Below, one piece after another: positions 1 to 45,134 of a stretch of DNA of 45,134 nt. This DNA is from Methanobrevibacter sp. (GTDB lineage Archaea > Methanobacteriota > Methanobacteria > Methanobacteriales > Methanobacteriaceae): the NCBI GenBank assembly GCA_017434555.1, contig JAFRFB010000028.1:1-45134 (forward strand). Direction: 5' to 3'. The notes under the pieces were generated by a model, which was not told where the DNA came from, made no database searches, and saw only the letters and a program-made list of their open reading frames with translations. The position numbers and the translations under genes are program-made. The stretch's first letter is position 1. Every line of letters begins with the position of its first letter.

Positions 1-247
1 AAGAAGGTTTCTGTAAAAAATAGCAATAATTCTATGAAAAAATTTTTTGTCGAATTAAAATTGAACAAAATTTAATAAAAAATAGAAAAATATATGAAAA
101 GATGAACAGATTCAAAAACTAAATAATTTCTGCCAACACTCATTAATTTGAAAAAAAAATAAAAAATTAATTCAGTCTTTTTAAGATAAAGAATAATTTA
201 TTTGAAAAAAATTAAATTAAAAAATTTAAAGAAAAAAATAAGAATAG
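1..247. other. AT-rich non-coding edge of window
   Basis: This stretch is almost entirely A and T, with long A and T runs. It lies downstream of the minus-strand chelatase gene that ends at 248. Frame 1 is open from base 1 to a TAA at 73-75, giving 24 residues without a recognisable family. This could be the tail of an upstream gene or chance. I see no RNA gene, repeat or convincing terminator hairpin. Confidence 0.5.
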
Positions 248-745
248 TTATAAATTCTCAGAAATTCTATCTTTAATAATAGTATATAATCTTGTATCGA
301 TACCTAGAGGGTCTGTCAAGATTATTTCACCATCAAATTCAAAGTCTTCCTCTTCATCGTCATGATGGTGGTGATGATGATGTCCGTGATTGTGATCATG
401 GTCGTGCCCGTGGTCGTGGCCATGATGGTGATGATGATGTCCATGAGCATCTTCTTCTTTAAAATCTGTTTCAATTCCAAGCAATGTTGGAATATCCCTT
501 TTTGTGTGAAGTCCATGAGCAACAAATACAGGAACAACAATAATTTTTTCTAAATCGTTATCTTTAGTTAATTTATTAATAGTTTCAGGAATTCCTGGCT
601 TTCTAATTTCCATAAATCCATATTCAACAGCAGCATTTGGGAATTCTTCTTTAAACATTTCAGTATAAGCTTTAATTACTTCTTCACCATCATCTAATCT
701 ACTACCGTGGCTTAAAAGTAAAACACCAGTTTTTTCATCAATCAT
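248..745 (-). CDS. CbiX-type sirohydrochlorin chelatase with a His-rich loop (CfbA-like)
   Basis: This 165-residue protein belongs to the short CbiX family, which inserts Co(II) into sirohydrochlorin for corrinoids; in methanogens the CfbA member also inserts Ni(II) for coenzyme F430. The N-terminal SHGS motif carries His13, and the AHGLHT segment carries His80; these match the two conserved metal-binding histidines of the family. Residues about 101-128 are an almost pure His/Asp/Gly tract, a probable metal-holding loop found in several CbiX proteins. The C-terminal helix (about 140-165) completes the fold. It sits 93 bp downstream of a second chelatase gene on the same strand. No clear Shine-Dalgarno precedes the ATG. 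The family assignment is firm; whether cobalt or nickel is the physiological metal cannot be read from sequence. Confidence 0.88.
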   Translation of the reverse strand: MIDEKTGVLLLSHGSRLDDGEEVIKAYTEMFKEEFPNAAVEYGFMEIRKPGIPETINKLTKDNDLEKIIVVPVFVAHGLHTKRDIPTLLGIETDFKEEDAHGHHHHHHGHDHGHDHDHNHGHHHHHHHDDEEEDFEFDGEIILTDPLGIDTRLYTIIKDRISENL

Positions 746-838
746 AATAACAACTCATTTTTTATTACTATTAATTTATAATTAAAAATATTTAAAGGTT
801 ATTTAATAGATGAAAAATTAAAATTAAAAAGTTAATAT

Positions 839-1741
839 TCATAATGCGCTATTAACTTTTTTAACTAAAATATCAATTAATATATCATCCGCTTTGATTG
901 GTTCAGGGTATAATATTTCCCCATCAAAGTCAATGGACGTTAAATCGTGATGATGATGCTCATGATCATGATCGTGGTCGTGGTCATGATGGTGGTGATG
1001 ATGACCGTCATCTTCTTTTAAACCTAAGATTGTAGGAATGTCATTGGTCGTGTGAACACCCGGAGCGATAAATACAGGAATAACAATTAATCTTTCAATT
1101 TCATCTTGATTAAGTAAAACATCAATAGCTTCAGGTATGCTTGGATCTTCCAATTCCATGAATCCAAAATTACATGAATAATCAGTGGTTTTTTCAAATT
1201 TAGAAAATAGTGCTGAAGTAAATTCCTTATTATATTTCAGTCTGCTTCCATGTGAAACAATCAAAACACCGGTTTTAGCATCTTTTTCTAATTCGGATTC
1301 AGCCAATACTTCATCAATTCTTTTATCAATGAACTTTAATAAATCATCGTCCGGTCCGATAGCTGGCAACAATTCAATTTCACCGTCAAAATCAACATCA
1401 TCAGCAATAGAAAGATAATGATTTTCAGGATAATTACCATCAGGACATCTTGGATCTACCTCTAAAGGTTCTAAGCCTAAAAGTATTGGAATATCAATGT
1501 TAGTGTGAATTCCAGGAGCTAAAAAAACAGGTAACGCAATAATTTTATCTAAATTTTCAACTTCATTTTTTAAGTTTTCAACTGCACCTGCAATAGTAGG
1601 CTCTGAAACTTTCATATAACCCACTTCTGTTGCAAAGCCAGTTTTTTTAATAAATTTATTTTTAATTTCATTAAAAGTTACTTCACCAAAAGGTAAAGTA
1701 CTTCCATGACTAATAAGTAAAATTCCATAATTTTTTGACAT
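839..1741 (-). CDS. Tandem two-domain CbiX-type chelatase with a His-rich tail loop
   Basis: This 300-residue protein contains two CbiX units in one chain. Unit 1 (about 1-150) has SHGS with His12 and APGIHT with His79. Unit 2 (about 157-300) has SHGS with His164 and APGVHT with His230. Only unit 2 has the His/Asp-rich insertion, at residues 247-265. Unit 1 instead has a Cys/Pro/Asn-containing loop at the same place. Short archaeal CbiX enzymes work as homodimers, so this fusion probably forms the dimer within one chain, as in the longer bacterial chelatases. It lies upstream of the single-domain paralogue on the same strand, so the cell has three CbiX units here. Substrate and metal are not resolved; one copy could serve cobalamin and the other F430. 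Confidence 0.85.
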   Translation of the reverse strand: MSKNYGILLISHGSTLPFGEVTFNEIKNKFIKKTGFATEVGYMKVSEPTIAGAVENLKNEVENLDKIIALPVFLAPGIHTNIDIPILLGLEPLEVDPRCPDGNYPENHYLSIADDVDFDGEIELLPAIGPDDDLLKFIDKRIDEVLAESELEKDAKTGVLIVSHGSRLKYNKEFTSALFSKFEKTTDYSCNFGFMELEDPSIPEAIDVLLNQDEIERLIVIPVFIAPGVHTTNDIPTILGLKEDDGHHHHHHDHDHDHDHEHHHHDLTSIDFDGEILYPEPIKADDILIDILVKKVNSAL

Positions 1742-1832
1742 AATAATATTATTAAAAATAGTATTATTTAAAAGTAGTTATTAATAAAAATAGAAAAGTT
1801 ATAAGGAAAGTATTAACTCTCCTAAAAAATGA

Positions 1833-2231
1833 TTATTTGATTGGCTTGAATTTGAATCCGTATGAAATAACACCATCAGGTCCATCTTCTGAAATTCTTC
1901 TAAAGACCATTTCTACCGGATCGCCAATTTCAATTTCATCAACATCACAATCAACAAGTTGTGAAGTTAATTTTGCACCTTCTTCCAATTCAATAACTGC
2001 AACGGCATAAGGAGCAATTTTTTTGAAATCATCCGGAGGTGACCTAATTACTGAATAAGTATATATTTTTCCTTTACCTGAAAATTGGAAAGGTTCTAAT
2101 TTTCCTTTTCTCCTACAATTTGGGCAAATAACACGGGATGGGAAAAATACATCACCACATTCATTACATTTTGAACCAACAAGACTGTATCTTTGTTGTA
2201 TATGACGCCACATTCTAACAGTATCTGACAT
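1833..2231 (-). CDS. Zinc-ribbon/OB-fold protein, DUF35 family
   Basis: This protein of about 132 residues has an N-terminal rubredoxin-like zinc ribbon (CNEC, then CPNC, about residues 20-37) followed by an OB-fold half with the PYAVAVIEL and GDPVEM segments typical of DUF35. Family members in archaea bridge acetoacetyl-CoA thiolase and HMG-CoA synthase, helping to channel the intermediate at the start of mevalonate synthesis. Those partner genes are not in this window, so the role is inferred from family knowledge. The start is set at the ATG at 2231 because a GGAGG sits five bases upstream of it; the longer reading begins at a TTG that overlaps this ribosome site. Confidence 0.82.
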   Translation of the reverse strand: MSDTVRMWRHIQQRYSLVGSKCNECGDVFFPSRVICPNCRRKGKLEPFQFSGKGKIYTYSVIRSPPDDFKKIAPYAVAVIELEEGAKLTSQLVDCDVDEIEIGDPVEMVFRRISEDGPDGVISYGFKFKPIK

Positions 2232-2394
2232 GGTATCCTCCAAATATTTTTTAATTATTACTAATTATTAACGCTATAATATAAAAAATTATCCTATATT
2301 TAGGACTTTTGAAATTTTCATATATAAATGATGTAAAAAATCACGCAGTCGCACTTCAACAATTAATATAAAAAATATTGTCCAATTTTATTTT

Positions 2395-3342
2395 ATGTAT
2401 TTTAGAATAGATAATAGAGGAAACATAATTACCGGAACAACGCTTATTTTAGTAGCTTCACTTATATTGATGGTAATTTTTATAATAAACAGTATAAATT
2501 ACATGGAAAGTGAAAATATAAACTCTATTTCTAGTGATAACTTTAAATATATTATCAAGGACTACAATAACAATTTAGCCCAGCTTGGAAGGGATTCACT
2601 AGCTGAAGAAACAGAAAAAGTATATTTTTCACATATAGTTCATGACAGTAGAGAAGACGTTAAAAAAATCTTGGATAAAAAACTGAAAGTTGTTAATGAA
2701 GAGTACAGACAAAAATATGGAATTGACATTCGCTCGGAAGTGATATCTGTGGAAAGTACAGACAGTCCATGGAAAGTATTGTTTAAGGTGCGTGTTAAAG
2801 CAGATAAGGATTTTCAACAGTTTAATGGAATTCTGGAAAGTAACTGCTCGATTGAAGGATTGAAAGACCCTCTTCCATATGCCAAGTTACCTAAAATTTA
2901 CTATAACATCAATAATGACGGCAAAAAAATCCATTATTTTGAAGGTCTCGCACAGTATTTACGTGCCCATAACATAAAATCATACGAGTCCTACATTCTA
3001 GCAACATCGCCGCTGTATATTAAAAAATGCCCATATGATCCGTATATTCATCATGGAGACGGAAACACGTTAAAAGAATGTTTAAAAGAGGGTTATTTCC
3101 ATGAAAGTGCCGACGGGAGCTGTTATTTATGCAGAATTGAAGGCAAAGGAGTTTGTCCTCATTACGGAATGGAAGTCTTTATTCAAACTCATACACCACT
3201 TACAAATGAAAGCGTATCCTGCTCTGATCATGTCGTATTTCACGACCACTACACAGGAGAGAAACTTAACAAACTGGACATCAACAGTCTGATTTTAGAC
3301 AATTCGCATGCAAAAAAATATGGGTTGGTTCATGATGGATAA
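2395..3342 (+). CDS. Pilin-like membrane-anchored protein with a Cys/His-rich ectodomain
   Basis: This 315-residue protein is not a family I can name. It begins with a short polar stretch ending in RGN, followed by a hydrophobic helix (about residues 12-32), an arrangement like archaeal type IV pilin (class III) signal sequences. The rest is predicted to lie outside the cell. The last third is rich in Cys and His (KKCPYDP, CYLC, VCPHYG, a Cys-Ser-Asp-His run and HDHY), suggesting bound metal or disulfides. An overlapping gene of similar design follows, so the two are probably made and assembled together. A TATA-like AATATAAAA lies about 25-30 bases before the ATG and no strong ribosome site is visible. 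Function beyond surface or pilus-like structure is unknown. Confidence 0.6.
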   Translation: MYFRIDNRGNIITGTTLILVASLILMVIFIINSINYMESENINSISSDNFKYIIKDYNNNLAQLGRDSLAEETEKVYFSHIVHDSREDVKKILDKKLKVVNEEYRQKYGIDIRSEVISVESTDSPWKVLFKVRVKADKDFQQFNGILESNCSIEGLKDPLPYAKLPKIYYNINNDGKKIHYFEGLAQYLRAHNIKSYESYILATSPLYIKKCPYDPYIHHGDGNTLKECLKEGYFHESADGSCYLCRIEGKGVCPHYGMEVFIQTHTPLTNESVSCSDHVVFHDHYTGEKLNKLDINSLILDNSHAKKYGLVHDG

Positions 3343-4210
3343 TAATGGAAATTTTACAATTGAAATACTTGTTGTGGGAATGATAATAATACTGATTTTA
3401 GGTATTATTTCTTTTGCATCTGAAATCTCACAAGAAAAAATTTCTAAAAGTGTAGAAAACAACAATATTGAAAAAACGATTTCAGAAGTTGTAGACATTT
3501 TAATAAATGATCCTGGAACACCAATAAATTGGGAAGACTTTAAATCACAACGTGTTGGACTTGCCATCATTAATGTAGATGAAACAGTAATACCAAACAG
3601 TGTATCGTACTTTAAATTACTGGAACTTGGCAGAGATTACGAAAATTTGGTTACAAAAAGGATATTCAATAATAAGTTTCACTCATCAATGGAGCTGATA
3701 CCATATGAGACATCCATTTCAAGTGTAAAAATTGGCTCGAACGATGTTCAGACCAATAATGTTTTCAGTGTAAATCGTGTAGTGAAATGTGACTTTTTCA
3801 AAAAATATGTAATCTGTGACTTTCTAAATGACGGGAAATGCAATCACAATCATAATCAAAAAGATCATAGCTGCAATTATTTTAAAGTGTTTAAGGGAAA
3901 TCTTAAAAAAACGGATTATTATTTGCTTTTAGATGATAGTGAAAAGCTTGAAAACAAATATTCGATTGATACTACCCATTTTAAAAGTTACAATTCTAAA
4001 AGCATATCCAATACAAATATTTATTTGAATAATGAATTGAAAGAATTATTTGAAGGTAATGAAACGAGCTCTGTAGTATTTATTCACTTTGACAAAAAAG
4101 ATACAAAAGCCGTTTTGGTAGGTGTTCCAAAGGATTTTGATAAAAGCAAACTGAAATACAATTACTTTACAACACAAACATGTGATTTTGTCATAAAGGC
4201 TTGGAGCTAA
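3308..4210 (+). CDS. Second pilin-like protein with a class III-type N-terminus
   Basis: This 300-residue protein, or about 291 from the later ATGs, overlaps the previous gene by up to 35 bases in another frame. The N-terminal region DNNGNFTIEILVVGMIII closely resembles the class III signal of archaeal pilins: a Gly before the cleavage point, a Glu at about +5, then a hydrophobic helix. In the family the peptidase EppA cuts before the helix. Residues about 155-190 contain a Cys/His cluster (KCDFF, ICDF, CNHNHN, HSCNYF) reminiscent of the neighbour. The start is uncertain: ATGs at 3308, 3332 and 3335 are in frame, and the last two give the short leader expected of pilins. Co-translation with the upstream gene is likely. 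The assembled structure is unknown. Confidence 0.6.
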   Translation: MQKNMGWFMMDNNGNFTIEILVVGMIIILILGIISFASEISQEKISKSVENNNIEKTISEVVDILINDPGTPINWEDFKSQRVGLAIINVDETVIPNSVSYFKLLELGRDYENLVTKRIFNNKFHSSMELIPYETSISSVKIGSNDVQTNNVFSVNRVVKCDFFKKYVICDFLNDGKCNHNHNQKDHSCNYFKVFKGNLKKTDYYLLLDDSEKLENKYSIDTTHFKSYNSKSISNTNIYLNNELKELFEGNETSSVVFIHFDKKDTKAVLVGVPKDFDKSKLKYNYFTTQTCDFVIKAWS

Positions 4211-5472
4211 AATAACGCTCCAAGTATTAAAAGTGAAATAACAATAAGTGTCAAACTGGAAATAGTGTCTGTAACACTTGTAGAAATTGGAATAACGATA
4301 TTATCCGGGTCTAAATCTCTGTTATATGATGTGATTGAAATGAAATATACAACAAATATCATCAATGATAGCATTATAAATCCTGAAATAGTAGAAATCG
4401 ATATTATGTTTACAAAACCAACACCTGTTAATCCTAAAATATCAGTTGAATCCTCAGCTATGAATCCGATTAAAGGATACATTACAACAGCCAAAATATA
4501 ACATATTAAAAAGTTATGGATACTTTCACCGGTTGGCTTTTTTAAAGGCTCAATTAAACCATAATGGAGGCCTGAAGATAATCTAGCACTTAAAATACTG
4601 ATTAGGCTACCGCTTACACCAGAAAATAGTGGTAATAATGTGAGTAAACTAGGATTAGTCAATAATGTTTCAACAGAACTGTTCAATATTCCTCCGGCTG
4701 AAACTCCTAAAAAAGAACATAGAAGTAAAACAGGAGTGGATTGATAAATAATCTTTTTAGATTCTTCGCCTCTTTTAATAGTATAAATTAATGCAATAAT
4801 GATTAAAATAACGATTATAATAGAAATAATGTCTTTAATTAATAAATAACTGTTCAAATATGTTAAAATATAAACGGAAGCAATAATTGCAGGTAATGTG
4901 AATAAATCACCGACAGCAGCAATGATTGGAGTTGTAACATTGTCCGGATCCCAACCATGATTAAAGCTTCTAAATGAAATTAACATAGTAATAGGAAGCA
5001 TTATTAAATTAGAAATAACTCCTGCAATGACGCTGATTAATATCAAATCGACTGTTGAAATTGATTCATAATGGAATAATATACAGAATAATTTTGCTAT
5101 AATAGCTAAAAACATTGATAATAAAAGTGTTAAAACAAAAGAAGAAATAATATTATCATTTAACTGTTCTGAAAACTCAAATTTAGGAGATATCATACCG
5201 ATGTGTAAATTCGTGGAAAGCCTTGATGCAAAAGATCCAAAAATGTTTCCTCTCATACCGATTGCACCAGGAATTATAACAAGCAATCCCGGAAATGTCT
5301 CAAGGAAAAAAGTCATATTGCCTAAGATAATTCCCGCGAATAAATCTCCTAATGCACAAATTAAAAGTGCAATAAAACTTTCTTTTATTACTGAACTATG
5401 TTCTGAAATGAAGTCTGGAAATGAAGATAGTGAACTGCGAATCTTCTTCTTTTTTGTTTTCACACATATCAC
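4207..5472 (-). CDS. MgtE/SLC41-like divalent cation transporter, two fused MgtE membrane domains
   Basis: This 421-residue polytopic membrane protein contains two copies of the MgtE membrane domain (about 30-215 and 235-421). Each has the signature of a Gly/Arg-rich first helix (GAIGMRGNIFGSFASRLSTNLHIG; LFSGVSGSLISILSARLSSGLHYG, in pieces) and a later Asp-Pro-Asp-Asn motif before a helix with a conserved Asp (AAVGD; TSVTD). The CBS and N regulatory domains of bacterial MgtE are absent, as in SLC41-type transporters, so Mg2+ or another divalent ion is the likely cargo. It is the last gene of a four-gene operon, directly behind a PhoU/TrkA_C protein that may regulate it. The start is uncertain: a GTG at 5472 or a GTG at 5463, the latter preceded by GGTAGTGAT. 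Its 3' end overlaps the convergent pilin gene by 4 bases. Confidence 0.8.
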   Translation of the reverse strand: MICVKTKKKKIRSSLSSFPDFISEHSSVIKESFIALLICALGDLFAGIILGNMTFFLETFPGLLVIIPGAIGMRGNIFGSFASRLSTNLHIGMISPKFEFSEQLNDNIISSFVLTLLLSMFLAIIAKLFCILFHYESISTVDLILISVIAGVISNLIMLPITMLISFRSFNHGWDPDNVTTPIIAAVGDLFTLPAIIASVYILTYLNSYLLIKDIISIIIVILIIIALIYTIKRGEESKKIIYQSTPVLLLCSFLGVSAGGILNSSVETLLTNPSLLTLLPLFSGVSGSLISILSARLSSGLHYGLIEPLKKPTGESIHNFLICYILAVVMYPLIGFIAEDSTDILGLTGVGFVNIISISTISGFIMLSLMIFVVYFISITSYNRDLDPDNIVIPISTSVTDTISSLTLIVISLLILGALF

Positions 5473-5496
5473 TACCTTTAATCATAATATCACTTC

Positions 5497-6096
5497 TTAA
5501 TCTTCATCTTCTAATTCTTCTGGAATATCTTCAAATGAACAAGCTCCAGATGCCAATTTTCTTAAAAGTTCTGCACCTTCGTCTGTTCCTTTTAAAAGTA
5601 AAATATCATTTGGAAGAATCATAGTATTTTTATCTGGACCATAAATCCAGGATTCTCCTCTTCTAATTGCGATTACACGCATTCCTGTACGGTTAGCTAA
5701 AAATAACTCACCTAAAGTATTATTTGATAAATCTGAATTTTCGACTACACCAATTCTTGCAATCATTTTGTCAGATTCTTCCATTACCATTTTAAATACT
5801 GGATGTGGTTTGATACCTTTGATTACTAAATCAGCCAAATCTTTTGCAGCATTTGCCATACTTTCAGCTGCTTCTGCAATTTCAAGCAATGCAGTTAATT
5901 TTTCAGCATCCTCATATGATCTGGCTGCAACCAACGATTCTGTTTTAATCTGATAATTCATGGCATTAACTCTATTTTCCAAGGTTAATACCTCTTCAGC
6001 AGCATCAATACTATTGAATAAAACTGCTGAGTAAGCTAAATCTACCATTAGCTCCGACATATTTTTCATTTCAATTAAAAGATTTTTAATCGACAT
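5497..6096 (-). CDS. PhoU-like helical domain fused to a TrkA_C (RCK-C) domain
   Basis: This 199-residue protein has a helical PhoU-like half (about 1-105, many Ala/Glu-rich heptads) and a C-terminal TrkA_C domain (about 115-185), visible as the [18 protein letters not shown] and [11 protein letters not shown] segments. TrkA_C domains bind small ligands such as nucleotides and regulate ion channels and transporters. No transmembrane segment is present, so it should be cytoplasmic. It is 24 bases upstream of the MgtE-like gene and 11 bases downstream of cobJ, with a GAGGG ribosome site. The context suggests it senses a ligand and gates or regulates the adjacent transporter; that is inference. 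It ends in an acidic tail. Confidence 0.8.
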
Positions 6097-6107
6097 TATA
6101 TTCCCTC

Positions 6108-7181
6108 TTATAAGTCTCTTGGATTATTATTTAATAAACATGCTCTTCTTAATTTTAATAATGTTTTTTTCTTAGCTTTCAAATCGTCAACATCTTCTAA
6201 AACTTCTTCTATAGGTCCTCTGATACAATCAACAACTTCTTTTTGATGAGGCCATGTGCATTCCTTACAATTCCAGACATTTTTACCCTTTATCCATTCT
6301 CCACCAGTTGATGAATCACCGCATGGATAAAAAGGACAATAACAGAAGTCACAGTATTGACCGTCCCAGTGGCATGGGTAATATTCACATTCACGGTTAG
6401 GACCATGTGCCACTTCCCCATTCAAGAATTTTTCATAATGATTTCTTGAAAGTTCATGAATTGGAGACCTTATTACATAACCTCTCGGAGTTATTAATTT
6501 ATCGTCCTGAACATAAGTTATATCATTTCCAACTATTAATGTGCAGGACATGTTAACGATGTCTTCGGTTAAATCTTTAACTTTAACTATAGTTTCTTTA
6601 GCCGGTTCATAAGTACTATCTACAATACCGATTAATGCGTCTTCACCTTTTACATCTAAAACACATTGTTTAAATCGTCTGAAAGGTTCCTTACGGGTTT
6701 TACTAATAGGATTATAAATAGCTACTATTAAATTAGCTTCAAGAGCGTATTTTAACTTTTTTTCAATTTCAGATAATGGAGTTAAAATATTACTTAAACT
6801 GATAGCTGCAAAATCATTTAAAGGAGCTCCTAATTTTGATGAAGCATAATTAAGAGCAGAAACACCAGGATAGACTTTTACATCAATGTCATCATATTTG
6901 GAAAGAATCTGATATAAGACATTTGCCATTCCAAATACCCCAGGGTCTCCTGAACTGATTAATGAAACCGTTTGGCCTTCTTTACTTTTTTGAATTGCAA
7001 CTTCAGCTCGAGCTATTTCATCGCCCATACCTTTTTTCAGGATTTCCTTACCCTCAATCAAATCTTCAATCTGGTTGATGTATTTTTTATAACCAATGAT
7101 AACATCAGACTCTTCGATGGCTTTTATAGCTCCTAAAGTCATGTTTTCTCTATTCTGACCAATTCCAATTACATTAATCAT
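6108..7181 (-). CDS. cbiH: Precorrin-3B/cobalt-precorrin-3 C17-methyltransferase with a Cys-rich C-terminal domain
   Basis: This 357-residue protein has an N-terminal SAM-dependent tetrapyrrole methylase domain (about 1-240) with the CobJ/CbiH hallmarks GIG near the start, [11 protein letters not shown] and the YNPISKTR segment. It methylates C17 and contracts the corrin ring in the anaerobic cobalamin pathway. Residues about 260-325 form a Cys-rich small domain with at least ten cysteines (CEYYPC, CDFCYC, YPCG, CKEC), a module seen alone or fused to CbiH in methanogens and possibly holding a metal centre. Usual CbiH is about 240-260 residues, so the extra length is this domain plus a helical tail. 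It follows a small membrane protein gene by 9 bases and precedes the PhoU/TrkA_C gene by 11, so all are probably one transcript. An AGGGTAA ribosome site precedes the ATG. Confidence 0.9.
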
Positions 7182-7190
7182 AGTATTACC

Positions 7191-7685
7191 CTAAAACAAT
7201 TTTAATACAGAATCTACTTTTATAGTACTTGTGTCAACAACTAGTTCACCGCTTCTATATGAACCAACAGCTGAAACTATTACTTTGTATGAAGGATCTT
7301 GGCTGATAACAATTTGTCCTGAAGTTGAATTTGGTGCTGCATAACCTAAAGCTTCAATGGTAAGATTCATTTTATCGTTTTTAGTGTCATCATAGGTTGT
7401 TGCATTCATTGAATCAACATTAACACCATCAACATTCGACAGCTCCTCCATCTTAAGTGCCACATCCTTATGATTTGTGAAATTAATAGGAGTTGGGTCT
7501 TTGATTAACACTTGATTAACATGTTGAGGACTGAAAAATCCGGTTATCTGAGTAACCTGCATATCTACTAAGCCCTTAACATCAGGAACTTGAGCTGTGA
7601 CAATTGTATATGAACTAAATAATCCTATCTCAAAAAATATTATAAATAAAACGATTACTAGTAATATTCTAAGTATTTTTCCCAT
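7191..7685 (-). CDS. Membrane-anchored extracytoplasmic protein of unknown function
   Basis: This 164-residue protein has a hydrophobic helix at about residues 5-28 followed by a soluble domain of about 135 residues with several short beta-like segments (MNLTIEALGYA, GQIVISQDPSYKVIVSAVGS, ELVVDTSTIKV). The helix is probably an uncleaved N-terminal anchor with the remainder outside the cell. I do not recognise the family; the repeated hydrophobic strands would fit a small beta-sandwich such as LEA/WHy-like folds, but that is only a suggestion. It is the first gene of the cobJ operon, with a spacing of 9 bases to cobJ, so it is transcribed with cobalamin and cation-transport genes. Confidence 0.6.
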   Translation of the reverse strand: MGKILRILLVIVLFIIFFEIGLFSSYTIVTAQVPDVKGLVDMQVTQITGFFSPQHVNQVLIKDPTPINFTNHKDVALKMEELSNVDGVNVDSMNATTYDDTKNDKMNLTIEALGYAAPNSTSGQIVISQDPSYKVIVSAVGSYRSGELVVDTSTIKVDSVLKLF

Positions 7686-7911
7686 ATTATCACATCTTTA
7701 TATAATATATTAAATTTATTTTTAATATATAATAAAGATAACTAAAATTTTAATTTATGTCTTTATAAAAAGTTTACACTTGAAATCCATGTCATGAGAA
7801 AAATTTCGAGATGATATTTTAACCTCCTTTTTGAAAATAACCTCTCCAAGAAATATAACCGTCCAATATTCTCAAAGTTTATAAGCATTGAAAATAAAAA
7901 TTTTAACTAAT
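7686..7911. promoter_or_regulatory. Divergent promoter region of the cobJ operon and the PolD small-subunit gene
   Basis: This divergent gap contains an ORB-like repeat (7774-7797) and, at 7878-7885, a TTTATAAG TATA box whose centre lies about 30 bases before the ATG at 7912. Archaeal transcription starts about 25-27 bases past the TATA centre, so the PolD mRNA should have almost no leader, consistent with the lack of a Shine-Dalgarno sequence there. The leftward promoter is not clear. Confidence 0.55.
7774..7797 (+). repeat. Origin-recognition-box-like repeat upstream of the PolD gene
   Basis: The 13-base core TTACACTTGAAAT is followed by ATGTCATGA after two bases. The same 24-base arrangement recurs at 13512-13535 in the proposed origin, differing at only two positions. 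The core resembles the mini-ORB bound by Cdc6/Orc1 in Methanothermobacter, as I recall it. This isolated copy sits between divergent promoters about 5.7 kb from the main cluster. Confidence 0.55.
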
Positions 7912-9528
7912 ATGACAAAGAACATCTTACTTAAATTTGCAAAAAAAGGAATTAATTTATCACCTGATGCTTACGCTAAAGTAATGAAATCAGATAATCC
8001 AATTAATTTTGCTTCTGATTTAATTGTTAAGTTAAAAAGCAGTGATTTCAAGCCTGTAGATCTAATTTCAGTCAGTGGAAAAACCATTGATGAAATTACA
8101 GGAAATGAAACTTCCCAATCAGGCGATGATACTCCTGAAAGCAAAAAAGCATCTCCCAAAAAAGAGGATACAATAAAGCCTAAATCAAAATTAGATACTT
8201 CAAAGGATAAAGAAAAGACATCTTCCAGTGAAGGTATAATAAAAATGGAAGATTCTGAAAAAGTAGAAGATGCAAATGTCGAATTTAAGAGAAATCAGGA
8301 AAAAATTAATGTCGAATATGACTTTGAAGTCCTCCAGGACAGTTCCAACAAATCCTATACAAGCGGAGAAATCGGGGATTTGATTACATATTTCCAGTCA
8401 AGGTATGAAAAGTTAAGCAAAATCCTAAAGCAAAGACCTGACTTGAAAATGACTACTAAAGTTGCCGATATTGAAGACGGACAAACTACTTTAAATTTAA
8501 TATTGATGGTTAAGGAAATCAGATCCACCAAAAACGGACACAGATTCGTTGAATTTGAAGATGACACAGGATCCATATCAATCTTATTCTCTAATAAAAA
8601 TGAAGAATTATTTGCAGAAGCCGAAAAGCTCGTTAAAGATGAAGTAGTAGGTGTCATTGCAAATAAGGATAACGATTTTGTAATAGCAAATCAGTTAATC
8701 TATCCGGGCGTTTCAAGAATTCAGGAAAAAGAAATGGACTTTGGAATAGTATTCTTATCCGATGTTCACATTGGAAGTCTGACATTTCTTGAAGACGCAT
8801 TTCAAAAGTTCATTGACTGGATTAACTGTGAATATGGTAATGAAGAACAAAGAAAAATCGCTGAAGACATTAAATATCTGATTATTGCAGGTGATATTGT
8901 TGACGGTATCGGTGTTTATCCAAATCAGGACAAGGAATTATCCATTAAGGATATCCGCCAGCAATATGATGAGGCCGCAAGATTTTTAGGAAACATCAGA
9001 AGCGACATTAAAATTATCATTACACCAGGAAACCACGATGCTTCAAGACTGGCAGAACCACAGCCTGCTGTTCCTGAAGAATACGCAAAATCATTGTATA
9101 AATTAAACAATGTTGAATTTGTAAGTAATCCTGCTGTAGTGTCTCTTGATGGCATTAATGTATTAATATACCACGGAGAAAGTTTTAACGAATTACCTAT
9201 GGCTATTAAAGGACTTTCATATGAGAAAAATGAGCTTATGATGGAAGAACTTTTAAGAAAAAGACATTTAGCTCCTATTTATGGTGAAAGAACTCCATTA
9301 GCTTCAGAATTAGAGGATTATTTAGTTATTGAACATGTTCCGGACATATTCCATACAGGACACATCCACATTAATTCATATAAAAAATTCAATGGAATCC
9401 ACATGATTAACTCCGGTACATTCCAGACTCAGACAGATTATCAGAAAATTAAAAACATAGAACCTACTCCGGCTCAGGTTCCTGTAATTCATAAAGGACA
9501 ATACAAATTATTCAGATTTATCGATTAA
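7912..9528 (+). CDS. polB: DNA polymerase D (Pol II) small subunit DP1, Mre11-like 3'-5' exonuclease
   Basis: This 538-residue protein is the small subunit of the euryarchaeal replicative polymerase PolD. It has an N-terminal helical domain (about 1-60), a charged Ser/Lys/Glu-rich linker (about 65-135), an OB fold (about 180-265) and a calcineurin-like phosphoesterase domain (about 275-530). The metal-binding motifs are intact: DVH at 284-286, GDIVDG from about 327, GNHD at 373-376, YHGE near 421 and GHIH at 483-486, so proofreading activity is expected. The start is set at the ATG at 7912 and not the TTG 24 bases upstream, because the TATA box at 7878-7885 places the transcript start at that ATG. 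It lies within 6 kb of cdc6 and the probable origin, as in other euryarchaea. A class II aldolase gene follows 8 bases on. Confidence 0.92.
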   Translation: MTKNILLKFAKKGINLSPDAYAKVMKSDNPINFASDLIVKLKSSDFKPVDLISVSGKTIDEITGNETSQSGDDTPESKKASPKKEDTIKPKSKLDTSKDKEKTSSSEGIIKMEDSEKVEDANVEFKRNQEKINVEYDFEVLQDSSNKSYTSGEIGDLITYFQSRYEKLSKILKQRPDLKMTTKVADIEDGQTTLNLILMVKEIRSTKNGHRFVEFEDDTGSISILFSNKNEELFAEAEKLVKDEVVGVIANKDNDFVIANQLIYPGVSRIQEKEMDFGIVFLSDVHIGSLTFLEDAFQKFIDWINCEYGNEEQRKIAEDIKYLIIAGDIVDGIGVYPNQDKELSIKDIRQQYDEAARFLGNIRSDIKIIITPGNHDASRLAEPQPAVPEEYAKSLYKLNNVEFVSNPAVVSLDGINVLIYHGESFNELPMAIKGLSYEKNELMMEELLRKRHLAPIYGERTPLASELEDYLVIEHVPDIFHTGHIHINSYKKFNGIHMINSGTFQTQTDYQKIKNIEPTPAQVPVIHKGQYKLFRFID

Positions 9529-9536
9529 GTGATAAT

Positions 9537-10112
9537 ATGCAAGATAACGTTTCAAAATTAATAGAAGTATGTAATAATCTCTACGACAAAGAGTTGGCTT
9601 CAGGAAAATCAGGTAATGTAAGTATCAGACTCGATGATTATATTGCCATTACTCCAACCTTAAAAGCCATTAACGGCTTGAATGAAGATGATATCGTTTT
9701 AGTTGATATGAATAGCAATACTTTAACAAAAGGCAAACCTTCTTCTGAAGTTGGAATGCATTTGGCAATCTATAAAAAAAGAAACGACGTTAATGCAATC
9801 ATTCATACTCATTCACCATATACTACAGGATTTGCTTTCAGCAACAAAAAGATTAAAAGACTTGAAGGTTTTGGTCAAATAAAAAATCCTTATATAGCAA
9901 GCATTGAATATGAAGCACCTGGAAGTGAAGAACTTGCTTTAAATGCATCTGAGGCTATTGAAAAAGAAGACGTACTACTTTTAAAAAATCATGGTGTTAT
10001 CTGTGTTGGCAATGATTTGGATGAAGTGGAATCACTTGCTATTTTTATTGAAGAGTCCGCTAAAACTCAATTCGTTTCTTATATGTTAAATTCAGTGAAA
10101 GATATTGAATAA
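9537..10112 (+). CDS. Class II aldolase/adducin family protein (L-fuculose-phosphate aldolase-like)
   Basis: This 191-residue protein has the class II aldolase fold: SGKSGNVSIRL near residue 23, the zinc-binding HTHSPYTTGF motif near residue 84 and a later NHGV motif with a third histidine. Family members cleave fuculose-1-phosphate and similar sugar phosphates to dihydroxyacetone phosphate and an aldehyde. In methanogens a homologue was linked to lactaldehyde supply for coenzyme F420 synthesis. The gene begins 8 bases after the polymerase gene, with only a weak ribosome site (GTGATA), and is probably co-transcribed with it. Substrate is not certain from sequence. Confidence 0.82.
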   Translation: MQDNVSKLIEVCNNLYDKELASGKSGNVSIRLDDYIAITPTLKAINGLNEDDIVLVDMNSNTLTKGKPSSEVGMHLAIYKKRNDVNAIIHTHSPYTTGFAFSNKKIKRLEGFGQIKNPYIASIEYEAPGSEELALNASEAIEKEDVLLLKNHGVICVGNDLDEVESLAIFIEESAKTQFVSYMLNSVKDIE

Positions 10113-10115
10113 TAT

Positions 10116-10271
10116 CTATTCATCTGAATCATTTCTTCTAGCTTCGTAACCTTCATTAATCATTTTTAAAATTAATCCTGATAATGAAGTATCTTCACGA
10201 ATAGCCATAATTTTAAGTTCTTTTTTTAAATCACTAGGTAAATTTATTGTAGTTTTGCTTACATCTGACAT
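10116..10271 (-). CDS. Small ribbon-helix-helix DNA-binding protein (51 aa)
   Basis: A 51-residue open frame runs from the ATG at 10271 to a TAG at 10116-10118. The sequence begins MSDVSKTTINLPSDLKKELK and continues with a second helix containing REDTSLSGLIL. This is the classic ribbon-helix-helix layout: a short beta strand (TTINLP), helix A (SDLKKELKIMAI), a turn and helix B. Such proteins bind DNA as dimers, as CopG/Arc-type repressors or as antitoxins. No toxin partner lies next to it: the flanking genes are a convergent aldolase, 4 bases away, and the divergent UPF0147 gene. It may repress its own promoter, in the 10272-10416 gap. The gene is easily missed because it is short. Confidence 0.75.
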   Translation of the reverse strand: MSDVSKTTINLPSDLKKELKIMAIREDTSLSGLILKMINEGYEARRNDSDE

Positions 10272-10416
10272 AATATATAGGTTTATTTATTATCTTAATA
10301 TATATTTTTCTATAAACAAAATATTCGATTAATCACAAACAATAAATATAAGATTAAACATATATTTTTTTATTATATTTAAAACTATTTTTAAATAATT
10401 TTTGAGGAGGAGTTTT

Positions 10417-10665
10417 ATGAGCAATCAAAACATTGAGGAAGTATGTGAAATACTAGACTACATTATGAATGAAAACAGTGTTCCACGTAATATCAGAGAG
10501 GCTGCTAACGAATCTAGTCAACTCTTAAAAGATGATGAAAAAGATCAATCAGTAAGAATAAGTACTGTTTTAGGAAAACTAGATGAAATTAGTAACGATC
10601 CAAATATCCCTGTTCATGCAAGAACTTTAATATGGGAAGTATTATCTAAATTAGAAGCTATCTAA
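10417..10665 (+). CDS. UPF0147 family protein
   Basis: This 82-residue, all-helical acidic protein matches the UPF0147 family, widespread in archaea and without an established function. It shows the family pattern of two similar halves, each with a helix, a V/I-P (SVPRNIREAA and NIPVHARTLIW) and another helix. The start is the ATG at 10417, placed 6 bases after a strong GAGGAGG ribosome site; a TTG five codons earlier overlaps that site and is unlikely. An AT-rich promoter region of about 145 bases separates it from the divergent ribbon-helix-helix gene. Confidence 0.85.
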   Translation: MSNQNIEEVCEILDYIMNENSVPRNIREAANESSQLLKDDEKDQSVRISTVLGKLDEISNDPNIPVHARTLIWEVLSKLEAI

Positions 10666-10683
10666 TTTATTTAATTATTTTTT

Positions 10684-11697
10684 TTATTTAGAAATCGCCA
10701 CAGAAACTGTCACACCATCAAAAGCTGTTTTTTTGTATATTAACTTTGAATCAAATCCTGCCGTTATTAATGCTGAGGGCTCACATACGCCAGGAATGCC
10801 GAATTTTGACATTACAAAGTCTGATTTTTGAATGTATTTAGATTCAAATAAACTCAATTTATCCAATTCAACAAAGTTAACCGGAATATCTAATTTTTCT
10901 GCTAAATCCAATATTCCCTGTTCATCCTTTTTAATTTCAGCAGATGACAACATATTGATTCTGGATTTATGAATTTTTAAGTCATTTAAAACAACATCAA
11001 TAGCTTCATTAATCTTTTCACAGCTTTTACCACGCCTGCATCCAATACCAAATACAATGTTGCGCGGTCTTAACATTATTGTATGATTATCGCATTCTGC
11101 TTCTATTTCACCATCATTAATTCTGCTTGAAAAATAAATTGAAACATCCATTTCAAGTGTATTTTTATTTAAATATTCAAATAAATAATCATAATTTCCA
11201 TTGCTGTTTACTGTAAAAGAGACTTCTTTTCCTTCTAAAATCGATTTATTAAAATGTAGAATTTCTTTTGTATTATCAATTGATAAATACAAATCTTTAG
11301 CTAAAACATCAATACCTAACTTTTTATTTACATCAGTTGATGTTGTAATTACCGGAGTTGCACCTATTAAATCAGCGACCTTTATAGTTAACTTATTGGC
11401 TCCTCCAAGATGGCCTGAAAGCATACTTATAACAAAGTTTCCATTGTCATCAATGTTTAAGATAGCAGGATCTGTAGTTTTGGATTCAAGCAAATGTGTT
11501 ATGCTTCTGATTAAAATGCCTGAAGCCATGATTGCAATGATGGCATCATATTCATAAAAAAGCAAATTAAATGTATTTTTTACATCCTTATGATATATAT
11601 CACATTTTATTATTGTAGAATCATTATCTAATAATTCTTTTAATTTAAAAGACAAATCATAACCTTTTTTTGAAACAGATAAAATAGCTATATTCAT
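10684..11697 (-). CDS. cbiG: Cobalt-precorrin-5A hydrolase CbiG
   Basis: This 337-residue protein opens the delta-lactone ring of cobalt-precorrin-5A, releasing acetaldehyde, in anaerobic cobalamin synthesis. The N-terminal domain (about 1-110) has the AIMASGILIRSI segment, the central part has MLSGHLGGANKL and ATPVITTSTDVNKK, and the C-terminal domain (about 215-335) has GIGCRRG and GVCEPSAL, all typical of CbiG. It overlaps the upstream cbiB by 4 bases, a sign of translational coupling. The downstream UPF0147 gene is convergent, with an AT-rich gap of 18 bases. Confidence 0.92.
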   Translation of the reverse strand: MNIAILSVSKKGYDLSFKLKELLDNDSTIIKCDIYHKDVKNTFNLLFYEYDAIIAIMASGILIRSITHLLESKTTDPAILNIDDNGNFVISMLSGHLGGANKLTIKVADLIGATPVITTSTDVNKKLGIDVLAKDLYLSIDNTKEILHFNKSILEGKEVSFTVNSNGNYDYLFEYLNKNTLEMDVSIYFSSRINDGEIEAECDNHTIMLRPRNIVFGIGCRRGKSCEKINEAIDVVLNDLKIHKSRINMLSSAEIKKDEQGILDLAEKLDIPVNFVELDKLSLFESKYIQKSDFVMSKFGIPGVCEPSALITAGFDSKLIYKKTAFDGVTVSVAISK

Positions 11698-12719
11698 ACT
11701 ATCACATAAATTAAACTTAATATAATTAATATTGTCAAGGTAAATAAAATAATCGTTAACTTAGATAAATTTACAGCTCGGGTAATGTCATTCTTATCAA
11801 TGCTTTTGTTGGCATCACCTAAAATATAAGTATCCTTTTTTATCAGTTGTATATTCAATGCTCCGGCTGTTGTCGCCATTGTAAAACCTGAATTTGGACT
11901 TGGACAATTTCTTGCATCTCTTTTCATGATTTTAAAACTATTTTTACCATCTAACTTCAACAAATAAGCAGAAATAACAACATAAATGCCTGCTATACGT
12001 GCCGGAATATAATTCAAAACATCATCAAGCTTTGCCGGGAAAAAACCTATGTTAATTAATTCATCTGTTTTATAACCAAGCATAGCATCAAGAGTGTTGG
12101 ACATTCTATAAAGCATTGGGATTAAAAGTAAATAAAACAATTGATTATTAAATGGTTTTATCAAAATGATTGCTGCAAAAATCGTATAATAAAAAATAGG
12201 AGCAATATAAGAATCAGTGATGTTTTCAGTCAAGCTTTCAATAACGGCTGAAACAATAAAGCTTTCGCTCAACTCTTCAGTGTTTCTGCTGACAAGATAT
12301 GAAACAGATTTTCTTGCCTTGTCTATGCTTTCATCCAAATCCTTTTTAACATCAACAGCTGTTTTTAAAAGCATATTGATTGAATATGTTGATGATAATA
12401 AAATAATAAAAACAATAAATAATAATAAAAAATTGATTTTAGAAATCGAATAAATAATAAATAATATAACAGTAATTGTAACAGCAGTACATAACGTTAA
12501 GAGAAATCCTGATGTTCTGTTTTTATATTTAATGAAAATATTTTTAAAAAACGATGTAATTGATCCGATTATAACAACAGGATGAATTCTTGTTGGCAGT
12601 TCACCAAATATTATATCAATAACAAGTGAAAGTATCAATCCTAATGTAATAAACAAAAATAAATTAAACGAAACAATATCATTTCCATTAAATGACATTA
12701 ATGTATTATAATCAATCAT
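11694..12719 (-). CDS. cbiB: Adenosylcobinamide-phosphate synthase CbiB/CobD
   Basis: This 341-residue integral membrane protein attaches aminopropanol or its phosphate to adenosylcobyric acid. It shows several membrane helices (about 20-45, 70-85, 90-110 and 175-195, and the C-terminal helix) and the conserved segments FGELPTRIHPVVIIG, DAMLGYK, PARI and RDARNCPSPNSGF. The length is slightly above the usual 310-320 because of an N-terminal extension of about 15 residues. It is the first gene of a two-gene cbiB-cbiG transcript, with which it overlaps at ATGA. It transcribes away from the unknown gene at 12837. Confidence 0.92.
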   Translation of the reverse strand: MIDYNTLMSFNGNDIVSFNLFLFITLGLILSLVIDIIFGELPTRIHPVVIIGSITSFFKNIFIKYKNRTSGFLLTLCTAVTITVILFIIYSISKINFLLLFIVFIILLSSTYSINMLLKTAVDVKKDLDESIDKARKSVSYLVSRNTEELSESFIVSAVIESLTENITDSYIAPIFYYTIFAAIILIKPFNNQLFYLLLIPMLYRMSNTLDAMLGYKTDELINIGFFPAKLDDVLNYIPARIAGIYVVISAYLLKLDGKNSFKIMKRDARNCPSPNSGFTMATTAGALNIQLIKKDTYILGDANKSIDKNDITRAVNLSKLTIILFTLTILIILSLIYVIV

Positions 12720-12836
12720 AATTTATAATCTTTTTATGAATTAATTAATATATTCTTTTCCATAATATAAAATAAATATTAAATATAATAAAAAAATAAA
12801 TATTTTTATTTATTATTAATTTATTAAAGTGATAAA

Positions 12837-13328
12837 ATGATTAAAGAAGAAACTATTAAAGATTGGATAGTCGATGAAGGAATATTCAGAGAAAAGAAAT
12901 TAGACGATAATGCAGATTTTCACTACATTGTAGAATTTCCAAAAGATAATATCATGGATGTTGTAAAACCAAGAGAAAAAGATTTCATTGTCATTGCTTG
13001 TGCTACTCAGGTTTCACCACAACATCTGGAATTGATGAACAATAGTTCTCCAAAAGAAAGAAGTGAATTTTTACTTGATGCAAATATGGAAATAAATAAA
13101 TTTTTAGTTGACTGTCAATTAGCTATTGATCAAAACACTAACTTATTACAACAATATGTTATTACCTATCAGATATTTAATGACGGTGTTTCTAAAAATT
13201 CATTATATGATGCATTAAAAAGAGTATTTAAAGCTAAAATACAATGTGTCTGGTTAATTGAAAAGACATTTGGTACTATTAACAGTGTTCCTGTTGAACC
13301 TTCAAATGAAAATTCAATGTTCATCTAG
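12837..13328 (+). CDS. Conserved archaeal protein, possibly DUF2299 family
   Basis: This 163-residue soluble, acidic protein has an alpha/beta pattern: an N-terminal helix (ETIKDWIVDEG), strands (FHYIVEFP and FIVIACATQVS), a middle helix (ERSEFLLDANMEINKFLVDC) and a C-terminal helix. The layout, beginning with a helix and ending after a KAKIQCVWLIEKTF segment, reminds me of the archaeal DUF2299 family, but I hold that loosely. A GTGATAAA ribosome site abuts the ATG. It directly precedes the proposed replication origin and points toward it; whether it has any replication role is unknown. Confidence 0.6.
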   Translation: MIKEETIKDWIVDEGIFREKKLDDNADFHYIVEFPKDNIMDVVKPREKDFIVIACATQVSPQHLELMNNSSPKERSEFLLDANMEINKFLVDCQLAIDQNTNLLQQYVITYQIFNDGVSKNSLYDALKRVFKAKIQCVWLIEKTFGTINSVPVEPSNENSMFI

Positions 13329-13392
13329 AGAGAGACAGAGATGCATTGCAAGTGAAACCTAAACGAAGGTATATTTGGAATGAAGAGGTATA

Positions 13393-13417
13393 TTTCAAGT
13401 GAAAAATACACTTGAAA
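13393..13417. repeat. Perfect inverted pair of ORB-like cores
   Basis: TTTCAAGTG (13393-13401) and CACTTGAAA (13409-13417) are exact reverse complements separated by seven A/T bases. They contain the core of the repeats seen elsewhere in the gap and mark the point where repeat orientation changes. It could also form a hairpin after the upstream gene, but there is no immediate T tract. Confidence 0.7.
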
Positions 13418-13511
13418 AACACCTTAAATTTTTTTGCTTTAAAATCGATATAACGACTTACTTTTTCTTTATTTTTGATTTAAAGATGTTTTAAAAATTT
13501 GAATTTTTTCT

Positions 13512-13535
13512 TTACACTTGAAATATATGTCATGA
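13512..13535 (+). repeat. ORB-like repeat with full 13-base core
   Basis: The core TTACACTTGAAAT is followed by a seven-base ATGTCATG-type extension. It matches the copy upstream of the PolD gene at 22 of 24 positions. Confidence 0.7.
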
Positions 13536-13558
13536 TTTTGTTTTCTTGCAAAATTTCC

Positions 13559-13580
13559 TTACACTTGAAACACACCCCCC
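13559..13580 (+). repeat. ORB-like repeat followed by a C run
   Basis: TTACACTTGAAAC is followed within four bases by CCCCCC at 13575-13580. A homopolymeric G or C tract beside the dyad core is a known feature of longer archaeal ORBs, though the tract here is C on the core strand. Confidence 0.65.
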
Positions 13581-13667
13581 ACTCTCTATGATAAATCATG
13601 ATAATTATACTAAGATTTTTTTCCATAGGCTGATTCACCAATCCTATGTTAGTGTTATGCCTTAATT

Positions 13668-13700
13668 TTACATTTGAAATATTACTCTTTTATTTGAAAT
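13668..13700 (+). repeat. Two degenerate ORB-like repeats
   Basis: TTACATTTGAAAT at 13668-13680 has one mismatch to the core. TTTTATTTGAAAT at 13688-13700 has three mismatches. They are spaced 20 bases apart in the same orientation. Confidence 0.5.
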
Positions 13701-13977
13701 GGTACTCTATTTTTCTAAAATCTTTAAATTAATAATTATGATTTATATCAAAAATAAAGAGAAATTATTATTTTTTTTAAATGAAATAAAAGTTCTGAGT
13801 CCTTTATTTATTTGTAAAATTAAAATGATGTATTTAATTTTTTACATTATACCTATTTTTATAACAATTTAAGAATTTTTCAATGAAAAAGTTTATTAAA
13901 TACCTTTATTATATATTAACACTGGAAATTGTACTTATGTTATTTTTCTATTTTTTATAATAATTATGGGTGAGGAA

Positions 13978-15135
13978 ATGGCTAATATTTTTGAAAACAT
14001 TCAGAAAGAAAACGTAATATTTAAGGATAAAACCCCTTTGGATCATAGGTTTTTACCTGAAAAATTATTACACAGAGAAGAACAGGTAACACAAATAGCC
14101 AGATATTGGGTTGATGCTTTAAATGATGTTACTCCTTCAAATATTACAATTTATGGTAAAACAGGTACTGGTAAAACTGCAGCGGCTAAGTTTGCACGTT
14201 CACAACTTTTGGAATATTCTGCAGACCAGGAAGTATTTATTAAAATCGAATATATAAGATGTACTGATTATACAACAGAATATCAGGTTTTAGCACAGCT
14301 ATGTCAAAAGCTTGGCCGTGATGTTCCACACAGAGGATGGACAAAAGCTGAAGTTGTAAACACATTTAGGGATATATTCAGAACCAATGCATTTGGAAAG
14401 AAACTTATTTTGATTGTTATTTTGGACGAAATCGACATATTGCTCAATAAAGATGGAGATGGAATATTATATACATTAACAAGAACAGATAATGTCTCAA
14501 TTTTATCAATCAGTAACTTTTTGGATTTCAAAGGGTTAATCAAATCAAGGGTAACAAGCAGTTTAAACGATAAGGAAATTGTCTTTCCGCCTTATGGGGC
14601 CAGCCAGTTAACTGACATTTTAAACGAAAGGGCAAAAATGGCTTTCAATGAAGGTGTTGTCGAAAGTGATGTAATTCCATTATGTTCAGCAATGGCTGCA
14701 AAAGAGGAAGGGGATGCAAGGTTTGCTCTTGATTTATTAAAGACTTCAGGTTTCATTGCTGAAGAAGAAGGATCACAAACCATTAAAAGTGAACATGTCA
14801 GAATGGCTAAAGACAGAATTGAACATGATAAATTTGTTGATGTTGTTAAAACTCTTCCAACTCAGCAGCAAAGGGTTTTAGAAGCTATTTTGAATTTAAC
14901 TAATGAAAAAGAAGAAATCACCTCTGGTAAATTATACGAAGCATATACAGAGGTATCTAAAAAGGATGCTGTTACTTACAGAAGAATATTTGATTTCATT
15001 AATGAATTAGAAATGTTGGGAATTATTTCAACCAATACCATTTCACGTGGACGTGGAAAAGGCAGAACAAACATCATTAAGCTTCAATGTGATGAAGACT
15101 TACTTGAATCAAGTTTGTACATGTCTAATATTTAG
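13978..15135 (+). CDS. cdc6: Orc1/Cdc6 replication initiator
   Basis: This 385-residue AAA+ ATPase recognises the replication origin and loads the MCM helicase. It has a Walker A GKTGTGKT at about 60-67, a Walker B ILDEID at about 148-153, a sensor-1 region around SISN, a sensor-2 region with [11 protein letters not shown] near 245-255, and a C-terminal winged helix (about 290-375) that contacts ORB DNA. The start is set at the ATG at 13978, which follows a GGTGAGGA ribosome site; a second ATG 12 bases upstream lies before that site and lacks one of its own. The 5' flank holds many ORB-like repeats, so this protein probably binds there and may repress its own gene. Its 3' end overlaps convergent pyrB by 11 bases. 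Confidence 0.93.
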
Positions 15136-16075
15136 GGTTGTTTTTAATCAATGTTTTTAAAATTGCCATTCTTACAGGAACGGCATTAGCTGCTTGGGTG
15201 AAATACTTATTGTATTTAGTATCATCCACATCACCATCTATTTCATCAATTCTAGGTAAAGGATGCATAACTATTAAATCCTTGCCTTCCAACATTTTTT
15301 TATTGATAATGTAAGCTCCTTTTATTTCCAGATAATCATCAATGTCAACAAAACGTTCTTTTTGTATTCTAGTTACGTATAATACATTTACTTTATCAAT
15401 TATTTCTGAAATGTTTGATACTTCAGTATAGGTCATGCCGACCTTATCCAAATCGAGAAGAATTTCTTGAGGCATTTTTAACTTATCTGGTGAAACAAAG
15501 TAAAGTTCCACATTGTCAAACAATGTTAATGCGTTAGCAAGGGAGTGAACTGTACGACCGTATTTCAAATCACCGATTAAAGCTATTTTTAAATTGTCAA
15601 TTGAACCAATTTCTTTTTTTATAGTATATAAGTCGAGTAATGTTTGTGTAGGGTGTTGTCCTGCTCCGTCACCTGCATTAATAACTGGAACATCAACTAT
15701 ATCAGATATAAATTTTGATACTCCTTCCAATTCATGTCTTATTACTAATGCATCACAATATCCTTCAAACATCTTTGCAGTATCAGCAATGCTTTCTCCT
15801 TTTGATACACTTGAAGAACCGGTGTTTTCAAATCCAATACATCCACCGCTTAGACGTTTCATGGCAGTTTCAAATGACATTTTAGTTCTTGTTGATGGTT
15901 CAAAAAACATTAGACCTAGAATTTTTCCTTTTAATTCTTCTGAAATTTCTTTTGATTTAGCAATATCTTCTAATTTTTCAGCTTCATTAAGAATATATTC
16001 AATATCTGATTTTTCGAAATCTTTTATTGAAATTATGTTTTTTAATTCAAAAATTTTAATCAACCCTTTTTTCAA
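15125..16075 (-). CDS. pyrB: Aspartate carbamoyltransferase catalytic subunit
   Basis: This protein of about 316 residues condenses carbamoyl phosphate and aspartate in pyrimidine synthesis. The carbamoyl-phosphate loop FFEPSTRT is at about 57-64, the SSSVSKGES loop at about 87-95, and [10 protein letters not shown] and HPLPR follow as expected. No pyrI regulatory gene is next to it. There is no ATG near the N-terminus: the reading frame requires a TTG at 16075 or at 16063, both inside or at the end of the preceding flavodoxin gene, so translation is probably coupled to it. It is the last gene of hisG-flavodoxin-pyrB and overlaps the 3' end of cdc6. Confidence 0.93.
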
Positions 16076-16547
16076 TTAACTCATTAATTATTTTTGCAAA
16101 TTCTTCTATTTTATTTTTGTTTAATGTTGGTAATTTATCAACATTTTGAATAATTTTTTTAGACTTTCGTCTTTCGAAGAAATTTCCTCTATCTGTATTA
16201 ATTTCATAACCAAAGTTTGAGTATATGGATGAAGATTCTATCAGTTCCGTTGTAAATACTTTATTCAAATTTGCTTTAATGTCTAAATTTTCATCGTTAT
16301 TTACATATAACGCATGAGGTTTTTCGAGCAGTGTTTTTATATTTCTTGAGATGTAAATTTTGAATGAATTTTGAACTTTATTATATGTTGATGCTCCCAA
16401 TATAATGAAATTATATTTCAAAAGACAGACATCTTTTGCATTTTTGATTGAAATCAGCACAACTTCTGCGTTAATTAAATCTTTCAATAATTTAGCTGAT
16501 GTTTTTGTATCATCAGTTAATGTAGAATATATTATCGCGATTTTCAT
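16056..16547 (-). CDS. Flavodoxin-domain protein
   Basis: This 163-residue protein begins [18 protein letters not shown], a flavodoxin-like first strand with a Ser/Thr-rich phosphate-binding loop for FMN. It then shows the [12 protein letters not shown] strand that usually precedes the second FMN loop. It resembles the HemG-like flavodoxin-5 group more than electron-transfer flavodoxins. The middle and end are Lys/Asn-rich and poorly conserved to my eye. It overlaps hisG by 4 bases and pyrB by 20, so the three are translated as one unit even though histidine and pyrimidine synthesis need no flavodoxin. Redox partner unknown. Confidence 0.68.
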
Positions 16548-17404
16548 ATTATTCTTTCAATTGGCACAACAAGAATATCTTTTGCACCTGCATTTCTCAA
16601 ATCGTTTACAAGCTCAAAAACCTGATCTTCATCAATCACTGCCTGTATTGCAACGGTTTTTTCTTTTGATAATACTTCAGAAACTGTAGGTCCTTCCATA
16701 GAAGGCATTAATTTTCTTACTTCATCCAAATCCTTGCTTTTCACATTCATCATTATAAGTTTTTTACCAAAGGCATCAATTACTCCTTTAATACTTCTAC
16801 TTACAGCTTCCACTAATTGTTTTTTGTTTTTCAATGCCTCATCATTTGTTATCAATACTATTGTACTTTCCAATATTGTGTCAATAATTTTTAAATGATT
16901 CATTTTTAGTGTAGTGCCTGTACTTGTCAAATCAGTAATCAGATCTGCTACACCAATAAATGGAGCTATTTCAGTAGAACCACTTAATTTAACGATTTTT
17001 GAATTTAAATCATGATTTTGCAAATATTTTTTTGTCAATGTTGGGAACTCAGTTGCAACTGTCATGTCTGATGTTAAATCTTCAACTGAATTGATTTGTG
17101 AGTCTTCAGGTGATGCCAAAACAAGTTTTGTCTGACCGAATTTCAGGTCAAGCAATTCAACAACATCACTTTCACTTTCCTTTATTAAGTCAATACCACT
17201 TATTCCCATATCTACAATTCCATCAGATACAAATTCCGGAATGTCTGATGCTCTTGCAAACATTATATCAATATTTTTATTATAAGTTTTTGAAATCAAT
17301 TGACGATTATTGTTATCTTTTAAACCTAATCCAGCTTTTTCTAAAATATCTATTGATGGATTACTTATTCTTCCCTTAGATGGAACGGCTATTTTCAATT
17401 TCAT
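16544..17404 (-). CDS. hisG: ATP phosphoribosyltransferase, long form
   Basis: This 286-residue enzyme joins ATP and PRPP in the first step of histidine synthesis. The catalytic half (about 1-205) has the AVPSKGRIS start, the GIVDMGISGIDLI segment and the DLTSTGTTL PRPP loop. The C-terminal part (about 210-286, ending [15 protein letters not shown]) is the ACT-like HisG_C domain that binds histidine for feedback inhibition, so this is the long HisZ-independent form. Other his genes are absent here. It is the first gene of a three-gene transcript, diverging from the histone gene across about 190 bases. Confidence 0.94.
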   Translation of the reverse strand: MKLKIAVPSKGRISNPSIDILEKAGLGLKDNNNRQLISKTYNKNIDIMFARASDIPEFVSDGIVDMGISGIDLIKESESDVVELLDLKFGQTKLVLASPEDSQINSVEDLTSDMTVATEFPTLTKKYLQNHDLNSKIVKLSGSTEIAPFIGVADLITDLTSTGTTLKMNHLKIIDTILESTIVLITNDEALKNKKQLVEAVSRSIKGVIDAFGKKLIMMNVKSKDLDEVRKLMPSMEGPTVSEVLSKEKTVAIQAVIDEDQVFELVNDLRNAGAKDILVVPIERII

Positions 17405-17491
17405 CTAAACACCAAATTTTCTTTTAAGTATTATTTTCTATAACATGTTTAAAATACTTTTTTTAATAATTTTTAGGCATTCCTTAATTTT

Positions 17492-17589
17492 CCAAAATAT
17501 TTAAATATAAAAGGTTATATAATTCATAATTAACTTATGGTAATTTATAATTACGGTCATAAGTTATTGACTGAATTATAGTGAGGTGA
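17492..17589 (+). promoter_or_regulatory. Histone promoter with a large leader hairpin
   Basis: A TATA element TTTAAATA lies at 17500-17507, which would start transcription near 17530. The leader contains a nested inverted repeat: TAACTTATG (17531-17539) pairs with CATAAGTTA (17558-17566), and inside it GTAATT (17540-17545) pairs with AATTAC (17549-17554) around a TAT loop, leaving GGT unpaired. The ribosome site GAGGTGA is at 17583-17589. The hairpin would occupy the very 5' end of the mRNA and may stabilise it or serve as an operator in DNA. Confidence 0.6.
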
Positions 17590-17593
17590 AAAT

Positions 17594-17806
17594 ATGGCAG
17601 AAATTCCAAAAGCTCCTATTGCTAGAATCATGAAAGATACTGGTGCTGAAAGAGTAAGTGAAGATGCAAAAGTCGAATTAGCTGAAGCATTAGAAGAAAT
17701 CGCACGTAATATTGCTATTAAAGCTAATGAAGCTGCAAGATTAGCAAAACGTAAAACTATCAAAGCTGAAGATATTAAATTTGCAGTAAACGAATTAGAC
17801 TTATAA
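17594..17806 (+). CDS. Archaeal histone, HMf type
   Basis: This 70-residue single histone-fold protein packages DNA. It shows the N-terminal IPKAPIARIMKD, the RVSEDAK loop, the long central helix (about 26-54) and the KRKTIKAEDIKFAV C-terminal region that are standard for HMfA/HMfB-type proteins. There is no N- or C-terminal tail. It is monocistronic in appearance, with its own TATA box, an optimal GAGGTGA ribosome site and a hairpin-plus-T terminator that starts inside its last codons. It should be highly expressed. Archaea of this group usually have more than one histone gene. Confidence 0.96.
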   Translation: MAEIPKAPIARIMKDTGAERVSEDAKVELAEALEEIARNIAIKANEAARLAKRKTIKAEDIKFAVNELDL

Positions 17807-17835
17807 ATTTTATAAGTCATACTTTTTTTATTTTT
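17798..17835 (+). terminator. Terminator overlapping the histone stop codon
   Basis: GACTTATAA (17798-17806, including the TAA stop) pairs perfectly with TTATAAGTC (17810-17818) around a three-base loop and is followed by a T-rich tract. Archaeal RNA polymerase terminates mainly at T tracts, so this should end or attenuate the histone transcript before the deaminase gene. Confidence 0.65.
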
Positions 17836-17845
17836 AGGTGTTATT

Positions 17846-19150
17846 ATGGCAGATAATACGATATTGATTAAAAACGCATTTATTTTAAATCCTGAAAATC
17901 ATATATCTGGAAAAAATGATGTATTAATTAAAAATGATTTAATTCATGATATTAATGAAGAAATTGCAGAAGATAACGTAGATAAGGTTATCGATGCAAC
18001 AGATAAAATTTTACTTCCAGGTTTTATCAATACCCATACACATTTATCAATGACATTGTTTAGAGGTTTAGCAGATGATTTGAGTCTTGATGAATGGTTG
18101 AATGATAATATATGGCCTATGGAAGCAAATCTTAATGGCAATTATTGTTATATAGGTGCTCTTTTAGGAGCAGTCGAATTAATTAAATCAGGAACCACAA
18201 CATTTTCTGATATGTACTTTTTCATGGAAGATGTTGCAAGAGCTGTAGAGGAATCCGGAATAAGAGCGGTATTATCTTATGGAATGATTGATTTTGGTGA
18301 TGAGGAAAAAAGAAAAGCCGAAATCGAAGAAAACATGAAATTATTCAAAAATTGTCATGATACTGCAGATGGAAGAATAAAAGTATTTTTCGGGCCACAC
18401 TCTCCTTATACCGCTTCTGAAGAATTGTTAAAGGAAGTCAGAAAACTTGCTGATGAAAACAACATGAAAATTCACATTCATGTAAGTGAAACCCAAAAGG
18501 AAATTGATGATGTCAGTGCCGAAAAAGGTTTAAGACCTTTCGAATACTTGGATTCCATCGGATTTTTAGGTCCTGATGTTGTTTGTGCTCACAGCGTATG
18601 GTTAAGTGATGAAGAGATTGAAATAATTAAGAAAAATGATGTTAAAATATCACATAATCCATGCAGTAACATGAAATTGGCATCTGGTATAGCTCCAGTT
18701 TCTAGATTACTTGAAAATGATATTTGTGTAGCTATTGGAACTGATGGTGCATCATCAAACAATAATTTGGATATCATCGAAGAGTTAAGAACCGCAAGTT
18801 TACTTCAGAAGGTTTCAACTCTTGATCCTAAGGCTTTAACTTCTGATGAAGCAATAGCTATGGGAACCATTAACGGTGCAAGGGCATTAGGTTTGGATGA
18901 TGAAATCGGAACAGTTGAAGTCGGTAAAAAAGCAGACTTGATATTAATCGATACTAATAATGCAAACATGGTTCCGGACAGTTCAAAATTAAGTTCTAAT
19001 GTTATTTATTCTGCAAACGGATCCAATGTGGATACCACTATCTGTAATGGTCAAATATTAATGGAAAATAAGAAATTGACTACATTGGATGAGCAGGAAA
19101 TTTATAAAAAAGCTAGAAAAGCAATTGAAGAGCTTAAAAAAGCTCTTTAA
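17846..19150 (+). CDS. dadD: 5'-deoxyadenosine deaminase / S-adenosylhomocysteine deaminase family
   Basis: This 434-residue amidohydrolase of the MtaD/DadD group deaminates 5'-deoxyadenosine, S-adenosylhomocysteine or methylthioadenosine, recycling the by-products of SAM enzymes in methanogens that lack the usual hydrolase. Metal ligands are visible: HTH at His64/His66, HIHVSE in the middle, the AHSVWL histidine and the GTDGASSNNNLD aspartate. The conserved LFRGLADDLSL loop near 70-80 is also typical. Length fits the family. An AGGTG ribosome site precedes the ATG. It follows the histone terminator by about 10 bases, so part of its expression could be read-through. It converges on tfrA with 7 bases between stops. 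Confidence 0.88.
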   Translation: MADNTILIKNAFILNPENHISGKNDVLIKNDLIHDINEEIAEDNVDKVIDATDKILLPGFINTHTHLSMTLFRGLADDLSLDEWLNDNIWPMEANLNGNYCYIGALLGAVELIKSGTTTFSDMYFFMEDVARAVEESGIRAVLSYGMIDFGDEEKRKAEIEENMKLFKNCHDTADGRIKVFFGPHSPYTASEELLKEVRKLADENNMKIHIHVSETQKEIDDVSAEKGLRPFEYLDSIGFLGPDVVCAHSVWLSDEEIEIIKKNDVKISHNPCSNMKLASGIAPVSRLLENDICVAIGTDGASSNNNLDIIEELRTASLLQKVSTLDPKALTSDEAIAMGTINGARALGLDDEIGTVEVGKKADLILIDTNNANMVPDSSKLSSNVIYSANGSNVDTTICNGQILMENKKLTTLDEQEIYKKARKAIEELKKAL

Positions 19151-19157
19151 ATTTATT

Positions 19158-20801
19158 TTATCTAGCTTCAAATTTTATTTTATTTTTATTTAATATAATG
19201 CTTCTTTTCCAAGAGTCATTGCTTTCAGGAAAATCACTTCTGAAGTGGGCTCCTCTACTTTCACGGCGCAATATTGCTGATTTTACAACCAATATACAGA
19301 TTTCAACCATATTGATTACTTCAAGAGCCGTTAATAGCTCAGTATTATATTGGTCCTTATCGGAAATGTCAATATTATCCAAATCCTTTTGCATTTCCTG
19401 TAATTCTTTTAAAGCTTCATTTAAGGTTTTTTCCTCACGTACAATAGCTACCTTTTCCCACATCAGTTTTTTAATGTTTTCTTTAAATTCGTTGGCTTTG
19501 ATTGTACCCGGTTTTATTAAAGCTTCAATTCTTTCTTTTTCAGCTAAAAACATTTCTTCATTGACTTTAAGTTCAGTATTTTTAGCCGCTTCAGCTGCGC
19601 TTTCACCTGCAATTTTTCCAAACACCTGTGTATCAGCAAGAGCGTTACCGCCTAGACGGTTGGCACCATGAACTCCACCACAAACTTCTCCACAGGCAAA
19701 CAAATTAGGAATTGATGAGGATCCGTCTGTTTTTATCTTGATACCACCCATGAAATGGTGTGCTGTTGGAGCAACTTCAATAGCTTCATGCTTAATGTCA
19801 ACACCAACGTTTTCAAACTGTAAAACCATTGTTTCAAGTTTTTCATCAATCAAATCATCATCAAGGTGTGAAATGTCAAGATAGACTCCTCCATGTTCAC
19901 TTCCTCTTCCTTCAATGATTTCCTGATATATTGACCTTGCAACTACATCACGGGTGGAAAGCTCCATTTTTTCAGGTGAATATCTGGCCATGAAACGTTC
20001 ACCATCTTTATTTAATAGAATTCCACCTTCTGCCCTTACAGCTTCGGTTACAAGGACTCCTTTTTTGGATTCAGGTGTTACCATTCCTGTTGGGTGGAAT
20101 TGGACTTGTTCCATATCTATGAGATTTGCTCCTGCTCTATAAGCTATTGCAAATCCGTCTCCATTTTTTTGAAAGGTATTGGAAGTTACAGGATATAGCT
20201 GGCCGGCTCCGCCACTGGCAAATATTACAGCTTTAGCTTTAAAGTAGATTAAACTGGAATCTTTCAGGTCAAATCCTGTTGCTCCAATTACTTGAAGACC
20301 GTCCTGAATTAAAGAAGTTATCATTACCTCTTCAATACATTCAATGTCTCTTCTGATAATTTCTTCCTTTAAAGCATTCAATAGTTCGGCTCCGGTACGG
20401 TCTCCCTGAAAGCATGTTCTTCTATATGTTTGACCTCCGAAAGGCCTTTGAGCTATTTTACCGTTTTCCTGTCTGTCAAACAATGCACCATAATTTTCCA
20501 GGTCTATCAATCTTTTAGGTGATTCGTTAACCAATATATCAACTAATCTTTTATCGTTTAAATAACTTCCACCTTTTAATGTATCCTTTATATGTGCATC
20601 AATTGAGTCTTCTTCATCAACAGCCTTAAAAACAGCATTATAACCACCTTCAGCCATTCCAGTACAACCTGATCTAAAAGACAATCCTTTTGATACTATA
20701 GTGGCTTTAAGACAGGCATCATCAACTTCAATAGCTGCTCTTGAACCGGCACCGCCTGATCCAACAATCAAAACATCTGTTTGAATTTCTTTAACTTCCA
20801 T
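19158..20801 (-). CDS. tfrA: Thiol:fumarate reductase flavoprotein subunit TfrA
   Basis: This 547-residue flavoprotein belongs to the succinate dehydrogenase/fumarate reductase A family. In Methanobacteriales TfrA works with TfrB to reduce fumarate using coenzymes M and B, giving the heterodisulfide and succinate for biosynthesis. The FAD dinucleotide motif GSGGAGSRAA is at about 14-23. HPTGM, the VRAEGGILLN segment, the HHFMGGI segment and the late GANRLGGNALADTQVFG stretch are present, as is the RRESRGAHFRSDFPE tail. No tfrB is adjacent. The start is the ATG at 20801 after an AAAGGT; a TTG 15 bases upstream is less likely. An alternative reading as L-aspartate oxidase is disfavoured by the length and C-terminal helices. 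Confidence 0.85.
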   Translation of the reverse strand: MEVKEIQTDVLIVGSGGAGSRAAIEVDDACLKATIVSKGLSFRSGCTGMAEGGYNAVFKAVDEEDSIDAHIKDTLKGGSYLNDKRLVDILVNESPKRLIDLENYGALFDRQENGKIAQRPFGGQTYRRTCFQGDRTGAELLNALKEEIIRRDIECIEEVMITSLIQDGLQVIGATGFDLKDSSLIYFKAKAVIFASGGAGQLYPVTSNTFQKNGDGFAIAYRAGANLIDMEQVQFHPTGMVTPESKKGVLVTEAVRAEGGILLNKDGERFMARYSPEKMELSTRDVVARSIYQEIIEGRGSEHGGVYLDISHLDDDLIDEKLETMVLQFENVGVDIKHEAIEVAPTAHHFMGGIKIKTDGSSSIPNLFACGEVCGGVHGANRLGGNALADTQVFGKIAGESAAEAAKNTELKVNEEMFLAEKERIEALIKPGTIKANEFKENIKKLMWEKVAIVREEKTLNEALKELQEMQKDLDNIDISDKDQYNTELLTALEVINMVEICILVVKSAILRRESRGAHFRSDFPESNDSWKRSIILNKNKIKFEAR

Positions 20802-20895
20802 TTTAATACCTTTCAAATTCTTTATTGATAATACCTTTATCTTTAATAATTAATATAAATATGTTAAATGATATATTCATATTAGAGGTTATTTA

Positions 20896-21270
20896 ATGAA
20901 AGTTGATGGCGAAGTAACAACAGGTTTAGGAAAAGCTGCCTTTTTTTTATCACAGGATTTTTATGTTAATAATTTCATTAAAAATTGTGGTTTCAAACCC
21001 TATCCCGGAACCTTGAATGTCGTTGTTGGACAAAAATATTTGGATAAAATTAATGAAGTTAAAGACACTTGTGAAAATATAATTAAGCCTGATGAAGGTT
21101 TCGGTGCTGTAAAATATATAAAAGCTACTTTAAATGATGAAATTGATGGGGCGATCGTATTTCCGGCAAAAACCGAACATACAGAAAATTATTTGGAATT
21201 CATCGCCGAGAGGAAATTAAGAGATGAACTGAATTTAAAAGACGGCGATATTGTAAGTATTGAATTTTAA
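20896..21270 (+). CDS. ribK: CTP-dependent riboflavin kinase
   Basis: This 124-residue beta-barrel protein of the DUF120 family phosphorylates riboflavin to FMN with CTP instead of ATP, as shown for the Methanocaldococcus enzyme. Family segments visible are VTTGLGKAAFFL near the start, FKPYPGTLNVVV with the conserved PGTLN, and GAIVFPAKTEHT with the AxTxH nucleotide region, ending LRDELNLKDGDIVSIEF. The usual N-terminal HTH seen in some homologues is missing, so this is the short catalytic form. A GAGGT ribosome site precedes the ATG. Downstream come the FMN riboswitch and ribB on the same strand. Confidence 0.9.
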   Translation: MKVDGEVTTGLGKAAFFLSQDFYVNNFIKNCGFKPYPGTLNVVVGQKYLDKINEVKDTCENIIKPDEGFGAVKYIKATLNDEIDGAIVFPAKTEHTENYLEFIAERKLRDELNLKDGDIVSIEF

Positions 21271-21308
21271 ATCAAAAGTATTTTATATAATAATTAATAA
21301 ATTTTTTA

Positions 21309-21440
21309 GTACGTTCTCAGGGCGGGGTGCAATTCCCCACCGGTGGTGATTTTAAAAAAATAAGTCCACGAGCACGAGTATGTGTTGATTTGGTGAGAAT
21401 CCAAAACCGACGGTAATAGTCCGGATGGAAGAGAATAAGT
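21309..21440 (+). ncRNA. FMN riboswitch (RFN element)
   Basis: The conserved RFN blocks occur in order: CAGGGCGGGGTGCAATTCCC and ACCGGTGGTGA (P2 region), GTCCACGAGC, TGATTTGGTGAGAATCC, then ACCGACGGTAATAGTCCGGA and TGGAAGAGA at the end. P1 forms from GTTCTC (21313-21318) and GAGAA (21431-21435). These RNAs bind FMN and repress riboflavin genes. The element lies in the leader of ribB, a synthesis gene, and not before ribK. Downstream, GCCCTG (21454-21459) and GTAC (21466-21469) can pair with CAGGGC (21318-21323) and GTAC (21309-21312) of the 5' side. This offers a competing structure just before the AAGGAGA ribosome site at 21472-21478. Confidence 0.93.
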
Positions 21441-21485
21441 AGATTATTTTTTAGCCCTGGTTCTAGTACACAAGGAGACATTACT

Positions 21486-22172
21486 ATGAATCAAGAAACA
21501 AATTTAGATAAAGCTTTAGAAGCAATTAAAAATGGTGAATTCGTTCTAGTTTTTGACGATGATGATAGGGAAGGAGAAGTTGATATGATTATCGCTTCTG
21601 AATTTGTAACCCCAAAATCAATTGCAACCATGAGAAATGATGCTGGTGGTTTAATCTGTAATTGTTTACATGCAGATTTTTGTGATGCTATTCATTTGCC
21701 ATTCATGGTAGATATTATGAAAGCAGCAACTGAAAAATTCCCTGAACTAGCCGAATTGGCACCTACTGATATTCCTTATGATGAAAGATCTTCATTTTCT
21801 ATATGGACTAACCATAGAAAATCATTCACTGGTGTTACAGACCATGATAGAGCAATGACCATTAGTGAAATGGCTTTAATGATGAAAGATGAAAGATTTG
21901 ATGAATTTGGTGCAACTTTCAGATCACCTGGTCATGTCTGTCTTTTAAGAGGAGCAGACGGTCTTGTAAAAAATAGAAGAGGACACACTGAAATCGGTCT
22001 TGCATTATGTGAAATGGCTGGTGTTACTCCGGTTTGTGTTGTTTGTGAAATGATGGATGGAGAAACTGGTCAGGCTACATCTATTGCAGACGCTCGCAAG
22101 TATGCTGAAGAAAATGGATTGGTCTTGCTTAGAGGCGAAGACATCATAAATAAATATTTAGAAGAATACTAA
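21486..22172 (+). CDS. ribB: 3,4-dihydroxy-2-butanone 4-phosphate synthase
   Basis: This 228-residue enzyme turns ribulose 5-phosphate into the four-carbon unit of riboflavin. The metal and substrate loop FDDDDREGEVDM is at about 23-34. The TNHRKSFTGVTDHDRAMTI stretch and the C-terminal HTEIGLALCEMAG (about 175) are all intact. It is a stand-alone RibB without a fused GTP cyclohydrolase II, as usual in archaea. Translation starts at the ATG at 21486, 7 bases after AAGGAGA, directly behind the FMN riboswitch, so its synthesis should fall when FMN is plentiful. Its 3' end overlaps the convergent 141-aa gene by 4 bases. Confidence 0.95.
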   Translation: MNQETNLDKALEAIKNGEFVLVFDDDDREGEVDMIIASEFVTPKSIATMRNDAGGLICNCLHADFCDAIHLPFMVDIMKAATEKFPELAELAPTDIPYDERSSFSIWTNHRKSFTGVTDHDRAMTISEMALMMKDERFDEFGATFRSPGHVCLLRGADGLVKNRRGHTEIGLALCEMAGVTPVCVVCEMMDGETGQATSIADARKYAEENGLVLLRGEDIINKYLEEY

Positions 22173-22594
22173 CTGTACATGTTAGTATTATCCATTTTTT
22201 TACTTTTTATATGTTCGATTATAAATTGAGTATTTTGTTGTATTTTATATGAGTTATAAATACTGAAAACAACGTATTTACCATCATACATTCCAATTTT
22301 TAACCCGTCACGTACTTCTTTTGTAGGTTCAACAAGTGATATTTTGTCCCATGGAACCCTTAGGGTCTTGCTTTTTAATGCCTTTTCAAAATGAATTCCG
22401 TCATCAAGGATTTTAACTATTTTGACTACACGGCGGTTTTTGGGAGAAGCAATTTGAATGTCTCCGTTCTCGTCAAAAACATAATCTGGAATTAAACAGT
22501 TTGCTTTCCATCCTTGACGCATTTTTCTCAATACTTGATACCTGTCTTTTTTTGTTAGTTTAACTCCTTGTTCTGGGCTTAAGTTAAGTGCCAT
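22169..22594 (-). CDS. Conserved protein of unknown function next to the CobQ-like gene
   Basis: This 141-residue basic protein has no signal peptide or membrane helix. It has an N-terminal helical section (LTKKDRYQVLRKMRQGW), a central beta-rich part (NRRVVKIVKIL, LRVPWDKISLVEP and GKYVVFSIYNSYKI) and a Lys-rich tail. The N-terminal 50 residues with many Arg/Lys could contact nucleic acid; this is a guess. The ATG directly follows the stop codon of the upstream CobQ-like gene, with an AAGGTGAT ribosome site inside that gene, so the two are translated together. I do not recognise a family. Confidence 0.6.
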   Translation of the reverse strand: MALNLSPEQGVKLTKKDRYQVLRKMRQGWKANCLIPDYVFDENGDIQIASPKNRRVVKIVKILDDGIHFEKALKSKTLRVPWDKISLVEPTKEVRDGLKIGMYDGKYVVFSIYNSYKIQQNTQFIIEHIKSKKMDNTNMYS

Positions 22595-24085
22595 TTATAT
22601 CACCTTATCTTTTATTTCATCGAATGGAATGATTCTATTAAATTTAACTTCCTGAGCCATATTAGCTATTTTTTCTATATCTATGGATTCCTCCACTAAA
22701 TCAAGAGCGGCTTTTGTAAATAAATCATATCTTATTTCAATCTCTGGCGTAAATCCTCTGGTTTCTAGTTTTAATTTTCCAACACTTAATATATCATCTA
22801 CTTTTGTATTGTTTCTAATATATGGAACCACATTATCGAATATGTCTTCATTATACACTTTATTCAATAGTATTCCTTTAACGTCTACACCAAATTTTTC
22901 TAGCATATTTGCATGTGCTACAAGATCCACTGCTGCGGATTCAATTCCGCCCTTGTTAACTCCTGATATCAATAACATCGGAATATTGGATGACATTGCA
23001 ATTTCAGCAGCGGAAAACGGTACTTTTTCATTTAAAAGACCTGTAAATACACTCATTACTCCTTCAATCAATACAATATCATAATCTGATGAGTTTAATT
23101 TAGCTATTGTAGATTCTATGTCGCACCAACCCAAGTGTCCAATTTTAATGGAGCTGAATTCATTCATGTAATCTTTAGTCAGGTATAATCCAGGTATAAT
23201 ATCACGAACATCGGGACCAACTTTAAGGAGTGCAACTTTATATCCTCTTTTTCTCAGTGCACCTGCAAGGCCGGTTAAAATAAATGTTTTACCTGAATCA
23301 GAACCGTTACTTCCTATCATTAAGAATTTAGGTTTTGAGTTAATCTTTTTTTGAGGTATTTTCATGTTTGTACTGATTCCGACTTCTGATTGGATATATT
23401 CTTTGACTTTTTTATTTCTTTTGTATATGTCTTCAATATCGCAAGCATCAATTTCTTTTAGGAGATTTTCAACTAAAATAGGATTTTCGTCCAATATATT
23501 ATGTATCATTGTCCCGATAATGTTTCCGTCGTCATTGCATGCTCCGGAAAAGATATTGTAGTCTCCTTCTTTATTTGTATCTCCATAATTCATTCTTTGG
23601 ACTTTGGAATAGAATAATGGCTTTGCATCACCTACGACTTTACCGTAGGTATGTGTGTGAAATCCTTTTACATCCTCATTTTGCTTTTTGGTTAAAAAGG
23701 AGTTGTCAAAGACTTTTGCTATTACACGGTCACTTGTTATCAATGGTGAGAATTCAACATCTATCAGACCCAATCCATCTTTCACGATAGGAACTTCGGA
23801 TTTGCGCCCAATATCTATTTGATTTGACAACAGCTGAAATCCAGCACAGATTCCAATTACAGGTTTTCCCATTTTTGCCATTTTTAGGATTTCTTTATTT
23901 AAATCCATGTTAATGTCATTTGATTCTATCAATGTTCCGCCAGGTATAATTAATGCATCAAGTTCATCACTAGCTTTATTTCCATTAACTAGACCATTTT
24001 CTTTGACTATATCCGTTGGTAATTTTCCAAATTCTTCAAATCCTGGAACAGAACCTTTAACATAAGCAAGTCCAATTTTTGTCAT
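22595..24085 (-). CDS. CobQ/CbiA-like amidotransferase with reversed domain order
   Basis: This 496-residue protein has two domains. Residues about 1-200 are a class I glutamine amidotransferase: ALIIPGGT near 44-51, the GICAG nucleophile elbow with Cys80, and a GTMIH segment with His195 as the likely catalytic histidine. Residues about 253-496 are a dethiobiotin synthetase/CobQ-type P-loop domain with GSDSGKT at 261-267, LLKVGPDVRD, and VLIEGVM with Glu341. In CbiA, CobQ/CbiP and CfbB the ATPase domain comes first and the amidotransferase last; here the order is reversed. It therefore probably amidates a carboxylate, perhaps of a corrinoid, F430 precursor or another cofactor, but the substrate is unknown. 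Translationally coupled to the 141-aa gene. Confidence 0.75.
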   Translation of the reverse strand: MTKIGLAYVKGSVPGFEEFGKLPTDIVKENGLVNGNKASDELDALIIPGGTLIESNDINMDLNKEILKMAKMGKPVIGICAGFQLLSNQIDIGRKSEVPIVKDGLGLIDVEFSPLITSDRVIAKVFDNSFLTKKQNEDVKGFHTHTYGKVVGDAKPLFYSKVQRMNYGDTNKEGDYNIFSGACNDDGNIIGTMIHNILDENPILVENLLKEIDACDIEDIYKRNKKVKEYIQSEVGISTNMKIPQKKINSKPKFLMIGSNGSDSGKTFILTGLAGALRKRGYKVALLKVGPDVRDIIPGLYLTKDYMNEFSSIKIGHLGWCDIESTIAKLNSSDYDIVLIEGVMSVFTGLLNEKVPFSAAEIAMSSNIPMLLISGVNKGGIESAAVDLVAHANMLEKFGVDVKGILLNKVYNEDIFDNVVPYIRNNTKVDDILSVGKLKLETRGFTPEIEIRYDLFTKAALDLVEESIDIEKIANMAQEVKFNRIIPFDEIKDKVI

Positions 24086-24122
24086 AAAATAACCTCAAAT
24101 TTTTAAAGTTTTTTAAAGGTAC

Positions 24123-24135
24123 ATTTCAAGTGTAA
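24123..24135 (-). repeat. Isolated ORB-like core
   Basis: Read on the minus strand this is TTACACTTGAAAT, the full 13-base core of the repeats at 7774 and 13512. It lies in the 111-base gap between gatA and the CobQ-like gene, in the latter's likely promoter region. Confidence 0.5.
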
Positions 24136-24196
24136 AATATTTAGTTTTTTGAATTTTAGGGTTAATAAAAAAATAAATGGTTAGGGTTTAAACCCC

Positions 24197-25570
24197 TTAA
24201 TTTTGAATATTTTCAAATACACTCATAGCTTTAACGATTTTTTTATCGTCTAATGGTTTAGCTTGTATTTGAAGACCTACTGGAATGTCATTAACGGTTC
24301 CTGCTGGGATACTTGCTGCAGGGATACCTGCAAGGTTAGCAATTACAGTCAATACATCATATGCATACATTTCCATAGGGTCTAATTCCTCTCCAATTTC
24401 GTGAGGAAGTTTAGGAACGGTAGGACCTACAATCAAGTCAACGTTTTCAAGCATTGAATTGATTTCATCACGAATAAGTGATCTTGCTCTTAAAGCTTTT
24501 TTGTAGTATTTTCCGCTGAATTCTGCTTGTGCAATGTGAGAACCGATTTTGATTCTTCTTAAAACTTCGTCTCCACAAACTTCTTCTATCCTGTAACCGT
24601 AATCTCTTCCGTCGTATTTTCTGGTTGCTGAGAAGAATTCAACATAGTTAATCAAGTAATATGTAGGTAAACATAAGTCAATATGGTCAAATGACACTTC
24701 AACGAGCTCAGCGCCTGCATCAACTAATTTATTAATGGCTTTATTAACTGTTTTGTTGATTTCATCATCTGTCACTTCAATGAAATCCTTACAGATAGCT
24801 ATTTTCATACCTTCAAGGGATTTGTCCTCTAAACTTTCAGTGAAATCAGGTTTTTCCCAGTCAATTGTGGTACATTCGGTTTCATCATAGTCAACAATTG
24901 TATTTAATGCAAGTGCAATTCCGCTGACGTCTTGAGCAAATGGACCGATCTGGTCTAAACTCATTGACAAATCAAGTAAACCTTGTCTTGAAACAGCACC
25001 GTAAGTTGGTTTAAATCCGATAACACCACAGTGGGATGCAGGATTTCTGATGGATCCTCCGGTATCTGAACCTAATGCAATATCACACATTTCAGCTGCA
25101 ACGGCTGCTGCACTACCACCTGATGAACCACCAGGGATTCTTCCTAAAGCATTAGGGTTTTGAGTTGGTCCATAATAAGAAGTTTCAGTTGAACTACCTG
25201 CTGCAAATTCATCCATATTTGCTATACCAATAATTATTCCATCTTCTGCTAATACATTATCTACTACAGTTGCATTGTAACTTCCTAAGTAATTTTCTAA
25301 TGTTTTTGAAGCTGCAGAAATAATCAAGTCTTCTACATTAATGTTTGCCTTGATAGCGAATACCAATCCTGCAAGGCTTCCGACTTCTTCTCCATTAGCT
25401 ATTTTTTTATCAATTTCTTCTGCTTGTTTTAAAGCATTTTCTTCGTTTAATTCAATAAAAGCATTAATGGAGTCATTTTTTTCTTTAATTACTTTAAGGA
25501 AGTTTTCAACATTTTCCTTAGCTGTTAATTCTCCATTTTTGATGGAATTTAATTTTTCAATAACGTTCAT
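24197..25570 (-). CDS. gatA: Asp-tRNA(Asn)/Glu-tRNA(Gln) amidotransferase subunit A
   Basis: This 457-residue amidase releases ammonia from glutamine for tRNA-dependent amidation. The catalytic Lys-cisSer-Ser triad is intact: Lys74 in FAIKANINV, Ser149 in PGGSSGGSAA and Ser173 in SDTGGSIRNP, with the same spacing as in known GatA. The FKPTYGAVSR and SLDQIGPFA segments also match. gatB and gatC are not in the window, which is common in archaea. It is preceded on its upstream side by the AACTTA repeat cluster at 25652-25703, shared with the divergent HAD gene. Confidence 0.93.
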   Translation of the reverse strand: MNVIEKLNSIKNGELTAKENVENFLKVIKEKNDSINAFIELNEENALKQAEEIDKKIANGEEVGSLAGLVFAIKANINVEDLIISAASKTLENYLGSYNATVVDNVLAEDGIIIGIANMDEFAAGSSTETSYYGPTQNPNALGRIPGGSSGGSAAAVAAEMCDIALGSDTGGSIRNPASHCGVIGFKPTYGAVSRQGLLDLSMSLDQIGPFAQDVSGIALALNTIVDYDETECTTIDWEKPDFTESLEDKSLEGMKIAICKDFIEVTDDEINKTVNKAINKLVDAGAELVEVSFDHIDLCLPTYYLINYVEFFSATRKYDGRDYGYRIEEVCGDEVLRRIKIGSHIAQAEFSGKYYKKALRARSLIRDEINSMLENVDLIVGPTVPKLPHEIGEELDPMEMYAYDVLTVIANLAGIPAASIPAGTVNDIPVGLQIQAKPLDDKKIVKAMSVFENIQN

Positions 25571-25651
25571 TAAAACACCTTAGATAAATATAATAGATAT
25601 AAATATATTTTTCAATATTTATATAACTTGTTTTTTTATAGGCTGAATTTA

Positions 25652-25703
25652 TTACTTATAACTTATAAGTTTTAAAATTCTTATCACTTATAACTTATAA
25701 CTA
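25652..25703. repeat. ACTTATAAC repeat cluster between gatA and the HAD gene
   Basis: ACTTATA occurs at least four times here, including the perfect palindrome ACTTATAAGT at 25661-25670 and the stretch TTATCACTTATAAC near 25681. The same wording recurs in the long array upstream of parA (34690-35117). It lies in the divergent promoter region of gatA and the HAD gene. Confidence 0.6.
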
Positions 25704-25742
25704 TGAATAGATTTAATAATTATTTTTTCAATATTAATTAAT

Positions 25743-26537
25743 ATGAAAAAGGCTATTGTTTTTGACAACTCCGGAACGTTAATAGAGCGTTATAGGGTTA
25801 TCAAGGATGTGACTTCAGGAAAATTATTTACAGATATCAATTCTCTTGACTTGATAGACCAGACAGATTCTCTTGCATTGGTTGTCCTTCAGTATAATAC
25901 AAATAAGCTACTGGATTTAGACCCGGATACATTGCTTTCAGATGTCATTAAGGAGTTTGACATTGACTTTGATATAAGTTTCACTAACTTTAAAACCAAT
26001 AAAGAAGAGGTTAAGGATATTTTATTCAATGAAAAATTCGCCGTTATATCAGATATTACTGACGGATTTCCAATTTTGAGAAAAAAAGTCCCACATATGG
26101 AGTTATGTAATGGTTCCGCTGTTATATTGGATATGCATCTGGGAATTATCTCATATACCATAACTTCAGCAGGCAAATTGTTTGACGGTGTTCAGGAGAC
26201 TATTGGAGATTTACAATCTCAGGGTTATGAAATAGTATTGGCTTCAGGAGATAGGAAAGGTGCCATCAACAGGTTGGCTGAAATGCTCGGTGTTAAAAAG
26301 GATAATGCTCACGGAAGTGTTTCAACTCGAGGTAAATGTGAAGTAGTCAAATCCCTTCAGGATGATGGATATCAAGTAATGATGGTTGGAGATGGTTTAA
26401 ACGATGTTATGGCTTTTAACAGGGCTGATGTTAGCGTATTGACTATTGAACAGCAGGAAGAAGTCTCACCCAAACTAATGGACAAGACTGACTATATCAT
26501 TGAAAGCATTCGTGAAGTTTCACAAATTGACTTCTAG
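25743..26537 (+). CDS. HAD-superfamily phosphatase, soluble P-type ATPase-like
   Basis: This 264-residue cytoplasmic protein has the HAD motifs: motif I FDNSGTLI (nucleophile Asp8), motif II LASGD (about 160-164), a Lys (GKCEVVK) and motif III GDGLNDVMAF (about 219). The wording of motifs II and III and the helical segment between them resemble the phosphorylation domain of P-type ATPases, and archaea encode such soluble forms. The residue two places after the nucleophile is Ser, where most HAD phosphatases have a second Asp as general acid, so activity may be altered. A cap-like insertion covers about 20-130. No ribosome site precedes the ATG. It overlaps its convergent neighbour by 4 bases. 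Confidence 0.75.
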   Translation: MKKAIVFDNSGTLIERYRVIKDVTSGKLFTDINSLDLIDQTDSLALVVLQYNTNKLLDLDPDTLLSDVIKEFDIDFDISFTNFKTNKEEVKDILFNEKFAVISDITDGFPILRKKVPHMELCNGSAVILDMHLGIISYTITSAGKLFDGVQETIGDLQSQGYEIVLASGDRKGAINRLAEMLGVKKDNAHGSVSTRGKCEVVKSLQDDGYQVMMVGDGLNDVMAFNRADVSVLTIEQQEEVSPKLMDKTDYIIESIREVSQIDF

Positions 26538-27256
26538 ATATTTTCTTCAATTACCTTTTTACTTTTCAAGATATTGTCAAAGTTATTGAGTTCTATAATT
26601 CCTTTTTTGACTTTTTTAAGCAGTTTTAAATCAAGTGTTCCATCACCAAGTGGAATATGCTGGTCTTTAACTCCGTCATTATCGTTTAAATGGCAATATG
26701 TTATGTTTTTTAATTTTAAAAGCTCTTCATTGTTCCCGGTTGTATTTCCATGACCAACATCAATTGTTAAGTTACATCCCGTTTGGCTTTGAATGAATTC
26801 CAGCTCTTCAATTTTATTTCCAAGAAAAGCTCTTCGAACAGGCATGTTTTCAATTGAAATAATCACATTTTCTGCATGATCAACCAATTCTCCTACACTT
26901 TCACAGGCTAAATCCATTGCCGCTTTTCTAAGTGGAGGGTCATTTCTGCCAATTTTTCCCAAATGAACTGTTACTGCATTTGCATTAATGCTTTCTGCAT
27001 AGTCAATACATTCTTTCATCTGTTTAACACTTTCAGCTCTAATTCCTTCATTTAAACTAGCTATATTAATGTCTACTGTTGGTGCATGAATTGATACTTC
27101 GAGTCCACAGTCTTTAAAAGCCATAGTATTTTCTTTTTTAAAGAAAGGTGATTCTCCAAGGATTTCAATCATTTCAAAGTTATTTTCACCTGCAGTTTTA
27201 ATAATTTCCAAATTGTCATCCATAAACATAGCCAATGTTGTAAAACCGATTTTCAT
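26534..27256 (-). CDS. Sugar phosphate isomerase/epimerase-like TIM barrel (AP endonuclease 2 family)
   Basis: This 240-residue protein has the xylose isomerase-like TIM barrel pattern: MKIGFTTLAMF, the FEMIEILGE strand, VSIHAPTVD, AVTVHLG, ISIENMP, LTIDVGHGN and YCHLNDNDG. His and Glu/Asp residues at the strand ends (HAP, VHLG, IENMP, DVGH and HLND) could bind two or three metal ions, as in endonuclease IV and hydroxypyruvate isomerases. Length is shorter than endonuclease IV, favouring an isomerase or epimerase over DNA repair. Substrate is unknown. It faces the HAD gene tail to tail with a 4-base overlap. Confidence 0.75.
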   Translation of the reverse strand: MKIGFTTLAMFMDDNLEIIKTAGENNFEMIEILGESPFFKKENTMAFKDCGLEVSIHAPTVDINIASLNEGIRAESVKQMKECIDYAESINANAVTVHLGKIGRNDPPLRKAAMDLACESVGELVDHAENVIISIENMPVRRAFLGNKIEELEFIQSQTGCNLTIDVGHGNTTGNNEELLKLKNITYCHLNDNDGVKDQHIPLGDGTLDLKLLKKVKKGIIELNNFDNILKSKKVIEENI

Positions 27257-27431
27257 ATTATTAATTTTGAAATTTATACTATTTTTATATTTTCAAATGA
27301 CACACTAATTTACTTAAATATTCGATTAAAATAATTGATAAAAATATAAGATAATGGCTTAAATTATAGCATTAATTTAATATTATTAATGAACCACTCT
27401 ACCTGCCCATAATTGATGATGTTGATGTGGA

Positions 27432-29528
27432 TTAATTGTATCTCACATGGTAGATTTTATAATTCTCTTTTTGATATACTTTTTCAAAAGTAACATTTTC
27501 ATTATTTAAAAGCTCCAAATCCTTTTTAGTTGAAATATAGCTTACATTTAATTTTTCCAAATCATTAACATTAAAATTGACTAAGAATGCATCTGGTGAG
27601 AGAAGATCAAATGTTGTATTTGTACTGTTTTGGAAATCAACGATAACATGTGCGTATCTATTATAGACTTCTTCGTTTTCACCATTTGGATCTAAAATAT
27701 GCCATTTATCTAAATCCGGATAAACGTTAACAGAATTAATTGTATTTGCTCCGGCTACAATCAAATAGTTAATTGGAATATCTCCTGCTAACCATTTTGC
27801 ATTAGGATTATCGTGAACAATGCTTTCCACTTCATTGATGAAATCGTTTTCTAAAACAACATCTGTGCCCTGATCAATCGGATTAACTAAAAATCCTGCG
27901 GTAAATGAGATTAAAATAACGCAGATTAAAAAGACTGTTTTTCCTTTTTTGGAATGGGCCATAAAAATTGAGCTGAATGTAATCGCATAAATAATGACTA
28001 AAACTATTATCATCCACATATGATAGTAATTGTGATAGAAAAATGTTGATAAATAAACTACAACTACAGATAATATTGCAGATGCAATTATAATCAGTTT
28101 TTTGGCTTTTACTTCTTTTAAACTAGCCAGTGACCTTATTAAGATTAAAACACCAATAAAACCAACAACACTAAAGAGCCTGGTTGTTTTCATGTGATCT
28201 CTTAAAGTAAGTGATATTATAGGGTCAGGTAACGGAATGAAATAAAAGATTAGAAATACAAAGTATAAAGATAAAAGACCACATAAGAGTTTGTCTTTAG
28301 TTTTTTGATAAATTAAAACAATTAATGATAATATGACAGGAACCGGGAAAAAATCAATAAATACGGAGTTTTCAACTACATTTAATGGAACGTTTACATC
28401 AGTCAATGGGAAAAATATGGATGCAAGATAATTGAATAAAACGCTCCACTCACCTCCGCCGTTGAATCTTTCCCCACTTGGATATACAGTATTCATTATT
28501 ATTTTTATCGTATCTAATGAATTGTTTAAAATATGAAGCATTATTATTCCTAATATGGCCATTGAAGCAATTATTATCAATAAATCTTTTTTATTATATG
28601 AAAAATTATTTTTATTCTTTAAAAATATCCAGATAGCCATCAGCACAAATACATAGGCGAAAGGTATTTGCCATGAAGGATAAAATACAATTAAAAATCC
28701 GCCAATGCAGACTATCATTAAAAAGGCATATATGATTCTTTTTCTATAATCTTCTGTATTAATATAGAAATGAATTAATAAGACACCTAACTGACCAAAA
28801 ATTAACTGTTCGACCAGACCATTAATTGCAAACCACCATTGAACCAACGGAGACAATACAATTAATATTGTATAGGATAAGGATAATACTTTATTCCTGT
28901 TAGTTATTAGCATTCCCATTTCAAATGAGACTAGTGTCAAAACAAGCAATCTGCTTACCCAGAAAAAGGACAATCCCATTGCCTGATTTAAAAATAAATA
29001 TCCAATATAAAATGGTCTAAAAATAACAGCTACATCTAAAACCGCTTGTCCGTATATTATAAACATATCTGTTGGTGCTGCCCTGACAATATCGGAAAAA
29101 TAAGCAAAATTATTGTGATATTGGGAAAATCCAAATAAAGTATTCACAATATACTCGTCACTTCTAATATGTCTTGAAATACCAAGCAATACTTTATGAT
29201 TCACACCAAAGATATTAAGCTCGTTAATTGAAGAGCCGTGAATTTGAAATATCACACATAGTGCAATCACTGCAATCGAAAGATAATATCTGTATTTATA
29301 AATAAAATCAAGTGATTTTTCTCTTAAATTTTCATCATACAGTATTCTAAAGACTAAAAATGATAAGATAAATAATACTATAAATTTTTTTAAGGAAAAT
29401 AAGGCCAATAAATTTGGCATATCTAATCTAGATTCGACCCCAATTATATAGATTTCAACAAAAAATGATATTAAAATACCTGTAATAATTGGAAATAGAT
29501 ATTTTTTATGCTTATCATTCAAATTCAT
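27432..29528 (-). CDS. Polytopic membrane protein, GT-C glycosyltransferase-like
   Basis: This 698-residue protein has roughly twelve or more membrane helices across about 10-530 and a soluble C-terminal domain of about 160 residues (about 540-698), which contains several Asn-rich sites and should face outside. After the third helix comes SDEY at about 123-126, an acidic pair in the first outer loop as in GT-C enzymes that use polyprenyl-phosphate sugars. That layout suggests a glycosyltransferase acting on surface glycans or glycoproteins, or a flippase-like protein. I cannot assign a substrate. There is no operon partner: about 175 bases of AT-rich sequence separate it from the epimerase-like gene and about 200 from leuA. 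Confidence 0.65.
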   Translation of the reverse strand: MNLNDKHKKYLFPIITGILISFFVEIYIIGVESRLDMPNLLALFSLKKFIVLFILSFLVFRILYDENLREKSLDFIYKYRYYLSIAVIALCVIFQIHGSSINELNIFGVNHKVLLGISRHIRSDEYIVNTLFGFSQYHNNFAYFSDIVRAAPTDMFIIYGQAVLDVAVIFRPFYIGYLFLNQAMGLSFFWVSRLLVLTLVSFEMGMLITNRNKVLSLSYTILIVLSPLVQWWFAINGLVEQLIFGQLGVLLIHFYINTEDYRKRIIYAFLMIVCIGGFLIVFYPSWQIPFAYVFVLMAIWIFLKNKNNFSYNKKDLLIIIASMAILGIIMLHILNNSLDTIKIIMNTVYPSGERFNGGGEWSVLFNYLASIFFPLTDVNVPLNVVENSVFIDFFPVPVILSLIVLIYQKTKDKLLCGLLSLYFVFLIFYFIPLPDPIISLTLRDHMKTTRLFSVVGFIGVLILIRSLASLKEVKAKKLIIIASAILSVVVVYLSTFFYHNYYHMWMIIVLVIIYAITFSSIFMAHSKKGKTVFLICVILISFTAGFLVNPIDQGTDVVLENDFINEVESIVHDNPNAKWLAGDIPINYLIVAGANTINSVNVYPDLDKWHILDPNGENEEVYNRYAHVIVDFQNSTNTTFDLLSPDAFLVNFNVNDLEKLNVSYISTKKDLELLNNENVTFEKVYQKENYKIYHVRYN

Positions 29529-29734
29529 ATGTTAATTTTTTATATATTATCTTATATTATCTTTTTTAATTCCCAAAAAATAAATTCAAAAATTAAGTTT
29601 TTGAATTTTATATACATTTTTAATAATTTTATGTTATAAATTAGTCATTTAGATAGTTTTTTTATTTTTTCAACGATAACTATTAATAGATATAAAAAAA
29701 TAATTATAAAGTATACCCTAATGGAGATTTTACT

Positions 29735-31261
29735 ATGGATATAAAAAAAATAAAAAGTGAATTTATGAATCTTGCAGATGAGATTTATATTTTTGATACA
29801 ACTCTCAGAGATGGTGAACAAACTCCGGGTGTCGCTTTAACTGTAGATGAGAAAATTCAAATTGCTCAAAAACTTGACAGTTTAGGGGTAGATAAAATTG
29901 AAGCAGGATTTCCTGCATCATCTAATGGTGAACTTCAAGCTTGCTCTAAAATCAAATCCTTGGATTTGGACTCTACTATTGTAGGTTTGGCACGAAGTGT
30001 TAAAAATGACATCGATGCTGTCTTGGATGCGGATTTGGAATATGTTCATTTATTTATTGGTACTTCTCCATTGCATAGAGACTATAAATTAAAAATGTCT
30101 AAAGAAACTATCATTTCTACAGCGGTGAGCGCTGTTGAATATGCTAAAGACCATGGTTTGGATGTGGAATTTTCAGCAGAAGATGCTACTAGAACTGAAA
30201 AGGATTTTTTATTAGATTTTTATAATTCAGTCATTGATGCTGGAGCGGATTTTATAGATATCCCCGATACAGTAGGTGTTCTCACTCCAGTATTTACAAA
30301 AGATTTAATGACTTATGCAAAATCTTATTTTAAAACTCCTATAAGTGTTCATTTTCACAATGACTTTGGTTTGGCTACAGCTAACTCTTTAACAGCTATT
30401 GAGTGTGGTGCTAATCAGACACATGTAACTGTTAATGGTATGGGTGAACGTACTGGAAATACTTCACTTGAAGAAATTGTTATTGCTCTTCATTCCGCTT
30501 ATGGAATTAACCTAAACATCGATACTTCACAATTATATAGTCTATCTGAATTCGTAGGCAGATTAACTGGTGTAAAAATGCCAGTAAACAAGCCAATTGT
30601 TGGAGAAAATGCATTTGCTCACGAATCAGGTATTCATGTTCATGGTATTTTGAATAATCCATTTACATATGAACCTATTTCACCGGAATTGGTTGGTCAT
30701 TCAAGAAAGATTTTTTTAGGTAAACACACAGGGGCTAATGCTTTAAAATCTAAATTAAAAGATTATCACATTGAATTAGACGACAATCAATTTGACACGG
30801 TATTTAATCAGATTAAATCTTTAGGTGATAAGGGTAAATGTATAACGGATGATGATTTAAAAGCTATTGCGTTAACGGAACTTGGTTCCGCTCGAGAAAA
30901 ACCTATTAAATTAAAAGGATTAGGTTTATTATGTGGAGCTGTCGTTTCTCCTACAGCAACAGTAAAATTAGAAATTGATGGAGTTGAAAAAGAAACTTCA
31001 AATACAGGTGTGGGGCCTGTTGATGCTGCAATAAATGCTATTCGTGATCTTATTAAAGACACTATGAATATTGAACTTGAAGAATACAATCTGGAAGCAA
31101 TCAATGGTGGTACTGATGCATTAGCAGATGTATTCGTAATATCTTCAGATGATGAAGGCAATAAATCTACTGGTAGAGCTATCAATGATGATATTGTCAT
31201 GGCTAGTATTTTGGCGGTATTGGACTCAATTAATAAGCTATTATTAATTAAAAGGTCTTAA
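29735..31261 (+). CDS. leuA: 2-isopropylmalate synthase
   Basis: This 508-residue protein condenses acetyl-CoA and 2-ketoisovalerate in leucine synthesis. The catalytic barrel (about 15-280) carries the [14 protein letters not shown] motif with its metal-binding Asp, [11 protein letters not shown], the HFHNDFGLA metal pair and [12 protein letters not shown] linker and the C-terminal LeuA dimer/regulatory domain (about 375-505, with [11 protein letters not shown] and [12 protein letters not shown]) follow. EAGFP rather than a citramalate-synthase-like sequence, and close wording to archaeal LeuA as I recall it, favour LeuA over CimA or homocitrate synthase. A GGAG ribosome site lies 9-10 bases before the ATG. 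The gene for Alba follows after 43 bases. Confidence 0.86.
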
Positions 31262-31304
31262 ATAACACAATTTAACGAATAATTCTATAAAAGGAGAGTT
31301 AAAC

Positions 31305-31571
31305 ATGGAAGAAAACACTATATTTATAGGTAATAAACCGGTTATGAACTATGTATTGGCTGTAGTAACACAATTCAATGAATTCGATTCTGTTACTTTA
31401 AGAGCTAGGGGTAAAGCTATTAGTCGTGCTGTAGACACGGCAGAAATCGTTAGAAACAGTTTTGTTCAGGAAGCCGATGTTACTGATATTCAAATTTCAA
31501 CTGAAGAGGTTGAAAACTACAATAATGAAAAAACTAATGTTTCTATTATTGAAATTAAATTAGAAAAATAA
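31305..31571 (+). CDS. albA: DNA/RNA-binding protein Alba
   Basis: This 88-residue protein is a member of the Alba family of archaeal chromatin and RNA-binding proteins. It shows [21 protein letters not shown] at the start (with the conserved K before PVMNYV that is an acetylation site in Sulfolobus), then [20 protein letters not shown], and C-terminal strands. It acts as a dimer. An AAAGGAGAG ribosome site precedes the ATG. With the histone at 17.6 kb, the window encodes two chromatin proteins. It converges on the PHP gene with 4 bases between stops. Confidence 0.93.
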
Positions 31572-31575
31572 ATAA

Positions 31576-32232
31576 TCAAATTTTCTTCAATACTTTATAA
31601 TCAAATAAGTATTTGGATAATCTGATATTCGAAGTACCTTTTCCAAGGGCTTCCACTTTACCTTTTTTTATTGCTTTTAAAACACTGTCAATGTCTTTTT
31701 CACAATCTATTTTTGAATAACAGTCACCTACAAATTTATAGTAGTGTGCATCACTAGCTCCAAGTCCGGGCAAATTTTCATTTTTTGATAATTTTTTTGC
31801 TTTGTTATTACAGTAACCTACAATAAAACGTGCATTTTTAGTTTCAATAGCGTCAATTTTTAAGTCTTTATAATCAGCTTTACACAATAGTCCATGTCTA
31901 TAAAAACAGTATGGATGAGGTATTATTGCAAGAGCCCCTTGGTCATGAATCAAATCTATTGTTTCTGGGGCCGGTAAATCTCTTTCAATGTATTCTTCAC
32001 ATCCAAAGCCTAAAATATGACCTTCAAGTGAAGATATTTCAATTGAGGGAATTACAAGCAAATCGTCATTTTTTGTTAGTTTTCTTGCTTCTTTAGAACC
32101 TTCAACGGTATTGTGATCACTGATTGCGATTATATCAAGGTCTCTGCTTTTAGCTACTTTAAATATATCTTCTAACTTTGCTTTTGAATCAGGTGAATAT
32201 TCACTGTGAATATGCGAATCCATCTTATACAT
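31576..32232 (-). CDS. PHP-domain metal-dependent phosphoesterase
   Basis: This protein of about 218 residues has the PHP signature: DSHIHSEYSPDS near the start, AISDHNTVEG, the IPSIEIS Glu, IIPHPY, ETKN and LGASDAH, which together supply the His/Asp/Glu cluster for three metal ions. Stand-alone archaeal PHP proteins of this type act on nucleotides or small phosphoesters; the substrate is not known. The start is the ATG at 32232, after GAGG with 6 bases between; the TTG upstream overlaps that site. It overlaps the preceding DUF1786 gene by 8 bases and is translated from the same transcript. Confidence 0.83.
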   Translation of the reverse strand: MYKMDSHIHSEYSPDSKAKLEDIFKVAKSRDLDIIAISDHNTVEGSKEARKLTKNDDLLVIPSIEISSLEGHILGFGCEEYIERDLPAPETIDLIHDQGALAIIPHPYCFYRHGLLCKADYKDLKIDAIETKNARFIVGYCNNKAKKLSKNENLPGLGASDAHYYKFVGDCYSKIDCEKDIDSVLKAIKKGKVEALGKGTSNIRLSKYLFDYKVLKKI

Positions 32233-33262
32233 TATATTCCTCAAGAGCTTTAATTAATCCTACAGTCCCTGTCATCATAACATCACCGCCAGGACATGCA
32301 TGATGCCAGTCAAGATTTGTTTTTTCAATCAATTCACGTTTAGGGCCTGTAACTATCACTTTTTCAATTTTACTTATTGGATTTATTACATGGGCACCAT
32401 GACCATGGTCATTATAAACCTCTTCATTGGTTATTATTCCTTCTGCCAGACGTTTTAAATAATTTTCCAAACTTTCTGGTGTTAGGGAAGATGTGTGATG
32501 TTCAAAAATTCCCTGTATTTTTCCATTTTCTATTGATGCTGCAGTTGTATGGCCGTTTCCTATATCTATTGCTATAAAGCTGTTTAATTTTTCTGCATCA
32601 TCGTCATAGCACATTCCGGTTATTGATGCAAATTTTGTGTCCATTAATAATGGCTTTATTTCAATTCCTTCATTTTCAACAGATCTTTCAACAGCTTTCA
32701 TTCTTGTGTAATAATCAGGAACGTTTCCCTTAAATGCAAATTCTTCTGGTTTTATTGGTTCGGACAACATTTCACGGAATTTTTCAAATCTGAAGTCTCT
32801 ATCACCCATATTTTCATTGTATCCGTGGTCCTGAACAGCTATTGCTATTTCATCAAAATCAAACTCTAAATCATAACCTAAAAGGAATTCGGATAATTTA
32901 GTAATATTTATATCTCCCAAAGCTATTTTCGTAAAGTCTTTGTATTCTTTATCCGGTGAAGCTATCTCTATTCCAATAGCTTCAACTTGTGATAATTTAT
33001 CTCTGATTGTTTTTGCCGGAACTTCTTCCATTACAACTTTATATCCTTTTTCCATATGTTCCAAAAGTGTGTTTTTAATTTTTCCTCCGCCCATTATTTC
33101 TCCAGTAAAATAAAGGTCATTTTCTATTTCTCTTACTTGTTGGGAGATATATAAATGAGGAGAAGGCAGTACAATTTTAATTGAATTTTCCAATTCTTTT
33201 TCATCATCATATACCATTATGTCTTGCGTTCCGGTTCCTACATCAATAGCTAAAATTCTCAT
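32225..33262 (-). CDS. DUF1786 family protein, ASKHA-like fold
   Basis: This 345-residue protein contains two phosphate-loop-like segments, LAIDVGTGTQDIMV at the N-terminus and FIAIDIGNGHTTAAS near 225, as in actin-like ATPase folds. It has two metal-rich runs, DHGHGAH and the C-terminal CPGGDVMMTGTVGLI. The arrangement matches DUF1786, sometimes annotated near pyruvate formate-lyase-activating or methanogenesis genes, but without a proven function. It is the upstream partner of the PHP phosphoesterase, with which it shares 8 bases. The divergent intergenic region of 93 bases toward trpB2 contains TGTACA boxes that could affect both directions. Confidence 0.72.
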   Translation of the reverse strand: MRILAIDVGTGTQDIMVYDDEKELENSIKIVLPSPHLYISQQVREIENDLYFTGEIMGGGKIKNTLLEHMEKGYKVVMEEVPAKTIRDKLSQVEAIGIEIASPDKEYKDFTKIALGDINITKLSEFLLGYDLEFDFDEIAIAVQDHGYNENMGDRDFRFEKFREMLSEPIKPEEFAFKGNVPDYYTRMKAVERSVENEGIEIKPLLMDTKFASITGMCYDDDAEKLNSFIAIDIGNGHTTAASIENGKIQGIFEHHTSSLTPESLENYLKRLAEGIITNEEVYNDHGHGAHVINPISKIEKVIVTGPKRELIEKTNLDWHHACPGGDVMMTGTVGLIKALEEYNV

Positions 33263-33300
33263 ATTATTTTTTATTGATTTTATTTTATTAAAATATTAAT

Positions 33301-33336
33301 TGTACATTTTTGTACAACAAAGCTTTAAATAGTACA
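33301..33336 (+). promoter_or_regulatory. TGTACA (TRP box-like) operator and promoter of trpB2
   Basis: TGTACA occurs at 33301-33306 and 33311-33316, ten bases apart on the same face of the helix, and AGTACA follows at 33331-33336. A TATA-like TTTAAATA lies at 33324-33331, placing the transcript start near the ATG at 33356, with almost no leader. In Methanothermobacter the repressor TrpY binds TGTACA boxes in the trp operon and at trpB2, so this is probably its homologous operator. Confidence 0.7.
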
Positions 33337-33355
33337 TTTAATATAATATGTTAAC

Positions 33356-34657
33356 ATGAATTACAAGATTACTTTAGATTCCGATGAAGTGCCTAAAAAA
33401 TGGTATAATATTTTGGCAGATTTGCCTAAAGCACTTCCGGAACCAAAAAATAGTGAGGGTAAAAATCAGATTGCAGATTTACAAAAAGCATTTACCAAAT
33501 CCGCTTTAGAACAGGAATTTGCTTCTGATAGGTATATTTCTATCCCTAAAGAAGTTAGAGAATTATATATGCAAATGGGTAGGCCTTCACCTTTATTTAG
33601 AGCTACTAGGCTTGAAAAATTTTTAAATACTCCTGCTAAAATTTATTATAAAAGAGAAGATACTTCTCCTACAGGATCCCATAAATTAAATTCAGCTATT
33701 CCACAAGCTTATTTTGCTAAAAAAGAAGGCGTTGAAAGGTTAACTACTGAGACTGGTGCTGGCCAATGGGGTACTGCATTATCACTTGCTTGTAATATGC
33801 TTGATTTAGATTGTACTGTTTATATGGTTAAAGTTTCTTTCAATCAAAAACCTGACAGAAAAAATATCATGCATATCTATAACAGTAATGTTTACGCTTC
33901 ACCAAGTGAAAATACTCAAATAGGTAGAGATATCTTAAAAGAAAATCCAGACCATCCAGGTTCTTTAGGTGTAGCTATTTCTGAAGCTATGGAAGAAGCT
34001 TTACTTAATGAAGAGGTTAAATATTCATTAGGTAGTGTTTTAAATCATGTTATGTTACATCAAACTCTAATAGGTCAGGAAATTAAACTCCAGCTTGAAA
34101 AAGCTGAAGAAGAAGCTGATGTCATGATTGCCTGTGCTGGCGGTGGAAGTAATTTGGCCGGATCATTTTTCCCATTACTTAAGGATAAGTTAGATGGAAA
34201 TTCAGACACTGAATTTATTGCAGTTGAACCAAGCGCATGTCCAACATTGACTGAAGGTACTTATGATTATGACTTCGGTGATGTTAACGGCTTTACTCCT
34301 ATGCTTAAGATGTTTACTCTAGGACATGATTTTGTTGCTCCTACAGTTCATGCTGGCGGATTAAGATATCATGGAATGTCTCCAATTGTTTCATTATTAA
34401 CTAAAGAAGGATATATTTCCCCTAGATCAGTTCATCAAAAAGATGTATTTGAAGCTGGAATTACCTTTGCACGTAATGAGGGTATTGTTCCTGCACCTGA
34501 AACTACTCATGCTATTAAAGTAGCTATTGACGAAGCATTGAAATGTAAACAGACCGGTGAAGAAAAAACTATTGTCATGAACTTCTCAGGTCATGGTATG
34601 CTTGATTTAAAAGGATATGCATCTTATTTTGAAGGTACAATGCAAAATGCAAAATAG
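33356..34657 (+). CDS. trpB2: Tryptophan synthase beta chain, TrpB2 type
   Basis: This 433-residue PLP enzyme condenses indole and serine to tryptophan. It is the long TrpB2 form, marked by the N-terminal extension and the RPSPLFRATRLE segment. The PLP lysine is Lys110 in TGSHKLNSA, ETGAGQWG follows, and the CAGGGSN phosphate loop is near 260. TrpB2 proteins usually lack a TrpA partner interface; no trpA is present here. The gene is alone, with an operator-like TGTACA pair upstream and a hairpin terminator immediately after the stop, so it appears to be an independent tryptophan-regulated unit. Confidence 0.92.
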   Translation: MNYKITLDSDEVPKKWYNILADLPKALPEPKNSEGKNQIADLQKAFTKSALEQEFASDRYISIPKEVRELYMQMGRPSPLFRATRLEKFLNTPAKIYYKREDTSPTGSHKLNSAIPQAYFAKKEGVERLTTETGAGQWGTALSLACNMLDLDCTVYMVKVSFNQKPDRKNIMHIYNSNVYASPSENTQIGRDILKENPDHPGSLGVAISEAMEEALLNEEVKYSLGSVLNHVMLHQTLIGQEIKLQLEKAEEEADVMIACAGGGSNLAGSFFPLLKDKLDGNSDTEFIAVEPSACPTLTEGTYDYDFGDVNGFTPMLKMFTLGHDFVAPTVHAGGLRYHGMSPIVSLLTKEGYISPRSVHQKDVFEAGITFARNEGIVPAPETTHAIKVAIDEALKCKQTGEEKTIVMNFSGHGMLDLKGYASYFEGTMQNAK

Positions 34658-34690
34658 TGTGATTTTTCACACTTTATTTTTTTTATAGTA
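34656..34690 (+). terminator. Hairpin-T terminator of trpB2
   Basis: AGTGTGA (34656-34662) pairs with TCACACT (34667-34673) around a four-T loop and runs into a T-rich tract with an unbroken run of eight T. It begins on the last two bases of the stop codon. Confidence 0.7.
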
Positions 34691-35117
34691 ATAACTTATA
34701 ACTTATAACTAATACTTATTTCTTATTACTTATCACTTATAACTAATAACTTATCTCTGAAAACAAATACTTTATAAGGTTGAAGTTATAAAATATAACT
34801 TAATAGTTAAAAGTTAAATCTTTTAACTTATTAATAATAACTTAAATGTTAAAAGTTATTTCATATAACTTATTCATATTAACTTAAAATTTATCACTTT
34901 TAAGTTTGAAGGTTTAACTTATCAATTCTAAGTTATTCCTTCGTTCTTAGAAGTTTTAGGCTAAAATTTTGAAGTTATTCATGTTAACTTATAATTTATC
35001 TCATTTAAGTTGGGGGGTATAACTTTTTTGTTATACCTTTTAACTTAAAAGTTCATGTTAACTTATAATTTATCTCATTTAAGTTGGAGGATATATTGCA
35101 TATCTTCTAACTTAAAT
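34691..35117. repeat. AACTTA inverted-repeat array upstream of parA (candidate centromere/operator)
   Basis: About 430 bases contain more than twenty copies of AACTTA or TAAGTT. Many are arranged as perfect inverted repeats: AAGTTATA/TATAACTT (34783-34801), AGTTAAAAG/CTTTTAACT (34805-34828), AACTTAAAA/TTTTAAGTT (about 34881-34906) and GGTATAAC/GTTATACC (35016-35037). A longer direct repeat of 36 bases occurs exactly at 34978-35013 and 35052-35087, with a degenerate third copy at about 34873-34909. No open frame runs through it. It sits between the trpB2 terminator and the ribosome site of parA, a position typical of parS or parC sites and operators of segregation genes. Confidence 0.7.
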
Positions 35118-35142
35118 ATGATTTTGATAGGAGAATTTTTTA

Positions 35143-35919
35143 ATGAGCGAAGTAATAGCAGTAATGAATCAAAAAGGAGGTTGTGGAAAGACTACTACTG
35201 TTGTTAATACCGCAACTTCACTTGCAGTAATGGGTAAATCTGTTCTGGTAGTGGACATGGATCCTCAGGCTAATGCAACAACAAGTTTTGGTATTGATAA
35301 AAACGAGTTAGAAAATACCATTTATGATGCAATCATAGGGGATATAAATGTCAAAAAAGCTACAATTCCAACATTTATAAAAAATTTATTCATTATTCCA
35401 AGTAATATTTCATTAAGTGGGGTAGGCGTTGAGCTAAGCCAGAAAGAAAATTATCATATTATCTTAAAGGAAACACTTAAAGACGTTATTCCACTGTTTG
35501 ATTACATATTCATTGATTTACCTCCTTCATTAGGTGTAATTACCGTAAATGCATTAGTTGCATCTGATAGTGTATTAATACCAATTCAGGCTGAATATTA
35601 TGCACTTGAAGGTGTTGCGGATTTAATTAACACCATTAAACTTGTTGAACAGAGACTTAAAAGTCCAACACCAATCAAAGGTATTTTACTTACTTTATAT
35701 GATAAAAGGACTAGATTAAGCAGAGATGTTTACAAGGAACTTAAAAGTTACTTTGGTAAAAGCAATCTTTTATTTAAGACTATCGTACCAAGAAATATCA
35801 GATTGGCTGAAGCACCAAGTTTCGGAAAACCATGTTTGATATATGATCCAGATAGCACTGGAACTAAAGCCTATTTAAAATTAGCAAAAGAAATTTTAGA
35901 AAGGGACGGAAGTGATTAG
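35143..35919 (+). CDS. ParA/Soj-like segregation ATPase
   Basis: This 258-residue protein has a deviant Walker A KGGCGKT at 11-17 with the signature first Lys, a Walker A' DMDPQANAT (about 39-47) and the FIDLPPSLG Walker B (about 125-133). It carries no N-terminal DNA-binding extension, so it is the short chromosomal Soj type rather than a plasmid P1-type ParA. In bacteria such ATPases bind DNA non-specifically and are driven by ParB. An AGGAGA ribosome site is at 35129-35134. The next gene starts one base after its stop and encodes a protein with a ParB-type ParA-stimulating peptide, which fixes the pair as a functional unit. Confidence 0.9.
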   Translation: MSEVIAVMNQKGGCGKTTTVVNTATSLAVMGKSVLVVDMDPQANATTSFGIDKNELENTIYDAIIGDINVKKATIPTFIKNLFIIPSNISLSGVGVELSQKENYHIILKETLKDVIPLFDYIFIDLPPSLGVITVNALVASDSVLIPIQAEYYALEGVADLINTIKLVEQRLKSPTPIKGILLTLYDKRTRLSRDVYKELKSYFGKSNLLFKTIVPRNIRLAEAPSFGKPCLIYDPDSTGTKAYLKLAKEILERDGSD

Positions 35920-35920
35920 A

Positions 35921-36481
35921 ATGACACGTGGGCTTGGCAAAGGATTAAATTCTTTAATACCAGAAATTTATGACGAAAATTTTGACAGTAATGGGGCTCA
36001 ATCATTAGAGGATATCTTAAACGAAAAATCAGATGAAGATATTGCTGAAAAAGAAACTAATGAGGATATTGTCGTTGAAGAAACTGAAAAAGATGATAAT
36101 AATGAGCCTGAAGTAGATGAAGTAGATGATAATGATGAAGAAGATAATGACGAATCAAACGAAACGTCAGATAAGAAAATCCAAGAAAAAGACGATGAGG
36201 ATACTAGCCCATCCAAAGACGTATCTGGCGATAAAGATACTGAAGAAGGGTTATCAGATTCACAAGATGTCAAAAAACAAGAAAATGTAGCTGAAGTTTT
36301 AGATATTGTTGATAAAAATCCAAGAATAACATTGTGGTCTTCAAGATCTGCTGCAGTATTTAGATATTTAAGAAAAACTGAGCCAGAATTTAGTATTAGT
36401 CGTGAGGCTTCTATATTAATTGATGAAGCAGTTTCTAAAAAATATCCTGATATCTGGGATTTATTTGAGGATTTAAAATAA
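35921..36481 (+). CDS. Short acidic partner of ParA with a ParB-type N-terminal peptide
   Basis: This 186-residue protein starts MTRGLGKGLNSLIPEIYD. That sequence matches the GLGKGL-xx-LI peptide at the N-terminus of ParB/Spo0J that stimulates ParA. After it comes a very acidic, low-complexity stretch of Asp, Glu, Ser and Asn (about residues 25-120). The protein then ends with a conserved-looking helical region of about 55 residues (ITLWSSRSAAVFRYLRK and SISREASILIDEAVSKKY). The CTP-binding and helix-turn-helix domains of ParB are absent. The C-terminal part could be a ribbon-helix-helix-type or other small DNA-binding dimer, but this is not clear. The ATG at 35921 lies behind AGTGAT; a GTG three codons earlier overlaps parA. 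It is tail to tail with the radical SAM gene, with no gap. Confidence 0.72.
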   Translation: MTRGLGKGLNSLIPEIYDENFDSNGAQSLEDILNEKSDEDIAEKETNEDIVVEETEKDDNNEPEVDEVDDNDEEDNDESNETSDKKIQEKDDEDTSPSKDVSGDKDTEEGLSDSQDVKKQENVAEVLDIVDKNPRITLWSSRSAAVFRYLRKTEPEFSISREASILIDEAVSKKYPDIWDLFEDLK

Positions 36482-37597
36482 TTAAAAATTTTCTAACAAG
36501 CTTTGGTAAGCTCCGTCTATTTTAATATATTTTTCAGCCCTGTCAATAACCACACCTAATTTTTTTAATTCATTTTTATTTTTAAAGGGCATTTTTTTTC
36601 TAATAGAAATTATTTTTCTGGCAGATTTTACACCGATTCCTGGTACACGAATCAGTTCCACAAATGGTGCGGAGTTAATTTCTACAGGAAATATATCCAT
36701 ATTTTCTGCAGCCAGAATCTTCGGATCTTGTGTTAATGAAAGTTGGTTGTTTTCATCAAATACTAATTCATTAAGTTTAAAATGATAATCATTAAGTAAA
36801 CTGTCTGCATTATATAATTTTGCGGTTCTATCTGTACTGCAAGCTTCTTTATTTTCGAAATCTGTCTCTTGAATTGGTGAAAATGCTGAGAAGTATGTTC
36901 TCTTTAATTTAGTTTTATTGTATATTTTTTCCATTCTATGTAGAATTTCCCTGTCACTTTCATCATTTGCACCGACAATTAATTGGGTGGTGTGGGTAGA
37001 GTTTGGATATGTAGTACTTTTGCCATGTAAATTATCAATCCATTTCAATCTTTTTAGGATATCTTTATTATAATCTTTTGTAGATGACAGTTCAGCAAGA
37101 CCTGATGGTGTAGCAGCTTCTATATTAATACTGACTCTATTTGCAAGTGCCATCGCTCTTTTAATTGAATCTTTGGAAGCTCCAGGTACAATTTTTAAAT
37201 GTATATAATCATCATATCCATAATCTTTTCTTAGGATTCTAATAGTTTCTATTGTTTTTTCCATTGTAAGATCTTCATTTTTATCAACACCTGAACTTAA
37301 AAACAAACCGTTTACCAAACCTCTATTGTAATAGTTTAGAAATGCATTTGCAAGTTCTTCGGGTGCAAGTTCAAGTCTTGTAAAGTTTCTTTTTGATTGG
37401 TTAATACAGTATTTACAGTCATTTTTACATTTATTGGTTAATAAAGTTTTAAATAGTGGAATTTGACAGCCATTATTTCCAGTAGCATGATAAATTCCAG
37501 GCAGATTGACTTGTGAACTTTTGTTATGATTGACATAATCACATAAATCATACTGTGCTGAATCAGTTAAAATTTTCATCTTCTCTAAAGTACCCAT
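36482..37597 (-). CDS. Radical SAM protein with a C-terminal helix-hairpin-helix domain (putative DNA modification/repair)
   Basis: This 371-residue protein has a radical SAM cluster motif CKNDCKYC (Cys57, Cys61, Cys64) that holds the 4Fe-4S centre. The barrel covers about 50-280, with GLFLSSGV, LKIVPGAS and the THTTQLIVGAND segments. The last about 60 residues, with IRVPGIGVKSARKI, form a ComEA-like helix-hairpin-helix that binds DNA or RNA. This composition is that of the family annotated as putative DNA modification/repair radical SAM proteins, usually found beside a DUF4130-type partner; no such partner lies here. The start is uncertain between ATGs at 37597 and 37579. Confidence 0.82.
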   Translation of the reverse strand: MGTLEKMKILTDSAQYDLCDYVNHNKSSQVNLPGIYHATGNNGCQIPLFKTLLTNKCKNDCKYCINQSKRNFTRLELAPEELANAFLNYYNRGLVNGLFLSSGVDKNEDLTMEKTIETIRILRKDYGYDDYIHLKIVPGASKDSIKRAMALANRVSINIEAATPSGLAELSSTKDYNKDILKRLKWIDNLHGKSTTYPNSTHTTQLIVGANDESDREILHRMEKIYNKTKLKRTYFSAFSPIQETDFENKEACSTDRTAKLYNADSLLNDYHFKLNELVFDENNQLSLTQDPKILAAENMDIFPVEINSAPFVELIRVPGIGVKSARKIISIRKKMPFKNKNELKKLGVVIDRAEKYIKIDGAYQSLLENF

Positions 37598-38199
37598 ATA
37601 ATATTAATTATATTTTTTGATATTTATTTTTATTCAAATAATTATATTAGCCTACAATTCAAGTTATTGGATATTTTTTGGCTACAATAGAAAATATTTT
37701 TTTTCTAATTTTCTGTTCGTTATCTATGAAATTATTAGTTTATTTGTAAAGTACCTATAATAACAGTGTTATAAATTGATATTGTCAACTTTTTTTAAAA
37801 TTATTGTTCATAAAAATAAAATTATATCAAATAGATAGTAAATTGATTAATTTATAAATATTTTATTATATATATGTATAGTTTATATATAATAAGCAAT
37901 AATAGAGTAATATTAAGCTATGTTCTTATAAACTATGTTACGATATATTGGATAATTAGCTTATAAAAAAAATTAATAATGTGACATTATACTGACTAAA
38001 ATCAAGATTTATATAAATCCATTGAGTTGGTTATATAATTTAAAATTCACGGTGATGAGGTAGTTATATAATATTTTTTCCCGCTTTTTTAAAACAAGCA
38101 TCATATTATTAATTAATGAGGTTTAAATTAAGAGAGATATTAAAAAGTCAACTAATATATAGGTGATATATAGTTTAAAATAATTATTCAGGTGAATTT
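37598..38199 (+). promoter_or_regulatory. AT-rich leader and promoter region of the adhesin-like gene
   Basis: The gap is about 600 bases of AT-rich sequence with several TATA-like stretches. The best placed is TTTATATAAA at 38008-38017, which would start transcription near 38040 and leave a leader of about 160 bases. A GGTGATGAGG at 38052-38061 resembles a ribosome site, but no open frame follows it. The ribosome site for the adhesin gene is AGGTGA at 38190-38195. I see no tRNA or other RNA gene. Confidence 0.5.
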
Positions 38200-41100
38200 A
38201 TGAAAGGTAAATCGATTTTATACATATTATTATTGTTGATTATTTTATCTGCTAGCATTGGAATAGTTTGTGCTAGTGAGGATATTGCTGATTCAACAAC
38301 TGATTCATATTCCCCAGATGAAATTGTTATTTATGAGGGGACTTCTGAAGTATCATCACACGCTTCATCGGATGAAGCAGAAAATGATGTTTCACTTGGA
38401 GTAACAAATGATGTTTCCTTTAAGGAAAATGAAAGTAAAAACACATCACAAATTGCTTCTGCAGAGAGTAAAAGTTTATTGGGAATAAGTAATGAGGAGG
38501 ATTATGTTCTTCAAGCAAGGGTTATTCCGGTAACAGGAATGTGGTTCGGTGATGTAAGAAATGCAATTGATCAAGCAGATAATGGAGATATCATAGATCT
38601 TGGAGGAAGAGAAATAGTTGGGTCATATCCTAACGGTAACCCTAGCATATCAACTGATAAACAATTAACTTTTATTAACGGTATTTTTAATGCTGGTAAT
38701 GTTACTTCGATTAATATTAATAAACGTAATTTTATTCAAAATTGTAAATTTGAAAATATAACTTTTAAAAACTTTAATGATACATGTATGTATCCGAATT
38801 TCTTTATAAACTGTACATTAAGGCATGTTACTTTTGAAAATTTCACCCTTGCTGTAGCGGGTTTTGTTATTAGAAATTCTGATTTATATGATGTAAACTT
38901 TACAAATTGTCATTCTTTGGCACCAGAGGATGAAAATGATTATGAGTATGCTGCAATGGCTGTAACATATAATTCTGTTTTAGACCATTGTAATTTTGTT
39001 AACTGTACAACTAATAGACACTCCGGTGCGATTTGTATCGCTGGAGAAAACGGTAATAGGGTAGACGTATTTAATTCAAATTTTATAAATTGTAGCGCAG
39101 GTGTTGGTGGAGCAATTTATGTCCACGGTAATAAAGCAATCAACGAAAATTACCACTCAAACATTATAAATTGTACTTTCATTGGCAATTCTGCAACTCA
39201 AAGAGGTGGAGCTTTAGGCTCAAGTCAAAATTATCTTGTTGTTAAAAACTGTACTTTTGAGAATAATACTGCAAAACAAGGTGCAGCTTATATGCTTGCA
39301 GGTATTTCACACGGTTTGGATGGAATTCCTGAAGGACATTATAATACTATTGTAGACTGTTACTTTAGAAATAATACCGGTACTGAAGAAGGTGGAGCTG
39401 TCCACATTACTGGTAATAACAATGCCTTTGTAAACTGTACTTTTTGGGATAATTATGCAACTAACGGAAACGGTTCAGCAATTTACATTCACGGAGAAAA
39501 TTCATCTGTAATCGATTCTGATTTTCATGAGCATGAGTGTTCAAGAGGTACTGTATTTATTATAGGAAATAATACTTTAATTGATGGCTCAACATTTGAT
39601 AATAACTCTGCTTCTAGAGGTGGAGCTGGTGTTTATGTAGTTGGTTATAACACTTTAGTTAATAATTCCGTATTTAATAATAATGATGCAATCTATCATG
39701 GTGGAGCTCTGCATTCCGAAGGGGATAATCTTAGAGTATTGAATTCTAATTTTACTTCAAATACTGCAATTGCTTCAACAGATAACATGGAACAGGGTTT
39801 AGGTGGAGCTATTTACATTAAAGGAAATAATTCTAATATTTCTCAGTCTTATTTTGAGAATAATATTGCACGTAATGGTTCTGCTATTTATAATAGAGGT
39901 CAAAACTTAACTATTGAAGACGACACATTCATTGAAAATCAGGCTTGGAGTTATCTTTTAACTACAGTGTCCGATAAAGAACGTATTTATTATGATCCTG
40001 ATGGTGTTGTCACGATTAATGTTACACATAAAGGTGGAGATAACATTATCAATGCTATTTATAATGATGGATCACCTGATAATATATTCTTTTTAAATGT
40101 AACATATGAGTCTTCTCTAAACAAAACACAAAACACTGGAAATGTAGTTATCAATCCTGTTGACGGTGTTGAAAAAAGTGAAAACGGTACTTTAATTTAT
40201 CAGGATGCACGTGAAGATTTGCAGAATATCACGATTATCGTGACACATCTCGAAACGGGCCATGTTGTTATTAACTTTACTTCACAAACTGGTATTTTAG
40301 GTAATACAAGTGTATCTGAAAGAGGTCTTCTTCCAGGAAATTATTCTGTTAACGTGACTCACATTGAAGATGGTTTATATAAATTTATTACAAACACAAC
40401 TTACTTTGAAATTTTACCTGTTGCCGATTTAGCTATTGAAAAATTTGTTTCTGATAAAACTCCTGATTTTGGAGATGAAATTGTTTGGACACTTAAAGTA
40501 ACAAATAATGGTTACAACGATGCAACAAATGCTTATGTAATTGATAAATTACCTAACGGTTTAATATTTGTTGATTCTGATGGAAATTATAATGCAACAA
40601 CCGGACGTTGGGATATCGGGGATTTAGCCTATAATGAAACAGTTTATTTAAAAATTAGAACTGTTGTAAATATTACAAACACCACTATTTTGAACATTGC
40701 AACAGTTAATAGTAGCACTTACGACCCAAATGAAACAAATAATATAGCTAACAACACTACTAAACCAAACACACTTGCAGACTTAGCTGTAATTAAGCTA
40801 GTATCCAAAGAAACTTCCGTTATTGGAGACGAAATTGTTTGGACTATTGTAGTTACCAATAATGGTCCGGATATCGCCGTTAATGCTTACGCTATTGATA
40901 AGTTGCCTTCTGGTTTGCTTTATAAGTCTGATGATTCTCAGGGTAAATATAATTCTACTAGTGGTCGTTGGGATATTGGTGATTTAGCTAAAGGCGATAC
41001 AGCTACTTTAAAAATCATAACTAAAATTAACACTGATAATACAACTATTGTAAACAATGTTTTTGTTAATTCAAGTACTCCTGAATCCAATACTACTAAT

Positions 41101-44100
41101 AACAATGCTTCAAATAAGACTAAAGTTCTTGAATCTAATTTTGAAGTTGAAAAGATTACCATTACACCTCTCGTCACTCTCGGCGATCAGGTTACTTTCC
41201 AAATTGTTGTAAGAAACACAGGATTAACAGATTTAACTGATGTATTCATTGAAGAATCAAGTTATGATGGATTGATATTTAGCCATAACTTAACCCAAAC
41301 TCACTGGAAACATTCCATTGTAAATGGTAAACATAGATGGACATTAATAAACAAATTGGGTGTAGATGAATTGGCTTCATTAACTTTGGTCTTTAACACA
41401 ACTAAAGAGGGTAATTTCACTAATGTTGTTGTTGCAGGCAGTAATGAAACTGAAAATAAAACAGCCAAAAATAATACAACTGTAGTGACACCTAAATTCG
41501 CTGTTGAAAAGCTTAGTTTAACTCCATTTGTTAGTGTCGGTGACCAAGTAATCTTTGAAATAGTTGTAACTAATACAGGTTTAGTAGATATAACAGACAT
41601 GTTTGTTGAAGAATTTGAGTATGACGGTTTGGTATTTGATTATGCTTATCGTTTAGGTAATTGGGTTAAAGATAATAATGCGAACATATGGAGATATTCA
41701 AAAGTTTTAACTCCAGGTGCGGTAACTAGTTTCTTTGTAGTCTTTAATACTACCAAAGAAGGTAATTTCACAAACATTGTCGTTGCAGGTGCTAATAAAA
41801 CTGATAATAAGACAGGTAATAATACTACTGAGGTTGTTGAGCCTAAGTTTGTTGTTGAAAAGCTTAGTTTGAATCCTTTGGTTGCAGTTGGTGATCAGGT
41901 TACATTTGAAATTGCCGTAACCAATACCGGACGCATAGATTTAAATGGAGTTTTTGTTGTTGAATCTGAGTATGACGGTTTGGTATTTGACCATGCTTAT
42001 GGTTTAGGTGATCATTGGGTTGAAAGTGTTGAAGATAATAAGCATAAATGGACTTATAAAGATGTGTTGACTCCTGGTAAAGCTCATGGTTTCTTTGTTG
42101 TATTCAATACTACTAAGGCAGGTAATTTCACAAATGTAGTTGTAGTCGGTGCTAATAAAACTGATAATAAGACAGGTAATAATACTACTGAGGTTGTTGA
42201 GCCTAAGTTTGTTGTTGAAAAGTTTAGTTTGAATCCTTTGGTTGCTGTCGGTGAACAGGTTACATTTGAAATTGCCGTAACCAATACTGGTGAAATTGCT
42301 TTGAAAAACTTGTTCGTTGTTGAATCTGAGTATGACGGTTTGGTATTTGACCATGCTTATGGTTTAGGTGATCATTGGGTTGAAAGTGTTGAAGATAATA
42401 AGCATAAATGGACTTATACTGATGTATTGAATCCTGGTAAAGCTCATGGTTTCTTTGTTGTATTCAATACTACTAAGGCAGGTAATTTCACAAATGTAGT
42501 TGTTGCCGGTGCTAATAATACTGAAAATAAATCAGCCAATAATACTACTGAAGTTGTTAAACCTGAATTCAGTGTAGAAAAAATAGCTTTAGATCCTGTT
42601 GTTCATGTAAATAATTTAACTAAATTTGAGATTGTTATTCAAAACACTGGAAAAGTACCAATAACAGGATTATTCTTAGAAGAGACAGATTATCAAAATT
42701 TAACTTATAAAACATTTATAGATACTGATGACTGGTTTTATGTAATAAATGAAAAATACTCCTGGACATATCCAAAGGTTTTAAAGCCAGGAGATATTGT
42801 AACATTAATAGTTGTATTCAATGCAACTGAAGTGGGTAATTGGACAAACACAGTAACTGCAGGTGCAAAAAATGTTGAAAACAAAACTGCAAACAATACT
42901 ACTGAAGTTCTTGAAAATCCACCATATGACCCAGAATGGAATGCAACTAATCCGAATATTAGTATTGAAAAAATTGCATTGGACAATTTAGTCATAATAG
43001 GCAACACTGTTATATTTGAAATTGTTGTCCGCAATACTGGAGATAAAAGATTACATAATGTTACAGTTCATGAAAAATTCGATGACGGTTTGGAATTTAT
43101 CCGCATGATTGATAATTCGGAATTATGGATTGATAATAATGATTTAAGCTTTACATTAAATAGTACACTCTATAAAGGTGAAACACTTAAGTTTTATGTT
43201 GAATTCAATACAACCAAACTAGGTGTTTTAAGAAATATTGTAAATGTAAGCTCAAATGAAACCGAAAATAAAACTGCAAATGATACAGTTGAAGTAGTTG
43301 AGCCTAAATTAGAAATTAATAAGGTGGCAGTTAATTCTACTGTATTTGTAGGTAGTCAAGTAGTATTTGAAATCCTTGTTAGAAATACTGGAAAAGTAGA
43401 TTTAAACAATGTATTAGTTAAAGAAACTTCCTATGATGGTTTGACCTATGATGGATGGTATGATGATACAGGTTTATGGACTAAAAACAACGATTTAAGC
43501 TGGTCTTTAAAACCTAAATTGGTGTCTGGTGAATATCTTGGTTTCTTTGTTGTTTTCAATACTACAAAAGTAGGTAATTTCACTAATGTTGTTGTTGTAA
43601 AATCTGATGAAGTACCTAATGAAACAGATAATGATACTGTGAAAGTTTTAAAACCTGAATTATCAATAAGTAAAGTAGCAATTAATAATATTGCAGAAAT
43701 CGGAGATCAAGTAACCTTTGAAATTCTTGTTCGAAATACTGGTCAGGTTCCTTTAAATAATTTGGTAGTTAATGAAACTTCATTTGATGGTTTAATTTAT
43801 GACACATGGCATGATGACACTGGCTTATGGATTAAAAATAATGATTTAAGCTGGTCTTTAAAACCTACTTTATCTGTTGGTGAATATCTTGGTTTCTTTG
43901 TTGTATTCAATACTACAAAAGTAGGTAATTTCACTAATGTTGTTGTTGTAAAATCTGATGAAGTACCTAATGAAACGGCTAATGATACTGTAGAGGTATT
44001 TAAACCTGAATACACAATTGAAAAAGTTACTATTAATCAAACAGTTCTTGTCGGTGAACAAGTAATTTTCGAAATCGTTGTTCATAACACTGGTAAAATA

Positions 44101-45134
44101 AATATTAATAATATCACTGTCACTGAATCAGAATATGATGGCTTAATCTATGATGGATGGTATGATGAAACTGGTTTATGGGCTAAAAACAATGATTTAA
44201 GCTGGACTTCAAAATATGATATATATCCTAATGGAATTATCGGATTCTATGTGGTATTTAATACTACTAAAGAAGGTACTTTCGAAAATGTAGTCGTTGC
44301 ACAATCAGAAAAACTTCCAAATAAAACTGCAAATGACACAGTAGACGTATTAAAACATGAATTAACAGTTGAAAAGATTACTGTAAACAATACAGTCGTT
44401 GTTGGAGAACAAGTAATATTTGAAATTATTGTAAGAAACTCTGGTGGTGTCGATTTAAATAATGTAACTGTCCGTGAATTAGAATTCAATGGTTTAACAT
44501 ATGATTCATGGTTCGATTACACTTCCAAATGGATTAAAAACAATGATTTAAGCTGGACTTATAATTCAACTTTACCATCAAATAAACATGGTTATTTCTA
44601 TGTTGTATTCAATACTACAACTGCGGGTAATTTCACTAATATTATTGTAGCTAAGAGTAATAATACTAATAATACTTATGCAAATAATACTACAACTGTT
44701 ATTGGCGCTGATTTAGCTATTAAGAAGTTTGTAAGTAATTCCACTCCTAATTTCGGAGATGTTATTGAATGGACTATTGTTGTCGTTAATAATGGACCAG
44801 CTGATTCAAAAGGTGCTTATGTGATTGATAAGTTGCCTGTTGGTTTGGTTTATCAGTCTGATGATTCTGAAGGTAAGTATAATCCAACTACTGGTCGTTG
44901 GGATATTGGTGATTTAGCGTTTAATGAGACTGTTACTTTAGTAATTAAGACTTTAGTAAACATTAGTAATGCTACTATTTTGAATGTGGCTACTGTTAAT
45001 AGTAGTACTTATGATCCTAATGAGACTAATAATGTGGGTAATAATACTACTGATGTTAATCCGGCTGCTGATTTGGTTGTTGAGAAGTTTGTAAGTAATT
45101 CTACTCCTAATTATGGTGATGTTATTGAGTGGAC
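38200..45134 (+). CDS. Adhesin-like surface protein with beta-helix and DUF11-type repeats (3' end outside window)
   Basis: The frame is open from the ATG at 38200 to the window end, 2311 complete codons without a stop. Residues 1-25 are a signal peptide (hydrophobic core, likely cleavage after VCA). About 165-585 is a right-handed beta-helix with repeated NCTF, NNTA and GGA motifs. About 590-740 is an Ig-like region. From about 743, two DUF11-type domains of 120 residues, ten related units of about 115-120 residues (FxVEK at each start, first at 41140, last at 44359), then two more DUF11 copies at 44707 and 45067, the last cut by the edge. N-glycosylation sites are dense. This matches Methanobrevibacter adhesin-like proteins, thought to bind other cells or surfaces. 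No anchor is visible because the C-terminus is missing. Confidence 0.9.
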   Translation, partial: MKGKSILYILLLLIILSASIGIVCASEDIADSTTDSYSPDEIVIYEGTSEVSSHASSDEAENDVSLGVTNDVSFKENESKNTSQIASAESKSLLGISNEEDYVLQARVIPVTGMWFGDVRNAIDQADNGDIIDLGGREIVGSYPNGNPSISTDKQLTFINGIFNAGNVTSININKRNFIQNCKFENITFKNFNDTCMYPNFFINCTLRHVTFENFTLAVAGFVIRNSDLYDVNFTNCHSLAPEDENDYEYAAMAVTYNSVLDHCNFVNCTTNRHSGAICIAGENGNRVDVFNSNFINCSAGVGGAIYVHGNKAINENYHSNIINCTFIGNSATQRGGALGSSQNYLVVKNCTFENNTAKQGAAYMLAGISHGLDGIPEGHYNTIVDCYFRNNTGTEEGGAVHITGNNNAFVNCTFWDNYATNGNGSAIYIHGENSSVIDSDFHEHECSRGTVFIIGNNTLIDGSTFDNNSASRGGAGVYVVGYNTLVNNSVFNNNDAIYHGGALHSEGDNLRVLNSNFTSNTAIASTDNMEQGLGGAIYIKGNNSNISQSYFENNIARNGSAIYNRGQNLTIEDDTFIENQAWSYLLTTVSDKERIYYDPDGVVTINVTHKGGDNIINAIYNDGSPDNIFFLNVTYESSLNKTQNTGNVVINPVDGVEKSENGTLIYQDAREDLQNITIIVTHLETGHVVINFTSQTGILGNTSVSERGLLPGNYSVNVTHIEDGLYKFITNTTYFEILPVADLAIEKFVSDKTPDFGDEIVWTLKVTNNGYNDATNAYVIDKLPNGLIFVDSDGNYNATTGRWDIGDLAYNETVYLKIRTVVNITNTTILNIATVNSSTYDPNETNNIANNTTKPNTLADLAVIKLVSKETSVIGDEIVWTIVVTNNGPDIAVNAYAIDKLPSGLLYKSDDSQGKYNSTSGRWDIGDLAKGDTATLKIITKINTDNTTIVNNVFVNSSTPESNTTNNNASNKTKVLESNFEVEKITITPLVTLGDQVTFQIVVRNTGLTDLTDVFIEESSYDGLIFSHNLTQTHWKHSIVNGKHRWTLINKLGVDELASLTLVFNTTKEGNFTNVVVAGSNETENKTAKNNTTVVTPKFAVEKLSLTPFVSVGDQVIFEIVVTNTGLVDITDMFVEEFEYDGLVFDYAYRLGNWVKDNNANIWRYSKVLTPGAVTSFFVVFNTTKEGNFTNIVVAGANKTDNKTGNNTTEVVEPKFVVEKLSLNPLVAVGDQVTFEIAVTNTGRIDLNGVFVVESEYDGLVFDHAYGLGDHWVESVEDNKHKWTYKDVLTPGKAHGFFVVFNTTKAGNFTNVVVVGANKTDNKTGNNTTEVVEPKFVVEKFSLNPLVAVGEQVTFEIAVTNTGEIALKNLFVVESEYDGLVFDHAYGLGDHWVESVEDNKHKWTYTDVLNPGKAHGFFVVFNTTKAGNFTNVVVAGANNTENKSANNTTEVVKPEFSVEKIALDPVVHVNNLTKFEIVIQNTGKVPITGLFLEETDYQNLTYKTFIDTDDWFYVINEKYSWTYPKVLKPGDIVTLIVVFNATEVGNWTNTVTAGAKNVENKTANNTTEVLENPPYDPEWNATNPNISIEKIALDNLVIIGNTVIFEIVVRNTGDKRLHNVTVHEKFDDGLEFIRMIDNSELWIDNNDLSFTLNSTLYKGETLKFYVEFNTTKLGVLRNIVNVSSNETENKTANDTVEVVEPKLEINKVAVNSTVFVGSQVVFEILVRNTGKVDLNNVLVKETSYDGLTYDGWYDDTGLWTKNNDLSWSLKPKLVSGEYLGFFVVFNTTKVGNFTNVVVVKSDEVPNETDNDTVKVLKPELSISKVAINNIAEIGDQVTFEILVRNTGQVPLNNLVVNETSFDGLIYDTWHDDTGLWIKNNDLSWSLKPTLSVGEYLGFFVVFNTTKVGNFTNVVVVKSDEVPNETANDTVEVFKPEYTIEKVTINQTVLVGEQVIFEIVVHNTGKININNITVTESEYDGLIYDGWYDETGLWAKNNDLSWTSKYDIYPNGIIGFYVVFNTTKEGTFENVVVAQSEKLPNKTANDTVDVLKHELTVEKITVNNTVVVGEQVIFEIIVRNSGGVDLNNVTVRELEFNGLTYDSWFDYTSKWIKNNDLSWTYNSTLPSNKHGYFYVVFNTTTAGNFTNIIVAKSNNTNNTYANNTTTVIGADLAIKKFVSNSTPNFGDVIEWTIVVVNNGPADSKGAYVIDKLPVGLVYQSDDSEGKYNPTTGRWDIGDLAFNETVTLVIKTLVNISNATILNVATVNSSTYDPNETNNVGNNTTDVNPAADLVVEKFVSNSTPNYGDVIEW
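41821..42540 (+). repeat. 360-base tandem repeat inside the adhesin gene
   Basis: Bases 41821-42180 and 42181-42540 are near-identical units with a period of exactly 360 bases (120 codons); long stretches, such as 41966-42050 against 42326-42410, match base for base. The divergence is concentrated at a few short blocks. Similar 360-base periodicity links 43561 with 43921 and 44707 with 45067. Confidence 0.8.

Follow-up and report, generated by a model that had tools for sequence, protein, structure and literature searches.

A 45,134-nucleotide contig of Methanobrevibacter sp. (JAFRFB010000028.1; the window, meaning the whole stretch of DNA that was analysed) carries a gene for a ParA-type ATPase, a small gene behind it and a dense array of short repeats in front of it, which raises the question of what system these elements form and whether the array could be its centromere. 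The initial annotation described a Soj-like ParA followed one base later by a 186-residue protein, and we verified both reading frames and their spacing. The first gene, segA (35143-35919, forward strand), encodes a ParA/Soj-type ATPase of 258 residues with a deviant Walker A motif, KGGCGKTTT. The second, segB (35921-36481, same strand), encodes an adaptor and candidate centromere-binding protein of 186 residues; its ATG at 35921 lies one base past the end of segA, and an alternative GTG at 35912 would make the two genes overlap. SegA matched Pfam PF13614 (E = 7e-63), and its best PDB matches were the ParA family protein 8ray (4e-72) and Soj (6iub, 1.5e-62; 1wcv, 8e-55), whereas the match to Sulfolobus SegA (7dut, 4e-17) was far weaker. 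Judged by sequence, SegA is a bacterial-Soj-like ParA, and a protein search found it to be the sole ParA of its own genome.

The partner protein had been said to lack the CTPase and HTH domains of ParB, and this held: Pfam and NCBIfam contained no model that matched the 186-residue protein, and neither a ParB HTH nor a ParB/Srx CTPase domain was found. Searches with its C-terminal 60 residues identified the ribbon-helix-helix (RHH) domain of SegB (36293-36478, forward strand). The last 59 residues matched Saccharolobus SegB (7dv2/7duv) with an E value of 8e-6 as a single sequence and 3e-10 as a 21-row profile, and the putative DNA-contact strand is near-invariant across the order. We take this sequence test as decisive, and what had been described as a short helical C terminus is a SegB RHH domain. 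RHH dimers place a beta-ribbon in the major groove, and this conserved region, homologous to a DNA-binding domain, is a candidate for the array-binding part that the initial annotation had assigned to it. Structure prediction was less informative. The AlphaFold model of the SegB monomer placed helices roughly where expected, with a mean pLDDT of 53.5 for the full protein, and Foldseek returned no significant fold match for either the full model or the domain model; the top match of the domain model was the SegB–DNA complex 7dv2 (E = 0.81, not significant), the query being a monomer model of an intertwined dimer.

These results identify the gene pair as SegAB, a known archaeal chromosome-segregation system, and not as an unknown pairing of ParA with an adaptor: SegA is a Walker-type, ParA-like protein, segB adjoins segA, lying 3' of it also in the loci inspected from other genera, and the C terminus of SegB has RHH homology. 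The build of the system, which had been called unusual, is already on record, as segA–segB cassettes have been reported in both Crenarchaea and Euryarchaea, including, by name, M. thermautotrophicus (PMC5120986, PMC12284271).

Both ends of SegB are constant: an N-terminal LG.GL(D)(A/S)LI motif on one side and the RHH domain on the other, with a linker between them. The motif, GLGKGLNSLIP, spans residues 4-14 (35930-35962, forward strand), and all 22 SegB proteins compared, from 18 genera, keep its core LG.GL..LI unchanged. The linker (35963-36292, forward strand) ranges from ~25 to ~170 residues across genera, is predicted with low pLDDT and is acidic in Methanobrevibacter, as the initial annotation had noted. 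That annotation also recognized the N-terminal motif as the ParA-stimulating peptide of ParB. As a single query, the peptide found no match in the PDB. When a profile of 14 SegB N termini was searched against all PDB sequences, residues 1-18 of Thermus Spo0J (1vz0; MSRKPSGLGRGLEALLPK) came out on top, at the same place in the protein, with an E value of 0.064 over 22 positions that is suggestive and not significant by itself. The N-terminal segment of ParB binds and activates ParA (role described in PMC12462528), and the peptide of SegB may stimulate SegA likewise. The published view that SegB has no similarity to ParB may therefore be worth revisiting in this order, at least for the N terminus.

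Directly upstream of segA, a main array of 49 contiguous heptads in one register, with the consensus TAA(C/G)TTA, occupies 34712-35054. An in-phase scan with a position weight matrix scored it at 180.7 bits, compared with a maximum of 17.5 among 60 shuffled windows. It is flanked by an upstream shoulder of 4 heptads whose register is shifted by 1 (34685-34712, 21.6 bits) and a downstream shoulder of 8 heptads in a new register (35059-35114, 21.8 bits), which stops just 5' of the segA ribosome-binding site. Across the window, 28 heptads agree with TAASTTA in at least 6 of their 7 positions and 21 of them share one 7-bp register; 1000 dinucleotide shuffles gave a mean of 7.9 heptads and a best-register maximum of 6. 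The more than twenty AACTTA/TAAGTT elements counted earlier amount to 17 exact six-mers (13 + 4), or 24 five-mers (AACTT/AAGTT), and chiefly form single-register heptads instead of the perfect inverted repeats first described. Their density greatly exceeds chance, with 17 six-mers in 460 bp compared with a shuffle mean of 1.85 and a maximum of 6. Three direct repeats are present as reported, with a unit of 44 nt and not 36; they lie on the forward strand at 34873-34916, 34978-35021 and 35052-35095 (identities of 82, 100 and 95%, respectively) and are composed of heptads.

Inside the array lies a conserved TATA-box-like block, ATACTTTATAAG (34767-34778, forward strand). The block recurs in the majority of same-genus loci and also in Methanothermobacter-type genomes, there 47-59 bp 5' of segA; it is a candidate segAB promoter. 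A second, weaker heptad cluster (25624-25704; 22.2 and 18.2 bits, both above the shuffled maximum of 17.5) is intergenic, 9 kb from the main array, and has a counterpart in genome G012 at 11727-11854. An Rfam search of 25500-37700 gave no match. Elsewhere in the window, two blocks of 351-360-bp tandem repeats (41410-42558 and 43357-44426) probably encode repeated domains of a large surface protein.

A SegB profile found matches in 107 of 114 Methanobacteriales genomes, covering all 18 genera; the genus and species labels of the numbered genomes (Methanothermobacter-type and so on) are our presumed assignments. The array, proposed earlier as the centromere and still a candidate for it, was present 5' of segA in 29/29 same-genus loci with readable upstream DNA. 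Loci with enough upstream sequence had 11-21 hits per 460 bp, compared with a shuffle mean of ~2. When the same-genus loci were pooled, distances of up to 90 bp fell on multiples of 7 in 642 of 750 same-orientation cases, and the register was shared in 498 of 562 opposite-orientation cases. Because units on opposite strands keep one register, direct and inverted copies represent a single pseudo-palindromic unit centred on C or G. The consensus also held in flanking heptads that had been left out of the anchoring. In the same-genus arrays, heptad quality correlated at 0.45 for lag 2 and 0.25 for lag 1, a hint of 14-bp pairing.

Among the genera, nine of Methanobrevibacter type carry long arrays, with z-scores at multiples of 7 of 4-15 outside the own genus and as high as 19 inside it. 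The arrays of Methanothermobacter-type genera are short, and the remaining genera have few heptads only. At segA itself, no heptads were found in the Methanothermus-type genome G127; in the Methanosphaera-type genomes, neither segA nor segB was detected in G103, and matches to the heptad pattern in G106 were at control level only. Five same-genus genomes gave no SegB match (G005, G087, G017, G021 and G044). G017 has segA. In G005 and G087, contigs C4 and C3 end inside the heptad array, at 80555 and 6094, respectively; we attribute these cases to assembly breaks and rejected a real loss of segAB, which can thus be absent from draft genomes by artefact. The contig survey covered Methanobacteria plus mis-binned records, and one contig labelled Bacilli bacterium (JAFRZY010000007.1) has a Methanobacteriales-type SegB match and is likely mis-binned.

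To place the array on a chromosome, we scanned the whole same-genus chromosome G030 (1,853,160 bp, of which 15,000 bases read N). It contains a single array of 76 heptads (358 bits); the next best run scored 22.0, on a par with a reversed control (21.5). The array and cdc6-1 are 22.8 kb apart, and the minimum of the cumulative GC skew (1,257,455) falls between them. In the window, the cdc6/orc1 initiator gene (13966-15135, forward strand; TIGR02928, E = 8e-119) is 20 kb from the array and marks a candidate replication origin. The gap upstream of it (13329-13965) contains, by eye, several ACACTTGAAA-type repeats and is a candidate origin with mini-ORB-type boxes. Among 14 complete genomes, the distance between segAB and cdc6-1 is 10-86 kb in 12, and 202 and 308 kb in the other two.

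The Methanothermobacter- and Methanothermus-type genomes showed a different arrangement, with 4-7 short heptad sites within ~94 kb of segAB. A pattern of three heptads with up to 3 mismatches found five sites over 75 kb of G124 (1,751,377 bp) and none elsewhere, and a control pattern found 0. The predicted sites, at 1286879, 1294865, 1317950, 1337245 and 1362083, have 4-11 heptads each; one is the segA promoter, and the distal ones lie 31.1, 23.1, 19.3 and 44.1 kb from it. Sites cluster near segAB in like manner in G120, G126, G119, G121, G125, G127, G113 and G117, and most distal sites fall between genes or at their edges. In G127 (1,243,342 bp), six sites of at least 5 heptads lie at distances of 31-94 kb from segAB; three (1075248, 1080650 and 1092041; loci L193 and L194) share longer, near-identical flanks indicative of a small duplicated element. 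As the genomes are related, conserved synteny and clustering are not independent events, and their apparent significance is inflated. The initial annotation had missed this origin proximity, along with the SegB domain, the strict 7-bp register and the conserved distribution.

A canonical ParB encoded elsewhere could in principle be the partner of this ParA. Genomes of the M. smithii, M. millerae and M. thermautotrophicus types gave no canonical ParB_N protein. The own genome gave five short ParB_N (PF02195) hits, four of them over the cut-off, three on contig C72 (4634-4828, 12879-13046 and 14467-14634) and one each on C133 (23618-23863) and C111 (91732-91905). We rejected these as partners: they are frames of 203-253 residues, possibly mobile-element proteins, and no second ParA was found. 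None of the three outcomes that the initial annotation had named as counting against its reading was seen.

Comparison with known partition systems helps to interpret the array. The Sulfolobus SegAB system shares the segA-then-segB order and a homologous C-terminal RHH domain. In Saccharolobus/Sulfolobus, binding sites lie upstream of segAB and are clustered around it (PMC12284271). Its SegB sites, TCTAGA-S-TCTAGA, are scattered and mostly intragenic (PMC12284271), whereas the TAA-S-TTA units here are either strung together in long contiguous arrays or grouped in short sites, most of them intergenic. The Sulfolobus-type motif TCTAGASTCTAGA had no match in the window with up to 2 mismatches, which implies that SegB specificity must have changed; euryarchaeal SegB sites are expected to differ (PMC12284271), and we did not take site sequence as family-defining. 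The Sulfolobus motif has AGA-S-TCT at its core and repeats every 7 bp (PMC12284271); TAA-S-TTA matches it in length and in its C/G centre.

Sulfolobus SegB has been reported to wind around DNA in a left-handed helix like omega (PMC9178275). In the delta-omega system of plasmid pSM19035, every omega RHH dimer binds a single 7-bp repeat in either orientation, and activation of the ParA ATPase requires four or more contiguous repeats (PMC9499535). That system likewise pairs a ParA with a small RHH adaptor that has an N-terminal ParA-activating region, as predicted for SegB, and its parS likewise consists of contiguous 7-bp repeats in both orientations that overlap promoters (PMC9499535). It differs in being plasmid-borne with the heptad WATCACW, whereas the arrays here are chromosomal, with the heptad TAASTTA and up to 76 heptads. 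The omega minimum of four is reached in the window (49), in G030 (76), at the G127 sites (at least 5) and at the G124 sites (4-11). Omega was absent from the PDB search results for SegB, both as single sequence and as profile, which returned SegB instead; the system here resembles that of omega in anatomy, and we do not claim membership. With bacterial ParABS (Soj–Spo0J–parS) it shares the Soj-like ATPase, a putative Spo0J-type N-terminal peptide and sites clustered near the origin; it differs in an adaptor without CTPase or HTH domain and in a heptad array in place of the 16-bp parS palindrome.

One alternative is that the heptads are an operator only, through which SegB or another regulator controls segAB, with the centromere elsewhere. 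RHH proteins are often autorepressors, the Methanothermobacter-type site straddles the TATA-like box 47-59 bp 5' of segA, and regulation was also left open by the authors of the Sulfolobus study (PMC12284271). However, 49-76 heptads across 350-530 bp would be excessive for an operator, and several genera have comparable sites at distances of 19-94 kb from segAB, so we consider this explanation unlikely. The same distal sites, tens of kilobases away, might instead suggest that the heptads serve a different origin-proximal protein, such as a nucleoid protein or condensin loader, and lie near segAB by synteny only, given that SegB–heptad binding is itself inferred. Yet in most genomes the sole or largest array is directly 5' of segA, and the near-invariant putative contact strand of SegB, a homologue of a DNA-binding domain, is matched by a near-invariant heptad; we regard a different protein as very improbable.

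Least plausible of all is a functionless, AT-rich tandem repeat generated by slippage. Similar heptanucleotide repeats do occur elsewhere, for example in two IMG/VR contigs with 5 exact heptads, which we set aside: by eye they have no ParA or SegB among their open reading frames and resemble simple TATAAGT repeats. Against slippage, diverged units hold register and consensus in both orientations across nine Methanobrevibacter-type genera, the G030 scan found one array per chromosome, and dispersed short sites with differing flanks keep the same core.

We therefore favour, with a probability of about 80%, a chromosomal SegAB partition system in which a SegB-coated heptad array is the origin-proximal centromere and the N-terminal peptide of SegB triggers the SegA ATPase. 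This reading draws on the domain homologies, the heptad register, its conservation and the clustering near segAB and usually near cdc6-1; from these we infer SegB–heptad binding, ATPase stimulation, movement and autorepression. Each SegB dimer would take one 7-bp TAASTTA through its C-terminal RHH domain, and dimers would coat the in-register array, like omega on pSM19035. The omega precedent, DNA wrapping by Sulfolobus SegB and the equal heptad length and C/G centre all point to such tiling. The coated array would act as a centromere ~20 kb from the replication origin. There, many N-terminal peptides on flexible acidic linkers could stimulate the ATPase of nucleoid-bound SegA, and duplicated origins would be drawn apart along a SegA gradient by a diffusion-ratchet. 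The TATA-like block within the array suggests autorepression too: since the array and the putative segAB promoter overlap, the same SegB binding would probably repress segAB.

What is new here is the DNA array and not the gene pair. In the open-access literature we found neither prior reports of the array nor binding or segregation experiments on these proteins. The nature of archaeal centromeres and SegAB variation in Euryarchaea have been listed as open questions (PMC5120986), and a SegAB study from 2025 did not identify convincing SegB sites in the vicinity of segAB in a euryarchaeon (PMC12284271). For a whole order of methanogens we now predict a short, exact motif with genome coordinates, and the predictions reach a genome like that of M. 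thermautotrophicus deltaH, for which genetic tools have been reported (PMC8609365). With these findings, heptad-array partition would reach beyond plasmids to archaeal chromosomes, and related species that have dispersed sites or one long array form a natural comparison. We think it likely that methanogens of this order share a chromosome centromere whose binding unit is TAASTTA, laid out as several short, parS-like sites near the origin in Methanothermobacter- and Methanothermus-type genomes and concentrated into one array of ~50-76 heptads in Methanobrevibacter, where SegB would be a mosaic of a bacterial ParB-type peptide and an archaeal RHH domain. The array of this gut and rumen methanogen has the look of the docking site, or centromere, long sought for SegAB in methanogens.
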